Source: Pseudoxanthomonas helianthi (GTDB lineage Bacteria > Pseudomonadota > Gammaproteobacteria > Xanthomonadales > Xanthomonadaceae). Taken from it: a stretch of DNA of 64,000 nucleotides. The stretch spans positions 186,629 through 250,628 of the forward strand of contig NZ_JAGKTC010000002.1 of the NCBI RefSeq assembly GCF_017939625.1, given 5' to 3'. Made by a program: the position numbers and the translations under genes. Under the pieces are notes generated by a model. It did no database searches. It was not told the origin of the DNA and saw only the letters and a list, made by a program, of their open reading frames with translations. Of this stretch, positions 1 through 64,000 are shown piece by piece. The stretch's first letter is position 1. The number at the start of each line of letters is the position of its first letter.

Positions 1-137
1 TCCGCGACGCCGTCGCCACCGGTCGCCTGGTGGCGCTGGACACGCCCTTCCTCGACCTGCGCCGTAAGCTGTCGCTGCTGGTGCATCGCCGCCGCTACCG
101 CGGCGCGGTGCTGGACGCCTTCCTGCGCACGGTCTGA
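1..137 (+). CDS. LysR-type transcriptional regulator, C-terminal fragment
   Basis: Only the last 44 codons are in the window, read from position 3 to a TGA at 135-137. The tail includes GRLVALDTPFLDLRRKLSLL followed by a basic HRRRYRG stretch and ends in DAFLRTV. This resembles the end of the effector-binding domain of LysR-family regulators of the CysB-like group, where a helix after the last beta strand carries such a basic segment. The helix-turn-helix half lies outside the window, so family assignment rests on a short stretch and the regulated genes are unknown. It is co-directional with glyA, whose start is 96 bp downstream; a GGCCGG-TTTT-CCGGCC hairpin at 184-199 lies in that gap and has no T-run. 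Confidence 0.55.
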   Translation, partial: RDAVATGRLVALDTPFLDLRRKLSLLVHRRRYRGAVLDAFLRTV

Positions 138-233
138 ACGCACGGCCCAAGGCGGCTGCAGGGGCTACAATCGACGGGTCGAAGGCCGGTTTTCCGGCCG
201 TTCCCATCTTTACCCCCATCCTCTGGAGAACCG

Positions 234-1502
234 ATGTTCCCGCGCGACGCCCGCATTGAAGGTTACGACCCCGAACTGGCCCAGGCCATCGCCGACGAAG
301 CCAAGCGCCAGGAAGACCACGTCGAGCTGATCGCCAGCGAGAACTACGCCAGCCCGCGCGTGCTGGAAGCGCAGGGCAGCGCGCTGACCAACAAGTACGC
401 CGAAGGCTATCCGGGCAAGCGCTATTACGGCGGCTGCGAATACGTCGACATCGCCGAGCAACTGGCCATCGACCGGGTGAAGCAGCTGTTTGGCGCCGAC
501 TACGGCAACGTGCAGCCGCACAGCGGTTCGCAGGCCAACCAGGCGGTCTACTTCGCCCTGCTGCAACCCGGCGACACCATCCTCGGCATGTCGCTGGCCC
601 ATGGCGGCCACCTGACCCACGGCGCCAAGGTCAATGCCTCCGGCAAGCTGTTCAACGCCGTGCAGTACGGCGTCAACGACGACGGTTTGATCGACTACGA
701 CGAAGTCGAGAAGCTCGCGCTGGAACACAAGCCGAAGATGGTCGTGGCCGGCTTCAGCGCGTATTCGCAGCAGATCGACTGGGCGCGCTTCCGCGCCATC
801 GCCGACAAGATCGGCGCGTACCTGTTCGTCGACATGGCCCACGTCGCCGGCCTGGTCGCCGCCGGCGCCTATCCGAACCCGCTGCCGCACGCGCATGTGG
901 TCACCAGCACCACGCACAAGACCCTGCGTGGCCCGCGCGGCGGCATCATCGTCTCGAGCAAGCAGGGTGCGGGCGAGCAGTTCGACGACATCACCAAGAA
1001 GCTGCAGAGCATCGTGTTCCCCGGCATCCAGGGCGGTCCGCTGATGCACGTGATCGCGGCGAAGGCGGTGGCGTTCAAGGAAGCGCTGGAGCCGGAGTTC
1101 AAGGAATACCAGCAGCAGGTGGTGAAGAACGCCCAGGCGATGGCCAAGACGCTGATCGCGCGCGGCTACAAGATCGTTTCCGGCGGCACCCAGAACCACC
1201 TGATGCTGATCGACCTGATCGGCAAGTCGGTGACCGGCAAGGAGGCGGAAGCGGCGCTGGGCAAGGCCCACATCACCGTCAACAAGAACGCGGTGCCGAA
1301 CGATCCGCAGAAGCCCTTCGTCACCTCGGGCCTGCGCATCGGCACGCCGGCGGTGACCACGCGCGGCTACAGGGAGCCCGATTGCGTCGCACTGGCAGAG
1401 TGGATCGCCGACGTGCTCGACAACCCGAACGACGAGAACGTCATCGCCGGGGTGCGCGAGAACGTGACCAAGCAGTGCCGGCAGTTCCCGGTCTACGGAT
1501 AA
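234..1502 (+). CDS. glyA: Serine hydroxymethyltransferase
   Basis: PLP enzyme that interconverts serine and glycine while charging tetrahydrofolate with a one-carbon unit, in the cytosol. The 422-aa length fits the family (E. coli GlyA is 417 aa). The N-terminus shows the typical [20 protein letters not shown] and [15 protein letters not shown] blocks, and the PLP-binding lysine is K229 in [14 protein letters not shown]. The ATG at 234 follows a GGAG at about 224-227. nrdR begins 9 bp after the stop, so the two probably share a transcript, linking one-carbon supply with control of deoxynucleotide synthesis. A long antisense reading frame over this gene is a GC-bias shadow. Confidence 0.98.
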
Positions 1503-1511
1503 GCCGGTTCG

Positions 1512-2036
1512 ATGCACTGCCCGTTTTGCCAGCACACTGACACCAAGGTCATCGACTCGCGCGCGTCGGAAGACGGCGCGACGATCCGTCGCCGTCGCGA
1601 GTGCGAGGCTTGCGGCGAGCGCTTCAGCACGCTGGAGACCATCGAAATCAAGTTGCCGGCGATCATCAAGAGCGATGGCCGCCGCGACACCTTCGACGCG
1701 CGCAAGCTGCGCGCGGGTTTCGACAAGGCGCTGCAGAAGCGCCCGGTATCGGAAGAGCAGATCGAGGCGGCAGTGCGCGCGGTGGTGCACCAGATGCGCA
1801 TGAGCGGCGAACGCGAGCTGCCGTCGCGGCGCATCGGAGAGTTCGTGATGGGCGAGCTGCGCAAGCTCGACCATGTCGGTTACGTGCGTTTCGCCTCGGT
1901 GTACCGCAGCTTCGAGGACGTGGCCGATTTCCGCGAGGAAATCGAGAAGCTGGAACGCGACCTGCCCACGGCGAACGGCCAGCTGCCGCTGCTGGGTGCC
2001 GACGTGGTGCCGATCGATCGCAACAAGAAGCGCTGA
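1512..2036 (+). CDS. nrdR: Transcriptional repressor NrdR
   Basis: Zinc-ribbon and ATP-cone repressor of ribonucleotide reductase genes; it senses ATP/dATP and binds NrdR boxes. Seen here: the zinc ribbon with C3/C6 (MHCPFC) and C31/C34 (CEACGERF), the RRRREC stretch between them, and an ATP-cone region from about residue 49 to 139 ([23 protein letters not shown]). Length 174 aa, slightly longer than the roughly 150 aa common in the family because of a C-terminal tail ([17 protein letters not shown]). It follows glyA by 9 bp, as in many proteobacteria. No nrd structural gene is in the window. Confidence 0.97.
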
Positions 2037-2047
2037 CGCGCGCTTTT

Positions 2048-2207
2048 CCTTCTCCCACCGGGAGAAGAGCCTGCCCCCGCCAAGGCGGGGGTGCCCGCAG
2101 GGCGGATGAGGGCGGAAGCCATCGTGCGCCAGAACCTTGCGTAAGCGCTTGAGAGTTTCTTCCCTCATCCGGCGCGACGCGCCACCTTCTCCCGGTGGGA
2201 GAAGGGA
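2048..2207. repeat. Composite intergenic inverted repeat between nrdR and ribD
   Basis: Outer arms CTTCTCCCACCGGGAGAAG (about 2050-2068) and CTTCTCCCGGTGGGAGAAGG (about 2186-2205) are each self-complementary and also complement one another; a GC-rich CCCCCGCC/GGCGGGGG hairpin sits inside the left half. No coding potential. It resembles the palindromic dispersed elements of xanthomonad intergenic regions. It may act as a terminator or transcript-end stabiliser for nrdR, but there is no clear T-run. Confidence 0.6.
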
Positions 2208-2222
2208 AACCGGAGTTGCTTC

Positions 2223-3323
2223 GTGTCGAATCCCGTATTCACCGCCACCGACCACCTGCTGATGGCGCGCGCGTTGCGCCTGGCCGAACGCGGCGCTTAT
2301 ACGACACGGCCGAACCCGATGGTCGGCTGCGTCATCGCCAGGGAAGGGCAGGTCGTCGGCGAGGGCTGGCACCAGCGCAAGGGCGGGCCGCACGCGGAAG
2401 TGTTCGCACTGCAGGCCGCGGGCGAACAGGCGCGCGGCGCCACTGCCTACGTCACCCTGGAGCCCTGCGCGCACACCGGCAGCACCGGGCCGTGCGCGGA
2501 TGCGCTGATCGCGGCCGGCGTGACGAAGGTGGTGGCTGCGATGCGCGACCCGTTTCCGCAGGTCGACGGCGCCGGCTTCGACAAGCTGCGTGCCGCGGGT
2601 GTCGAAGTACAGTCCGGCCTGATGGAGGCGCAGGCACGGCAGCTCAACCGCGGTTTCCTGTCGCGGATCGAGCGCGGGCGGCCGTGGCTACGCGTCAAGC
2701 TGGGCACCAGCCTCGACGGGCGCACCGCGATGGCCAACGGCGAATCGAAATGGATCACCGGCGAGGCCTCGCGCCGCGACGTGCAGCGCTGGCGCGCGCG
2801 CAGCGGCGCGATCCTGACCGGCGCGAACACGGTGCTGGCCGACGATCCTTCGCTGACCGTGCGCCTGGAGGACGCCAGCGAATTCGTCCCGCCGCTGCGC
2901 GTGGTGCTGGACCCCGGCCTCGCCACCATCGCGCGCGGCCGCGTACGCGAAGGCGATGCGCCAACGCTTTACCTGCACGCGCCCGACGCCAAGCCGCCCC
3001 GCGAGCTCGCCGCCCAGCGCGCCGCAGTGGACGTGCGCGAAGGCCGCTTCGACCTGCTCGCGGTGCTGGCCCTGCTGGCCCGGCGGGAAATCAACGAGGT
3101 GCAGGTGGAAGCAGGCGCCACGCTGGCGGGCGCCTTCCTCGCCGCCGGCCTGGTCGACGAGCTGCTGCTGTACGTTGCGCCGACGCTGCTGGGCGATGGC
3201 GCGCGTCCGCTGTTCTCCGGACTGGGCATCGAGGCGATGGCGCAGCGCACGCGGTTGCAGGTCGTCGAATCGCGTAGCGTCGGCGAAGACCAGCGCTTGT
3301 TGCTGCGTCCCGTTGCGGGGTGA
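2223..3323 (+). CDS. ribD: Bifunctional diaminohydroxyphosphoribosylaminopyrimidine deaminase / 5-amino-6-(5-phosphoribosylamino)uracil reductase
   Basis: Catalyses the second and third steps of riboflavin synthesis: deamination of the pyrimidine, then NADPH reduction of the ribosyl chain. The N-terminal deaminase half carries the zinc site H57-A-E59 and PC82...C91 (EPCAHTGSTGPCADAL). The C-terminal half starts near RPWLRVKLGTSLDGRTA and holds the reductase motifs (GESKWITG, RSGAILTGANTVLADDPSL). Length 366 aa is normal. The start is a GTG at 2223, directly at the conserved MSNPVFTATDHLLMARALRLA-type N-terminus. It lies upstream of the FMN riboswitch, so its own transcription is probably not under that riboswitch. 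Confidence 0.97.
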   Translation: MSNPVFTATDHLLMARALRLAERGAYTTRPNPMVGCVIAREGQVVGEGWHQRKGGPHAEVFALQAAGEQARGATAYVTLEPCAHTGSTGPCADALIAAGVTKVVAAMRDPFPQVDGAGFDKLRAAGVEVQSGLMEAQARQLNRGFLSRIERGRPWLRVKLGTSLDGRTAMANGESKWITGEASRRDVQRWRARSGAILTGANTVLADDPSLTVRLEDASEFVPPLRVVLDPGLATIARGRVREGDAPTLYLHAPDAKPPRELAAQRAAVDVREGRFDLLAVLALLARREINEVQVEAGATLAGAFLAAGLVDELLLYVAPTLLGDGARPLFSGLGIEAMAQRTRLQVVESRSVGEDQRLLLRPVAG

Positions 3324-3327
3324 CGGC

Positions 3328-4122
3328 ATGGCGAGCTTCAAGGACCATTTCTCCCAAGTCGCCGGCGCCTATGCGCAATGGCGTCCGACCTATCCGGACG
3401 CATTGTTCGACGCGCTGGCGGCCGTGATACCGGCGAACGCACTGGTGTGGGAACCCGGCTGCGGCAGCGGGCAGGCGACGCGCGGACTCGCATCGCGGTT
3501 CGCGACGGTTTACGCCACCGATCCCAGCGCCGCACAGATCGAGCAGCACTGGGCGACGCAAGCACAGAGGGACAATGTGCGCGTGGCCGTCGAAGCTGGC
3601 GAGGCGACCGCGTTGCCGGATGCCAGCATCGACCTCGTCGCCGTCGCTCAGGCGTTGCACTGGTTCGACCGCACGCGTTTCTTCGCCGAGTGCGAACGTG
3701 TGCTCCGCCCCGGCGGCGTGCTGGCCGCCTGGACCTACCAGGACATCGTGTTCGGCGACGACCTGTACGAGGCCGCGGAGGCATTCCGCGCCGACATCGA
3801 CCCGTACTGGCCACCCGAGCGCACCGACGTGGACCTGGGCTACGGCGACTACGCGTGGCCGTTCGACGCGCTGCCGACGCCGCGCCTGTGGCTGACCGCG
3901 CAATGGACCTTGCCGCAATTGCTGGGCTACCTCGGCAGCCTGTCGGCCACCGCGTCCCGCCGCAACGCCACCGGCCAGGACCCGGTTGCCGCGCACGCGG
4001 AGGCGTTCGCCGCGGCCTGGGGCGACCCCGGGCAGACCCGCGCCTTGCGCTGGCCGCTGGTCCTGCACCTGCGCCGCAAGCCCCTGAATGCCGCTGGCGG
4101 AACGATCCATCCGGCCGGCTGA
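3328..4122 (+). CDS. Class I SAM-dependent methyltransferase
   Basis: 264-aa protein beginning FKDHFSQVAGAYAQWRPTYPDALFDAL, a start typical of UbiE/SmtA-like small-molecule methyltransferases. SAM-binding motif I is WEPGCGSGQATRGLA (about residues 42-56); motif II acid is in YATDPSAAQIEQ; a post-motif IDLVAVAQALHWFD and a VLRPGGVLAAW block follow. The substrate cannot be told from the sequence. The ATG at 3328 is 4 bp after the ribD stop, so the two are probably cotranscribed; an upstream in-frame extension overlaps ribD and is not credible. No sign that it takes part in riboflavin synthesis beyond its position. Confidence 0.88.
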   Translation: MASFKDHFSQVAGAYAQWRPTYPDALFDALAAVIPANALVWEPGCGSGQATRGLASRFATVYATDPSAAQIEQHWATQAQRDNVRVAVEAGEATALPDASIDLVAVAQALHWFDRTRFFAECERVLRPGGVLAAWTYQDIVFGDDLYEAAEAFRADIDPYWPPERTDVDLGYGDYAWPFDALPTPRLWLTAQWTLPQLLGYLGSLSATASRRNATGQDPVAAHAEAFAAAWGDPGQTRALRWPLVLHLRRKPLNAAGGTIHPAG

Positions 4123-4179
4123 TCGGGCCGCGGGTGCTAGAATTCAGCCGCCGGTTTGCCGGCAAACCACCACAGCAGC

Positions 4180-4545
4180 GTCTTCAGGGCGGGGTGAGAT
4201 TCCCCACCGGCGGTAGGCTCTTCGGAGCGAGCCCGCGAGCGCTTCCGATCGCATCGATGCATCGGGAGGTCAGCAGATCCGGTCGAATGCCGGAGCCGAC
4301 GGTTGGGAGTTGCTGGTTGGGTTGGACGGTTTGCGACGACGAGGTCGCAAAGGCTGCGAGGCCAGGAAGAGCGAAGGAGCGTATGTCGATACGCGACTGA
4401 GCGATGACGCCGGATCGCAGCCTTTGTGGCCTTGGCCCGCAGGGTTGCGAAGCAACGCGAACCGTCCAACCCAACCAGCAAGTCCCTAAAGTCCGGATGA
4501 AAGAAGACAGCCTCGCGCGGCCCTCGGCCGTGCGCGCGCTTTCGT
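4180..4545 (+). promoter_or_regulatory. FMN riboswitch (RFN element) with a long inserted hairpin, leader of ribE
   Basis: The conserved aptamer pieces are present in order: TTCAGGGCGGGGTGAGATTC (4182-4201), CCCACCGGCGGTAG (4202-4215), GAGCCCGCGAGCGC (about 4229-4242), GGTCAGCAGATCCGGT (4268-4283), GCCGGAGCCGACGGT (about 4289-4303) and TAAAGTCCGGATGAAAGAAG (4487-4506). The last two blocks are usually almost adjacent, but here they are about 185 nt apart, held together by a 26-bp stem (4310-4335 with 4456-4481, one mismatch). A GC-rich hairpin at about 4512-4539 follows and could be the expression platform. When FMN is bound, ribE and the genes behind it are expected to be repressed. Confidence 0.93.
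4310..4481. repeat. 172-nt palindromic insertion inside the FMN riboswitch
   Basis: Outer arms 4310-4335 and 4456-4481 pair over 25 of 26 positions (left arm TTGCTGGTTGGGTTGGACGG..., right arm ends AACCCAACCAGCAA). Inside are an 11-bp stem CAAAGGCTGCG (4348-4358) with CGCAGCCTTTG (4416-4426), a GCGTA-TGTCGA-TACGC hairpin (4379-4394) and a GTTGC-GAA-GCAAC hairpin (4444-4456). There is no open reading frame of note. It could be a mobile palindromic element or an extended natural helix; no second copy was seen in the window. Confidence 0.75.
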
Positions 4546-4590
4546 CCTGTCCGTTGCGTCAGCCATGCGTACACGCGAAGAGACAGGACC

Positions 4591-5193
4591 ATGTTCACCG
4601 GAATCATCGAAGGCGTCGGCAAGCTGGCCGCGCGGGAAGACCGCGGCGGCGATGCGCGCTTCACGTTCGAAGTCGGCAGCCTGCCGTTCGACAACGTCCA
4701 GCTCGGCGAAAGTATCGCGGTCAACGGCGTGTGCCTGACCGTGGTCGAATTCGATGCGGCCGGTTTCCAGGCCGACGCGTCGAACGAGACCCTGTCGCTG
4801 ACCACGCTCGGCGCATTGCCGATCGGCGCTGCGCTGAACCTGGAACGGGCGATGCGGCCGAGCGACCGTCTCGGCGGCCACCTGGTCAGCGGCCATGTCG
4901 ACGGCATCGGTCGCGTGCTTTCGATACACGACGACGCGCGTGCGCAGCGCTGGCGCTTCGCCGCGCCGGCCGCGTTGCTGAAGTACATCGCGAAGAAGGG
5001 TTCGATCTGCGTCGATGGGGTCAGCCTGACCGTCAACGAGGTCGACGGCGAGGGCTTCGAAGTCGCGTTGATCCCGCACACGGTCGCGCACACGCGCTTC
5101 GCCGAAACGAACGTGAGCGACGCGGTGAACCTCGAGATCGACCTGGTCGCGCGCTATGTCGAGCGCCTGCTCGGCGAAAGGAGCGGCGCATGA
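4591..5193 (+). CDS. ribE: Riboflavin synthase, alpha subunit
   Basis: Dismutates two 6,7-dimethyl-8-ribityllumazine molecules to riboflavin plus the pyrimidine precursor. The 200-aa protein has the classic N-terminus MFTGIIEGVG and two lumazine-binding barrels formed by duplication: compare GESIAVNGVCLTV in the first half with KGSICVDGVSLTV in the second, each followed by a D/E-x-x-G-F segment. It is the first gene after the FMN riboswitch. Its stop overlaps the next start (ATGA at 5190-5193), so ribE and ribBX are translationally coupled. Confidence 0.97.
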   Translation: MFTGIIEGVGKLAAREDRGGDARFTFEVGSLPFDNVQLGESIAVNGVCLTVVEFDAAGFQADASNETLSLTTLGALPIGAALNLERAMRPSDRLGGHLVSGHVDGIGRVLSIHDDARAQRWRFAAPAALLKYIAKKGSICVDGVSLTVNEVDGEGFEVALIPHTVAHTRFAETNVSDAVNLEIDLVARYVERLLGERSGA

Positions 5194-6299
5194 GCTTCGC
5201 GACCATTCCCGAGCTGCTGGAAGAAATCCGCAACGGCCGCATGGTCGTCGTCGTCGACGACGAGGACCGCGAGAACGAAGGCGACCTGATCATGGCCGCC
5301 GAACTGGTCAAGCCGACCGACATCAATTTCATGGTCACCCACGCGCGCGGGCTGGTGTGCCTGGCGATCAATCGCGAGCGCGCCGGCCAGCTTGGGCTGG
5401 CACCGATGGTGCGCAACAACACCGCGCAGTTCCAGACCAACTTCACCGTCAGCATCGAAGCGGCCGAGGGTGTGACCACCGGCATTTCCGCCTACGATCG
5501 CGCGCACACCATCCGCACCGCGGTGAAGCCCGACGCGAAGCCATCGGACCTGTCGCAACCCGGCCACATCTTCCCGCTGATCGCCCAGCCGGGCGGCGTG
5601 CTGACCCGCGCCGGCCATACCGAAGCCGCGGCCGACCTGGCGATGCTCGCCGGTTTCGAACCCGCCGGCGTGCTGGTCGAAGTGCTGAACGCCGACGGCA
5701 GCATGGCGCGGCGGCCGCAATTGGAAGTGTTCGCGCGCGAGCACGGGCTGAAGATGGGTTCCATCGCCGACCTGATCGCCTACCGACTCGCCACCGAGCA
5801 CACCGTCGAGCGCATCGACGAGCGTGCCATCGACACCGAATTCGGTCCGTTCCGGCTGATCACCTACCGCGACCGCATCGCCCACGACCTGCACTTCGCC
5901 CTCGTCCGCGGTACGCCAGACGCGACAACTCCGACCCTGGTGCGCGTGCAGGTCGAGAACCCGCTGGCCGACCTGCTGCACTGGCGCCGCGACGATTTCG
6001 GCGTGGCCGCGACCGACGCTCTGCGCGCCATTGCTGCCGAAGGCCAGGGCGTGTTCGTCGTCCTGTCCGAGCCGCGCGACAGCGAGTCGTTGCTGGCCCG
6101 GTTGCGCGCGGAGCCGGTCAAGGCTGCCAACGCCAAGGACGTCGGCCAGTGGCGGCGCAACGGCGCCGGCGCGCAGATCCTCGCCGACCTCGGCCTCGGC
6201 AAGCTGCGCGTGCTGGGTACGCCGCGCCGGCAGGTCGGCCTGGGCGGGTTCGGGCTGGACGTGGTCGAATACCTCGATCCGAAACACCTCTCCCTTTGA
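5190..6299 (+). CDS. ribB: 3,4-dihydroxy-2-butanone 4-phosphate synthase with degenerate GTP cyclohydrolase II-like domain (RibBX type)
   Basis: Residues 1 to about 200 are a complete Rib[19 protein letters not shown] (about 23-40), [13 protein letters not shown], and the [12 protein letters not shown] block that carries active-site residues. It makes the four-carbon precursor from ribulose 5-phosphate. The C-terminal region (about 205-369) has the RibA fold ([32 protein letters not shown]-like end) but lacks the three zinc cysteines and the catalytic block of GTP cyclohydrolase II; at that place it reads [21 protein letters not shown]. It is therefore expected to have RibB but not RibA activity, and a separate ribA should exist elsewhere. 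ATGA overlap with ribE; 369 aa. Confidence 0.94.
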
Positions 6300-6424
6300 C
6301 CAAGCGCCTCCCCCTTTGAAAAAGGGGGACTGAGGGGGATTTGCTTTTCGACCGCCGCCGCGCAAATCCCCCGTCGCCCGCACAGCGGGCGTCCGCCCCC
6401 TTTGCAAAGGGGGCAATGCCCGTC
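6300..6424. repeat. Intergenic inverted-repeat cluster between ribBX and ribH
   Basis: Three nested palindromes: CCCCCTTT-GAAA-AAGGGGG (about 6310-6329), GGGGGATTTG (about 6333-6342) with CAAATCCCCC (about 6362-6371), and CCCCCTTTGCAAAGGGGG (about 6395-6413). No coding potential. The first and last are T-poor outside the stem, so termination is uncertain; the element looks like one of the dispersed xanthomonad repeats and lies inside the likely rib transcript. Confidence 0.6.
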
Positions 6425-6467
6425 CCCGGCGGGTTAAACTCCCATCCCCTCAAGGATCCTGCCTGCC

Positions 6468-6935
6468 ATGTCCCATTACGAAGGCGGCCTCAACGCCGCC
6501 GAAGGCGCGCGTTTCGCCATCATCGCCAGCCGCTGGAACGCCCGCATCGCCGACACGCTGGTCGCCGGCGCGCGTGCCAGCCTGGCCGGCAACGGCGTGG
6601 CCGACGACGCGGTGGACGTGGTACGCGTGCCCGGGGCATGGGAAATCCCGGTCGCCGCCGCCAAGCTGGCCGCGAGCGGTCGTTACGCGGCGATCGTCGC
6701 CCTGGGTTGCGTGATCCGCGGCGACACCCGCCATTACGAACACGTCGCCGACGGCTGTGCAGAAGGCCTGATGCGCGTGGCCCTGGATTTCGGCGTGCCC
6801 GTGCTCAACGGCGTGCTCGCGGTCGAAGACGTCGAGGACGCGGAGAAGCGCGCCGGCGGCAGCCACGGCAACAAGGGCGAGGAAGCCGCGCTCGCCGCCA
6901 TCGAAATGGCCAGCCTGTTGGAGCAGTTGCCATGA
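6468..6935 (+). CDS. ribH: 6,7-dimethyl-8-ribityllumazine synthase
   Basis: Condenses the RibD/phosphatase product with dihydroxybutanone phosphate to give lumazine, the substrate of RibE. The 155-aa sequence shows [20 protein letters not shown], the loop [11 protein letters not shown] and the catalytic histidine H89 in [17 protein letters not shown], followed by [11 protein letters not shown]. Typical length for the family. It follows a repeat-filled gap of about 170 bp after ribBX, and its stop overlaps the nusB start (ATGA at 6932-6935), so both are likely on the riboswitch-controlled transcript unless the repeats terminate it. Confidence 0.97.
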
Positions 6936-7396
6936 ACAAGCCGCACCGCAACCGCGACGGTATCGACCCGGTGCTGCGCGCCCGCGCGCGTCGCCGCGCC
7001 CTGCAGGCGGTGTACGCGTGGCAGGTGTCCGGCGGCAACGCGCAGCAGGTCATCGCCCAGTTCGCCCACGAGCAGGCGCACGAAGTCGCGGACCTCGAGT
7101 ATTTCGAAGACCTGGTGCGCGGCGTGATGCAGCATCGCGCGCAGCTGGACGAGGCGTTGCAGCCGTACCTCGACCGCACGGTGGAGGAAATCGACCAGAT
7201 CGAACGCGCCGTGCTGCGCATCGCCGCCTACGAGCTGCTGCACCGTATCGACGTGCCGTATCGCGTGGTGCTGAACGAGGCCATCGAGACTTCGAAGCGT
7301 TTCGGCGCCGAACACGGCCACACCTACGTCAACGGCGTGCTGGATCGCGCGGCGTTGGAGTGGCGTGCGGCGGAGACGGGCGCGGGCAAGCGCTGA
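6932..7396 (+). CDS. nusB: Transcription antitermination factor NusB
   Basis: 154-aa all-helical RNA-binding factor of the rRNA antitermination complex (with NusE/S10 at boxA). Diagnostic segments: [17 protein letters not shown] near the N-terminus, [55 protein letters not shown] and the C-terminal [10 protein letters not shown]. The gene order ribH-nusB-thiL is widely conserved in proteobacteria. Start overlaps the ribH stop by 4 nt, indicating coupled translation. Confidence 0.97.
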
Positions 7397-7402
7397 ATTT
7401 TC

Positions 7403-7531
7403 ATCGTCATTCCCGCGAAGGCGGGAATCGCTCTCTGGTCGGATTGCGAGCGACCGTCCGAAGAGCGAAAAGCAGGAGCGATGACCCGACATTCGTCGGT
7501 TGAAGGCCCCCGCCTTCGCGGGAATGACGAG
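7403..7531. repeat. Inverted repeat between nusB and thiL
   Basis: Arms CGTCATTCCCGCGAAGGCGG (from about 7405) and CCGCCTTCGCGGGAATGACG (to about 7530) are reverse complements, separated by about 80 bp without coding signal. The GTCATTCCCGCGAAGGCGGGAAT motif is a common dispersed element in proteobacterial genomes. A diverged relative lies at 12756-12855. Confidence 0.75.
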
Positions 7532-7538
7532 TAAACAG

Positions 7539-8483
7539 ATGTCCATCGGCGAATTCGACCTGATCGACCGCATCCGCGCCCGCGCGACCACGCGCGACGA
7601 CGTGGTGCTCGGCATCGGCGACGATGCGGCGATCCTGGAACCGCCGCCCGGCAAGCAACTGGTCGTCACCGCCGACACGCTCAATGCTGGCGTGCATTTC
7701 CCCGAGGCTACCCGTGCCGAAGACATCGGCTGGAAAACGCTGGCGGTCAACCTGTCCGATCTTGCTGCGATGGGCGCGCAACCGGCGTGGTGCACGCTGT
7801 CGCTGTCGCTGCCCGGATCCGACCCGAAGTGGCTGGATGGCTTTCTCGACGGCTTCCTCGAACTCGCCTCACGGCACGGTATCGCCATAGTCGGCGGCGA
7901 CACCACGCGCGGCCCGCTATCGCTAGGCGTGACCGCGATGGGTTTCGTCGAACCCGGCCGTGCGCTACGCCGCGACGGCGCGCGGGTTGGCGACGATATC
8001 TGGGTCACCGGCGCGCTGGGCGATGCGGCGGCGGCATTGCAATCGCTGTTCGCTGGTGCCGCGCTGGATCGTACGTTGCGTGCGCGACTGGACCGGCCGA
8101 CGCCACGCGTCGAAGCCGGCCGGCGCCTCGTTGGCCTGGCGAACGCCTGCATCGACGTGTCCGATGGATTGCTCGCGGATCTTGGCCACATCTGCGCGCG
8201 CAGCAATGTAGGCGCGGAGATCGGACTGGATGCCTTGCCCGCATCTCCTGCGCTGCAACGCTTCTCGCCGGCGATGCGCCAAGCCTGGCAAGCGGCGGGA
8301 GGCGACGATTACGAACTATGCTTCACCGCCCGGCAGGAATTGCGGGATGAAATCGCAGCGGCAATGGGCGGAGTCGCTGTGACACGCATCGGAAGCATCG
8401 TCACCGGGCAAGGCGTGCGGGCCCTGGATGCCGATGGCAACGAATGGCGTCCCCCCCGCACCGGATACACGCATTTCGAGTAA
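7539..8483 (+). CDS. thiL: Thiamine-monophosphate kinase
   Basis: Phosphorylates thiamine monophosphate to the active cofactor thiamine diphosphate. PurM-like fold: EFDLIDRIR at the N-terminus, the metal/ATP segment GIGDDAAIL (about residues 25-33), TADTLNAGVHFP, WKTLAVNLSDLAAMGAQP, GGDTTRGPLSLGVTAMG, and CIDVSDGLLADLGHI with GGDDYELCFT in the second half. Length 314 aa. The ATG at 7539 matches the conserved start; the in-frame extension back to 7500 is repeat sequence. In many genomes pgpA follows thiL; here the next gene is unrelated and on the other strand. Confidence 0.96.
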   Translation: MSIGEFDLIDRIRARATTRDDVVLGIGDDAAILEPPPGKQLVVTADTLNAGVHFPEATRAEDIGWKTLAVNLSDLAAMGAQPAWCTLSLSLPGSDPKWLDGFLDGFLELASRHGIAIVGGDTTRGPLSLGVTAMGFVEPGRALRRDGARVGDDIWVTGALGDAAAALQSLFAGAALDRTLRARLDRPTPRVEAGRRLVGLANACIDVSDGLLADLGHICARSNVGAEIGLDALPASPALQRFSPAMRQAWQAAGGDDYELCFTARQELRDEIAAAMGGVAVTRIGSIVTGQGVRALDADGNEWRPPRTGYTHFE

Positions 8484-8490
8484 AACCCGG

Positions 8491-8643
8491 CGTGGGAGCG
8501 ACGTCAGTCGCGAAAACCCGAAGCGAGACCGTTCAGGTATCCAAAAGCACCGGCAAAGGATGTCGTCGGAGAATGCTTCTTCGGAGGACTTCCAGTTGCA
8601 CGAAGTTTCAAGGCTTCGAATTCGCGACTGACGTCGCTCCCAC
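8491..8643. repeat. GTGGGAGCGACGT-type inverted repeat after thiL
   Basis: Left arm CGTGGGAGCGACGTCAGTCG (8491-8510, continuing CGAA) and right arm TTCGCGACTGACGTCGCTCC (8621-8640, continuing CAC) are complementary, with about 100 bp of non-coding sequence between. Same family as the elements at 14519, 36972, 38109, 38782 and 59569. Confidence 0.8.
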
Positions 8644-8651
8644 GTCGGGCA

Positions 8652-9191
8652 TCAACGCGGAGGCGGATGTCCCGGCTTCCGGTTGATCAACTTCCACATC
8701 CCGGCGCCAACGAACAGCGGCAGCCACACCCAGCGCAATTCCGAAAGCAACGTCTCCATGCCGCGTGCGCTGAGGAAACCCACGCCGATCGGCGAAACCC
8801 GGATCGGGCGCCATGGCGCGAACCAGCGCGCATCGTTCCATGGCCAAGCCAGCGCAACGCCAAGCCCGCCGGATGTCATCGCGTCCAGCAGCGGATGCGA
8901 AGCCGTGCATACGAACAGCCACGTCATGGCTTGCAAGGGGCTGCTTCGCAGCGGCTTCGCGACGCCGGCACCCAAGCCCGCGATCAGCAGCGCGAACAGC
9001 AACGAATGGCTTGCGCCACGATGGCCGAAGGCATCGGCATAAGGAATGTGCATCGCGAACGCGACGACGTCTGCGTCCGGCAGCATCGCTGCGACAACGC
9101 CAGCTGCGAGCAACCGCGACGAGACGCGCCCGCTTTCGCTGGCCACATACATCGCCAGCGGAACTGCGGCGTGCGTCAGGATGGTCGGCAT
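8652..9191 (-). CDS. YdjM-like inner-membrane metal-dependent hydrolase family protein
   Basis: 179-aa membrane protein starting MPTILTHAAVPLAMYVA. It carries the histidine/aspartate pattern of the YdjM (DUF457) family: THAAVPLA at the N-terminus, MLPDADVVAF, HRGASHSLLFALL and SHPLLDAMTSGG, spread over about four hydrophobic segments. Members are annotated as metal-dependent hydrolases by these motifs; no substrate is known to me. It lies convergent to thiL across a dispersed repeat and 3 bp downstream of the SGNH hydrolase stop, so it is probably the second gene of that minus-strand pair. Confidence 0.82.
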   Translation of the reverse strand: MPTILTHAAVPLAMYVASESGRVSSRLLAAGVVAAMLPDADVVAFAMHIPYADAFGHRGASHSLLFALLIAGLGAGVAKPLRSSPLQAMTWLFVCTASHPLLDAMTSGGLGVALAWPWNDARWFAPWRPIRVSPIGVGFLSARGMETLLSELRWVWLPLFVGAGMWKLINRKPGHPPPR

Positions 9192-9194
9192 GGA

Positions 9195-10049
9195 TCAGTT
9201 AGGGGCTCCAGGGTGCCCGGATGCTGCTTCCAGCAAGGGCGCCATGGTCGCGGCAGGCAGCACCTTGCGCTCGCCGGCAAAAGCGGGATCCGGCTCCATC
9301 GGCGAGGTTCCCTGCAACTGGCTGGCATCGGGCTTCAACGGAAAATCCAGGACTAGGTCGCGCGCGTGCGCGGGCTGTCCGGCGAGTTCGCGGTACAGGA
9401 CAGCAGCCACGATCAACGATGCGGGCAATGTGGGATGCAGGGCGGCGTCGGTGAATAATGGCTGCCCGGGATGGGAGGACGCATAAGCCCGCAACGCGGT
9501 ACCGGCGAATACGGGCTTGGCCTGCGTGCTCCTGGCCGCGATGCGTAGGCCGCGATCGAGATTGCCCTGCCAGGTCGCATCCGGACCCCAGGTCCCGAGC
9601 AGCAATACGCGAACGCCTTTCTTTCCCGCGAGTTCCGCGAACTGGCGGTGAGCACGCGAGCTTGCGAGGCATTCCGGTTCGCCACGATGCTGGCTGTCCG
9701 CAAGGCACGCGAGGATGCCACCGCGCTCTTGCAGCACCAGCATGTCCCAATGCCCTTGGTCGATGGCTTTCGCCACCGTTCCGTTCCGCCAATGCCATAC
9801 CAGGTCCGCTCCCGGCAGCACATAAGTCGTGGTGGAAATGGCCGGGCCGTTTTCCTGTGCGCTGGCCAATGCGCGCAACAAGCCCGGCAGGTTGTTCGTG
9901 TAGGTCAGGCTGTTACCCACGACCAATACCCGGAGGACAGGGCGTTCCGCCGCACCGGCAGCCGAGGCGGTGCCGCTCGAGGCAACGGCGAACAGCCACA
10001 GGCCGAACGCCAGCAAGGCTCGTCGCGACGCAGGGAGGAGCAGCTTCAT
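9195..10049 (-). CDS. SGNH/GDSL-like hydrolase, secreted or lipid-anchored
   Basis: 284-aa protein with a cleavable-looking signal peptide (MKLLLPASRRALLAFGLWLF, then VASSGTASAAG). Block I of the SGNH fold is VLVVGNSLTYTNNLPGLL, where GNS replaces the usual GDS; a WDMLVLQERGG segment may hold the later block, and the C-terminal DAALHPTLPASLIVA supplies the Asp-x-x-x-His pair. Substrate unknown; likely an esterase acting outside the cytoplasm. I chose the ATG at 10049 because it begins the signal peptide; the upstream extension runs antisense to neighbouring DNA and has shadow-like composition. Confidence 0.8.
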   Translation of the reverse strand: MKLLLPASRRALLAFGLWLFAVASSGTASAAGAAERPVLRVLVVGNSLTYTNNLPGLLRALASAQENGPAISTTTYVLPGADLVWHWRNGTVAKAIDQGHWDMLVLQERGGILACLADSQHRGEPECLASSRAHRQFAELAGKKGVRVLLLGTWGPDATWQGNLDRGLRIAARSTQAKPVFAGTALRAYASSHPGQPLFTDAALHPTLPASLIVAAVLYRELAGQPAHARDLVLDFPLKPDASQLQGTSPMEPDPAFAGERKVLPAATMAPLLEAASGHPGAPN

Positions 10050-10084
10050 GCCGACAGTGTAGGTCCGCGAGAAGCGGCTTGCGA

Positions 10085-10462
10085 TCAGACCTCGTCGGCG
10101 CGGAAAGCGTCCTTCAACCAGCGAAGGTCCGGCGCATCCGGATCCCCGCTGGCTTCGACCACATCGAAGCGACAAGCGGCCTGCGAATACGCCCGGTGCT
10201 CGGCGAGGAACATCTGCGCGGCCAGTACCAGTTTGCGACGTTTGCCGGAGTCGACCGAGGCGATGCCGCCGCCGAACGCGGACGAGCCGCGGTAACGCAC
10301 TTCGACGAAGACGATGCAATCGCCGTCGCGCATGACCAGATCGAGCTCGCCGCCGCGGTAGTTCGCGTTGGCGGCGATTTCGCGCAGGCCCGCCCGCGTC
10401 AGATAAGCCCGGGCGACGCCTTCGGCGTGCTTGCCGCGCGCCCGGCGGTCAGCCACCGCCAC
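10085..10462 (-). CDS. yraN: YraN family protein (UPF0102), endonuclease-like
   Basis: 125-aa protein with the YraN signature: [38 protein letters not shown], then VFVEVRYR (the E-x-K/R-like nuclease pattern) and [15 protein letters not shown]. The fold belongs to the PD-(D/E)XK-like group; its biological role is unclear. It starts with GTG at 10462 and overlaps the 3' end of lpoA by 14 bp, the arrangement seen next to rsmI in many gammaproteobacteria. Confidence 0.93.
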
Positions 10463-11828
10463 GGATCGGGGTGGCGCGGCCGCCGTTGAAGGTGGACCAC
10501 GCCGGCTTGCGCAGGACGTTGCCGAAGCCGTCGAGCTTCAACGTGCCGGTGGCGCCGTCGAGTTCGGTGTTGGGCCGTTCGATCAGCCGTTCCAGGTATG
10601 CGGTGAGCCGCCATGCGTCGTAGCCGAACGCGAACAGGCGTGCGGCCGGTCCGCGGGCGGAAGGCAGGTCGGTGTTCGCTGCGGCCGGCAGGCCCGACAC
10701 GCCGCGCGAAGTCCACACGTCGGTCGGGAACACGATGCCGTCCAGCGCGCTGTCCTGTTCGACCTTGCCGGTTCCGGAAGCCAATTGCGAAGTGCCGACG
10801 CGCGACTTGCCGCCGAAGCCGGCCAGTGCCAGCTGCGGCGCCAATAGACGCGCCGTGCCGCCCTTGACCGCGAGGAATACCGAGTCGGCGCCGGCCGCCG
10901 CAGCTGCGCTCAGTTTCGCCGACAGGTCGCCCGGCGCATCGGTCACGCTCAGCGTGTCGACGACCTTGCCGCCGCGCGACTGGAACTGTTCGCGGAACGC
11001 GCGCGAAGCCCGCATGCCGTTGTCGTCGCTGCCGCCGATCACCAGCGCGGCCTTGCGTTCGTGCCCCAGCAGGTATTCGGCGGCGATCAGGCCGTCGTCC
11101 TCGGGCGCCAGCGAAAAACCGGCGTTGCCCGGCGGCGGCGCGGCATTGCCGCGGTTCAACGCCAGCACCGGCACCTGCAGTTCGCCGCGGGCGAACACCG
11201 CGCTGACTTCGTCGCGGCCCAGCGGGCCGATCACGAAATCGGCACCCGCGGCGACCGCGCGGCCATACGCATCGACCGCGCCGGCCGCGGTGCCGGCGGT
11301 GTCGTAGAAATCGATCTGCGGGCGACGCCGGCTTTCGCCGAAGTATCCGGCCAGCAGGCCGTCGCGCACCGGCGCGGCGGCGGTGGCGAGGTTGCCGGAC
11401 AGCGGCAGCAGCACGGCCAGCTTCACCGGCGGACGATAGCCGTCGCCTTCGGCCGGCGGACGATTGTCGAAATTCCAGCGTGCGGCGCTGTCGAACGGGC
11501 GCGGCAGCGGCAGCCCGCGGTTGAGCAGGGCCTTGCCGGCGAATGCGTACAGCGGATCGCCGGCCGGCAGCTTGGCGCTTTCGCGCGACAGCGTGGCGTC
11601 GTCGACGCTGGCCAGCAGGCGTTCGATCTGCTTGATGTTCTCGGCCTTGGCCTGGCCGGACAAGCCGGCCTGGGCGCGGGCCAGTTCGGCGGCCTGGGCG
11701 AAGGCAGCGCGGTCCTGCGGCGTCGAGGCCGGGCCGCTGACCTGGGTGGTCGCGCAGCCGGCGAACAGCAGTGCCAGCAGGACCGGGGCCAGCAGGCGCA
11801 GGTGCTTCCTTCCGAATCTCATGTCCAT
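10449..11828 (-). CDS. lpoA: Penicillin-binding protein activator LpoA (LppC family) lipoprotein
   Basis: 459-aa outer-membrane lipoprotein candidate: lipobox LLFAG-C25 after a hydrophobic leader. An N-terminal helical segment (residues about 35-120) is followed by a periplasmic-binding-protein fold ([66 protein letters not shown]). In E. coli LpoA activates PBP1A; the same role is inferred here. Start at 11828 or the second Met at 11822; neither has a strong ribosome site. Divergent from rsmI across 58 bp and followed by yraN. Confidence 0.9.
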
Positions 11829-11886
11829 TGCTACTCAGCAGGCGGGGCGGGCTACGATTCTACCCTTGCCGAAGGAAGCTCACTGA

Positions 11887-12729
11887 ATGACCGCAGACGG
11901 TCCCGGAACCCCAGGAACCCTGTTCATCGTCGCCACGCCGATCGGCAACCTGGCCGACCTCTCGCCGCGCGCGCTCGAAACCCTGCGCACGGTCGATGCC
12001 ATCTGCGCCGAGGACACCCGCCATACCCGGCAGCTGCTCGCGCATTTCGGTTTCGAGCGCCCGTTGCTGGCCCTGCACGAACACAACGAGGGCGAGATCG
12101 CCGAGCGCATCGTTGCGCGTTTGCTGAACGGCGACAGCCTCGCCCTGGTGTCCGACGCCGGCACGCCGCTGGTCAGCGATCCGGGTTTCCGCCTGGTCCG
12201 CGCCGCCCGCGCGGCCGGGGTGAAGGTCTCGCCGGTGCCCGGGCCGAGCGCGTTGATCGCCGCGTTGAGTGCGGTGGGCCTGCCCAGCGACCGCTTCGCC
12301 TTCGAAGGCTTCCTGCCGGCGAAGGCCTCGGCACGGCGCGAGCAACTGCAGCGATTGGCCGGCGAGCCGCGCACCCTGGTGTTCTACGAGTCCTCGCACC
12401 GCATCGGCGAAGCGTTGGCCGACATGCGCGCGGCCTTCGGCGACGAGCGTCCGGCGGCGATCGCGCGCGAGCTGACCAAGCTGTTCGAAACCGTGCTCGA
12501 CGGCACGCTGGCGCAACTGCAGGCGAGGGTCGAAGCCGACGAGAACCAGCGCAAGGGCGAGTTCGTCGTCGTCGTGCAAGGCGCGGGCGAAGACGATGGC
12601 GCGAAGATCGCCGAAGGCCGGCGCGTGTATGCGTTGCTCAACGAGCACTTGCCGCCGTCTACGGCGGCGAAACTGGCAGCGGAGATTTCCGGTGCGCCGC
12701 GTAAAGCCTTGTACGGGCAGGGTGGGTGA
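11887..12729 (+). CDS. rsmI: 16S rRNA (cytidine(1402)-2'-O)-methyltransferase RsmI
   Basis: 280-aa tetrapyrrole-methylase-fold enzyme that 2'-O-methylates C1402 in the ribosomal P site, using SAM. Motifs: LFIVATPIGNLADLSPRAL, CAEDTRHTRQLL, SLALVSDAGTPLVSDPG, VSPVPGPSALIAALSAVGLPSDRFAFEGFLP and TLVFYESSHRIGEAL. The ATG at 11887 follows AAGGAAG with good spacing. Divergent from lpoA. Confidence 0.97.
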   Translation: MTADGPGTPGTLFIVATPIGNLADLSPRALETLRTVDAICAEDTRHTRQLLAHFGFERPLLALHEHNEGEIAERIVARLLNGDSLALVSDAGTPLVSDPGFRLVRAARAAGVKVSPVPGPSALIAALSAVGLPSDRFAFEGFLPAKASARREQLQRLAGEPRTLVFYESSHRIGEALADMRAAFGDERPAAIARELTKLFETVLDGTLAQLQARVEADENQRKGEFVVVVQGAGEDDGAKIAEGRRVYALLNEHLPPSTAAKLAAEISGAPRKALYGQGG

Positions 12730-12755
12730 AGTGTTTACGCGCCGGTCTTTTGTCT

Positions 12756-12855
12756 CGTCATTCCGGCGAAAGCCGGAATCCATTTTGCTGTTGCTCCTGT
12801 TTCCTGAAAAGCAACGGCAAAAACCAATGGATTCCAGCTTTCGCTGGAATGACGA
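12756..12855. repeat. Inverted repeat between rsmI and chrA
   Basis: Left arm GTCATTCCGGCGAAAGCCGG (12757-12776, continuing AATCCATT) and right arm AATGGATTCCAGCTTTCGCT (about 12828-12847, continuing GGAATGAC) pair with a few mismatches. A diverged member of the GTCATTCC element family seen at 7403-7531. Confidence 0.75.
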
Positions 12856-12876
12856 TGTGAAAGACTTCAGCTGACG

Positions 12877-14088
12877 ATGGCGTCTCCATCCGCCGACACC
12901 GAGGCACGACAGGGCAAAGCTGGACACGTCTTCCTGGTATTCCTGCGCCTTGGCCTGACCTCGTTCGGCGGCCCCATCGCGCACCTCGGCTACTTCCGGA
13001 ACGAGTTCGTCGCGCGTCGGCGCTGGCTGTCCGAAAGCGAATACGCTGGCCTGGTCGCCCTGTGCCAGTTCCTGCCGGGACCGGCGAGCAGCCAGGTCGG
13101 CATGGCCATTGGCCTGTCGCGCGCGGGACTGCGTGGCGCATTGGCGGCGTGGTGCGGATTCACGTTGCCGTCGGCGCTGGCGATGATCGCGTTCGCGTAC
13201 GTCCTGTCGCATCGGGGTGCAGGGTTGCCGCCGGATGCGCTGCACGGCATGAAGCTGGTCGCAGTGGCGGTGGTCGCGCAGGCGGTGTGGGGCATGGCGC
13301 GGACGTTCTGCCGCGATGCCGGGCATGCCCTGATCGCGCTCGTCGCGACTGTTTGCGTGTTGTCATGGCCATCCGCGTGGATGCAGGTCGGCGTCATCGC
13401 GCTTGCCGGCATCATCGGACTCGCGTGGCGGAACGGCACCGATGTTGCCGTGTCGTCCGGATTGAAGGTGCCGGTATCGCGACGCTTGGCGGTGGCCTCG
13501 CTGGTTTCCTTTCTTTCCCTGCTGATCGGCTTGCCATTGCTGGCTGCCGCAACGGCGTCGACCGACCTGCGCATTGCCGATGCGTTCTATCGCACCGGCG
13601 CGTTGGTGTTCGGCGGCGGCCATGTCGTGTTGCCGTTGTTGCGCGCCGAGACCGTCTTACCCGGCTGGATAAGCGCAGGCGATTTCCTCGCCGGTTATGG
13701 CGCGGCGCAGGCCTTGCCGGGACCGTTGTTCACCTTCGCCGCTTTCCTCGGCACGGCGATGAAGATCGGGCCTGGCGGCTGGGGTGGCGGATTGTTGTGC
13801 CTGTTAGCGATCTTCCTGCCATCGCTGTTGCTGGTATTGGGCGTGCTGCCGTTCTGGGAAAACCTGCGCCAGCGACCGAAGATGCGCGCCGCGCTGGCTG
13901 GGGTGAACGCTGCGGTCGTCGGCCTGCTGCTGGCCGCGCTGTACGACCCGCTGTGGACCAGCGCAGTCGGCGATTGGCGCGACATCCTGCTCGTCATTGC
14001 CGGCGTCGCAGCGTTGATGTGGGCGAAATGGCCGCCGTGGGTCGTGGTCCTGGCGCTGGGAGCGGCGGGATTCTTCGTCGCGGCGTGA
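12877..14088 (+). CDS. chrA: Chromate efflux transporter ChrA
   Basis: 403-aa inner-membrane protein of the CHR family, expected to export chromate with the proton-motive force. It is the long, two-domain form: the N-terminal half has LTSFGGPIAHLGYFRNEFV and LCQFLPGPASSQVGMAIG; the C-terminal half repeats the pattern as LVFGGGHVVLPLLRAE and YGAAQALPGPLFTFAAFLG. About 10-12 hydrophobic segments. No chrB or other regulator is adjacent, so inducibility cannot be inferred. Some homologues have not been shown to give chromate resistance. Confidence 0.92.
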   Translation: MASPSADTEARQGKAGHVFLVFLRLGLTSFGGPIAHLGYFRNEFVARRRWLSESEYAGLVALCQFLPGPASSQVGMAIGLSRAGLRGALAAWCGFTLPSALAMIAFAYVLSHRGAGLPPDALHGMKLVAVAVVAQAVWGMARTFCRDAGHALIALVATVCVLSWPSAWMQVGVIALAGIIGLAWRNGTDVAVSSGLKVPVSRRLAVASLVSFLSLLIGLPLLAAATASTDLRIADAFYRTGALVFGGGHVVLPLLRAETVLPGWISAGDFLAGYGAAQALPGPLFTFAAFLGTAMKIGPGGWGGGLLCLLAIFLPSLLLVLGVLPFWENLRQRPKMRAALAGVNAAVVGLLLAALYDPLWTSAVGDWRDILLVIAGVAALMWAKWPPWVVVLALGAAGFFVAA

Positions 14089-14128
14089 ACGGACGGCACC
14101 ACGGCATTCATGCGAAAATGCGCATGGC

Positions 14129-14473
14129 GGAGCCGGCCAGACAGTCGCGTCATCACTCGTGATGCCGAGGAAAGTCCGGGCTCCACAGGGCACGGTGCCA
14201 GGTAACGCCTGGGCGGCGCGAGCCGACGGAAAGTGCAACAGAAAGATACCGCCGATGGCTCTTCGGAGATCAGGCAAGGGTGAAATGGTGCGGTAAGAGC
14301 GCACCGCGAGTCCGGCAACGGACCGGCACGGCAAACCCCACCGGGAGCAAGACCAAATAGGGAGGCAATGCCGCGGCCCGCGGTGCCTCCGGGTAGGTTG
14401 CTTGAGCGTATCGGCGACGATGCGCCTAGAGGAATGACTGTCCACGACAGAACCCGGCTTATCGGCCGGCTCC
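14129..14473 (+). ncRNA. rnpB: RNase P RNA (type A)
   Basis: Catalytic RNA of RNase P, which matures tRNA 5' ends. Conserved 5' P4 region GAGGAAAGTCCGGGCTCC (about 14168-14185), ACAGGGCACGGTGCCAGG, GGAAAGTGCAACAGAAAG, the GGTAAGAGCGCACC block, GCAAACCCCACC..GGAGCAAGACCAAAT, and the 3' P4 strand AGAGGAATGACTGTCC (about 14430-14445) followed by ACAGAACCCGGCTTAT are all present. The ends GGAGCCGGCC and GGCCGGCTCC pair as P1. It starts 40 bp after chrA. Confidence 0.97.
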
Positions 14474-14518
14474 GCCCCTTTCTGCTGTTCCGGCAACGGA
14501 TCGCAATCGCCTCCCCAT

Positions 14519-14692
14519 GTGGGAGCGACGTAAGTCGCGAACGTCGAAGCGGCATGTCTTGCGGTTGCGTAACGACTGGAGAAGCTGTCGAGCCAAGCAG
14601 TCCGACGAGTGCAAGAAGGGCTTTCTTCCCGGCGGCAACAAAGGCGCGATCGAATCCCTCGCTTCGACGTTCGCGGCTTACGTCGCTCCCAC
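14519..14692. repeat. GTGGGAGCGACGTAAGTCGCGA inverted repeat overlapping the 3' end of the NRDE gene
   Basis: Left arm TGTGGGAGCGACGTAAGTCG (14519-14538, continuing CGAACGTCGAAGC) and right arm GCTTCGACGTTCGCGGCTTA (from 14671, continuing CGTCGCTCCCAC) are complementary apart from one position. The right arm encodes the last codons and stop of the minus-strand NRDE protein. Nothing else is seen between rnpB and that gene. Confidence 0.82.
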
Positions 14693-15463
14693 GTCGGGCA
14701 TCGGCGCATCGTCGTTGCGCAGCCGCGTTTCTCCCAGGAAAACGCCCTCCGGGCCGAAGCGGCGTTCGTGGATCCAGCCTTTTCCTTCGTGGTCGACGGC
14801 AATGATCGTGCTCGCCCGCGTTCCGTAGGTCGGGCCGCGGATGAAGGCGGCGGAAAGCATGCGTTCCTTTTCCAGGCCGATGCCGGTGTCGGGCAGTTCC
14901 GCATCCGGTGCGATGCGCCCGTCGGCCAATGCGTTCCATAACGGATCGAAATCGCCGTGTCCGCTTTCGATCCACTTCTCCATGACCGAGCACAGCATTC
15001 GCGTCTTCGGCCACGCCACGTCGAAGCCGCCATTGGACATGCCGTGTACGCCGGGCGCGATCGCGCGCCGCTCCACGCGTGGATGATTGCCTAGGTAGAC
15101 GCAGGCCCCGGCGTCGGCGACCAGCAGGTTGAACGGGGCGAACGCATTCGCTTCGGCGGCCAGCGCTTCGACATGGGCCGGTGCGCCGGCTGCGGTTTCC
15201 AGGAATCCGGTCGGCAAACCGCCGCGCGACGGACCGATGGTGGTGGCGAAAGGGTCGCGGACGTTGGTGACCACCGCGGCGCGGCCCCGGCCGTCCAGTC
15301 CCATCCAGGTGCCGCCGGATTGCAGGTCGCGGCCCGCGCGGATCCCCGAATCGGTCCAGCACGCCAGCGCGGCGGTCGGGCGGGCATGCCATTCATCGCG
15401 GTTGCCGGCCATCAGCAGGCGCCAGCGGGGATGGGTTTTCCAGGCGATGGCGACCAGGCACAT
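14678..15463 (-). CDS. NRDE (TANGO2-like) family protein
   Basis: 261-aa protein opening MCLVAIAWKTHPRWRLLMAGNRDEW, containing the NRDE motif that names the family, with the conserved N-terminal cysteine at position 2. Other blocks: GGTWMGLDGRGRAAVVTNVR, SRGGLPTGFLE, FNLLVADAG, HGMSNGGFD and YGTRASTIIAVDHEGKGWIHERRF. The cellular role in bacteria is unknown to me. The last residues DVGAT and the TAA come from the dispersed repeat at 14519-14692, so the ancestral C-terminus may have been altered by repeat insertion. Confidence 0.88.
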   Translation of the reverse strand: MCLVAIAWKTHPRWRLLMAGNRDEWHARPTAALACWTDSGIRAGRDLQSGGTWMGLDGRGRAAVVTNVRDPFATTIGPSRGGLPTGFLETAAGAPAHVEALAAEANAFAPFNLLVADAGACVYLGNHPRVERRAIAPGVHGMSNGGFDVAWPKTRMLCSVMEKWIESGHGDFDPLWNALADGRIAPDAELPDTGIGLEKERMLSAAFIRGPTYGTRASTIIAVDHEGKGWIHERRFGPEGVFLGETRLRNDDAPMPDVGAT

Positions 15464-15539
15464 GGAGGGATTGTGCGGCGGATTGCGCAGTTCAGGCGGG
15501 CGGACGAATTCTCACGAGCTGAAGAGACGATCCGTCTTC

Positions 15540-15680
15540 ACCCCGCATGGACACGACTGAATTTTGGCGAAATCTCGAAATTTGAGACTAAACAATTACT
15601 TGTGGATAAAGTTTGAACAATTCTCTGAAGTTCGCCGCAAGCTATTGAAAGTCATCATGATTTTTTCACCTTTCAGTTGT
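15540..15680. other. AT-rich non-coding block upstream of mraZ
   Basis: The gap between the NRDE start and mraZ is 328 bp. This part is visibly AT-rich compared with the surrounding coding DNA (for example GAATTTTGGCGAAATCTCGA near 15559 and TCATCATGATTTTTTCACC near 15651) and includes a TCTCGAAATTTGAGA imperfect palindrome at about 15572-15586. No coding sequence is seen. It probably serves as upstream promoter DNA for the division cluster. Confidence 0.5.
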
Positions 15681-15707
15681 TGACAAGCGATGGCGGACTG
15701 CTAAGGT
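15680..15707 (+). promoter_or_regulatory. Sigma-70 promoter of the mraZ (dcw) operon
   Basis: TTGACA at 15680-15685, 16-bp spacer, TAAGGT at 15702-15707. A perfect -35 box just before the MraZ-type repeats, with the -10 box overlapping the first repeat, fits a repressor-occluded promoter. Start site expected near 15714, about 80 nt before the mraZ GTG. Confidence 0.65.
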
Positions 15708-15750
15708 GGGCATCAGAGGGAAATCCGGGGTTTTAGTGGGTTTCCGTGGT
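15707..15750 (+). promoter_or_regulatory. MraZ operator-like direct repeats
   Basis: Five GG-rich tetramers start exactly every 10 bp: TGGG 15707, AGGG 15717, GGGG 15727, TGGG 15737, TGGT 15747. MraZ is known to bind TGGGN repeats separated by 5-bp spacers upstream of its own gene, giving the same 10-bp period. This supports autoregulation of the whole division cluster. Confidence 0.7.
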
Positions 15751-15791
15751 TCAATAGCCGCCCGAGAGCGGAAACCAAAGGTGCCGGGGAC

Positions 15792-16238
15792 GTGTTCCAG
15801 GGTGAGACTGCCATCACAGTTGACGACAAGGGCCGGATGGCGGTGCCCACCGCCTACCGTGAACTGGTCGCGCGTGAGTGCGGCAACCGCCTGGTGCTGA
15901 CCTACAACCCGTTCGAAGCCGGCAGCCTGTACCTGTATCCCGAAGCCGAGTGGCAGCGCGTGCGCGATGCCGTCAACGCCTTGCCCAGCACGCAGCGCGC
16001 GCATCGCAGCCTGCAGCTGAAGCTGGTGGGCGCGGCGACGCCGGTGGAGCTGGATGGCAACGGCCGCATCAGCATCCCGGCCAGCCATCGCAGCGCGGTG
16101 GGCATCGAGAAGAAAGCCGTGCTGCTCGGCATGGGCAGCAAGTTCGAATTGTGGAGCGAGCAGGCGCATCACGCGCAGATCCGTCAGACCTTGTCCGACG
16201 ACGATCTGAGCGCGCACATGCTCGAACTGAAGCTGTGA
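15792..16238 (+). CDS. mraZ: Transcriptional regulator MraZ
   Basis: 148-aa DNA-binding protein with two AbrB/SpoVT-like domains: [25 protein letters not shown] (first) and [33 protein letters not shown] (second). It binds upstream of its own operon and usually represses it; excess MraZ is harmful in E. coli. Translation starts at a GTG (15792), the position that aligns with the family. It heads the dcw cluster; rsmH starts 14 bp after its stop. Confidence 0.96.
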
Positions 16239-16252
16239 CGGGGGGTGCCCGG

Positions 16253-17206
16253 ATGCGCCCCGATGCGCAGCCCGGACACCCCGCGGTGCTGCATCTGCCG
16301 GTGATGTTCGCGCAGGTCATGGAAGGACTGCGAGTGCTGGAAAACGGAACCTATCTGGATGGCACGTTCGGTCGCGGCGGCCATGCGCGCGGCGTGTTGC
16401 GAAACCTCGGCCCCGGAGGCCGGTTGTTGCTGATGGACAAGGACCCCGAAGCGATTGCCCACGCCGAACGCGAGTTCGCCGGCGATGCGCGCGTGGCGAT
16501 CCGTCGCGGCAGCTTCGCCGAACTGGCGCAATGGGACGCGACCGGGGCGGGGCTCGACGGCGTGCTGTTCGACCTCGGCGTGTCGTCGCCGCAGCTCGAC
16601 GTGGCCGAACGCGGTTTCAGTTTCGGCAAGGACGGCCCGCTGGACATGCGCATGGATCCGGATTCGGGCGAAAGCGCGTCGCAGTGGTTGGCGCGCGCCG
16701 GCGAGGCCGAGATCGCGGACGTGCTTTGGACCTACGGCGAAGAGCGCATGAGCCGGCGCATCGCCCGCGCGATCGTCGCGCGCCGGGCGCAGCAGCCGTT
16801 CCTGCGCACCGCCGACCTCGCCGAAACCATCGCCTCGGTGATGCCCCGCGACAAGTCGGGGATCCATCCGGCCACGCGCAGCTTCCAGGCGATCCGCATC
16901 CACGTGAACCGCGAACTGGCCGACCTCGAAGCGGGCCTCGATGGCGCGCTGGCGCGGCTCAACGCCGGCGGCCGGTTGGCGGTGATCAGCTTCCATTCGC
17001 TGGAAGACCGCATCGTCAAGCGTTTCATCGCCCGGCACGCGAAGGCGCCGCCGGCGAACCGACGCCTGCCGGAAACCACCGGCTTCGTCGCCTCGCTGAA
17101 GGAGATCGGCGGCGCGCAGCGTGCCGGTGCCGACGAACTGGCGACGAATCCACGCGCGCGCAGCGCCGTATTGCGCGTGGCCGAGAAGCTGGAAGGCGCG
17201 GCATGA
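16253..17206 (+). CDS. rsmH: 16S rRNA (cytosine(1402)-N4)-methyltransferase RsmH
   Basis: 317-aa SAM enzyme (formerly MraW) that N4-methylates C1402, the same nucleotide RsmI modifies. Motifs: [91 protein letters not shown] and [16 protein letters not shown]. The ATG at 16253 was chosen; a GTG at 16235 overlapping the mraZ stop is in frame and would add six residues. Its stop overlaps the ftsL start. Confidence 0.97.
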
Positions 17207-17466
17207 CCCGCTTCCTGCTCGCCGTGCTGGTGCTGGCCAACGTCGCCACCGCGATCGGCGTGGTCTACGCGCGGCATCGCCACCGCACCCTGTTCGTCGA
17301 ACTGTCCAAGCTGGAGCGGCAGCGCGACGAACTGAATATCGAATTCGGCCGTCTGCAGCTGGAACAGGCGACGGTGGCGGAGAGCACCCGCATCGAGCAG
17401 GTCGCCACCACCCGGCTGGGCATGAAGTTCCCCGAAGCGGGCGACGTGGTGGTGGTGCGGCCATGA
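17203..17466 (+). CDS. ftsL: Cell division protein FtsL
   Basis: 87-aa bitopic protein: one N-terminal membrane helix ([20 protein letters not shown], residues about 3-22) followed by a coiled coil ([28 protein letters not shown]) and a short periplasmic tail. It bridges FtsQ, FtsB and FtsW/FtsI in the divisome. Identified by size, topology and its place between rsmH and ftsI rather than by strong sequence identity. It overlaps both neighbours by 4 nt (ATGA). Confidence 0.93.
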
Positions 17467-19319
17467 AGCTTCCGGACCTCAAGGCGCTGTTCAACCGGGA
17501 AAGCCGCGAGCGCAACGCGCCGCCGCGCAACCGCAACCGTGCTCGCTTCAATCTGCGCGGCCGCCTCGCCCTGGTCGGCGGCACGCTGGCGCTGTGCTCG
17601 ATCAGCCTGATCGGTCGCGCCGCCTACGTGCAGCTGGTCAACGAGGACTTCTACCAGAAGGAAGGCGACGCGCGCTTCGTGCGCGAGCTGGAGATCCCGG
17701 TATCGCGCGGCATGATCACCGACCGCAACGGCGAGCCGGTGGCGGTGTCGTCGCCGGTCGAGTCGGTGTGGTGCGACCCGAAGGAGCTGATGGAGAAGGC
17801 GCCCGACCGCCTGCCGGAACTGGCGCGCGCGCTGTCCGTACCCGCCGAGGCGCTGACCCGCAAGGTCAGCCAGAAGGCCGACAAGGAATTCATGTACCTC
17901 AAGCGCCGGATCAATCCGGACGAGGCGCGGCGCATCGTCGCCCTGGGCATTCCCGGCGTGTATTCCAAACGCGAGTTCCGCCGCTTCTACCCGCAGGGCG
18001 AGGCGATGGCCCACGTGCTGGGCTTCACCAACATCGACGACCAGGGCCAGGAAGGGCTGGAACTGGCCTTCAACGACTGGCTGCGCGGGACGCCGGGCCT
18101 GAAGAAGGTGATCCGCGACCGTCACGGCCGCATCGTCGAGAACATCGACCTGCTCAAGCCGGCGCAACCGGGCAAGGACCTGACCCTCAGCATCGACCGC
18201 CGCATCCAGTACCTGACCTACAAGGAACTGAAGCAGCGCCTGTGGGAAACCGGCGCGAGCAGCGGCTCGGCGGTGGTGCTCGACATCGCCACCGGCGAAG
18301 TGCTGGCGATGGCCAACCTGCCGACCTTCAACCCCAACGCGCAGTCGCTGGGCAAGAACGACGCGCACCGCAACCGCGCGATCACCGACGTGTTCGAACC
18401 CGGTTCGACGATGAAGCCGATCACCGTCGCGGCCGGCCTGACCGCGGGCGTGATCACGCCGGCCACCAAGTTCGACCTGTCGCCGGGCCGGATGGCGCTG
18501 GACCGCCGCTACACGATCAGCGATACGCACAACTACGGCGTGCAGGACGTCACCGGCATCATCCGCAAGAGTTCGAACATCGGCGCGGCCAAGATCGCGG
18601 CGCGGATCCCGAACCAGACCTTCTACGACTTCGTGCACAGCTTCGGCTACGGCAAGAAGCCGGGCAGCGGCTTCCCCGGCGAATCGGCCGGCGCCGTGTT
18701 GCCGCCGCCGCGCTGGTACGGCACGACCAAGGCGACGATGGCCTACGGCTACGGCCTCAACGCCACCCCGCTGCAGATCGCCCGCGCCTACGCGGCGCTG
18801 GCCAACGGCGGGCGCCTGATCACCCCGACCTTCGTCAAGGGCCGCAGCAACGAAACCGAGCCGGCCGAGGCCGAACAGGTGCTCGATCCGGCTATCGCCC
18901 ACGAAGTGATGAAGATGATGCAGACGGTGACCGAGACCGGTGGCACCGCGACGCAGGCGGCGATCCTCGGCTACCACGTCGCCGGCAAGACCGGCACCGC
19001 GCGCAAGGCCGGCGGCGGCGGCTACACGAGCAAGTACCTTTCGTTCTTCGCCGGCGTGGTGCCGGTCGACCATCCGCGTTTCTCTATGGTCGTGGTGATC
19101 AACGAACCCGACCCGAGCAAGGGTCATGGCTATTACGGCGGCCTCGTGGCCGCGCCGGTTTTCCACAATGTGATGGATGGCGCGCTGCGCCTGATGGACG
19201 TGCCGCCGGACGACATTGAGACCTGGCTGGCCGCGCAGGCGAAGACCGAAGCCAAGGGACGTGGCGCGGTAACGGCACAGGCGCCGGCCGAGCCGCTGGA
19301 ACCGGAGGTCGTGCAATGA
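17463..19319 (+). CDS. ftsI: Peptidoglycan D,D-transpeptidase FtsI (PBP3)
   Basis: 618-aa septal class B penicillin-binding protein. A short cytoplasmic basic segment, one membrane helix ([24 protein letters not shown]), a PBP dimer domain ([20 protein letters not shown]) and the transpeptidase domain with the three catalytic motifs: S315-TMK (EPGSTMKPI), SSN ([10 protein letters not shown]) and K509-TG (AGKTGTARK). Beta-lactam target. The tail after residue 590 is Ala/Glu/Pro rich. It overlaps ftsL and murE by 4 nt each. Confidence 0.97.
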
Positions 19320-20788
19320 AGCGCACGATGCCGCTGTCCGAACTGTTGCCCGACGTGGCCTTGCCCCGCGATGTCGTGATCGGCGGGCTGGTGATGGACT
19401 CGCGCCGGATCGAGTCGGGCGACGCCTTCGTCGCTATCGCCGGTTTCGGTACGCATGGACTGGCGTTCGTCGAACAGGCGAAGGAAAAGCAGGCATCGGC
19501 GATCCTGTTCGACGCCTCCGCGCCGTCCGCGGAATACCCGGCGCCCGCCGATGCCATCGGCGTGCCGAACCTGCGCGCGCGCATGGGCGGCATGGCCGAC
19601 CATTTCCATGGCGAACCGTCGGCGGCGATGACCACCATCGGGGTCACCGGCACCAGCGGCAAGACCTCGACCGTGCAACTGCTGGCACAGGCGCTGGAAC
19701 TGCGCGGCGTGCGCAGCGGCACCATCGGCACGCTGGGCGCGGGACTGTACGGCGACGTGCAGCCGACCGGCTTCACCACCCCGCTGGTGCTGCAGACCCA
19801 CGAATTGCTGGGCGAATTGCGCGACGCCGGTGCGCGGGCGGTGGCGATGGAAGTCAGCTCGCACGCGCTGGACCAGGGCCGGGTCGATGCGGTGCATTTC
19901 GCCATCGGCGTGTTCACCAATCTCACCCGCGACCATCTCGACTACCACGGCGACATGGAAACCTACGGCGCGGCGAAGGCGAAGCTGTTCGCCTGGCCGG
20001 GGCTGCGCGCCGCGGTGGTCAACCTCGACGACGACTACGGCCGCCGCCTGTACGCCTCGCTCTCGCCGGTGTTGCAACGCATCGGCGTCAGTGCGCGCGG
20101 CGCGGCCGAGGCCGGCATTCGCGCTTCCGACGTCGTCCTCGACGTGTCCGGCATGGCTTTCGACCTGCACATCGGCAACGATGTCCGCCGCGTGCGTTCG
20201 CCCTTGCTGGGCCGGTTCAACGTCGACAACCTGCTGGTCGTCGCCGGCGTGCTGCAGGCGATGGGCGAGGGCGTCGATGCCATCGTCGACGTACTGCAGA
20301 AGCTGCAGCCGATCCCCGGTCGCATGAACCGCCTCGGCGGCCACGACGGCCTGCCGCTGGTGGTGGTCGATTATTCGCACAAGCCCGATCCGCTGGAACA
20401 GGCGCTGCAGTCGCTGCGCGGGCATCTGCGCGGCCGCCTGACCTGCGTATTCGGTTGTGGCGGCGAACGCGACGCCGGCAAGCGCCCGCAGATGGCGGCG
20501 ATCGCCGAACGCCTGGCCGACAAGGTGGTCGTCACCGACGACAATCCGCGCGGCGAGGACGGCGATGCCATCGTCGCCGACATCCTGCGCGGTTTCGAAA
20601 AGCCCGAAGCAGTGGTCGTCCAGCGCGATCGCGCCGCGGCCATCGCCCGCGCGGTGGGCGAGGCCGGTCCCGACGATATCGTGCTGATCGCCGGCAAGGG
20701 CCACGAAACCTACCAGGAAGTCGCCGGGGTCAAGCATCCGTTCGACGACAGCGTGCAGGCGCGCCAGGCCCTGGAGGCGCACGCATGA
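19316..20788 (+). CDS. murE: UDP-N-acetylmuramoyl-tripeptide synthetase (meso-diaminopimelate-adding) MurE
   Basis: 490-aa Mur ligase. Nucleotide loop [13 protein letters not shown] with K116; [21 protein letters not shown] in the central domain; C-terminal domain with [16 protein letters not shown] and [14 protein letters not shown]. The DNPR motif is the known marker for meso-diaminopimelate rather than lysine. In this family of organisms the substrate may be formed through a non-standard route for the glutamate step (see finding on missing murD). Overlaps ftsI and murF by 4 nt. Confidence 0.97.
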
Positions 20789-22155
20789 AGCGCACGCCCC
20801 TCTCGCTGCTGGCGCACTGGGCTTCCGGCGAACTGCACGGCGACGACGTCGCCATCGATGCGGTGTCGAACGACACGCGCACCCTGCAGCCGGGCAGCCT
20901 GTACGTCGCGCTGCGCGGCGAGCGTTTCGACGGACACGATTTCGTCGCCGATGCGTTGGCGCGCGGCGCCAGCGCCCTGCTGGTGGAACGCCCACTGCCG
21001 GGCGAGACGCCGCAGGTCGTGGTCGCCGACACGCAATTGGCCCTGGCCAGGATCGCCGCCGGCCTGCAGCAGGACCGCGGCGGCAAGGTCGTCGCGATCA
21101 CCGGCAGCAACGGCAAGACCAGCGTGAAGACCCTGGTCGTGGCGATCCTGCAGCGTGCCGGCAATACTTATTTCAATCCCGGCAACCGCAACAACGAAAT
21201 CGGCCTGCCGCTGTCGGTGATCGACGCACCGGACGATGCCGACTTCGCCGTGTACGAAATGGGCGCAGGCCAGCCCGGCGACATCGCCTACCTCACCGAC
21301 ATCGCGCGTCCGGACGTGGCGCTGGTCAACAACGTCGCCCCCGCGCACCTCGAGCGCATGGGCACGCTGCTCGGCGTGGCCGAAACCAAGGGTGCGATCT
21401 ACGCCGCGCTGCCGATCGAAGGCGTCGCGGTGATCAATGCCGACGACGCCTTCGCCGAATACTTCGCCGCGCGGGCGCCGGGCCGCAAGGCGATCCGTTT
21501 CGGGCTCGACGCAAGCGCCGACGTGACCGCGCGCGACATCCGCCTCGGCGACGCCGGTTCGCAGTTCCGCCTGGTCATGCCTTCCGGCGAAGCCGAAGCG
21601 CGTATCGCGCTGCCCGGCCGCCACAACGTGTCGAACGCATTGGCGGCGGCTTCGCTGGCGCTGGGTTGCGGCGTGGCGCTGGCCACCATCGTCGAAGGCC
21701 TGGCCGCGGCGCAGCCGGTTGCCGGCCGCCAGATTGCCCACACGCTCCCCAACGGCGCGGTGCTGGTCGACGACAGCTACAACGCCAACCCGGGTTCGCT
21801 CGGCGCGGCCATCGACACGCTCGCCGCCGCGAGTGGCGAAGCGTGGCTGGTACTCGGCGACATGCGCGAACTCGGTCCGGAAGGCGAAGCGCTGCATGCC
21901 GACGCCGGCCGCCGCGCCAAGAGCGCGGGCATCCGCCGCCTGTACGCACTGGGGGCGCTCAGCGCCGCGGCGGCACGGGCATTCGGCGAAGGTGCGCGGG
22001 TATTCGCCACGCACGCCGAACTGGCGGATGCGTTGCGCACCGACCTGGCGAAGACGCCGGCGCGCGTGCTGGTCAAGGGCTCGCGCGGCAGCGCGATGGA
22101 CAAGGTCGTGAACGCGCTGCTCGGGCGCGAAGGGGATGTTCCACATGCTGCTTGA
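20785..22155 (+). CDS. murF: UDP-N-acetylmuramoyl-tripeptide--D-alanyl-D-alanine ligase MurF
   Basis: 456-aa Mur ligase that adds the D-Ala-D-Ala dipeptide. N-terminal domain with [27 protein letters not shown]-loop [50 protein letters not shown]-terminal [21 protein letters not shown] and LGDMRELG. The start at 20785 overlaps the murE stop. Its 3' end overlaps mraY by 11 nt when mraY starts at 22145. Confidence 0.97.
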
Positions 22156-23230
22156 ACTCGCCCGCTGGCTGCAGCAACTCGAAGACCTGTTCCGGCTGTT
22201 CGGCTACCTGTCGTTCCGCGGCATCCTCGCGGCGCTGACCGCGCTGGCCCTGTCGCTGTGGCTGGGCCCGGCGGCGATCCGCCGGCTCGCCCAGCTGAAG
22301 GGCGGCCAGCCGATCCGCAAGGACGGCCCGCAGTCGCATTTCTCCAAGGCCGGCACGCCGACGATGGGCGGCGGCCTGATCCTGACCACGGTCACCCTGT
22401 CGGTGCTGCTGTGGGGCGACCTGCGCAACAAGTACGTGTGGGTGGTGTTGCTGGTGATGCTGTGCTTCGGCGCCATCGGCTGGTACGACGACTGGATCAA
22501 GATCGTCAAGCGCGACCCGAACGGACTGAAGTCGCGCTGGAAATACCTGCTGCAGTCGATCTTCGGCCTGGCCGCCGGCCTGTATCTGTACCTGTACGCC
22601 GACGTGCCGGCGGCGACCACGCTGTACATCCCGTTGTTCAAGTCGGTGGCGCTGCCGCTGGCCGGCATCGGCTTCGTCGCCATCGCCTATTTCTGGATCG
22701 TCGGTTTCTCCAACGCGGTCAACCTGACCGACGGCCTCGACGGCCTGGCGATCATGCCGACGGTGCTGGTCGCCTGCGCGCTGGGCGTGTTCGCCTACGC
22801 CGCCGGCAACGTCAAGTTCTCCGAATACCTGCAGATCGCCACAATCCCCGGCGCAGGCGAACTGGTGATCATCTGCGCGGCCATCGCCGGCGCGGGCCTG
22901 GGCTTCCTCTGGTTCAACACCTATCCGGCGATGGTGTTCATGGGCGACATCGGCGCGTTGGCGCTGGGCGCGGTGCTCGGCACCATCGCGGTGATCGTGC
23001 GCCAGGAACTGGTGCTGGTGGTGATGGGCGGCGTGTTCGTGGTGGAAACGCTGTCGGTGATGATCCAGGTCGCCAGCTTCAAGCTGACCGGCAAGCGCGT
23101 GTTCCGCATGGCGCCGATCCACCACCATTTCGAACTGAAGGGCTGGCCGGAGCCGCGCGTCATCGTGCGCTTCTGGATCATCTCGGTAGTGCTGGTCCTG
23201 ATCGGCCTGGCCACGTTGAAGGTGCGCTGA
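22145..23230 (+). CDS. mraY: Phospho-N-acetylmuramoyl-pentapeptide-transferase MraY
   Basis: 361-aa inner-membrane enzyme, about 10 helices, that transfers phospho-MurNAc-pentapeptide to undecaprenyl phosphate, giving lipid I. Motifs: [15 protein letters not shown], the Asp pair in [38 protein letters not shown], and [18 protein letters not shown] prefer the ATG at 22145, which matches the family N-terminus ([11 protein letters not shown]...) and has AGGGG 9 bp upstream; an ATG at 22136 is too close to that site. The next gene is ftsW, not murD. Confidence 0.97.
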
Positions 23231-24498
23231 TGAACGACGCGACCTCCCGCCAGGCGACGCGACTGGAAGCGATCAGCGGCCGCTACGACGGCTGGTTGCT
23301 CGGCGCCGCGGTCGCGCTGGCCGCGCTCGGCGTGGTGATGGTCGCGTCCAGTTCCATCGCCCAGGCGTCGAGTCCGTTCTACTACCTGGTCCGCCACCTG
23401 CTGTTCCTGGGCCTGGGCCTCGGCCTGGCCCTCGTCGCGATGCGCACCGAGCTGAAGACGGTGGAGAAGTACAACCAGGTGTTGCTGCTGGCCTGCATCG
23501 TGCTGCTGTTGCTGGTATGGGTGCCCGGCCTGGGCGTTACCGTGAAAGGCGCGCGGCGCTGGATCAACCTGGGCATCTCGCGCTTCCAGGTGGTCGAGGC
23601 GGTGAAGGTGCTGTACATCGTCTGGCTGTCCAGCTACCTGGTGCGTTTCCGCGACGAAGTCAACGCGACCTGGCCGGCGATGCTGAAGCCGCTGGGCGTG
23701 GTGGCGCTGCTGATCGTGCTGATCCTGCTGCAGCGCGACTTCGGTTCTTCGACGCTGCTGCTGGCGATCACCGCCGGCATGCTGATGCTCGGCGGGGTGA
23801 ACCTGCCCCGGATGTCGGCGCCGATCCTGGTCGCATTGCCCGCATTGGTCGCGCTGGTGGTGTTCGAACCGTACCGCATGCGCCGCGTCACCTCGTTCCT
23901 CGACCCGTGGAAGGACCAGCAGGGCGATGGCTACCAGTTGAGCAACGCGCTGATGGCGATCGGCCGCGGCGAGTGGGATGGCATCGGTCTCGGCGGTTCG
24001 GTGCTGAAACTGAACTACCTGCCCGAAGTGCATACCGACTTCATCTTCTCGGTGATCGCCGAGGAACTGGGCTTCGTGGGCGTATGCCTGGTCGTGGCCC
24101 TGTACATGCTGCTGGTCGGCCGCGCCTTCTGGATCGGCTATCGCTGCGTCGAGATGCGCCGCCACTTCGCTGGCTACATCGCCTTCGGCGTGGCGCTGTG
24201 GATCGGCATGCAGGCCTTCATTTCGATGGGCGTCAACCTCGGCATCCTGCCGACCAAGGGCCTGACCCTGCCGCTGATTTCCTCCGGCGGTTCCAGCGTG
24301 ATGATGACCTGCGTGGCGATGGGTTTGCTGCTGCGCGTGTCCTACGAACTGAGCCGCGCCGAGAAGCAGGTCGCGCTGTTGCGCGGGGATGCGCCAGCGA
24401 AGGGCGCCGACGCCGAACCGGCGCCGCAACCGGCGCCCGTGCGCGGCACCAGTCGCCTGAATCCGCGCGTGGAGCCCACGTTCGAGAGGATCGCATGA
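23230..24498 (+). CDS. ftsW: Septal peptidoglycan polymerase FtsW
   Basis: 422-aa SEDS-family membrane protein with about 10 helices; with FtsI it forms the septal peptidoglycan glycosyltransferase. Family blocks: [96 protein letters not shown] and [19 protein letters not shown]. The ATG at 23230 overlaps the mraY stop by one base (TGATG). Longer upstream extension lies inside mraY. Confidence 0.97.
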
Positions 24499-25577
24499 GC
24501 GGAACGAGCGCCAATGCTCCGGTCATGATCCTCGCCGGCGGAACCGGCGGACACATCTTCCCCGGCCTCGCGGTCGCGCGCGTGCTGCGTGCACGCGGCG
24601 TGCCGGTGGTGTGGCTGGGTGCCGACGGCGCGATGGAAACGCGACTGGTGCCGCAGCACGGCATCGAGATCGACACCATCGCCATCAGCGGCCTGCGCGG
24701 CAAGGGCAAGGCGGCGCTGCTCGGTGCACCGTGGCGCGTGTTGAAAGCGGTGCGCGGCGCGGGTGCGGTGCTGCGCCGGCGTTCGCCGCGCGCGGTGGTC
24801 AGCTTCGGCGGCTTTGCCGCGGGCCCGGGTGGCCTGGCCGCGCGCCTGCAAGGCCGGCCGTTGCTGGTGCACGAATCCAATCGCGCGCCCGGCTTCACCA
24901 ATCGCGTGCTGGCGAAATTCGCGCGCCGCGTGCTGGTCGGTTTCCCCGATAGCGGCTTGCCGCGCGAAGAAGTGGTCGGCAATCCGGTGCGCGACGAAAT
25001 CGCCGCAATCGCCCCGCCGAGGCAGCGCCTGGGCGAGCGCAACGGGCCGATGCGCCTGCTGGTGCTGGGCGGCAGCCAGGGCGCGCGTGCGCTGAACCTG
25101 GCCGTGCCGCAGGCGCTGTCGAAACTCGGCGATGCCGGCTTCGAAGTGCGCCACCAGTGCGGCGAGAAGATGCTGGCCGAAGCGCAGCAGGCCTATGCGC
25201 AGGCCGGCGTCGCCGCCAGCGTCGAAAGCTTCATCGCCGACATGGCCGGCGCCTACGCCTGGGCCGACCTGGTCGTGTGCCGTGCGGGCGCGTCGACGCT
25301 GGCCGAGCTGTGCGCCGCCGGCGTCGGCAGCGTGCTGGTGCCGTTCGCCGCCGCGGTCGACGATCACCAGACCCGCAACGCCGAATACCTCGCCGAACGC
25401 GGCGCTGCGCTGCTGCTGAAGCAGGACGGCGCGCTGGCGGCGAACCTGCAGGCCGCGCTGCGCACGCTCGCCGCCGATCCCGCGCGCCGGCTGGCGATGG
25501 CCGAGTCCGCGCGTTCGCTGGCCAAACCCGATGCGGCCGAACGCATCGCCGACATCATCCTGGAGAACGCTGCATGA
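24495..25577 (+). CDS. murG: Undecaprenyldiphospho-muramoylpentapeptide beta-N-acetylglucosaminyltransferase MurG
   Basis: 360-aa GT28 enzyme on the inner face of the membrane that turns lipid I into lipid II. N-terminal glycine loop [39 protein letters not shown]; second glycine loop [44 protein letters not shown]; and the UDP-GlcNAc site [25 protein letters not shown]. It overlaps both ftsW and murC by 4 nt. Confidence 0.97.
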
Positions 25578-27019
25578 TGGCCGCCGCGCGCGAGCGCCGA
25601 CTGCAACACACCGGCAACCTGGCCGAGGAATTCCGCCGCGTGCATTTCGTCGGCATCGGCGGTTCCGGCATGAGCGGCATCGCCGAAGTGCTGTGCACGC
25701 TGGGCTACGAGGTGTCCGGTTCCGACAACGCCGACAACGCAGCGACGCGCCGGCTCGCCTCGCTCGGCGCGCGGGTCATGCGCGGGCACAACGCCGCCAA
25801 CGTGCTCGGCACCGACTGCGTGGTCGTGTCCAGTGCGATCAAGGCCGACAACCCGGAACTGATGGAAGCGCGCAGCCAGCGCATTCCGATCGTGCCGCGT
25901 GCGGCGATGCTGGCGGAGCTGATGCGCTTCCGCCGCGGCATCGCCGTGGCCGGTACGCACGGCAAGACCACGACCACCAGCCTGACCGCCGCGGTGCTGA
26001 GCGAAGGCGGCCTCGATCCGACCTTCGTGATCGGCGGACAGCTGCTCGCCGCAGGCGCCAACGCCAAGCTCGGCGGCGGCCAATGGCTGGTCGCCGAAGC
26101 CGACGAAAGCGATGGCAGCTTCCTGCGCCTGAACCCGCTGATGGCGGTGATCACCAACATCGACGCGGACCACCTGGAGAACTACGGCAACGATTTCGCC
26201 CGGGTCAAGGCCGCGTTCGCCGAATTCCTGCAACGCCTGCCGTTCTACGGCCTGGCGGTGCTGTGCATCGACGACCCGGAAGTCGCCGCGCTGGCCGCGG
26301 AAACGCCGCGCCACGTGATGAGCTACGGCTTCGCCGACAACGCCGACGTGCGCGCCGAAGACGTGGTCCAGGACGGTTCGCGCATGCGCTTCACCCTGCG
26401 CCTGCCCGAGGACGTCAGCGTGCCTGTGACCCTGGCCCTGCCGGGCCGGCACAACGTGCTCAATGCGCTGGCCGCCGCCGCGATCGGCTGGCAGCTGGGC
26501 GTGTCGCCGCAGAACATCGCCGCCGCGCTGGAGAAGTTCGCCGGCGTCGGCCGCCGCTTCAACGACCTGGGCGAAGTGTCCACGCCGAGCGGTGCGAAAG
26601 TCCGCATCGTCGACGACTACGGCCACCACCCGAAGGAACTGGCCGCGGTGTTCGCCGCTGCGCGCGGCGGCTGGCCGGAGAGGCGCCTGGTCGTCGCGTT
26701 CCAGCCGCATCGCTACAGCCGCACCCGCGACCAGTTCGACGCGTTCGCCGCAGTGCTGGCCGACGTCGATGCGCTGGTCCTGTGCGAGGTCTACCCGGCC
26801 GGCGAAGCGCCGATCGCCGGTGCCGACGCCAAATCGCTGGCCCGCGCGATCCGCGCGCGCGGCCGCAACGAACCGGTCGTGGTCGGCAAGGTCGCCGACC
26901 TGCCGGCGGTATTGCCCGACGTGCTGCGCGACGGCGACCTGCTGTTGCTGATGGGCGCCGGCGACATCGGCCACATCGCGCCGCTGATCGCCGCGCAAGG
27001 TTTTGAAGGAAAGAACTGA
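25574..27019 (+). CDS. murC: UDP-N-acetylmuramate--L-alanine ligase MurC
   Basis: 481-aa Mur ligase that starts the peptide stem. N-terminal Rossmann loop [19 protein letters not shown]-loop [45 protein letters not shown]; and in the C-terminal domain [17 protein letters not shown] and [17 protein letters not shown]. The ATG at 25574 overlaps the murG stop; the second Met at 25577 is also possible. ddlB follows after 3 bp. Confidence 0.97.
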
Positions 27020-27022
27020 AAC

Positions 27023-27994
27023 ATGAGCGAAACGGTTTTCCCGCCGCAGAAAGTCACCGATCCGGCCCGCTTCGGCCGGGTCGCCGTGTTGATGGGCGGC
27101 ACTTCGAGCGAGCGCGAGGTGTCGCTGGATTCCGGCCGCAACGTGCTGGCCGCGTTGCGCGCGCGCGGCGTCGACGCGCAGGCGGTCGACGGCGTGACGA
27201 CCCTGGTGCACGAACTGCAAGCCAGGCATTTCGACCGCGTGTTCAACATCCTGCACGGCGGCGAAGGCGAGAACGGCGTGCTGCAGGGTTTGCTGGAAGG
27301 CCTGGGCGTGCCGTACACCGGCTCCGGCGTGCTCGGTTCGGCGCTGGCGATGGACAAGATCCGCACCAAGCAGGTGTGGCTGTCGCTGGGCCTGCCGACG
27401 CCGCGCTACGCGCGCCTGCCCAAGGGCGCGGACGTGCACGCGGCGGCGCGCGAGATCGGCCTGCCGTTGATCGTGAAGCCGTCCTGCGAAGGTTCCAGCG
27501 TCGGCGTGTCGCGCGTGTTCGACGAGGCCGGCCTGGATTCGGCCATCGAACTGGCCGCCCGCTATCCGGGCGAGCTGCTGATGGAGCAGATGGTCGTCGG
27601 CGACGAGCTGACCGTCGGTATCCTCGGCGATGGCACGACGCACCATGCACTGCCGTCGATCCGCATCGTGCCGAAGGGCGAGTGGTACGACTACAACGCG
27701 AAATACATCGCCGAGGATACCCAGTACCTGTGCCCCGGCCTGGACGGCGAGGCCGAAGCGGAAATCCGGCGCATCGCGCTGGCCGCGTTCCTCGCCGCCG
27801 GCTGCAGCGGATGGGGCCGCGTCGATGTGATGCGCGACCGCGCCAGCGGCGCGTTCTACCTGCTCGAGGCGAACACCGCGCCGGGCATGACCGGCCATTC
27901 GCTGGTGCCGAAGGCCGCCGCGCAGCTCGGCATCGGTTTCGAGGAGCTGTGCTGGCGCATCCTGGAACAGACGCTGGAGGTGGCGGCGCGATGA
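27023..27994 (+). CDS. ddlB: D-alanine--D-alanine ligase
   Basis: 323-aa ATP-grasp enzyme making D-Ala-D-Ala for Mur[27 protein letters not shown] at the N-terminus, [75 protein letters not shown], and the Mg2+ region [10 protein letters not shown]...[22 protein letters not shown]. Length and order are standard for dcw-linked DdlB. Its stop overlaps the ftsQ start by 4 nt. Confidence 0.97.
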
Positions 27995-28725
27995 ACGCGG
28001 CCTTGCGCATCGTTGCCTGGTTGCTCGCGCTGGCGCTGGTCGCGCTGCCGGTGGTGGCCGTGGTCAACGGCTGGATCGGCGCCGAACGCTGGCCGCTGAC
28101 CAAGCTGCGCGTGCAGGGCGACATGCAGCGCATCGATCCGGCGCAACTGCGCAAGACCGTGCTGCCGTACGCGAAGCGCGGCTTCTTCGCCGTGCGCCTG
28201 CAGGATGCGCAGGACGCGGTGGAGAAACTGCCGTGGGTCGAGCGCGCCGAAGTGCGCAAGCGCTGGCCCGACGTGATGGAAATCAGCATCGTCGAACACC
28301 GTCCGTTCGCGCGCTGGGGCAGCGACCGCCTGCTGTCCGAGCACGGCCGCCTGTTCCCGGTGCCGCCGGGCCTGGCGGTGGAGAAGCTGCCGCAGCTCGA
28401 TGGTCCCGATTCGCAGGCGCAGGAAGTGGTCGCGCTGTACAACGAGTCGCGCCAGCTGTTCGCGCCGATGGGCCTCGACGTGCAGCGCCTCGCCATGGAT
28501 CGCCGCGGCAGCTGGTCGCTGACCCTCGGCAGCGGCACCGAGGTGGTAGTCGGCCGCGCCGACGCGCGTCCGCGGCTGGGCCGCTTCGCCCGGCTGCTGC
28601 CGCAACTGCTCGCGCGCAACGTGCTGCCGCTGCAGCGCGCCGACCTTCGATACACCAACGGCTTCGCGCTCAGCTGGGGCGCCCCCGCGTCCGCCGCGCA
28701 GCCGCAACCACAGGCAAGTACATGA
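27991..28725 (+). CDS. ftsQ: Cell division protein FtsQ
   Basis: 244-aa bitopic divisome protein. A short N-terminus and one membrane helix ([23 protein letters not shown]), then a POTRA domain ([24 protein letters not shown]...[33 protein letters not shown]) and a beta domain ending in [12 protein letters not shown]. It docks FtsL/FtsB. The last dozen residues are low complexity (Ala/Pro/Gln). Overlaps ddlB and ftsA by 4 nt each. Confidence 0.96.
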
Positions 28726-29957
28726 ACCGCAAAGGCGAAAAATCGCTGATCGTCGGCCTCGACATCGGCACTTCCAAGGTCACCGCGCTGGTCGGCGAAT
28801 ACTCGCCGGGCAACCCGATCGAGGTGATCGGCATCGGCACGCACGAATCGCGCGGGCTCAAGCGCGGCGTGGTCGTGGACATCGAATCGACCGTGCAATC
28901 GATCCAGCGCGCGGTGGAGGAAGCCGAGCTGATGGCCGGTTGCGAGATCCGCAGCGTCTACGCGTCGATCTCCGGCAACCACGTGCAGTGCAAGAACTCG
29001 CCCGGCATCGTGCCGATCCGCGACGGCGAAGTGACCTGGGGCGACCTGGACCGCGTGCTGGAAGCGGCCAAGGCCGTGGCCATCCCTGCCGACCAGCGCA
29101 TCCTGCACGCGATCCCGCGCGAATACGTGCTCGACGATTCGCAGGAAGGCATCCGCAACCCGGTCGGCATGACCGGCGTGCGCCTCGAAGTGCATGCGCA
29201 CCTCGTGGTCTGCGCGCAATCGGCCGCGGCCAACATCAGCAAGTGCGTGCAGCGCTGCGGCCTGCAGATCGACGACCTGATCCTGTCGTCGCTGGCCTCC
29301 AGCGTCGCCGTGCTGACTTCGGACGAACGCGAACTGGGCGTGGTCCTGGTCGACATGGGCGCCGGCACCACCGACCTGGCCGTGTTCGTGCAGGGCGCGA
29401 TCTGCCACACCGCCTCGCTGCCGATCGCCGGCGACCACGTCACCAACGACATCGCGCACATGCTGCGCACGCCGACGCCCGAAGCCGAGCAGATCAAGGT
29501 CCGCTACGCCTGCGCGCTGGCGCAACTGGCGACGGCCGAGGAAAGCATCCAGGTACCCAGCGTCGGCGACCGTCCGCCGCGGCGCCTGCCGCGCCATTCG
29601 CTGGCCCAGGCGGTGCAGGGCCGCTACGAGGAAATCTTCGAGATGGTGCAGGCGGAACTGCGCCGTTCGGGCTTCGAGGAACTGGTCCGCGCCGGCATGG
29701 TGTTGACCGGCGGCGCTTCGAAGATGGAAGGCGTGATCGAACTGGCCGAGGAAATGCTGCAGATGCCGGTGCGCGTGGGCATTCCGCAGCACGTGACCGG
29801 GCTGGGCGAAGTGGTCGGCAATCCGGTGCACGCCACCGGCGTCGGCCTGCTGCTGATGGGCAGCCAGATCGAGCATCCGCGCAGGCCGTCCCTGCCGGTC
29901 GGCAAGGCCGGCAGCTTGTTCAACAAATTGAAGAACTGGTACCGCGGCGAGTTCTGA
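28722..29957 (+). CDS. ftsA: Cell division protein FtsA
   Basis: 411-aa actin-like ATPase that tethers FtsZ to the membrane. ATP-binding segments: LIVGLDIGTSKVTALVGE (phosphate 1), VVLVDMGAGTTDLAVF (phosphate 2) and GMVLTGGASKMEGVIELAEE (adenosine). The 1C domain lies between residues about 85 and 165. The C-terminal amphipathic membrane-targeting helix is SLFNKLKNWYRGEF. ftsZ follows after a 115-bp gap that may hold a further promoter. Confidence 0.97.
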   Translation: MNRKGEKSLIVGLDIGTSKVTALVGEYSPGNPIEVIGIGTHESRGLKRGVVVDIESTVQSIQRAVEEAELMAGCEIRSVYASISGNHVQCKNSPGIVPIRDGEVTWGDLDRVLEAAKAVAIPADQRILHAIPREYVLDDSQEGIRNPVGMTGVRLEVHAHLVVCAQSAAANISKCVQRCGLQIDDLILSSLASSVAVLTSDERELGVVLVDMGAGTTDLAVFVQGAICHTASLPIAGDHVTNDIAHMLRTPTPEAEQIKVRYACALAQLATAEESIQVPSVGDRPPRRLPRHSLAQAVQGRYEEIFEMVQAELRRSGFEELVRAGMVLTGGASKMEGVIELAEEMLQMPVRVGIPQHVTGLGEVVGNPVHATGVGLLLMGSQIEHPRRPSLPVGKAGSLFNKLKNWYRGEF

Positions 29958-30072
29958 CGCGGCGCGGGTTCAACGTCGTCGCGAGGGCGCGGCGGCGTGC
30001 AGGCGGAGGAGGAAGGGTTTGAGCAACACCCGAGGCGACACACACATAACTAAATAGATGAGGACTACGGAC

Positions 30073-31299
30073 ATGGCACATTTCGAACTGGTTGAAAAAA
30101 TGGCTCCCAACGCGGTGATCAAGGTCGTCGGCGTGGGCGGCGGCGGCGGCAACGCCGTGGCGCACATGGTCAACAGCAGCGTCGACGGCGTGGAGTTCAT
30201 CACCGCCAATACCGACTCGCAGGCGATCAAGAACTGCGGCTCGAAGCTGCAGCTGCAGCTGGGCGGCAACGTGACCAAGGGCCTGGGCGCGGGTGCGAAT
30301 CCGGAAGTCGGCCGCCAGGCCGCGCTGGAAGACCGCGAGCGCATCATCGAGGCGCTGGACGGCGCCGACATGGTGTTCATCACCGCCGGCATGGGCGGCG
30401 GCACCGGCACCGGCGCCGCGCCGGTCGTGGCGCAGCTGGCCAAGGAAATGGGCATCCTGACCGTGGCCGTGGTGACCAAGCCGTTCCCGTTCGAAGGCCG
30501 TCGCCGCATGCAGGTCGCGCTGAAGGGCATCGAGGAACTGAGCCACCACTGCGACTCGCTGATCACTATCCCGAACGAAAAGCTGATCACCGTGCTGGGC
30601 CGCAACGCGACGATGATCCAGGCGTTCCGCGCCGCCAACGACGTGCTGCTCGGCGCGGTGCAGGGCATCGCCGACCTGATCGTGCGCCCGGGCCTGATCA
30701 ACGTCGACTTCGCCGACGTGCGCACCGTCATGTCCGAAATGGGCCTGGCGATGATGGGCACCGGCCACGCCCGCGGCGACGACCGCGCGCAGGCCGCGGC
30801 GGAATCGGCGATCCAGAACCCGCTGCTCGACGACGTCAACCTGTCCGGCGCCAACGGCATCCTGGTCAACATCACCGCCGGCCCGGACTTCACCATGGCC
30901 GAGTTCGACGAAGTGGGCCGCACCATCGAAGGCTTCGCTTCGGAAGACGCGACCGTGGTGGTCGGCACCGTGCTCGACCCGGACATGCAGGACGAAGTGC
31001 GCGTGACCGTGGTCGCCACCGGCCTGAACCGCAGCGTGGCCCGCCAGCCGGTGCGCGGCACCGATCGCGCCGACCTGGGCGGCTTCCGCGCCGAGCCGGT
31101 GCGTGCGCCGATCAAGCTGGTGCGCGACGCGACCACCGGCCTGCCGGTCAACGACTTCGTCCAGGCGGACCCGGTCGCCACCGCCGTCGGCGGCCTCGGC
31201 CTCCGTCGCGGCAGCGCCGACCCGGCGCCGGCGACGGCCGATCTGCCGGCGGCGGATTACCTGGACATCCCGGCGTTCCTGCGTCGCCAGGCCGACTGA
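30073..31299 (+). CDS. ftsZ: Cell division protein FtsZ
   Basis: 408-aa tubulin-like GTPase that forms the Z ring. Seen: [17 protein letters not shown], the tubulin signature [14 protein letters not shown]7 loop [23 protein letters not shown], a variable linker, and the C-terminal peptide [11 protein letters not shown] that binds FtsA and ZipA. The ATG at 30073 is preceded by AGGA at the right distance (GATGAGGACTACGGAC), so it is favoured over the ATG at 30058. An intrinsic terminator follows at 31375. Confidence 0.98.
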
Positions 31300-31374
31300 T
31301 CGCCAGAGGTAGTAGTCGAGTCAAACCTTCCTCCGTTCGCGGAGGAGGGCGCAAGCCGAAGTCCATGTCCCTTT

Positions 31375-31405
31375 GCTGCCGGGCCGCCACGGCCCGGCAG
31401 GTTTT
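31375..31405 (+). terminator. Intrinsic terminator after ftsZ
   Basis: Stem CTGCCGGGCC (31376-31385) and GGCCCGGCAG (31391-31400), loop GCCAC, followed by GTTTTC. A perfect 10-bp GC-rich stem with a short T-run; it should end the dcw transcript and separate it from lpxC. Confidence 0.75.
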
Positions 31406-31502
31406 CGGGTCGCGGGCCTTCGCGTTTCCGGATCCGTGATAGCGAGCCTGAATCCGGCCCCTGCGGACGTTGTTCCAGCACCGGAACGGAGTGATTATTC
31501 CG

Positions 31503-31531
31503 TTAAGATTCATGCGGCTGCGTGCTATTCT
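31503..31531 (+). promoter_or_regulatory. Candidate lpxC promoter
   Basis: Extended -10 TGCTATTCT at 31523-31531 with a weak -35 (TTAAGA, 31503-31508) at 17-bp spacing, about 40 nt before the lpxC ATG and downstream of the ftsZ terminator. Found by eye only. Confidence 0.35.
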
Positions 31532-31570
31532 CGCTGCCCGTTTCGACCCCCGATTCCCCCTTCGAACCCG

Positions 31571-32488
31571 ATGACCCAGCAGCGCACGCTCAAGTCCGTG
31601 ATCCGCGCCACCGGCGTGGGGCTGCATAGCGGGGACAAGGTTTACATGACGCTGCGCCCGGCGCCGGTCGATACCGGCATCGTGTTCCGCCGCGTCGATC
31701 TCGACCCGGTCGTCGAAGTTCCCGCGCGTGCCGCGCTGGTCACCGAAACCACGTTGTGCACCGGCCTGAGCGAGCAGGGCGCCAAGGTGCTGACCGTCGA
31801 GCACCTGATGTCGGCCCTGGCCGGCCTCGGCGTCGATAACGCCTATGTCGAACTGTCCTCGGCCGAGCTGCCGATCATGGACGGTTCCGCCGGTCCGTTC
31901 GTGTTCCTGCTGCAGTCGGCGGGCATCGTCGAACAGGCCGCGCCGAAGCGTTTCATCCGCATCAAGCGCGCGGTGGAAGTGCGCGACGGCGACAAGATCG
32001 CGCGTTTCGAGCCGCACGATGGCTTCCGCCTGGGCTTCACCGTGGTGTTCGACCACCCGGCCATCCCGGCTTCGCAGTCGCGCGCCGAAGTGGAATTCTC
32101 CACCGAGAACTACATCCGCGAAGTCAGCCGCGCGCGCACCTTCGGCTTCATGCGCGACCTGGAGTACATGCGCGAGCGCAACCTCGGCCTCGGCGGCTCG
32201 ATGGACAACGCGATCGTGCTGGACGAATTCCGCGTGCTGAACGACGACGGCCTGCGTTACGCCGACGAATTCGTCCGCCACAAGATCCTCGACGCGATCG
32301 GCGACCTGTACCTGGCCGGCCGCCCGATCCTCGGCGCCTACGAGGGCTACAAGTCGGGCCACGCCTTGAACAACAAGCTGGTCCGGGCCCTGCTGGCCGA
32401 AACCTCGGCCTGGGAAGAGGTCAGCTTCGAGGATGCCGCCGGCGCCACGCCGGCCATCGCCTACGGCTCGCCCGCGCTGGCTGGCTGA
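31571..32488 (+). CDS. lpxC: UDP-3-O-acyl-N-acetylglucosamine deacetylase LpxC
   Basis: 305-aa zinc enzyme for the committed step of lipid A synthesis. Zinc ligands: His in TVEHLMSAL, and His plus Asp in [14 protein letters not shown]; the catalytic histidine is in [14 protein letters not shown]. Also [22 protein letters not shown] at the N-terminus and [34 protein letters not shown]. Length standard. It follows ftsZ as in most proteobacteria but behind a terminator, so it probably has its own promoter. Confidence 0.98.
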
Positions 32489-32502
32489 CTGCCGGCTGGC
32501 TG

Positions 32503-32566
32503 AAAACGGTTACGCACGGAAACTGTGACCTGCGTCAGTTTCTGTCGCAACAGTTAACCGGTTTTT
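32503..32566 (+). terminator. Two-tier hairpin terminator after lpxC
   Basis: Outer stem AAAACGGTTA (32503-32512) with TTAACCGGTTTT (about 32554-32565, one bulge) and inner stem GAAACTG / CAGTTTC (about 32519-32541), ending in TTTTT. Convergent to the 3' end of dciA. Confidence 0.6.
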
Positions 32567-32627
32567 AACATTCGTCTAACGCTCTGGCTGGCTTGCCTAA
32601 GTACCATGCCGGCTTCCGCGTGCGCAG

Positions 32628-33110
32628 CTAAGGTTTGGTCCGCCCGCGGGAACCCCGTCCGGAAGCAGTAGGCGTCCCCGCGGAGCCGGGGGGATCCAAT
32701 GAGGCCAGGGCGGCCTGCAGCGCTTCGCGCGAGGCCGTCGACATCGGCAGCGGCTTGCGCGGCGAATCGGATACGGCGGGGCTGGCAAGTTGTGCAACCA
32801 CCTTGGCGGTGACTTCGGTGATCGCCAGCCCGACGGATTGGGCCCGTTCGACCAGCTCGGGAGCGGCCAGGCGCAGCTTGGCTCGCCATACCGGCGAATC
32901 GACGACAAAAACGAGCCGGCCGTCGGCGACGTTGGCCAGCCTGCAATGGCTGGCGAGCGCGGGCGGCAGGAGGGGGCGGAACTGCTGTTCCAGGGTGTCG
33001 AGCCACAGGGCCCGGCGCACCGGGTTGGCGGTGGCATCCGACAGGGCGGCCTGCAGGGCAGGCAGCGGGGATGCGACGGCGCGGCGCGGCTGGGACTTCG
33101 AATTCGACAT
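32628..33110 (-). CDS. dciA: DUF721 / DciA family protein (probable DnaB helicase operator)
   Basis: 160-aa protein. Residues about 15-100 form the DUF721 domain (LPALQAALSD..., LDTLEQQFRPLLPPALASHCRLANVADGRLVFVVDSPVWRAKLRLAAPELVERAQ); the rest is Ser/Pro/Gly-rich and likely disordered. DUF721 proteins include DciA, which supports loading of the replicative helicase in bacteria lacking DnaC/DnaI; that role is inferred. It is head to head with the M23 peptidase, with only 8 bp between the two start codons. Confidence 0.82.
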   Translation of the reverse strand: MSNSKSQPRRAVASPLPALQAALSDATANPVRRALWLDTLEQQFRPLLPPALASHCRLANVADGRLVFVVDSPVWRAKLRLAAPELVERAQSVGLAITEVTAKVVAQLASPAVSDSPRKPLPMSTASREALQAALASLDPPGSAGTPTASGRGSRGRTKP

Positions 33111-33118
33111 TGGGCACC

Positions 33119-34069
33119 ATGACTTTCAAGACCATCGTAAACAATTCGCGCGCCTGGCTGGCCCACAAATCCGCCGCCGCTTCGTGGAAAACCCGCAATT
33201 TCCTGTATTCCCGTCCGCTGGCCAGCGCCGGCGTGCTGCTGGCCGTGGGCCTAGTGGCCGGCATCGGCGCGCGCAGCGCGATGGGCATGGGCCAGGTGGC
33301 GTGGATGCAGTCCAAGACCGAGCGCCAGCAGGCCGAACTGGACAAGGTGCGCCGCGGCGCGCAGCAGGAAATCAACGCCATGGCCGCGCGCCTGGGCGAG
33401 CTGCAGGCGCAGGCGAACCGGTTGAATGCGCTCGGCGAACGCCTGACCCGCATGGGCCAGCTCGAAGACGGCGAGTTCGACTTCGACAAGCCGGTCGGCG
33501 TCGGTGGCGGCGACGACGTGTCCTACGACATGCGCCCGGCCGAGCTGAACCAGGGCCTGAACCAGCTGCAGCAACAGTTCGACGCCTCCGGCCGCCAGTT
33601 GTCGGTGCTGGAGTCGCTGCTGTTCAACCGCCAGCTGGACAAGAACGCGGTGCCGTCCGGCGCGCCGATCAACAGCTACATCACCTCGGGCTTCGGCGGC
33701 CGCGCCGACCCGATCAACGGCGGCGGCCAGTTCCACAAGGGCATCGACTTCGAAGCCAACGTCGGCGACCCGGTGCGGGTCGTGGCCGACGGCGTGGTCA
33801 GCTTCGCCGGGGTCAAGAGCGGCTACGGCAACGTGGTCGACGTCGATCACGGCAACGGCTACGTGACCCGCTATGCGCACAACTCGCGCCTGGTGGTGAA
33901 GGTCGGCGACCTGGTCCGCGTGGGCCAGGAAATCGCCAAGGCCGGCTCGACCGGCCGTTCGACCGGCGCACACGTGCATTTCGAAGTCTGGGAAGGCGGC
34001 CGCGTGGTCAATCCGCGCAAGTTCCTCGGCAAGGGCCCGACCCCCGTGGGCGTGGTCAAGCGCGGCTGA
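33119..34069 (+). CDS. M23 family (LytM-like) metallopeptidase, membrane anchored
   Basis: 316-aa protein with an N-terminal membrane segment (LASAGVLLAVGLVAGIGARSAM, about residues 34-55), a coiled coil (TERQQAELDKVRRGAQQEINAMAARLGELQAQANRL) and a C-terminal M23 domain. Zinc site residues: H and D in HKGIDFEANVGD and the HVHFEVW motif; so catalytic residues look intact. It should cut peptidoglycan cross-links or activate others that do. It sits directly upstream of secA, where many proteobacteria carry such a gene. The start lacks an obvious ribosome site; an ATG at 33071 is in frame but overlaps dciA. Confidence 0.9.
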   Translation: MTFKTIVNNSRAWLAHKSAAASWKTRNFLYSRPLASAGVLLAVGLVAGIGARSAMGMGQVAWMQSKTERQQAELDKVRRGAQQEINAMAARLGELQAQANRLNALGERLTRMGQLEDGEFDFDKPVGVGGGDDVSYDMRPAELNQGLNQLQQQFDASGRQLSVLESLLFNRQLDKNAVPSGAPINSYITSGFGGRADPINGGGQFHKGIDFEANVGDPVRVVADGVVSFAGVKSGYGNVVDVDHGNGYVTRYAHNSRLVVKVGDLVRVGQEIAKAGSTGRSTGAHVHFEVWEGGRVVNPRKFLGKGPTPVGVVKRG

Positions 34070-34112
34070 GCCTGGGCGGCGAGGGGTTGATATCCCGACC
34101 CGCGTCACCAGC

Positions 34113-34160
34113 TACAATGAGCAGTTGCCAGACAGGGCGCCATGCGCCCTGTCTTCGTTT
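34113..34160 (+). promoter_or_regulatory. secA leader: -10-like box and perfect hairpin
   Basis: TACAAT at 34113-34118 is followed by a perfect stem GACAGGGCGC (34131-34140) / GCGCCCTGTC (34144-34153) with loop CAT and then TTCGTTTG. If the promoter is used, the hairpin lies at the very start of the secA mRNA, 48 nt before the ATG. It could instead be a terminator for the peptidase gene. Confidence 0.45.
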
Positions 34161-34207
34161 GGGGCCGCCGTCGCGCCGCCCGTTCCCGTAACCTGAATCG
34201 GCCTCAC

Positions 34208-36928
34208 ATGATCAACAGCCTGCTTACCCGTGTCTTCGGCAGCCGCAACGAACGCCTGCTGAAACAGCTCCAGCGCATCGTCGCCAAGATCAACGCATTG
34301 GAGCCGGAGCTGGAGAAGCTGTCCGACGACGAGCTGAAGGCCAAGACCCCCGAATTCCAGAAGCGCATCGCCGACGGCGAGACGCTGGACAAGATCCTGC
34401 CGGAAGCCTTCGCGGTGTGCCGCGAGGCCGGCAAGCGCGTGCTGGGCATGCGCCATTACGACGTGCAGTTGATCGGCGGCATGGTGCTGCACCTGGGCAA
34501 GATCGCCGAGATGCGCACCGGCGAAGGCAAGACCCTGGTCGCGACCCTGCCGGTGTACCTCAACGCGCTGGAAGGCAAGGGCGTGCACGTGGTCACCGTC
34601 AACGACTACCTGGCCCGCCGCGACTCCGCGTGGATGGGCCGGCTGTACAACTGGCTGGGCCTGTCGGTGGGCGTGGTCTACCCCGGCATGCCGCATTCGG
34701 ACAAGCACGCGGCCTACGCCGCCGACATCACCTACGGCACCAACAACGAATTCGGCTTCGACTACCTGCGCGACAACATGGCGATGTCGAAGGAAGACCG
34801 CTACCAGCGCAGCCTGCACTACGCCATCGTCGACGAAGTCGACTCGATCCTGATCGACGAAGCGCGCACGCCCCTGATCATCTCGGGCCCGGCCGACGAG
34901 TCGCCGGAGCTGTACGTGCGGGTCAACCGCATCGTGCCGCAGCTGACCAAGCAGGCGACCGAGGAAGGCGAGGGCGATTACTGGGTCGACGAGAAGGGCA
35001 AGCAGGTGCACCTGTCCGAGGCCGGCCAGGAACACGCCGAGGACCTGCTGCGCCAGGCCGGCATCCTGCAAGACGAAGACAGCCTTTACGCGCCGCAGAA
35101 CCTCAGCGTGGTCCACCACCTCAACGCCGCGCTGCGTGCGCACGCGATCTATCAGCGCGACGTCGACTACCTGGTCCGCGACGGCGAGGTGGTGATCGTC
35201 GACGAGTTCACCGGCCGCACCCTGCCGGGCCGGCGCTGGTCCGACGGCCTGCACCAGGCCGTGGAAGCGAAGGAAGGCGTGCCGGTGCAGCGCGAGAACC
35301 AGACGCTGGCCAGCATCACCTTCCAGAACCTGTTCCGCATGTACAAGAAGCTGTCCGGCATGACCGGTACGGCCGATACCGAAGCCTACGAATTCCAGAG
35401 CATCTACGGCCTGGAAGTGGTGGTGATCCCGCCGAACCGGCCGACCATCCGCAAGGATTCGCCGGACCAGGTGTTCCTCAACCGCAAGGGCAAGTTCAAC
35501 GCGGTGCTGGCCGACATCCAGGACTGCTACAAGCGCGGCCAGCCGGCGCTGGTCGGCACCACCTCGGTGGAAACCTCCGAGATGCTGTCCGACTTCCTGC
35601 GCAACGCCGGGGTTCCGCACGAAGTGCTCAACGCCAAGCAGCACGAGCGCGAAGCGCACATCGTCGCCAACGCCGGCCGTCCCGGCGCGGTGACCATCGC
35701 CACCAACATGGCCGGCCGCGGTACCGACATCGTGCTGGGCGGCTCGCTGGAAGCCGAACTGGCCGAGCTGGGCGAGGACGCCAGCGAAGCCGACAAGGCC
35801 CGGGTCCGGGCCGAGTGGCAGCAGCGCCACGACCAGGTCAAGGCCGCCGGCGGCCTGCACATCGTCGGCACCGAGCGCCATGAAAGCCGCCGCATCGACA
35901 ACCAGCTGCGCGGCCGTTCCGGCCGCCAGGGCGACCCGGGTTCCAGCCGCTTCTACCTGTCGCTGGAAGACAACCTGATGCGCATCTTCGCCAGCGACTG
36001 GGTGCAGAAGGCGATGAAGCTGATCGGCATGAAGGAAGACGACGTCATCGAGGACCGCCTGGTCAGCCGCCAGATCGAGAAGGCGCAGCGCAAGGTAGAG
36101 GCGCACAACTTCGACATCCGCAAGAACCTGCTGGACTTCGACGACGTCAACAACGACCAGCGCAAGGTCATCTACGCGCAGCGCGACGAGCTGCTGGAAT
36201 CGGAGTCGATCAAGGACTCGATCGATGGCATACGCGCCGACGTGGTCGCCGAGATGGTGCAGCGTTTCGTCCCGGCCAACTCGGTCGACGACCAGTGGGA
36301 CCTGCCGGGCCTGCGCGCCGAGCTGGCCTCGGAAACCGGCCTCGACCTGCCGGTGACCGAATGGGTCAAGGAAGGCGGCGAGCTCGACGCCGACGGCATC
36401 GAGCAACGCGTGCAGGAAGCGATGCGCAGCCATTTCGACGCCAAGGAGGCGCAGGTCGGCCCCGAGACCATGCGCATGCTGGAAAAGCACGTGATGCTGA
36501 CCGTGCTGGACAAGAGCTGGAAGGAGCACCTGGCGCGCATGGATTACCTGCGCCAGGGCATCCACCTGCGCGGCTATGCGCAGAAGCAGCCGAAGCAGGA
36601 ATACAAAAAGGAAGCCTTCGAGCTGTTCTCGGAGATGCTGGAAAACGTCAAGCGCGAGGTGGTGACCATCCTCGCCCGCGTGCGCATCCGCAGCGAGGAA
36701 GAGGTGGCCGCGGCCGAAGCCGAGGAACGCGCGCGCGCCGAGGCGATGGCGCGGCAGATGCAGTTCCAGCACGCCGACGCGGGCGGCTACAGCGCCGACG
36801 AGGAAGCCGAACAGGCGCAAGCCACCGCCGGCACGGTGACCCGCGATGGCCCCAAGGTCGGCCGCAACGATCCGTGCCCTTGCGGCAGCGGCAAGAAGTT
36901 CAAGCACTGCCACGGGCAGTTGAGCTGA
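34208..36928 (+). CDS. secA: Preprotein translocase ATPase SecA
   Basis: 906-aa motor of the Sec export pathway. Walker [21 protein letters not shown]-like [21 protein letters not shown]; peptide cross-linking region; second nucleotide domain with [15 protein letters not shown] and [23 protein letters not shown]; helical scaffold [43 protein letters not shown]-terminal SecB/zinc motif [14 protein letters not shown]. The ATG at 34208 begins the conserved [19 protein letters not shown]. No secM-like arrest peptide is visible upstream. Confidence 0.98.
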
Positions 36929-36971
36929 TCCGATTCGTCGTTCCCGCACGCGTCGGCCCGTGAACTGGCCT

Positions 36972-37033
36972 GTGGGAGCGACGTAAGTCGCGATGCTTTT
37001 CCGCGACCCGTTCGCGACTTACGTCGCTCCCAC
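36972..37033. repeat. GTGGGAGCGACGTAAGTCGCGA inverted repeat after secA
   Basis: Arms GTGGGAGCGACGTAAGTCGC (36972-36991) and GCGACTTACGTCGCTCCCAC (37014-37033) are perfect complements with a 22-bp loop. As a transcript it would form a very stable hairpin, but without a T-run. Confidence 0.85.
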
Positions 37034-37086
37034 GCCCTACGACGGGGCGATTGCGCGGTGGCAGGACTTCCCGGCAAGCTAGCCGC

Positions 37087-38043
37087 ATGCCATCCCCCCA
37101 GCGCTCGATCCACGTCATGGCCGCGGTCATCACCGACGCGCGCGGGCGCGTGTTGCTGGCGCGGCGCGACGGAACCAGCGACCTGGCCGGCCTGTGGGAA
37201 TTCCCCGGCGGCAAGCTGGAGCCCGGCGAGACGCCCGAGCAGGCGCTGGTGCGCGAGTTGCAGGAAGAGCTCGACATCACCGTCGAGGTCGGGCCGCCGC
37301 TGATGCAGGTGCCGCAGCAATACCCTGACAAGCGCCTGCGCCTGGACGTGCGCCGGGTGACGGCTTGGCAAGGCAAGCCGCGCGGCCACGAGGGGCAGGC
37401 GCTGACCTGGGTCGCGCCAGAGAAGCTGGCGCGCTATTCGATGCCCCCGGCAGACCTGCCGGTGGTCGCCGCCCTGCAGCAGCCCGACCGCTACCTGGTC
37501 ACGCCGGAACCAAGCGGGGACGACGACGCCTGGCTGGAGACACTGGAGCAGGCGGCCGCAACGGGCATCCGCCGCGTGCACCTGCGTGCTCCCGGCTTGG
37601 CCGAAACGGATCCCGAACGCTGGCGCCGATTGGTGCGCCGCGCCGTCGAACGGTTGCGCGGCGCCGAAACGGAGGTGCTGGTCGGGGCCGACATCGCGCT
37701 GGCGCGCGAACTCGGCGTCGGCGTGCATCTGCGCGCGATGCAGCTCGCCGGTCTGGCGACCCGACCGTTGCCGGAGGGCTCGCCGGTGGCCGCCTCATGC
37801 CATACGGCCGACGAGCTCCGTGCAGCGCAGGCGCTGGGCTGCGACTTCGCCGTGGTCGGCGCGATCCGCGCCACCGCGACGCATCCCGAGGCGCGGCCGC
37901 TGGGCTGGGCCGGGTTCGAAGCCTTGCGCGAAATCGCGGCGCTGCCGCTGTATGCGATAGGCGGCCTAGCGCCGGCCGACATCGACGAGGCGCGCACGCA
38001 CGGTGCGCAGGGGATTGCCGCGATCCGCGCGCTGTGGATGTAG
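37087..38043 (+). CDS. mutT: Nudix hydrolase (MutT-like) fused to a thiamine-phosphate-synthase-like domain
   Basis: 318 aa. N-terminal Nudix domain (about 1-130) with [46 protein letters not shown], which matches the Nudix box GX5EX7REUXEEXGU; expected to hydrolyse 8-oxo-dGTP and prevent A-to-C transversions. C-terminal domain (about 140-318) has a ThiE-like TIM barrel: [71 protein letters not shown] and [29 protein letters not shown]. This fusion is known in proteobacteria; the second activity is unproven. The stop TAG is the first three bases of a TAGGAGCG repeat. Confidence 0.92.
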
Positions 38044-38133
38044 GAGCGCCCTTCCGGGGCGCGACCGAGTGTGCGGAGAAGGTCTTTCCGCCCCGCGGGG
38101 CAGAAAAAGCATCGCGACTTACGTCGCTCCCAC
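38041..38133. repeat. Two abutting dispersed-repeat arms between mutT and coaE
   Basis: TAGGAGCGCCCTTCCGGGGC (from 38041, continuing GCGACC) holds a GCGCCC/GGGGCGC hairpin and gives the mutT stop. GCATCGCGACTTACGTCGCT (38109-38128, continuing CCCAC) is a lone arm of the GTGGGAGCGACGTAAGTCGCGA family and gives the last codons and stop of coaE. These two convergent genes therefore both end in repeat DNA. Confidence 0.8.
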
Positions 38134-38757
38134 AGTCGAGTGAGTGGTTGCACGGGATAGCGCGCGGTACTGCGTGTCCAGGTGCGCGGCGGCGGCCTGC
38201 AGGTGTTCCAGGTGGCCATCGTTGACCACGATGTCGTCGGCGATGGCCAACCGCTGCCCCCGCGTCGCCTGAGCCGCGATCATCTTCTCCGCCAGCGCCG
38301 CGTCGATGCCGTCGCGCTGCACCAGCCGCGCCGCCTGCATTTCCACCGGCGTATCGACGACCAGGATGCGGTCCAGCCACGGATAGTTCGCGCGTCCGCC
38401 GCCTTCGGCCAGCAACGGGATGGTGGCGATGGCGTATGGGCCCGGGGCCGCACGGCAACGCTCGTGCAATTCGCGGCGAATGCGCGGGTGCAGGATCCTT
38501 TCCAGGGCGGCCTTGTCGGCGGGGTGGTCGAAGATGCGCCGGCGCAGCGCGGCGCGGTCGAGGCGGCCATCCGCGCCCAGCACGGCTTCGCCGAAACGTG
38601 CGACCACTTCGGCCAGCGCCGGTTGCCCCGGTTCGACGATTTCGCGCGCGATCCGGTCCGCATCGGCGATGCCCACGCCCAGCTGGGCGAACGCGTATTC
38701 CAGCGCGCTCTTGCCCGAAGCCACGCCGCCGGTCAGGCCGATGATGTAATCGCTCAT
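38119..38757 (-). CDS. coaE: Dephospho-CoA kinase
   Basis: 212-aa P-loop kinase for the last step of coenzyme A synthesis. P-loop IGLTGGVASGKSALEYAF (residues 6-23), then GIADADRIAREIVEPG, LHPRIRREL, TIPLLAEGG and ILVVDTPVEMQAARLVQRDGIDAALAEKMIAAQ. The true start is the ATG at 38757 (MSDYIIGLTGG). The final VGAT and TAA derive from a dispersed repeat. It is the last gene of the minus-strand pilB-pilC-pilD-coaE group, a conserved order in gammaproteobacteria. Confidence 0.96.
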   Translation of the reverse strand: MSDYIIGLTGGVASGKSALEYAFAQLGVGIADADRIAREIVEPGQPALAEVVARFGEAVLGADGRLDRAALRRRIFDHPADKAALERILHPRIRRELHERCRAAPGPYAIATIPLLAEGGGRANYPWLDRILVVDTPVEMQAARLVQRDGIDAALAEKMIAAQATRGQRLAIADDIVVNDGHLEHLQAAAAHLDTQYRALSRATTHSTVGAT

Positions 38758-38781
38758 GCGGTGATTATGCCGGGATGGATT

Positions 38782-38870
38782 GTGGGAGCGGCTTCGTGGG
38801 AGCGGCCTTGGTCGCGAATGCTGTTGCTCTTTCGGTGAATAAAAGCATTCGCGGCCAAGGCCGCTCCCAC
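38782..38870. repeat. Inverted repeat between coaE and pilD
   Basis: GTGGGAGCGGCCTTGGTCGC (from about 38796, preceded by a partial duplicate GTGGGAGCGGCTTC at 38782) pairs with GCGGCCAAGGCCGCTCCCAC (38851-38870). A variant of the GTGGGAGCG family with GGCCTTGGTC in place of ACGTAAGTC. Confidence 0.8.
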
Positions 38871-38892
38871 AAGGGCCCCACAAGGGCCTGGG

Positions 38893-39756
38893 TCAGCGCA
38901 GTCCGGAGACGCGCATATAGGCGTCCAGCAGCTTGTCGCCCCAGAAGAACACGATCCATCCGGCGATGGCCAGGTAAGGGCCGAACGGGATCGGCGTGGC
39001 GCGGTCGCGACCTTTGGCGGCCAGCCAGATCGAGCCGATTACCGCGCCGACCAGCGAGGACAGCAGGATCGTCGGTAGTATTCCGTTGAGTCCCGCCCAG
39101 GCGCCGATCGCAGCCAGCAGCTTGAAGTCGCCGTGGCCCATGCCCTCCTTGCCGGTCAGCTGCTTGAACAGCCACCACACCGACCACAGCGACACGTAAC
39201 CGGCGATGGCGCCCAGCACGGCCGGCTTCGGCGCGATGTACAGCTTCTCCATGCTGGCGATCAGGCCCAGCCACAGCAGCGGCAGGGTCAGCTGGTCGGG
39301 CAACAGCTGGGTGCGCAGGTCGATGCCCGACAGCGCGATCAGGAAACAGGTCAGCAGGATCGCGCCGAAACCCTGCCAGCCGAAGCCGAAACGCCACACG
39401 CAGACCACGGTCAGCAGGCAGGTCAGCAGTTCCACCAGCGGGTACTGGACCGAAATCGGCGCATGGCAGTGCCGGCACTTGCCGCGCAGCGCCAGCCAGC
39501 TGAACACCGGGATGTTCTCGTACCAGGACAGCCGCGCCTTGCAGTGCGGGCAATGCGAGGGCTCTACCACGATGCCCGGCGGGGGCGGCTCGTAGACGTC
39601 GGGCAGTTCCAGCACCTCGCGCGCGTCGCGGCGCCAGCGCCACTCCATCTTGCGCGGCAGGCGCAGGATGACCACGTTGAGGAAGCTGCCCAGCAGCAGC
39701 CCGAGTCCGGCCGCGGCGGGGAAGCCGATTGCCGGGTTTTGGTCCAGGAACGCCAT
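38893..39756 (-). CDS. pilD: Type IV prepilin peptidase / N-methyltransferase PilD
   Basis: 287-aa inner-membrane aspartyl protease that cuts prepilin leaders and methylates the new N-terminal Phe. N-terminal domain GSFLNVVILRLPRKMEWRW; zinc tetracysteine CPHCKARLSWYENIPVFSWLALRGKCRHC; protease aspartates in ALSGIDLRTQLLPDQLTLPLLW and KEGMGHGDFKLLAAIGAW (GxGD-type motif GHGDFK). About eight membrane helices. It should process PilA (57329-57757) and minor pilins encoded elsewhere. Confidence 0.96.
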   Translation of the reverse strand: MAFLDQNPAIGFPAAAGLGLLLGSFLNVVILRLPRKMEWRWRRDAREVLELPDVYEPPPPGIVVEPSHCPHCKARLSWYENIPVFSWLALRGKCRHCHAPISVQYPLVELLTCLLTVVCVWRFGFGWQGFGAILLTCFLIALSGIDLRTQLLPDQLTLPLLWLGLIASMEKLYIAPKPAVLGAIAGYVSLWSVWWLFKQLTGKEGMGHGDFKLLAAIGAWAGLNGILPTILLSSLVGAVIGSIWLAAKGRDRATPIPFGPYLAIAGWIVFFWGDKLLDAYMRVSGLR

Positions 39757-39919
39757 TCAATCTCCCAGCGAGGTCATCGGCCTACGTCCACAACCGGCCG
39801 CAAGCGCGGGCTGTTGGCGCGCTGCGGGGCGCTTCGATAGCGCCGCCTGGCCAATGCTTTCGCGGCGCGATCGAGACAGGACATCCGCGCAGTCTAGCGG
39901 TTCGGGTCGCCGCCGCGGA

Positions 39920-41164
39920 TCAAATCGCTGCGGCCAGCTTGAAGATCGGCAGGTACATGCCGATGACCATCGCGCCGACCACGATGCCGAGGAAGATCAT
40001 GATCAGCGGCTCGATCAGGCTGGCCAGCGCGTCGACCGCGTTGTTGACCTCCTGCTCGTAATACTCGGCCACCTTAAACAGCATGGTATCCAGTGCACCG
40101 GCTTCCTCGCCGATCGCGGTCATCTGGATGACCATGTGCGGGAACAAGTTGACCTGTTTCATCGACATGTTCAGCGGATAGCCCACCGCCACGTCCTCGC
40201 GGATGCGATGCACCGCCTTTTCGTAGACCGTGTTGCCGGTCGCGCCGGCCACGGTCTCCAGCGATTCGACCAGCGGCACGCCGGAACGGAAGGTCGTCGC
40301 CAGGGTGCGGGTGAAACGGGCAATGGCCGCGTTGTGCATCACCTCGCCGATGATCGGCATCTTCAGGATCATCCGGTCGAGGAAATGCTGGAAGCCGGGC
40401 GAACGCTTCTTGAAGAAGATGAAGGAGACAATGCCACCGATCAGGACCGCCGCCGCCAGCCACCACCAGCTGACCATGAAGCGCGAGGCCGCGACGATCA
40501 TCTTGGTGAACGCCGGCAGGTCTGCGCCGAAGCTCTTGAACACCGCCTCGAACTGCGGCACCACGAAGATCAGCAGGATCGCGCTGACCAGGATCGCCAC
40601 CACGACCACCATGGCCGGGTAGAACAGCGCCTTCTTGATCTTGCCCTTCAGGGCCTCGGTGTTTTCCTTGTAGGTGGCGATAGTGTCCAGCACCGTCTCC
40701 AGCACGCCCGAACTTTCGCCGGCCCGCACCAGGTTGCGGTACAGCTCGTCGAACTGCACCGGGTGCTTGCTGATCGACTCGTACAGCGAATTGCCGCCTT
40801 CGATGTCGGCGCGGATTTCGCCGATCATCTTCTTCATCTTCTCGTTCTTCTGGCCGCCGCCGATTATTTCGAGAGCGGTCACGATAGGCACGCCGGATTT
40901 CATCATCGTCGCCATCTGGCGGCTGAAGAAGGCGATGTCCTTGGGTTTGATGGTCGCGCCGAAGCCGCCCAGAAATGGCTTGGGCTTGGTTTTGATCACG
41001 CCCGGGGTGATGCCCTGGCGGCGCAACTCGGCGCGCAGCAGGTTCGGGTTCTTGGCCTGCTGTTCGCCCTTCATCTTGACGCCGCGCTTGTCGACGCCTT
41101 CCCAGACGTACAGTTCGAGCGGGTTGATGGCGGCCTGTTTCGCGGCCGTGCGGGTGACGCCCAT
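39920..41164 (-). CDS. pilC: Type IV pilus inner-membrane platform protein PilC
   Basis: 414-aa member of the type II secretion F family. Two repeated cytoplasmic helical domains: KDIAFFSRQMATMMKSGVPIVTALEIIGGGQKNEKMKKMIGEIRADIEGGNSLYESIS and RFTRTLATTFRSGVPLVESLETVAGATGNTVYEKAVHRIREDVAVGYPLNMSM, with three membrane helices, the last near the C-terminus (LIEPLIMIFLGIVVGAMVIGMYLPIFKL). It couples the PilB/PilT motors to the pilus rod. 163 bp upstream of pilD; no pilA between it and pilB. Confidence 0.96.
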   Translation of the reverse strand: MGVTRTAAKQAAINPLELYVWEGVDKRGVKMKGEQQAKNPNLLRAELRRQGITPGVIKTKPKPFLGGFGATIKPKDIAFFSRQMATMMKSGVPIVTALEIIGGGQKNEKMKKMIGEIRADIEGGNSLYESISKHPVQFDELYRNLVRAGESSGVLETVLDTIATYKENTEALKGKIKKALFYPAMVVVVAILVSAILLIFVVPQFEAVFKSFGADLPAFTKMIVAASRFMVSWWWLAAAVLIGGIVSFIFFKKRSPGFQHFLDRMILKMPIIGEVMHNAAIARFTRTLATTFRSGVPLVESLETVAGATGNTVYEKAVHRIREDVAVGYPLNMSMKQVNLFPHMVIQMTAIGEEAGALDTMLFKVAEYYEQEVNNAVDALASLIEPLIMIFLGIVVGAMVIGMYLPIFKLAAAI

Positions 41165-41293
41165 GGTCTGTCTCCTTCACCGGCTCCCCGGCCGGTTCGG
41201 CTGAGGCCGATGTTAGCCGGAAAATGGAATGGGAGAAGGTTTTCCGGTCACGGACGGTGTGAATCCGCCGGTTGCGTCACGAACCCACAGGGC

Positions 41294-43027
41294 CTATTCC
41301 TTGGTGACGCGGTTGATCTCGGCCAGGCTGGTGATGCCTTCGCGGACCTTCCGCAGGGCCGACTGGCGCAGGTCGGCGACCCCGGCGGCTTGTGCCGCCT
41401 CTTCCAGCTGCTGCACGCTGCCGCCTTCCAGCACGATGGACTGGATCCGCTCGGTCATCGGCATCACCTGGTAGATGCCGGTGCGGCCCTTGTAGCCCTC
41501 GGTGCATTCGTCGCAGCCGACCGGCTCGAACAGGGTCAGGCCGGCATCGACCTCGGCTTGGGTAAAGCCTTCGGCCAGCAGGGCGTGCGCGGGCAGGTCC
41601 ATCGGCCGCTTGCAGCGGTTGCACAGGCAGCGGGCCAGGCGCTGGGCGATGACCAGGGTCACCGAACTGATGATGTTGTACGGGGCCACGCCCATGTTCA
41701 TCAAACGGGCGATGGTCTGCGGCGCGTCGTTGGTGTGCAGGGTGGACAGCACCATGTGGCCGGTCTGCGCGGCCTTGATCGCGATTTCGGCGGTTTCCAG
41801 GTCGCGGATTTCGCCGACCATGATCACGTCCGGGTCCTGGCGCAGGAAGCTGCGCAGGGCGGCGGCGAAGGTCATGCCGCGCTTCACGTTCATCTGCACC
41901 TGGTTGATGCCCGGCATGCGGATTTCGACCGGGTCCTCGACCGTGGAGATGTTGCGGTGCTCGTCGTTGAGGATGCCCAGCGCGGTGTACAGCGACACGG
42001 TCTTGCCCGAGCCGGTCGGGCCGGTGACCAGGACCATGCCGTAGGGCTTCTCGATCGCCTTCAGGAACAGCGCCTTCTGCTCGTGCTCGTAGCCCAGCTT
42101 GTCGATGCCCAGGCGCGCCGCGCTGCCGTCGAGGATGCGGAGCACCACCTTTTCGCCGAACAGGGTCGGCAGGGTGCTGACGCGGAAGTCGATCTGCCGG
42201 GTCTTGGACAGGTTCAGCTTGATGCGGCCGTCCTGCGGGACGCGCTTCTCGGCGATGTCCAACTGGGCCATGACCTTCAGGCGCGCGGCGATGCGCGGGC
42301 TGAGCTTGTTCGGCACCTTGGCCACGGTCTTGAGCAGGCCGTCGATGCGCTGGCGCACCCGGTAGTCGGTTTCGTAGGGCTCGAAATGGATATCCGAAGC
42401 GCCGCGCTTGATCGCGTCCACCAGCACCTTGTTGACGAACTTGACCACCGGGGTGTCGTCGCCCTTGGCGTCGATGCCGGTATCGCCGGCCGCATTCAGG
42501 TCGTCGTCGCCGCCGCTTATGTCGAGCCCTTCGACGCCATCCTCGCCCAGCCCGCCCGATAGCATGTCGGAGTTGTGCTGCCATTGATCCAGGCTGCGCT
42601 GCAGCAATTCGGCATCGACCAGGATCGGTTCCACTGCCAGGTTGGTGTGGAACTGGATGTCGTCTAGCGCCTGGGTGTCGGTCGGGTCGGCCAGGCCGAC
42701 GAAGACGCGGTTGCCGCGGCGGAACAACGGCAGGGCACGGTGCTTCTGCAGCAGCTCCTCGCTGACCAGCTTGATCGCCGACTGGGCCGGGTCGAAGGCG
42801 CTGATGTCGAACAGTGGGATGCCGAATTCGATGGAGTTGGCCGTAGCCAGCTGCAGCGACGTCACCCGCTTGTTCTGGGCCAGCCAAGTGCCCAGCGGCG
42901 TGCGCGCCTGGGTCGCGGCGGCCATCGCCTCGCGCGCGGCGGCTTCGTCCAGCGCGCCGTCCAGCACCAGGCGCCGGGCAATGCCGGTAATGCCGACCAG
43001 ATTGGCGTTGGAGACGACTGCACTCAT
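41294..43027 (-). CDS. pilB: Type IV pilus extension ATPase PilB
   Basis: 577-aa hexameric ATPase that powers pilus extension. N-terminal GspE-like domain (about 10-150), then the ATPase core: KRGASDIHFEPYE, Walker A LVTGPTGSGKTVSLYTAL, ISTVEDPVEIRMPGINQVQMN (Asp box), FLRQDPDVIMVGEIRDLETAEIAIKAAQTGHMVLSTLHTN (Walker B and His box) and a zinc tetracysteine CLCNRCKRP...CDECTEGYKGRTGIYQVM. No c-di-GMP-specific statement can be made without alignment. First gene of the minus-strand pilB-C-D-coaE set. Confidence 0.96.
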   Translation of the reverse strand: MSAVVSNANLVGITGIARRLVLDGALDEAAAREAMAAATQARTPLGTWLAQNKRVTSLQLATANSIEFGIPLFDISAFDPAQSAIKLVSEELLQKHRALPLFRRGNRVFVGLADPTDTQALDDIQFHTNLAVEPILVDAELLQRSLDQWQHNSDMLSGGLGEDGVEGLDISGGDDDLNAAGDTGIDAKGDDTPVVKFVNKVLVDAIKRGASDIHFEPYETDYRVRQRIDGLLKTVAKVPNKLSPRIAARLKVMAQLDIAEKRVPQDGRIKLNLSKTRQIDFRVSTLPTLFGEKVVLRILDGSAARLGIDKLGYEHEQKALFLKAIEKPYGMVLVTGPTGSGKTVSLYTALGILNDEHRNISTVEDPVEIRMPGINQVQMNVKRGMTFAAALRSFLRQDPDVIMVGEIRDLETAEIAIKAAQTGHMVLSTLHTNDAPQTIARLMNMGVAPYNIISSVTLVIAQRLARCLCNRCKRPMDLPAHALLAEGFTQAEVDAGLTLFEPVGCDECTEGYKGRTGIYQVMPMTERIQSIVLEGGSVQQLEEAAQAAGVADLRQSALRKVREGITSLAEINRVTKE

Positions 43028-43197
43028 ATGGATGTCCCGTGGATTTCCCCGAAACAGTCTTACGCAAGAATCGGGCCTGCGAGGACTTTAGCGCATGGCC
43101 GCCGCCGCGGAAACGGGCCGCAGGTCACGGACGGAGGCACGAAATGCGGCTTCCCGCTGATGTCGGCGTGGGCGATACTTCCGGTCAAGGGGGCGTC

Positions 43198-44052
43198 ATG
43201 CGCATCAGTGTGGTCATTCCAGCCAAGAACGAAGCCGACGGCTTGCGTCAGACCTTGCCGCGGCTGCGCGCGGCGCAGCCCGGTGCCGAGTTGATCGTCG
43301 TCGACGACGGTTCCACCGACGACACCGCGACGGTCGCCGCCTCGCACGGCGCCACGGTGCTGTCCAGCCCCTACTCGATGGGCAACGGTGCGGCGATCAA
43401 GCGCGGCGCACGTGCCGCCGGGGGCGAAGTGCTGGTGTTCATGGACGCGGATGGCCAGCACGACCCGGCCGAAATCGCGCCACTGGTGGAACGGCTGAGA
43501 CAGGGCTATGACATGGTGGTGGGCGCTCGCGACGGCGACGGCCAGGCTAGTGCGGGCCGCAGCCTCGCCAACCGCTTCTACAATCGCCTGGCCAGCTGGA
43601 TGACCGGTCACCGCGTCGCGGACCTGACCTCAGGGTTCCGTGTCGCGCGCGCGGATCGCTTCCGCGAGTTCCTGCACCTGCTGCCCAATGGATTCAGCTA
43701 TCCGACGACCAGCACCATGGCGTTCTTCCGCAGCGCATATCCCGTGGATTACGTGCCGATCCGGGTGGCGCGGCGGGTGGGCAACAACAGCCATATCCGC
43801 CCGATCAAGGACGGTGTGCGCTTCCTGCTGATCATCTTCAAGATTGCCACGCTGTACTCGCCCCTGAAGTTGTTTGCGCCCGCGGCGATGGTCTTCCTAC
43901 TGCTGGGGATCGGCTGGTACGGATGGACGTTGGCTACCGAAGGCCGTTTCACCAACATGAGCGCCTTGTTGCTTAGCGCGGGCGTCATCGTGTTTCTTAT
44001 TGGCCTGATCTCGGAGCAGATCACGGCACTGACGTATCGCCGGGACCCTTAG
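43198..44052 (+). CDS. Family 2 glycosyltransferase, polyprenyl-phosphate-sugar-synthase-like
   Basis: 284 aa. GT-A domain with VVIPAKNEADGLRQTLPRL, LIVVDDGSTDDTATVAASHGA, GNGAAIKRGARAAGGEVLVFMDADGQHDPAEI (DxD), ADLTSGFRVARADRF; then two membrane helices near the C-terminus (LFAPAAMVFLLLGIGWYGWTL and SALLLSAGVIVFLIGLI). This layout is that of DPM1/ArnC-type enzymes that load a sugar on undecaprenyl phosphate. The donor sugar is not readable. AAGGGGG lies just upstream of the ATG. It is the first gene of the glycan island and precedes a GT4 by 11 bp. Confidence 0.86.
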   Translation: MRISVVIPAKNEADGLRQTLPRLRAAQPGAELIVVDDGSTDDTATVAASHGATVLSSPYSMGNGAAIKRGARAAGGEVLVFMDADGQHDPAEIAPLVERLRQGYDMVVGARDGDGQASAGRSLANRFYNRLASWMTGHRVADLTSGFRVARADRFREFLHLLPNGFSYPTTSTMAFFRSAYPVDYVPIRVARRVGNNSHIRPIKDGVRFLLIIFKIATLYSPLKLFAPAAMVFLLLGIGWYGWTLATEGRFTNMSALLLSAGVIVFLIGLISEQITALTYRRDP

Positions 44053-44063
44053 ATCGGACACGC

Positions 44064-45203
44064 ATGCGTACGTTGCACATCACGCGGAACTTCCCGCCAT
44101 TGCGCGGCGGCATGGAACGATTGAACGCGAAGATGTTCGAAGCCTTGCTGACCCATGACGAGATGTCCGCGTTGATTGGGCCGGCTGGCAGCTCAGGCTT
44201 CGTGAAGCCTGGAACGAACGTCAAAGAACTTCCGAGCGGGGCAACGACGGCAACCATCCTGGCGAGCATCACCAAGGGAATAGCCATGGCGAGGCATGTA
44301 CGCCCCGACGTGGTGTTGGCAGGCAGCGGATTGGCCGCACCAGCGGCGGTGTCGGCGGCGCGCGTCTGCGGAGCGATTCCTGCCGTCTATCTGCACGGGC
44401 TGGACATCATTGCGCCCAGTCGCTTGTATCGTGCCATATGGCTACCATGCATCCGTCGCTGCCAGCGTGTCCTCGTCAATAGTGCAAACACGCGACGACT
44501 CGCGATCGAGGCTGGGGTCCATGCGTCGCGAATCAACATCGTGCATCCGGGGGCCGACTTGCCGGACTCGGATCCCGAAGCACGCGGGCGTTTTCGGGCC
44601 CGATACGGCATCGATGAAGCCACGCCAGTCTTGCTTTCCGTGGGTCGAATGACCACGCGCAAGGGCTTGGCCGAATTCGTGGCCCGTGCATTTCCGGCAA
44701 TCGTAGATGAGCGCCCAGAAACGCAACTCATCATCATTGGCGATGAGGCGATCGATGCCCTGCATCGAGGGACTGGTGCGGGATTTGGGCGGGTCAGGGC
44801 AGCTGCGTTAGAGGCTGGGATCTTGGATTCGGTGCGTTGGCTAGGCCCGTGTAGCGATCGGGAACTGTCGGATGCCTACCGGGGCGCAGATGTACATGTG
44901 TTTCCGATACGCGATATCCCAGGTGATGTCGAAGGCTTCGGCATGGTCGCGATCGAAGCAGCGGCACACGGACTTGCCACCGTTGCGTTCAATGTTGGTG
45001 GCGTATCTGACGCCATCATGGGAGGAGAAAGTGGACACCTTATTTCTGCGGGCGACTATTCGGCATTTGCGAATGCCGTGATTGAAGTGCTTTCGGAAGG
45101 CACGACAAAAATGGCCGCTGAGGCACGAGCCTTCGCCGCAGGTTTTTCGTGGGATCGCTTCGGGGGGGAAGTTGTCGCGGCGTTAGGGCGGCCGGGTGAC
45201 TAG
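44064..45203 (+). CDS. Family 4 glycosyltransferase
   Basis: 379-aa GT-B enzyme. N-terminal domain HITRNFPPLRGGMERLNAKMFEAL and YLHGLDIIAPSRLYRAIWLPCIRRCQRVLVNSANTRRLAIEAGV; C-terminal donor domain PVLLSVGRMTTRKGLAEFVARA, VRWLGPCSDRELSDAYRGADVHVFPIRDIPGDVEGFGMVAIEAAAHGLATVAF, which carries the E-x7-E motif (EGFGMVAIE). Donor and acceptor unknown. Base composition drifts toward lower GC through this gene, in contrast to the pilus genes before it. Confidence 0.88.
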   Translation: MRTLHITRNFPPLRGGMERLNAKMFEALLTHDEMSALIGPAGSSGFVKPGTNVKELPSGATTATILASITKGIAMARHVRPDVVLAGSGLAAPAAVSAARVCGAIPAVYLHGLDIIAPSRLYRAIWLPCIRRCQRVLVNSANTRRLAIEAGVHASRINIVHPGADLPDSDPEARGRFRARYGIDEATPVLLSVGRMTTRKGLAEFVARAFPAIVDERPETQLIIIGDEAIDALHRGTGAGFGRVRAAALEAGILDSVRWLGPCSDRELSDAYRGADVHVFPIRDIPGDVEGFGMVAIEAAAHGLATVAFNVGGVSDAIMGGESGHLISAGDYSAFANAVIEVLSEGTTKMAAEARAFAAGFSWDRFGGEVVAALGRPGD

Positions 45204-45276
45204 CCCGCTGCTTGGATGCCAAGAATGCGAGGGCCGCTCTGCCATCGAGCAATCGAAAGCAACTAAGATAGCGCAG

Positions 45277-46353
45277 CTATAGGCTGCTTGCGGATAGCAG
45301 CGCATCCAACTGCCGGGCGACGCCAGTCCAAGACGGTAATGCACCATAATCAATGCGCTCGGCAGGCAAATGCTCGAGGATGCGTCTTGACAAGTCCGTC
45401 GCGCTGCCGATTTTCGCGAGGAATTTTGGGTCGTCGTGCAGCATCCAACGCACCGGGGCCGTCGCCGTCGCGACCACTGGTATGCCGCATGCCATTGCTT
45501 CGCAGAGTTTTGCGGGGTAACTGTAGCGACCGAATGCGGTATCGGCCGTGATCGTGCAGGAGACGTCCAGCGCATTGAGTAGCACCGGCAGCAATGCGTC
45601 ATCGAGGTAACCTAGCGCAATCACTCCGGGCGCGGCGCGGGCTTCCGCGGGCGGGTGTCCGCTCAGGACCAGGAGCGCATCGGGGCGGCTCTGCCGCACT
45701 TGAGCAAAGCATTCCAGCAAAATATGGGTACCGCGGCTCTCCGTCCAGCTTCCAGAGTAGCCGAGTAGCGGCGCGTCTTGTGGTAGACCGAGGCGCTCAC
45801 GGCAGACGGTCCGCTCCATCGGCACGAAACCAGGATCAGCCGCCATTGGCAAGATTTCTACCGCATGGCCGCTGTGGCGATGCGATTGCAGACGTTGCGC
45901 GAGTTGAGGGCCCGCCGCCGTCACGAGATCCGCGGCACGGACCGATTGTCGCCACTTCCAGTGCAATGGCAGGTTCCAGCGCATGTAGGCTTCGTAGTTG
46001 TCGTAGGCGTCGATCGCGAGCCGCCCGCCGGCATGTTGCGCAAGTCGTTGCGCCAGCCATCCATACCAAGCGTCCGAGCAGCCAACTGTCCAGTCGGGAC
46101 GGAACGCCTGCGCTTCCTGCGTCAACGTCGCCACCAACCGACGTGGCCCTAGCGCAAGTACGTCGTGGCTGGACCAGATCACGCCGTCGCGCTCAAGGGT
46201 AGTAGCTTGTATGCGACGATGGCTGCAAAGCAGTACGCGCACCTCGTGCCCTAGCGTGGCTAGCGCCACCGGGAGGTGGTGGAAACGGCCATATGGCCGT
46301 TCGATCAGATCGCGCTGCTGGGGATGACGCTTGGTGATGAAGAGGATTTTCAA
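45277..46353 (-). CDS. Family 4-like glycosyltransferase
   Basis: 358-aa GT-B protein: MKILFITKRHPQQRDLIERPYGRFHHLPVALATLGHEVRVLL at the N-terminus and APLLGYSGSWTESRGTHILLECFAQVRQSRPDALLVLSG, ALDVSCTITADTAFGRYSYPAKLCEAMACGIPVVATATAPVRWML in the donor domain, where the KLCEAMACGIPVV segment is typical of the family. It appears to start with TTG (complement of 46351-46353), overlapping the stop of the upstream GT as TTGA. Substrates unknown. Confidence 0.82.
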   Translation of the reverse strand: MKILFITKRHPQQRDLIERPYGRFHHLPVALATLGHEVRVLLCSHRRIQATTLERDGVIWSSHDVLALGPRRLVATLTQEAQAFRPDWTVGCSDAWYGWLAQRLAQHAGGRLAIDAYDNYEAYMRWNLPLHWKWRQSVRAADLVTAAGPQLAQRLQSHRHSGHAVEILPMAADPGFVPMERTVCRERLGLPQDAPLLGYSGSWTESRGTHILLECFAQVRQSRPDALLVLSGHPPAEARAAPGVIALGYLDDALLPVLLNALDVSCTITADTAFGRYSYPAKLCEAMACGIPVVATATAPVRWMLHDDPKFLAKIGSATDLSRRILEHLPAERIDYGALPSWTGVARQLDALLSASSL

Positions 46354-47570
46354 GACATGCTCGGAATATGGGCGAGATAATCGCAGATGGCGCTACCCAA
46401 TCGCGCAAGATTGCGATCGCCGTTGGCGAGCAATGCGTCGCGCGCCGGCTGGGGCTGTTGTGAAGAGAGTACTTTTGCGACCTTTCCCGCAAGGTCGGCG
46501 GCATCGCCCGTACGGAAAAAGACCACATCGCCCTGATCGATCTCGAGGTTGACTGGAATGTCGGAAACAACGCATGGGACGCCCAATCCGATCGCTTCGT
46601 ACACGGAACCCCCGCCGGGGCCGCCTTCGAATCGGGTAGGTTGGATGAGTGCCAAACACCCACGGAGCAAGGCTAGCTGATCGCGTTTGGGAATTAGCCC
46701 GAGAAAGTGCGAATATCGCGCGATACCAAGCGATTCGGAGAGGGTTATGAGCTCGCCATAGTGGCGCGGATCGCGGTGATCGATGGGGTCTCCGGTAAGT
46801 AAGAGCTGCAAATCCAGGTCGGGGCGCAGCTTCCGCAGCATCGCGAATGCTCGTAGCGCCGTTGCGTGATCCTTGTGCTTCCAGAAGTGGTTGCATACCG
46901 CCAGATAATGCGGGCCAATCCCGTGGCGTCTGCGCGCGTCGAGGGGGTCGGATTCGAACCACCATTCCCGTGCATATGGCGTGTAAGGTATCGTCAGAAT
47001 TCGGTTGTCCGGGATACCAAGAAAGATTGAAGCATCGTTGGCGGCGGCCCTTGAATTGACGATTACCGCATTCGAATCTTTGGCTATCCTCTCGAATCGG
47101 AGATCACGGTTCCTGCGGATTCGCGCTGAAAATAGATCCGGCATGTGTCGATGCTGAAAGTCGAACAGATAACCGACTCGCGGGATGGGCGACTGGCCGA
47201 GAGGAAGCATGGTCGGAAACACTATGTCGGCGCCGACTTTGGATGCGGTCTCGACAATGCCGCGCCCATTGGCGGTACATGCGATCACTCGGTGACCACT
47301 TGCGATATCGAGTGCGGCTCGTCGCAAAGCGGCTGGACTGCCTGCATCCGTGGCCCCGCGACCACCAGCTTGCCTAAGCCGCCACTGACGCAATCCCGCG
47401 TGGATAGTCCGCCGGACAAGCGAGGGTTGCGGGCACGCAAAGCAGACGTCGAAATTCCGGACTACGCTAGGGTGCAGGATCGCCGTTGCCAGCACCCGAG
47501 CAAGGTCGACGCCGCCGTTCCAGTCGACAAACCCGTGTAGCGGGAAAAGAAGTGACTTGATCTTGCTCAA
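46350..47570 (-). CDS. Family 4 glycosyltransferase
   Basis: 406-aa GT-B protein. YLFDFQHRHMPDLFSARIRRNRDLRFERIAKDSNAVIVNSRAAANDASIF (acceptor half) and HYLAVCNHFWKHKDHATALRAFAMLRKLRPDLDLQLLLTGDPIDHRD, IPKRDQLALLRGCLALIQPTRFEGGPGGGSVYEAIGLGVPCVVSDIPVNLEI (donor half, with an E-x-n-E-like pair). Start is TTG at 47570, with CCAGG a few bases upstream. It is coupled to the next GT by a 4-nt overlap and divergent from the GNAT-WbqC gene by 71 bp. Confidence 0.83.
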   Translation of the reverse strand: MSKIKSLLFPLHGFVDWNGGVDLARVLATAILHPSVVRNFDVCFACPQPSLVRRTIHAGLRQWRLRQAGGRGATDAGSPAALRRAALDIASGHRVIACTANGRGIVETASKVGADIVFPTMLPLGQSPIPRVGYLFDFQHRHMPDLFSARIRRNRDLRFERIAKDSNAVIVNSRAAANDASIFLGIPDNRILTIPYTPYAREWWFESDPLDARRRHGIGPHYLAVCNHFWKHKDHATALRAFAMLRKLRPDLDLQLLLTGDPIDHRDPRHYGELITLSESLGIARYSHFLGLIPKRDQLALLRGCLALIQPTRFEGGPGGGSVYEAIGLGVPCVVSDIPVNLEIDQGDVVFFRTGDAADLAGKVAKVLSSQQPQPARDALLANGDRNLARLGSAICDYLAHIPSMS

Positions 47571-47641
47571 TGCCTGGATTCGCTCGATCCTGTGTGACCT
47601 TCTATGCTATAGCAATTGGGCCGTCATTCCGGGGGACGGGC

Positions 47642-48721
47642 ATGCTGACCGAAGACGAGATTGCCTCCACGCTGGCGCCTCTCAATGGGGGCCACTTCCG
47701 AATCGACGACGTACGTGCTTATGCCCGTAAGCTGCTTGCCCGCGGGAAGGTGGTTTGCGCGCGTGATGGAGACGAGCTGGTTTCGTATGTGCTTTTCTAT
47801 GACGATGGCCCAGAGGCGTTCATATCCATGGTGTGGACGAATCCACGGATGCTCCGTCAGGGATTCGCGACGGCAATTCTTGAAGGGCTGATCCGCAAAA
47901 TAGCGAAGCCAATTGCACTGGAGGTCGACGCCGAGAACGCCGTTGCGCATCGTCTTTACAAGAAGCTCGGGTTCCAGCGTGAATCACGAAACGGTACGCG
48001 TGAGCGTTGGCTGCTCAAGCGCCGTGTCGCGATAATGCAGCCATATTTCTATCCCTATGTGGGATATCTGCAGTTGGTTGACGCGGCCGATTTCTTCGTG
48101 TTCTATGATGATGTCCATTTCATTAAGCGTGGACGCATCCATAGGAACAACATTCTCGTCAACGGTCAGGAACACGGGTTCACCGTGCCGATCGCAGGTG
48201 CGAGCCAGAATAAGCTGATTCTGGAGACTAACCTCCACGACATGGATCGCTGGCGCACTCAATTCCTTAGGCAGCTGACGCATGCCTACAGCAAAGCTCC
48301 ATTCTTTGGAGATGCTATGGGTGTAATCGAAGCTGCGCTCCAATCATCGCCTCGTAGCATTGCTGATCTGGCGATTGCTTCTGTGGTAGGGATACACACA
48401 TACCTGGAGAAGCCGCTTAATTGGGTGCGTTCGTCGGAATTTTCACCTGAAACGCATGGAATGGAAAAATCTCAGCGCTTGATCGAAATTACGAAAAAAT
48501 CGAATGGCTCGCGGTATGTCAATACGCCGGGAGGCAAGAAACTGTACGACAGGCTGCATTTTCTCGAGCATGGAGTAGCGCTGTCTTTCTTGCGGCCCGA
48601 AATAATGGAGTACCGCCAGTATGGGGATTTGTTCGTCCCTGGTTTGTCCGTCATCGACCTGATGATGTTCAATACGCCGGAGCGCATTCGCGACATGATC
48701 GCCAACTACAATATTGAGTAG
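47642..48721 (+). CDS. GNAT N-acyltransferase fused to a WbqC family domain
   Basis: 359 aa. Residues about 1-127 look like a GNAT domain: VSYVLFYDDGPEAFISMVWTNPRMLRQGFATAILEGL (motif A RQGFAT at 72-77) and DAENAVAHRLYKKLGFQRES (motif B). Residues 129-359 match the WbqC family: VAIMQPYFYPYVGYLQLVDAADFFVFYDDVHFIKRGRIHRNNIL, LNWVRSSEF, RLIEITKKSNGSRYVNTPGGKKLYD and FVPGLSVIDLMMFN. WbqC genes occur in O-antigen loci next to amino-sugar genes. N-acylation of perosamine is a possible role but is inference. ATG 47642 follows GGGGGACGG; an ATG at 47570 is in frame but adds an unconserved segment. Confidence 0.8.
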   Translation: MLTEDEIASTLAPLNGGHFRIDDVRAYARKLLARGKVVCARDGDELVSYVLFYDDGPEAFISMVWTNPRMLRQGFATAILEGLIRKIAKPIALEVDAENAVAHRLYKKLGFQRESRNGTRERWLLKRRVAIMQPYFYPYVGYLQLVDAADFFVFYDDVHFIKRGRIHRNNILVNGQEHGFTVPIAGASQNKLILETNLHDMDRWRTQFLRQLTHAYSKAPFFGDAMGVIEAALQSSPRSIADLAIASVVGIHTYLEKPLNWVRSSEFSPETHGMEKSQRLIEITKKSNGSRYVNTPGGKKLYDRLHFLEHGVALSFLRPEIMEYRQYGDLFVPGLSVIDLMMFNTPERIRDMIANYNIE

Positions 48722-48735
48722 ATCTTCTCTCTCGT

Positions 48736-49830
48736 CTACGTGGAAGCCTTCACTATTGTGGCGATTTCTTCAACGGCTTCGTCACCCAGAGCGTGCCAAC
48801 TAGGGAGATTCATGCCTCGTCGTGAGATATCTTCCGCGATAGGAAGCTGTAGAGAGATATCCTGGTACATTGGCATATGATGCACAAGTGGAAACGTGGG
48901 GCGCGTTTCGATGCCCGCATTTGCGAGTCGTTCACGTATCAAATCACGACTACTGGCATTTGGCGCCAGCATCGTAATCATCCAGTGCGAAGATGATTCG
49001 CCCGGACTCGCATGTTGAAAAACCATAGGGGTACCCGTCATCGCGCGGCGGTAGGACGTGGCCAGCCGAGTCTTCCGCTTGAGAATTGTGTCGATCCGTT
49101 CGAGCTGGGCGAATCCGATTGCAGCGCAGATGTTGGTCATGCGGTAGTTGTAGCCGATGATGTCGTGCCAGTACTCGCGGTTCGCGGCCAGTCCCTGGCC
49201 ACGCAGGCGGCGCAGCATCGAATCCAGTGCAGAGTCATTGCATACGACCATGCCGCCCTCGCCTGTGGTGATGGTCTTGTTGCCGAAGAAACTAAAAGTC
49301 GCAACATCGCCAAAAGTCCCTACATGACGGCCATTCAAGCGGGTTCCGATCGCTTCGGCACAGTCTTCCACCAGCTTAAGTCCATATCTCGCGCACAATG
49401 CTGCGAGCCGCGACATTTCGCAGGCACCGCCATAGAGGTGCACCGCCATGATCGCGCGAGTGCGCGGCGTAATGCGTTGTTCGACGTCGGCTGGATCCAT
49501 TTGCCATGTGTTGGGTAGCGAATCGCAGAAGACAGGAGTCGCGCCCACGTAGCGTATCGCGTTGACCGACGCGATATAGGTCAGCGAGGGAACGATGACC
49601 TCATCGCCGGGTCCGATACCCAGTGCGAGGAGAGCCAGATGCAATGCCACAGTACCGTTACAAACGCTTATCGCGTGCGGCATACCCGTGAAGCGCGCGA
49701 AACCCGCCTCGAACTCCTGGATGAAATGTCCCTTGGAGGATATCCAGCTGCTATCTAGGCACTCTAGTACGTACTCGCGTTCATTGCCTGAAAGGTCTGG
49801 CTGGTAAATTGGGATGCGGATTCGGGGCAT
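48736..49830 (-). CDS. per: GDP-perosamine synthase (DegT/DnrJ/EryC1/StrS aminotransferase)
   Basis: 364-aa PLP aminotransferase. It matches the E. coli O157 RfbE/Per pattern closely through long blocks: IYQPDLSGNEREYVLECLDS-SWISSKG, SVCNGTVALHLALLALGIGPGDEVIVPSLTYIASVNAIRYVGATPVF, VEDCAEAIGT, TFSFFGNKTITTGEGGMVV (PLP lysine in GNK), REYWHDIIGYNYRMTNICAAIGFAQLE and GMNLPSWHALGDE. The expected reaction converts GDP-4-keto-6-deoxy-D-mannose, made by the Gmd encoded in the same gene run, to GDP-perosamine. Last gene of the minus-strand run from 57200; 18 bp after the flippase stop. Confidence 0.88.
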   Translation of the reverse strand: MPRIRIPIYQPDLSGNEREYVLECLDSSWISSKGHFIQEFEAGFARFTGMPHAISVCNGTVALHLALLALGIGPGDEVIVPSLTYIASVNAIRYVGATPVFCDSLPNTWQMDPADVEQRITPRTRAIMAVHLYGGACEMSRLAALCARYGLKLVEDCAEAIGTRLNGRHVGTFGDVATFSFFGNKTITTGEGGMVVCNDSALDSMLRRLRGQGLAANREYWHDIIGYNYRMTNICAAIGFAQLERIDTILKRKTRLATSYRRAMTGTPMVFQHASPGESSSHWMITMLAPNASSRDLIRERLANAGIETRPTFPLVHHMPMYQDISLQLPIAEDISRRGMNLPSWHALGDEAVEEIATIVKAST

Positions 49831-49848
49831 GTGGGCTCCGTGCTGGGG

Positions 49849-51198
49849 CTAGTAGTCCTTGGCGAGTGCGATTGCGACCAAACGAGGGCCAAGTATGATG
49901 GTGGGAAGAAGGCTCGTAACAACGTAAGTGGCAATAGTGACCCACGGCACTGCCGTCACGCCGAATCGGTAAATGGCCCAGGTTTTTAGGGCCAAGCAGG
50001 TCAATGCAAAAAAACTGGCTACGATCACTTGGTAACGCATGATGCTGGCGGCATTGAAGAAGGTGGCAAGTGCAGTGCCGATCGCATCGATCACAGACCA
50101 GACGGCGAACCCGGCGAGAAGAGTGCCGCCGACGATCAGCGGGCGGTGCACCCAAAGCGAGACGATGCGATCGAAACCGAAACCGAACACCAGCGCCGCG
50201 CAAACAGAGACAATTGCTGCAAGCAGCAATGACTTGCGCAGCGTTCGTATTACCCAGTCGTGGTTACCAGAAGCCAACGCTTGGCGGTAAATTGGCCATA
50301 GCGGCGCCCAGATCAATCCGAGGCTCAGTGGTACGATTGAAAACAAGCGCTGCACGATCGCATATGTGCCGGCGTCAGTCGGGCCGCATAGAGTGGAGAT
50401 CAGCGGGAGGTCTGCCGAGAATGCCAGAGCGGCTGAAAGCTGTAGTACGAAGAACAGTAGTCCTTCGTGACGGATTCGGCGGGCGAGGTCGGGGCGGTGC
50501 CCGGAAGGCGAATACGCAAGCGTCCGGTCGCGCGTAAGCGAAAGGGTGTTCGCGACGGAGGCAAATAGTGGTGTGGCCACCGCTGCAGCGGTGAGGACTA
50601 CGAATGAGGCTTTTGCCCACGCCAACCCGATCACCAGCGCAAGCGTCGTTAGTTGGCCCAGCGCTTGCCAACGGAAAGCACGGTCACCGCGGCCTAGACC
50701 AAGCTGGATCCGAGTGGCAAGGTTGAGCGGAACCGCGAGAACGACGGTGAACAGGACTACTGCGACTGCTGCGCGACAAGTTCCGGCCGCGTCGACCGGC
50801 AGGCCCAACAGGCGATGCCAAGGTATTAGCGGCAACGCCACAACCATGGCTGCCGCCAATGCCACCGCGATCATTACCAATGTCCGGCGCCCTTCTCGAA
50901 TTACCGCCGCTACTTCAATGGTGGCGCCGCGGCCATGCGCGGCAGCGACGAGATTCATCGTACCGTTGCCGAAGCCGAAATCAAGGAACCCGGCGAAGAC
51001 CACCAGTGATACCAACGTAGCCCATGCGCCGAATTGTGCTGGTCCCAACGCGTGGAGGACGAAAGGTACACTGAGAAACAGATTTGCGGCTGCAGCCAGC
51101 TTGGCCGCCAGCGACCAGCTTCCGGTCTGCACGATCATTCGGCCGCGCGGCCCGAGCCAGTCACGCAGCGACGAGGGGGGCGAGGATCGAGGCATCAC
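49849..51198 (-). CDS. Wzx-like polysaccharide/lipid-linked oligosaccharide flippase
   Basis: 449-aa integral membrane protein with about 12-14 hydrophobic segments and the MOP-superfamily entry WSLAAKLAAAANLFLSVPFVLHALGPAQFGAWATLVSLVVFAGFLDFGFGNG. Wzx flippases turn undecaprenyl-linked glycans to the periplasmic face. Substrate cannot be read. It starts with GTG at 51198, or ATG at 51195, immediately at the fcl stop, so it is cotranscribed with fcl, gmd and per. Its presence suggests a lipid-linked oligosaccharide, not only single sugars. Confidence 0.85.
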   Translation of the reverse strand: MMPRSSPPSSLRDWLGPRGRMIVQTGSWSLAAKLAAAANLFLSVPFVLHALGPAQFGAWATLVSLVVFAGFLDFGFGNGTMNLVAAAHGRGATIEVAAVIREGRRTLVMIAVALAAAMVVALPLIPWHRLLGLPVDAAGTCRAAVAVVLFTVVLAVPLNLATRIQLGLGRGDRAFRWQALGQLTTLALVIGLAWAKASFVVLTAAAVATPLFASVANTLSLTRDRTLAYSPSGHRPDLARRIRHEGLLFFVLQLSAALAFSADLPLISTLCGPTDAGTYAIVQRLFSIVPLSLGLIWAPLWPIYRQALASGNHDWVIRTLRKSLLLAAIVSVCAALVFGFGFDRIVSLWVHRPLIVGGTLLAGFAVWSVIDAIGTALATFFNAASIMRYQVIVASFFALTCLALKTWAIYRFGVTAVPWVTIATYVVTSLLPTIILGPRLVAIALAKDY

Positions 51199-52137
51199 TT
51201 ATGGCCGATGCGCGGCATACGCCTCGTAGGTTTCGCGCAATCCCATTTCCAAGGTGGTCTGAGATCGCCAACCAAGCGCTTCCAATCGCGAAGTATCGAG
51301 CCGTTTACGGGGCGTTCCATCTGGTTTGGACGGGTCGAATCGCAGTGTGCCTCGATAGCCCACGATTTCCGCAATCAGGCTTGCCAGGTCGGCAATGCTA
51401 ATTTCCTGCCCTGACCCGATATTGATCATGGCTGGATCGCTATAGTGATGCATCAGTAGCCGTAATGCATCAGCAAGATCATCAACGTGCATGAGCTCCC
51501 GCAACGGGCGGCCGGTCCCCCAGATCACCACCTCGGGAGCGCCAGCGAGCTTGGCTTCGTGAAAACGCCGGATCAGTGCCGGTACCACGTGCGAGTTCTC
51601 TGGATGGTAGCTGTCTCCAGGGCCGTAGAGATTGGTGGGCATCGCCACGATGGCATCGAAACCGTATTGGCGACGATAGGCCTGGCACATCTTTAGTCCT
51701 GCGATTTTCGCAATCGCATACGCTTCATTGGTTTGTTCCAGTGGTCCGGTCAACAATGCGTCTTCGCGGAGAGGTTGCGGCGCGAGTTTCGGATAGATGC
51801 ACGAAGAACCAAGAAACAACAGTTTCTTCGTGCCATGTTTCCACGCCGAATGGATGACATTGGTCTGAATCGCGAGGTTATCCCGGATGAACTCACCGGG
51901 ATAGGCGTCGTTGGCATGGATACCCCCCACGTGTGCGGCACACAAGAAAACGTAATCGGGGTGCTGCGATGAGAAGAATGCATCGACTGCAGCCTGATTG
52001 GTGAGGTCGAGTTCGTCGTGGCCGCGAAAGAGAAGGTTGTCGGCGCCATCGGCGGCAAGCCCACGAACGAGGGCACTTCCCACTAATCCTCGGTGGCCCG
52101 CGACGTAGATCCTGTCATGCAGATCCATGGTTGTCAC
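51199..52137 (-). CDS. fcl: GDP-L-fucose synthase
   Basis: 312-aa short-chain dehydrogenase/epimerase-reductase that converts GDP-4-keto-6-deoxymannose to GDP-L-fucose. NADP loop [50 protein letters not shown]; catalytic Ser/Tyr/Lys in [11 protein letters not shown] and [63 protein letters not shown]. It competes with Per for the same intermediate. Overlaps gmd by 4 nt. Confidence 0.95.
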
Positions 52138-53246
52138 TCTTGAGGAGAATTCGCCCGATAACCTGCGCCGACAACAAGTGCGTCTCTTTTGGCGAGTTCA
52201 AGGTCCGACTGGATCATCTCTCGTACTAATTCGGAGAACTGAGTTCGGGGGGTCCAGCCCAGACGCTCGCGCGCCTTGGAGGCATCGCCAAGGAGCGTTT
52301 CGACTTCCGCCGGTCGATGGTATCGGGGATCAATGGCCACGATGCACTGCCCAGGCTTCGCGCCAGCCCCCGGCAGGGCGGACGCCACGATGCCGCGCTC
52401 TTCGGCACCGCTTCCATGCCATGTGATTCGTATGCCAAGGCAATCCGCAGCCTGCTCTACGAATTCACGGACGGAATGCTGTTCACCGGTGGCTATAACG
52501 TAATCTTCCGGTTGTACCTGTTGCAGCATCAGCCATTGCATTTCCACATAATCGCGAGCATGGCCCCAGTCGCGCCGGGCATCCAGGTTGCCGAGGTACA
52601 GGCAGTCCTGCAGACCCAGATGGATGCGGGCCAAAGCACGGGTGATCTTGCGGGTAACGAAAGTCTCGCCTCGGATCGGCGATTCGTGGTTGAACAGGAT
52701 ACCGTTGCAAGCATACAAGCCGTAAGCCTCACGATAGTTGACCGTGATCCAGTACGCGTAGAGCTTGGCCACACCATAAGGCGAACGCGGATAGAACGGA
52801 GTGCTTTCTCGCTGCGGAGTTTCCTGGACCTTGCCGTAAAGTTCCGAAGTCGAAGCCTGGTAGAAACGAGTCTTCTGTTCCAGCCCGAGGATGCGGATCG
52901 CTTCAAGCAGGCGCAGGGTACCGAGGCCGTCGGCGTTGGCGGTGTATTCCGGAGTTTCGAACGATACCTGCACGTGGCTCTGCGCGCCGAGGTTGTAGAC
53001 CTCGTCCGGCTGCACCTGCTGCAGGATGCGGATCAGATTGGTCGCGTCTGTCAGGTCGCCATAATGCAGAACCAGCCGCCGTCCCGGCTGGTGCGGATCC
53101 TCGTACAGATGATCGATGCGCTCGGTATTGAACGACGACGCCCGGCGCTTGATGCCGTGCACCTCGTAACCCTTGCCAAGCAGGAACTCGGCCAGGTAGG
53201 CGCCGTCCTGGCCGGTGATGCCGGTGATCAATGCACGTTTGCCCAT
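52134..53246 (-). CDS. gmd: GDP-mannose 4,6-dehydratase
   Basis: 370-aa extended SDR enzyme making GDP-4-keto-6-deoxy-D-mannose. NADP loop [85 protein letters not shown]; catalytic [40 protein letters not shown] (Thr/Glu/Tyr/Lys); and [19 protein letters not shown]. It feeds both fcl and per here. 13 bp after the stop of the preceding membrane protein gene, so in the same transcript. Confidence 0.97.
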
Positions 53247-53259
53247 GGGTACAGTCTAG

Positions 53260-55197
53260 CTAGCGTCGATCGAATTGTGGATGGGTGGCAGACTTCTGTT
53301 CGACGAGGCGTTCGAGCGCCCGTGCCGCCTCTTCATTTTGCCCCAGCCTGCCCAGGTGCCGCAGATGCTCAATGTGGGCCCGGGCCCGTTCGGGCTGTCC
53401 GCTGGCCGCGTAGAGCTTGGCCAAGGTGATCTGGTACTCGGCGACCCTTGGGGCCAAGCGCGCGGCTTCCTCCCACAATTGAGCCGCAAGCGTGGGATTG
53501 CCCAGGCCATTCAATGCGTAATTGCCCTGGATATTGAGTATTTCAGGGTCGCGGCCATGGCTCAGTGCAGCGGTGAAAACTGCATCCATTTCCTGGGTGG
53601 GCAAGGAGCAATGGCGTTGCAGGCCGCAATCGACTAGCGACCCCAGTGCGCCTCGTGGTTGGGGTCCCGGCGGATTGGTGTGCAGGCGTTCCCGCAAGTT
53701 GTTCCACCAGCGTACATCCACTGGTGAGCCGCTGCGATTGGCCAGGATGATAGCGGTCGTCGCAGGCAAAGGCGTGGCGCCATCGACCTGCATGGCCCGT
53801 TCGAGTGCCGCAAGCGCAGGCGCCAGATAAGGCGAATCGATTTGGTACCCGCTTAATACGGCTAAGTCTCTCGCAAGGCCGAAAGTCGCCCGCGGAGAGG
53901 TTGGATGCTTGGTGGCCTCGGCCATCGAAAAACGTAGCGGGTTGCTCCATTCGCGCGCACGCAACGCGGTGAAAGCGCCGTACAAGATCAATAGCAGGAG
54001 GGCCATCAGCCAGACTGCCCTACGCATACTGTCCTTGCCTGCGACGTGTCGCAGCACATCGCCAAGTACCAGGCACAGGCCGAACGAAGCGAAGTAATTG
54101 CGGTGTTCGTAGACCAGTTCCAGCGGAATCACCGTGGCGGTGAGCAGTTGTGCGCAGAAGAACCAGAGCATGCCCAGGGCTGCGAGCGGCCAACGACGGC
54201 GCGATCGCCAGGCGGCCAGAAGCAAGACCGTAATGGCTATCAACGAAACCGCGGTGGAAGGGGGCGACAACAATCCGCGCGATACCGGATAGTCGTCGTG
54301 GTATAGGCTGAGCTGGCCCATGTCCGGTAGCAAGGTCCAGTGAAGGTAGTCCATCACCACGCGGCTTTCGGTCATCAACCGCTCGACAAGGCCGAAGTCG
54401 CGTCCCGGGTAGTGCCCGCCGCGCAGCAGGCCCGGCAGCAGCCAGGCCATGCCGAGCAGGCCGGGAAGCACCAGCCCCGGCAAGTACATGATCCAGAGGC
54501 GCCAGTCGCGTCGACTGTCGAAGCCACGGAAACCAAACAGGATCCATTCGACGCACAGTGCATAAAGTGGCAGCAGTGCCGCCGATTCCTTGACTGTCAG
54601 ACCCATAGCGGTGCAGCCGACCAGTCCCGTCAGCAGCCTGGTCCAGCCTTTGCCTTGCGCGATCAGGTGCTGGCGACCATCCATGTACAGGCACAGGCCT
54701 AGGAATACGAATGTGTGGCTCAGGCTTTCCATGCGCTGAACCACGAACAGGATTGCCATTAGATTGATCGGGTTCAGCGCCCAGATCGCGGCGACCCATA
54801 GTGCGATACGGTTGCACCGGACGGTATCTATGGCATAGATGACGGCGAACAAGCGGCGCGCAAGTGCATAGGCCAAGCAGGTATTGAGCAAATGGACAGC
54901 TACATTGGTCAACTTCATCCACCATGGATCAAGCCCAAATGTGGCGTGGTTGAAGGCAAAGCTGAGCATCGCCAGCGGCCGAACCAATTCCTGTGATGGA
55001 GACGAAAAGGCTGCTGCCAGCCACGCATGCCAGTCGCTATTCCAACCTACGTGCAGCGCTGCGTTATCTACGATGTTCGGGTAATCGTCGAACACGAAGC
55101 CACCAGCCAAGCCTCCTGCATATACGGCAGCGATGCACACCAGTAATCCCAGCAGGGCACACAATGTAATGCGATCCGGCGATGGGGGATGGCTCAT
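53260..55197 (-). CDS. TMTC/GT-C-like multi-pass membrane protein with C-terminal helical repeats (paralogue 1)
   Basis: 645 aa. About 10-12 membrane helices in residues 10-420, then a soluble helical, TPR-like region (LNGLGNPTLAAQLWEEAARLAPRVAEYQITLAKLYAASGQPERARAHIEHL). An acidic pair D37-D38 (GGFVFDDYPN) lies in the first periplasmic loop, as in GT-C glycosyltransferases; RPLAMLSF (73-80), FVVQRMESL (151-159) and EHRNY (364-368) are shared with its neighbour. The layout resembles TMTC-type O-mannosyltransferases. Acting as a protein or pilin glycosyltransferase is inference. It overlaps the paralogue upstream by 4 nt and precedes gmd. Confidence 0.7.
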   Translation of the reverse strand: MSHPPSPDRITLCALLGLLVCIAAVYAGGLAGGFVFDDYPNIVDNAALHVGWNSDWHAWLAAAFSSPSQELVRPLAMLSFAFNHATFGLDPWWMKLTNVAVHLLNTCLAYALARRLFAVIYAIDTVRCNRIALWVAAIWALNPINLMAILFVVQRMESLSHTFVFLGLCLYMDGRQHLIAQGKGWTRLLTGLVGCTAMGLTVKESAALLPLYALCVEWILFGFRGFDSRRDWRLWIMYLPGLVLPGLLGMAWLLPGLLRGGHYPGRDFGLVERLMTESRVVMDYLHWTLLPDMGQLSLYHDDYPVSRGLLSPPSTAVSLIAITVLLLAAWRSRRRWPLAALGMLWFFCAQLLTATVIPLELVYEHRNYFASFGLCLVLGDVLRHVAGKDSMRRAVWLMALLLLILYGAFTALRAREWSNPLRFSMAEATKHPTSPRATFGLARDLAVLSGYQIDSPYLAPALAALERAMQVDGATPLPATTAIILANRSGSPVDVRWWNNLRERLHTNPPGPQPRGALGSLVDCGLQRHCSLPTQEMDAVFTAALSHGRDPEILNIQGNYALNGLGNPTLAAQLWEEAARLAPRVAEYQITLAKLYAASGQPERARAHIEHLRHLGRLGQNEEAARALERLVEQKSATHPQFDRR

Positions 55198-57200
55198 GCT
55201 GGTTCCGCCAGCTGGGACGCACTCGCATCCGCTTCGAGCTTCTGGCGAAGTTGGATTAGTTCGTTTTCATAATAGCCATAGTGCTGCAACAGCCAGCGAT
55301 GCAGGCTGGCCATGTCGCGGATGCGTGATGCAGATTGCTGTCGTTCAAGTCGGCGGAATTCGTTCAGATGCACGATTCCTAGCCGGGGCGATCCCGCGTT
55401 GCCAAGCGCTGCAGCTTGCACAAGTGCATAGTCGGCATCTGGTTCAAGTGCCAGAACTGCATTGAACCAGCGCAATGCCTGGTTCGGATCGTTGTGGGCC
55501 AGCGCGATCAGGCCGCGAACATGCCAGAAGCCACGCTTGCGCAAGGATGCCGCGCTTTGCGGGTTCGACTCCGCTGCCGCAACCAACTGTTCCAGTCCGG
55601 TAAGGCCCATGCCAATACAGTCGACCGCGGTTGGGTTGCGGCTGGCATCCTGGAACCACTGGTACAAGCCGTAATTCCATCGTCGTGCGCTGCTCAGCGT
55701 GCGTAACGCCCGTCGCATAGTGTCCGCGCCCAATCGGCCTGTCGTCTGACATTCCAGACCGACGGCACTGATCGCCACGTCAATATCTTCTGGCGCTGTA
55801 AGCTGGGCTTGGTGCAGTCGTCCCAAGCCGGCCCGGATCTGCCCTGTTCGAATTTCCTCGGCAGCAGCGCTAACTTGGGCACGTGCGGAATCTTGCTCGT
55901 AGTCGGCAGATACCATGCCTAGTAGTGCCGGGTTTCCCCAAGTAATGGCTCGAGCATGAGTCAGCAGGAGCAATGTGGCCAACAATAGGCTTGCGGCAGC
56001 GCCGCGATAGCGTGGATAAGGACCGGGGCGGAGCAGGAAATGTGCCACCGGCCAGCCGAATAATGCCATCGGCAAGTAATTGCGATGCTCGAAATAGAGC
56101 TCCAGCGGAATTGTCGTGCTTTCAAGCATGTGCGCGACGAGGAAGAACAGGACGGCTGAGCACAAGGCCGGGAAACGTCGCCGAAATACGATGGCCCAAA
56201 TGGTGCAGGCCAGCAAGCCGAGCATTGCGGGTAGCGTGGTCCATGGCGCCAGCCAGCCTCGCGAAGGCGAGAAGCCTTCGACGTAGACACCGCCACCACC
56301 GGCGCGCGGCAGTAACCATTGGCCCAGATAGGACCACAGGGCGCGCGGCTCGCTGAGCAGGCGTTGCGGCAATGTCCAATCGCGACCGTACAGCTCCGAG
56401 AGCGGCCACAGCAGCCAAGCTGTGTATGCCAGATAGCTCAGGATCGCCAGGGTCGGCAGACCCAGGCACAGCCATGCTGCGAGGTCGGTCTGCCGTCGAT
56501 CGCCTGTCGAATCCTGCGTTGGCCTGAGGCATAGCAGATAGACCAATCCTGCCAAGGTTGGTGCAAGGAAGCCGTTGGCCTTGGACAGTCCGGCCAGCAG
56601 GGTAGCAGTGCCCACGCCCATTATCACCCAGCACCAACCGTGAGTGGTGCGAGAGGCGTCGAACGCCAACACTGCGCGATCCCAGGCCAGCAGCGCTAGC
56701 AGGGCGAAGGTCATCGGCAGCATCGCTTCGCGCTGGACTACATAAAGCGTGGTGGAGACGAAGAACGGATGCGCGGCCCACAATGCGGCGGCTAGCAACG
56801 GGGTCCAGCGCGAGACTACAAATGTGGGGTCGCGGCGACACAGGCCGACCTGCAAGCGGGCGATCACCCAAGCCAGCAGGCCGCCGTTGAGGAGATGCAA
56901 GAGCAGGTTAGTGCGCTTGAATGCCCAGGCATTGGCTGGCCAGTCACGTGCGTCTAACAAGAAGCTGAGCAACGCGACAGGGCGACCGGTAGGGTCGGCA
57001 TTGCCAGAAGTGAGGTAGTACAGGAAGGTCGGCCAGTCTCGTATGCGACCGTAGGCACCTAATACATCAAGGTTGCCGAAATCGTCGAACAGGAACGGTC
57101 CTGTCAGGCCCGGCCAGTAGGCCCAAGCAACCAGCAAGACCAGCGCAAGACCGGCAAATGGCAAACGCCAGCTCTGGGAGTGAGCGAACACGCCGCTCAT
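55194..57200 (-). CDS. TMTC/GT-C-like multi-pass membrane protein with C-terminal helical repeats (paralogue 2)
   Basis: 668 aa with the same plan as the next gene: N-terminal helix, acidic pair D39-D40 in GPFLFDDFGN, RPVALLSF (73-80), YVVQREAML (153-161), TTIPLELYFEHRNY (362-375), about 10-12 helices, and a C-terminal TPR-like region including LIALAHNDPNQALRWFNAVLALEPDADYALVQAAALGNAG. Shared motifs show a tandem duplication that has diverged widely. It is the first gene of a six-gene minus-strand run and begins 128 bp after the pilA stop, behind the pilA terminator. Function not known from sequence; membrane glycosyltransferase is the best guess. Confidence 0.7.
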   Translation of the reverse strand: MSGVFAHSQSWRLPFAGLALVLLVAWAYWPGLTGPFLFDDFGNLDVLGAYGRIRDWPTFLYYLTSGNADPTGRPVALLSFLLDARDWPANAWAFKRTNLLLHLLNGGLLAWVIARLQVGLCRRDPTFVVSRWTPLLAAALWAAHPFFVSTTLYVVQREAMLPMTFALLALLAWDRAVLAFDASRTTHGWCWVIMGVGTATLLAGLSKANGFLAPTLAGLVYLLCLRPTQDSTGDRRQTDLAAWLCLGLPTLAILSYLAYTAWLLWPLSELYGRDWTLPQRLLSEPRALWSYLGQWLLPRAGGGGVYVEGFSPSRGWLAPWTTLPAMLGLLACTIWAIVFRRRFPALCSAVLFFLVAHMLESTTIPLELYFEHRNYLPMALFGWPVAHFLLRPGPYPRYRGAAASLLLATLLLLTHARAITWGNPALLGMVSADYEQDSARAQVSAAAEEIRTGQIRAGLGRLHQAQLTAPEDIDVAISAVGLECQTTGRLGADTMRRALRTLSSARRWNYGLYQWFQDASRNPTAVDCIGMGLTGLEQLVAAAESNPQSAASLRKRGFWHVRGLIALAHNDPNQALRWFNAVLALEPDADYALVQAAALGNAGSPRLGIVHLNEFRRLERQQSASRIRDMASLHRWLLQHYGYYENELIQLRQKLEADASASQLAEPA

Positions 57201-57270
57201 GAAAGCGGACCGGTAATGGGCCGGGAATGGCTGTCCACTAGGGAATAGGCCGAGAGCATTACGTCAGCAT

Positions 57271-57300
57271 AAAAAAGAAGGGCTGCTCACGCAGCCCTTC
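57271..57300 (-). terminator. Intrinsic terminator after pilA
   Basis: On the minus strand: GAAGGGCTGC-GTGA-GCAGCCCTTC followed by TTTTTTATGC. A perfect 10-bp stem with six T residues, 28 bp past the pilA stop. It should give a short, abundant pilA mRNA and limit read-through into the membrane-protein genes. Confidence 0.9.
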
Positions 57301-57328
57301 ACCTTGCGCCAGCGCAATCAAGTCGAAC

Positions 57329-57757
57329 TTAGTTACGGCACTCGGACGGCAGGTACTTGTCAGTGATGTTGGCGCCCTTCTTGCACTTCCACTTGACGGA
57401 ACCAGCGGCCGTGGAAGCCGAAAGAAGCAGAGTGGCGTTGTTGGGAAGCTTCGGTTCAGCGCCACTATAGGTAATCGTGACAACACCATCGACGGTGGAG
57501 ACGCTGGTCACGTACTTGCCGTTGATCGATGCAGCGGTCGGCAGACCGGCACTTGCGTTGCTCGGCGGATAGTGGCCGGTAGACGAATACGTCTCGGCCG
57601 TGGCCAGCTTAGCCGCGGCCGCCAAGTTGATACCTTCCGAAGCCTTGGTGCGGACCGCGTAGTCCTGGTAGGCCGGGATGGCGATGGCCATCAGGATGGC
57701 GATGATCGCAATGACGATCATCAATTCGATCAGGGTAAAGCCCTGCTGCTTCTTCAT
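57329..57757 (-). CDS. pilA: Type IV pilus major pilin PilA
   Basis: 142-aa type IVa prepilin: leader MKKQQG cut before F7, then FTLIELMIVIAIIAILMAIAIPAYQDYAVR with the Glu at mature position 5. The globular part ends with a cysteine pair, C125 and C140 (WKCKKGANITDKYLPSECRN), forming the D-region loop. AGGGGA precedes the ATG at 57757. It is processed by PilD and driven by PilB/PilC from this window. Many Ser/Thr residues in 57-120 could carry O-glycans, but no site can be named. It has a sigma-54 promoter and its own terminator. Confidence 0.96.
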   Translation of the reverse strand: MKKQQGFTLIELMIVIAIIAILMAIAIPAYQDYAVRTKASEGINLAAAAKLATAETYSSTGHYPPSNASAGLPTAASINGKYVTSVSTVDGVVTITYSGAEPKLPNNATLLLSASTAAGSVKWKCKKGANITDKYLPSECRN

Positions 57758-57841
57758 GGTGTATCCCCTAGGAGTGGATGGATGACGACGTACCCGGTTG
57801 CCGGCTGACCCGGTCCTTCGGCGCCGTGCAACTGGCACGTG

Positions 57842-57869
57842 CGGCTGTATCACGCAGGATGCATGCCAA
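57842..57869 (-). promoter_or_regulatory. Sigma-54 (RpoN) promoter of pilA
   Basis: The minus strand reads TTGGCATGCATCCTGC (complement of 57854-57869): -24 GG and -12 GC are exactly 10 bp apart, matching TGGCACGNNNNTTGCA apart from two positions. Transcription would start near 57842, giving a leader of about 85 nt. PilR, encoded just upstream, is the expected activator. The 242 bp from here to the pilR stop contain no gene but include a CCGCCA-TCATT-TGGCGG palindrome near 57928-57944 that could be an activator site. Confidence 0.75.
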
Positions 57870-58075
57870 AAGTCAGGGCGGTGAGGGGCGGGTTAGCTTT
57901 GTGACGGGCTTCAATGGAGCGTGGGGAAAACCGCCATCATTTGGCGGGTAAAGGCTTTTCGCCTCATTGGTAGCGGATCGGTCTGTGGCCAAAAGTGACG
58001 CGTAGAGTCAGTTCGGGGGGGGCTATTCGCGTTGATGGGCGTCGGCAGCGACGCGAAGAGGGCTCCGGCGTGAGG

Positions 58076-58099
58076 TCTCGGTCGCGGGCAGGCCCGCTC

Positions 58100-58102
<3 letters not shown>
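58076..58102. repeat. Short GTAGGAGCGGGC-type repeat at the end of pilR
   Basis: The minus strand reads TAGGAGCGGGCCTGCCCGCG (from 58102, continuing ACC), a GCGGGC/GCCCGC hairpin of the kind scattered through xanthomonad genomes. Its first three bases are the pilR stop codon. Confidence 0.65.
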
Positions 58103-59521
<1,419 letters not shown>

Positions 59522-59568
59522 GGCTACCTGCTGTCAGTTCGCGGCAGTTTACGCGGCGGGGGAGGGTT

Positions 59569-59643
59569 ATGGGAGCGACCTCGGTCGCGAATGCCCTGCG
59601 GAGGGAACTGCCCGAAAGCATTCGCGACCGAGGTCGCTCCCAC
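59569..59643. repeat. Inverted repeat between pilR and pilS
   Basis: Arms TGGGAGCGACCTCGGTCGCG (59570-59589, continuing AATGC) and GCATTCGCGACCGAGGTCGC (about 59618-59637, continuing TCCCAC) are complementary. A CTCGG variant of the GTGGGAGCGAC family lying inside a two-component operon. Confidence 0.82.
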
Positions 59644-59656
59644 AAGAAAGCGCTCC

Positions 59657-61258
59657 TCAGCCCGGTAGCAGCGTATGGGTGCCCGGCAAGCGGATGCGGA
59701 AACAGCTGCCGCCGCCGGGTACCGCCACGTATTCGAGCGTGGCCTGGTTGGCCAGGCACAGCTCGCGGGACAGGTACAGGCCCAGGCCGGTGCCGTGCTC
59801 CGAGGTGGTGAAGAACGGGCGGAACAGCTGCGTAGCGGTAGCCTCGGGGATGCCGGGGCCGCGATCGATCACATCCAGGGTCGGCTGCCCGTCGAAGTGG
59901 GCGACCAGCGATACGCGCGCCGGTTCGCCGGGCAGGCGACCGTGGTTCAGCGCGTTCTGCACCAGCGTGGACAGCACCTGGTGCAGGTGCCGCGGGTCGA
60001 CGACCGCGGTGACTGCGTCCTTGCCGGTCACGGCCTCGATCCGGTCCGTTTCCAGCGGCAGGCTGGCCGTGTATTCGCGGACGAAACGCTCGACGAACCG
60101 GCGCAGGTCCAGTTGCTCGGGCACGGCGCGTTCGCGCCGCGCCAGGCCCATCACCGTCTCGATGATGGTGTTGGTGCGCCGGCATTGCTGCACGATGATC
60201 TGCACCAGGCGCTGGTCGCCGGGGGGCAGCTTCGTCTCCTCGAGCAACTGCGCGGCATAGCTGATCGAGGCCAGCGGGTTGCGTACTTCGTGGGCCAGGC
60301 TAGCGGCGAAGCGGCCCAGGGTCGACAGGGTCAGGGTTTCGGCGCGGCGCGAAACCAGGCTGGCGTCGTCGAGGAACACCAGGGTCTGGCCGCTTTCCGG
60401 ATGCGGTCGGACGAAGCGCGGCAGCACGTCCGGCTGGTTGGGGTCGATCTGCAGCGGGCTGTCGTTGCGTTCGCCGCTGCGCCGCCACTCGGCCAGGCGC
60501 ACGCTCAAGGGGTGCGCGGCCTCGCGCAGGAGCAGGCCCTGCAGCGACGTGGCGCCGGCGCCGAGCGCGGCGAGCGCGGCTTCATTGGCCAGGCGGATGC
60601 GGCCATCCTCGTCGACCAGGAGCACGCCGGTGCGCATGCGCCGGATGATCAGCTCGTTGAGTTCGACCTGGCGGCTCAGCGCCGAGCCGCGGTGTTCGGC
60701 CAGGGCCATGCTGGCGCGCGCGCGCTGGCCCATCTGGTTCGCCAGCCATGCCACCGCCACATAGCTCGCGGTGAATGCCAGCGGCTGGCTGAGCGCCTCG
60801 GTGCCGGCGCGGCCGTGCAGCACCTCCCAGACCTCCACGCCGATCAGGGCCAGGCCGGCCAGCAGCGCCAGCGCCAGGCCCAGGGCCCGCGGCAGCAATA
60901 GCGCCGCGGTGGCCACGTTGAAGGTCAGCAGCAGGGCCGCGATGGTCGCTGCCGCCGGCAGCGCGTGGCAGACCAGGGCGACCACGGCGATGTCCACCAT
61001 CACGCCCAGCACCGTCACGCCGGTGCGCCAGCCGTCCACCCGGCCCAGCAGCAACAGGAAGGTGGCCGCGACCAGATAGCCGACCGAAGCCAGCGCGGCC
61101 AGCTTGGGCGGGGCGGATCCGCCGATCAGCTCGCGCAGCGGGCTGAACAGCAGGGCGGCAAGCAGCGCCGCTTCCAGCAGCCGGTACAGGGCGAAGAAAT
61201 ACAGGTCCCGCTCGGGCGCCTGGCTGAGGTATCCGAAGGAGAGCGCGCGCTGGGACAA
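59657..61258 (-). CDS. pilS: Sensor histidine kinase PilS
   Basis: 533-aa membrane kinase. Six N-terminal hydrophobic segments (about residues 20-190), a PAS-like segment (IRRMRTGVLLVDEDGRIRLANEAALAALG), the phospho-acceptor H box LAHEVRNPLASISYAAQLLEE, N box LVQNALNHG, and the ATP lid DVIDRGPGIPEATATQLFRPFFTTSEHGTGLGLYLSREL. In Pseudomonas, PilS senses pilin in the membrane and controls PilR; that is inferred here. Divergent from sucC. Confidence 0.95.
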   Translation of the reverse strand: MSQRALSFGYLSQAPERDLYFFALYRLLEAALLAALLFSPLRELIGGSAPPKLAALASVGYLVAATFLLLLGRVDGWRTGVTVLGVMVDIAVVALVCHALPAAATIAALLLTFNVATAALLLPRALGLALALLAGLALIGVEVWEVLHGRAGTEALSQPLAFTASYVAVAWLANQMGQRARASMALAEHRGSALSRQVELNELIIRRMRTGVLLVDEDGRIRLANEAALAALGAGATSLQGLLLREAAHPLSVRLAEWRRSGERNDSPLQIDPNQPDVLPRFVRPHPESGQTLVFLDDASLVSRRAETLTLSTLGRFAASLAHEVRNPLASISYAAQLLEETKLPPGDQRLVQIIVQQCRRTNTIIETVMGLARRERAVPEQLDLRRFVERFVREYTASLPLETDRIEAVTGKDAVTAVVDPRHLHQVLSTLVQNALNHGRLPGEPARVSLVAHFDGQPTLDVIDRGPGIPEATATQLFRPFFTTSEHGTGLGLYLSRELCLANQATLEYVAVPGGGSCFRIRLPGTHTLLPG

Positions 61259-61419
61259 GCGGAAACCCCGGGGGATGAGCCAAAAGTATAGGACGGCCGC
61301 ATTTTGCGCTGCAGCACCCGCTGCGCGACAATAGCGGACCCATCTGCCACGCCCCCGGCCGGGCCGCTGCCCGGCCGCCCGGCGCGCGATGCGATCGGAT
61401 CCCCTGACTACGGTGACGC

Positions 61420-62589
<1,170 letters not shown>

Positions 62590-62611
62590 TCCCACCTTCA
62601 AGGAAAGCGAA

Positions 62612-63484
<873 letters not shown>

Positions 63485-63540
63485 GCGACCTGCGTGGCAG
63501 GCGGCGCGCCGTGGCATGCTCGCGGTGCCTTCCATGGGAA

Positions 63541-63564
63541 AAGCCGCCTCAGGGCGGCTTTTTT
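63541..63564 (+). terminator. Intrinsic terminator after sucD
   Basis: AAGCCGCC (63541-63548), loop TCAG, GGCGGCTT (63553-63560), then TTTT. Perfect stem, extended partly by flanking CCATG/CATGG. Separates sucCD from the toxin-antitoxin genes. Confidence 0.9.
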
Positions 63565-63570
63565 CATGGC

Positions 63571-63613
63571 TTGACAGCTCCCAATCATGCGCATAGGTTA
63601 TGCGCATGATTGG
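63571..63613 (+). promoter_or_regulatory. ccdAB-type promoter with palindromic operator
   Basis: -35 TTGACA at 63571-63576, 17-bp spacer, -10 TAGGTT at 63594-63599. A perfect 15+15 bp inverted repeat, CCAATCATGCGCATA (63581-63595) and TATGCGCATGATTGG (63599-63613) with GGT between, covers the spacer, the -10 box and the likely start point. This is the expected layout for autorepression by a ribbon-helix-helix antitoxin such as CcdA. Confidence 0.7.
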
Positions 63614-63627
63614 TGCGGAGCATGCCC

Positions 63628-63897
63628 ATGCGCATCCGTGAAGAGAACGCCGGTTATGCCGCCAAGCGCGCGGCCAACCTCAGCGTCAACGCCGAGTTGC
63701 TGGACCAGGCCAAGGCGCTGGAAATCAATCTCTCCGCAACGCTGGAAAAGGCGCTGGAAGCGGAAGTGCGCGCGCGCCTGCGCGAACGGTGGCTGGAGGA
63801 AAACCGCGAAGCGATCGCCGCGTACAATGAGCGCATCAAGCGCGACGGGCTCGCCGGCGACCACGTGCGTGCCTTCAAGGCGTCGCTCAAGGAATGA
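63628..63897 (+). CDS. ccdA: CcdA family antitoxin
   Basis: 89-aa protein. The N-terminal half (AANLSVNAELLDQAKALEINLSATLEKALEAEVRARL) is a ribbon-helix-helix DNA-binding domain; the C-terminal half (RERWLEENREAIAAYNERIKRDGLAGDHVRAF) is the charged toxin-binding tail, with ENREAI.AYN.R typical of CcdA. I chose the ATG at 63628, which has GGAG 7 bp upstream; the ATG at 63622 is too close to it. Stop overlaps the toxin start (ATGA). Confidence 0.9.
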   Translation: MRIREENAGYAAKRAANLSVNAELLDQAKALEINLSATLEKALEAEVRARLRERWLEENREAIAAYNERIKRDGLAGDHVRAFKASLKE

Positions 63898-64000
63898 GCC
63901 AGTTTTCCGTCTACGCCAATGCCGACGCGGCGTCGCGGCGGTCCATCCCGTGCTGGTTGAACGTGCAAAGCGATCTGATCGACAGCGCCGAGTCGCGCGT
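63894..64000 (+). CDS. ccdB: CcdB family toxin, N-terminal part (runs off the window)
   Basis: The first 35 codons are present: MSQFSVYANADAASRRSIP, then CWLNVQSDLIDSAESRV. The FSVY start and LNVQSDLID block match CcdB, which poisons DNA gyrase. The catalytic/gyrase-binding C-terminus lies outside the window, so activity cannot be judged. Translationally coupled to ccdA by a 4-nt overlap. Confidence 0.85.
   Translation, partial: MSQFSVYANADAASRRSIPCWLNVQSDLIDSAESR

Follow-up and report, generated by a model that had tools for sequence, protein, structure and literature searches.

The two tandem membrane proteins encoded behind pilA in the window (the whole 64,000-nucleotide stretch of Pseudoxanthomonas helianthi DNA analyzed here), designated GT-C A and GT-C B, are, taken as a whole, best explained as inner-membrane GT-C glycosyltransferases that are probably dedicated to the type IV pilin PilA encoded just upstream. 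An earlier note on this DNA had proposed them as candidate pilin glycosylation machinery, and this description stands because a predicted GT-C fold, a recurring linkage to pilin genes and a co-occurring likely donor synthase were found.

Both open reading frames are real, with the extents and lengths that had been proposed. The pilin-proximal GT-C B (55194..57200, minus strand) has 668 amino acids, with a GT-C membrane domain at about residues 1-435 and a C-terminal TPR-type domain at about 439-665, and the distal GT-C A (53260..55197, minus strand; 645 amino acids) is a second protein with GT-C and TPR-type domains. The two frames overlap by 4 bases, which suggests translational coupling. Pfam and NCBIfam searches also bear out that the pair lies between pilA (upstream) and gmd/fcl (downstream) on the same strand. 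The pilA gene (57329..57757, minus strand) encodes a type IV pilin of 142 amino acids from its ATG start (Pfam Pilin, 3.8e-20; N_methyl, 4.5e-12), the presumed acceptor. Downstream, gmd (52134..53246, minus strand) encodes a GDP-mannose 4,6-dehydratase (NCBIfam equivalog, above cut-off) and fcl (51199..52137, minus strand) a GDP-L-fucose synthase (NCBIfam, 1.4e-144; 481 bits versus a cut-off of 500), and both possibly serve sugar supply. They are followed by a gene for a putative Wzx-like flippase (49849..51198, minus strand), which matches NCBIfam WZX_like weakly (3.3e-6, below cut-off) and has no Pfam match. The remaining glycan island in the pilB-pilA interval (44064..49830) encodes three GT4-type glycosyltransferases, a GNAT-WbqC fusion and a DegT aminotransferase, and a gene for a GT2 polyprenyl-phosphate glycosyltransferase-like protein (43198..44052, plus strand; NCBIfam AglJ, 4e-36, below cut-off) adjoins pilB. 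GtrA-type flippase genes are absent from the island, and two are present at other places in the genome.

BLASTP alignment of A and B showed homology over most of their length (28% identity, 180/646; 2e-29). The early FDD motif described in the earlier note was found, with the acidic pair at D37-D38 in A and D39-D40 in B, and RP[LV]A[ML]LSF and IPLEL..EHRNY likewise occur in both proteins, whereas VVQR.E.[ML] describes the segment of A (VVQRMESL) and does not match that of B (VVQREAML). For the family alignments, 144 GT-C proteins from 80 named loci were used, leaving out the odd-length L080 B, L093 B and L090 A and, in alignment A3, also two B proteins (L108:9911-11977 and L125). The acidic pair is conserved in every non-gap row of alignments A3 and A4. 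In a joint alignment of 57 rows, the first Asp is invariant, as are R73, H102, W141, Q156, R157, K207, R280, H372, R373 and S438 (B numbering); 56 rows also retain the second Asp.

The GT-C fold, on which the earlier note had made its reading depend, was recovered for both A and B when predicted models were compared by VIA-align. Plain Foldseek with the whole model, run for B, gave no match at E ≤ 0.001 and returned mostly TPR proteins, so the GT-C structural match rests on VIA-align. The best structural matches were OST/AglB, with PMT and ArnT almost equal. In the predicted models, D39-D40 of B directly follow helix 12-33 and D37-D38 of A directly follow helix 7-27, which places the acidic residues in what would be the first external loop. 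The C-terminal TPR-like regions are weak in Pfam (best TPR E value 8e-4, under the cut-offs) but form clear helical repeats in the models. Also, the proposed likeness to TMTC proteins holds for the fold and for the plan of a GT-C domain followed by a TPR domain, as seen in the models and VIA-align matches, but not for the sequence family, since neither A nor B matches a TMTC, PMT or PMT_2 Pfam model at E ≤ 10. At the same threshold neither protein matches Wzy_C or PglL_A, whereas the positive control for that search, a neighbor of a Pseudomonas pilin (L181), does. Searches of Pfam, NCBIfam and PDB sequences linked neither A nor B to a GT-C family, and TMTC is not among the 16 Pfam families matched at E ≤ 0.01 by any of the 60 A-type members of alignment A4. 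One of these 60 matches PIG-U (6e-4; Pfam scan of A4), a GT-C-like family. A and B belong to a large family that is unnamed in the protein-family libraries searched. PHROGs gave nothing at E ≤ 0.001, and at E ≤ 1e-5 neither phage records searched with B nor plasmid records searched with the Pseudomonas viridiflava GT-C yielded a match.

Among relatives, a same-strand pilin gene lies within 600 bp upstream of the GT-C gene in 93 of 112 testable loci and is missing there in 19. The adjacency of pilA and GT-C is not due to chance: many loci have a GT-C gene of this family following a pilin gene. Pilin genes were identified in these surveys by an N-methylation motif together with limits on length, criteria that minor pilins may also satisfy. 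The duplicate loci L025, L027 and L031, recognized by eye because their contigs are equally long, were dropped from the pilin-linkage, distance, co-occurrence and terminator counts, in which further duplicates may remain, and are still contained in the gene-order counts over 124 loci. The pilB gene is present in 93 of 100 genomes and in 52 of the 56 GT-C-negative ones. A slight excess of Ser plus Thr in the pilins (fraction 0.225 versus 0.208 in 29 pilins of GT-C-negative genomes; p 0.03) is only a weak signal. Between pilA and pilB, relatives carry an island of variable content, and GT-C enzymes decorate O-antigen elsewhere (PMC11127046), as would suit a pair that modifies an O-antigen or exopolysaccharide made by the island and lies beside pilA merely because the site is an insertion hot spot. 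We regard this as quite improbable: the GT-C gene stays beside the pilin gene where the other island genes are different or missing (L058, L062, L138 and L148), and B distances track pilin distances with pilR distances removed (partial r 0.59, 17 loci).

The GT2 enzyme, with PDB matches to ArnC (4e-15), dolichol-phosphate mannose synthase (2e-14) and sll0501, presumably synthesizes the lipid-linked sugar donor. GT-C and GT2 genes co-occur across 100 genomes (38/6/2/54 for both, GT-C only, GT2 only and neither; Fisher 8e-19) and inside the genus (15/4/1/18; 7e-6), both figures being uncorrected for kinship, and the GT2 ortholog is absent from 6 of the 44 GT-C genomes. Pilin, GT-C and GT2 genes are adjacent in P. 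viridiflava, Acinetobacter kyonggiensis and Ectothiorhodospira marina. This co-occurrence, together with a GT2 gene of the monosaccharide-synthase type directly behind GT-C in L138, L148 and L149, speaks against the GT-C proteins being oligosaccharyltransferases that move to the pilin a Wzx-flipped oligosaccharide of the island and not a single sugar. Such a function would agree with the top rank of OST/AglB among the structural matches, though PMT and ArnT nearly equal them, with the three GT4-type enzymes and the weakly Wzx-like protein of the island, and with L058 and L062, where only pilin, GT-C and pilB stand in line and no local GT2 gene is found; on balance, we consider it rather unlikely.

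GT-C A and GT-C B are an old pair that mostly travels together. Of 124 loci, 48 have B immediately ahead of A and 4 have the reverse order (one uncertain), and A and B distances correlate with a coefficient of 0.78 (49 loci). B also follows the pilin once A is accounted for (0.25, p 0.007), more strongly than A does once B is accounted for (0.15, p 0.085). These data would fit a two-step relay on a single pilin, in which B attaches the first sugar and A extends it, a model that we hold to be a serious candidate falling somewhat short of an even chance. Two enzymes share a single local pilin in the window and in a few relatives, in favor of such a relay; for the window, this also speaks against the assignment of one enzyme to each pilin, B acting on one and A on another. 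However, two pilins lie within 3.5 kb in 41 of the 49 counted A+B loci (57 in total, 8 uncounted for short flanks), and L028 has a separate pilin ahead of each GT-C (p-B // p-A), with comparable mixed orders in L071, L077 and L129; these favor one enzyme per pilin. Lone A or lone B also occurs beside pilins (p-A, p-p-A, p-B), so each can serve alone, which, like the loci with two pilins, speaks against a relay. As both pilins precede both enzymes in the order p-p-B-A, the assignment of one enzyme to each pilin seems somewhat unlikely to us.

In the gap between pilA and GT-C B, a hairpin resembling a Rho-independent terminator (57277..57300, minus strand) has a 10-bp stem followed by T6, and is presumed to be an attenuator of the accessory genes. 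Among relatives, 50 of 97 pilin/GT-C junctions carry a hairpin of this kind, against a mean of 2.45 and a maximum of 6 in 20 shuffles, and the other 47 do not. The pilin accessory cassettes of P. aeruginosa are likewise described as having a terminator behind the pilin gene (PMC11841053).

For A and B as enzymes dedicated to PilA, we propose that the GT2 enzyme would put a sugar on polyprenyl phosphate at the cytoplasmic side, that a flippase would turn the lipid-linked sugar outward, and that the GT-C would transfer it to a Ser/Thr residue of PilA while the pilin is in the inner membrane, the acidic pair of the first external loop providing the putative catalytic residues. The C-terminal TPR-type domain, probably periplasmic, may grip the pilin. 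B, encoded beside pilA, would probably act first, and A might extend the glycan or glycosylate a second site or a second pilin, while the terminator after pilA would hold enzyme expression below that of the pilin. Tentatively, and with less than even confidence, we view the family as a separate, unnamed class of bacterial protein O-glycosylation, in which TMTC-shaped GT-C/TPR enzymes have evolved alongside type IV pilins, largely in Gammaproteobacteria and usually with their own polyprenyl-phosphate sugar synthase, with an old B-then-A relay on the pilin in Lysobacteraceae and Rhodanobacteraceae and a terminator setting the enzyme-to-pilin ratio. Pilin glycosylation shields Pseudomonas pili from phages (PMC11841053), and the family would extend such modification to many environmental Gammaproteobacteria; neither a report of it in those organisms nor a paper on the paired GT-C A/B family was found in the open-licence literature. 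Pilin, GT-C and donor synthase form a compact, directly testable unit, perhaps usable for glycoengineering.

Among known systems, TfpW, the arabinosyltransferase that glycosylates group IV pilin of Pseudomonas paraeruginosa (PMC11841053, PMC12369383), is placed in the GT-C class by the title of a cited paper. Compared by layout and description, it shares with the present system a glycosyltransferase gene directly behind the pilin gene, as seen in the window and in 93 of the 112 testable loci, and a terminator after the latter (PMC11841053, PMC12369383). However, the gene of TfpW has tfpX behind it, and the D-Araf that the enzyme adds comes from a separate cluster (PMC11841053, PMC12369383), whereas here a GT2 gene, and often a second GT-C, accompanies the GT-C. 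Genes of the D-Araf pathway (UbiA-type, DprE1-like) were not recognized among the nine island genes scanned. ALO-domain (DprE1-like) genes occur in 91 of 298 Pseudomonas genomes, and at E ≤ 1e-30 the joint-alignment profile matched one of the 298, P. viridiflava, whose genome (G100) has a family member and no ALO-domain match. In the pilin regions of eight genomes, those with a pilin match among nine selected for ALO, inspection by eye revealed one PglL-type enzyme (L181) and no pilA-GT-C-tfpX cassette. By hmmsearch, no family member was detected at E < 0.01 (best 0.015) in the 13 pilin-bearing genomes among 18 of 398 chosen by a 16S primer pattern.

TfpO/PilO, TfpM and PglL are of the Wzy_C/PglL type, for which A and B have no Pfam match. 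Like the enzymes proposed here, they modify pilins, as O-oligosaccharyltransferases (PMC12645811), and the gene of TfpO lies behind the pilin gene (PMC12369383). Three-component systems with a GtrB synthase, a flippase and a periplasmic GT-C follow the same logic of donor synthase plus GT-C (PMC11127046), but here the acceptor is probably a pilin, not an O-polysaccharide, and the island is without GtrA. PMT, ArnT and the OSTs (STT3, AglB, PglB) differ in that structural alignments give 7-13% identity, and in their C-terminal parts and acceptors. The human O-mannosyltransferases TMTC1-4 combine a GT-C membrane region with TPR repeats (PMC7801869), a plan that A and B share, although the latter are bacterial, pilin-linked and without a TMTC Pfam match; they show the TMTC domain plan in a bacterial setting, coupled to a definite likely acceptor.

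On the minus strand of the window, pilA is followed by GT-C B (55194-57200) and GT-C A (53260-55197), and then by gmd, fcl, a gene for a weakly Wzx-like protein and DegT. In window coordinates pilB/C/D and a glycan island (the genes between pilB and pilA) come first, on the side of pilA where B and A lie, and pilR/pilS and sucCD form its opposite flank; pil and suc gene names were assigned by reading ORFs, pilA by Pfam. The presence of gmd and fcl suggests a candidate GDP-fucose supply. One island gene (47570-48721) encodes a fusion of a GNAT acetyltransferase with a WbqC-like domain. B (668 aa) and A (645 aa), whose genes share a four-base overlap, are homologous with 28% identity. Both gave only weak Pfam matches below the cut-off, TPR foremost, with no above-cut-off NCBIfam match and no meaningful match among PDB sequences. 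The motifs that the earlier note had described for the two proteins are indeed shared, except for VVQR.E.[ML], which as written misfits B. Between pilA and B, a perfect 10-bp stem is followed by T6 (57300-57277, minus strand), and in relatives 50 of the 97 junctions between pilin and GT-C carry a similar stem-T element, whereas 20 shuffles gave 2.45 on average and at most 6. According to PMC11841053, P. aeruginosa and others have a terminator behind the pilin gene, with a proposed role in attenuating accessory genes.

Of 100 genomes, 44 contain the GT-C family (E ≤ 0.001), among them the one from which the window comes. In a scan of named genomes at least 594 stretches matched, 584 were confirmed among the matches listed, and the best 80 were used, which are biased towards B because the search pattern derived from a B-first alignment. 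They include Rhodanobacter, Dyella, Luteimonas, Solimonas, Tahibacter, Methylococcaceae, Woeseiaceae, Pseudomonas viridiflava, Acinetobacter kyonggiensis, Ectothiorhodospira and others, and two assemblies labelled Alcaligenaceae and Verrucomicrobia. Among the 112 loci with more than 1 kb of upstream sequence (from 121, three duplicates dropped), 93 have a same-strand pilin gene ≤600 bp upstream of GT-C. The 19 exceptions include L036 and L049, with pilins on the opposite strand only, and six Woeseiaceae-type loci (L122, L124, L126, L127, L144, L145), where one or two B-type GT-Cs, not directly behind a pilin, face a pilD-C-B-pilin block about 4.7 kb away; on sufficiently long contigs this block also includes pilR and pilS.

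As a control, the pilB side was inspected in 20 of the 56 GT-C-negative genomes. In 13 of them, as read by eye, the pilin immediately adjoins pilB, without an intervening gene of ≥150 aa. The remaining 7 carry other genes in this slot, some of them for large membrane proteins that hmmsearch did not relate to the GT-C family (best E 0.017, in the TPR part); two of these proteins match PMT_2 weakly. The pilin-pilB slot is a hot spot, and the GT-C family is one of its occupants. Large multi-pass proteins beside or near the pilin in GT-C-negative relatives (L199:9378-11309, L200:10214-12211, L202:5358-7436, L206:15892-17691 and L212:12653-14509) possibly represent further pilin-linked enzyme classes; four of the five had no Pfam match at E ≤ 0.01, and that of L212 matched PMT_2 and TPR weakly. 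L211 has a sulfatase-family membrane protein (3863-5872) and a weakly PMT_2-like protein (2146-3855) between pilA and pilB, and in L197 an isoprenylcysteine methyltransferase-like membrane protein (4058-5452) adjoins the pilin gene.

In 124 loci (three duplicates included), B directly precedes A in 48 and A directly precedes B in 4, plus one uncertain case; the order is pilin-pilin-B-A in 34 and pilin-B-A in 5. A quickly built tree with 196 rows and SH-aLRT support only places most of the tandem A proteins in a set of 54 rows (97) and most of the tandem B proteins in a set of 64 rows (100); A-type partners outside the former occur in L077, L104, L111, L117, L129, L136, L139 and L140. The rows nearest to the window's A and B come from L070 and L024 for both, and A and B distances correlate at 0.78 (49 loci) or, with pilR distances removed, at 0.45 (17 loci). 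Therefore, the pair is old and moves mostly as a unit. Pilin distances are tracked more strongly by B than by A (partial r given pilR 0.59 and 0.35), which tends to favour a direct action of B on pilin. As two pilins occur in 41 of the 49 counted A+B loci, each pilin may instead have its own enzyme.

The GT2 gene (43198..44052, plus strand), presumed to encode the donor synthase, adjoins pilB, and its product is similar to AglJ (by an NCBIfam match under the cut-off) as well as to ArnC, dolichol-phosphate mannose synthase and sll0501. Orthologs (E ≤ 1e-60) occur in 40 of the 100 genomes: 38 have both GT-C and GT2, 2 GT2 alone (G006, G051), 6 GT-C alone (G022, G028, G035, G037, G052, G093) and 54 neither (Fisher 8e-19; inside the genus alone 7e-6; both values ignore phylogeny). 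Since 93 genomes have pilB, 52 of these being among the 56 that lack GT-C, and 94 match Pfam Pilin, type IV pili alone fail to explain this co-occurrence. Within the stretches examined, GT2 at ≥50% identity occurs in 48 of 121 loci, in 16 of them ≤300 bp from GT-C. In L138, L148 and L149 (Pseudomonas viridiflava, Acinetobacter kyonggiensis, Ectothiorhodospira marina) the genes for pilin, GT-C and GT2 lie side by side and form compact units. L058 and L062 (G028, G037) show pilin-GT-C-pilB with neither GT2 ortholog nor island, so that there the donor must have a source elsewhere.

The best-supported reading of A/B is a candidate pilin-dedicated GT-C O-glycosyltransferase, in line with the earlier note, which would be fed by a polyprenyl-phosphate sugar. 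New here are the definition of the GT-C family, the cassette logic and the conserved pair. The proposed likeness to TMTC proteins holds for domain plan and fold, although A/B lack a TMTC Pfam match. A/B would act in the manner of TfpW as described in PMC11841053 and PMC12369383.
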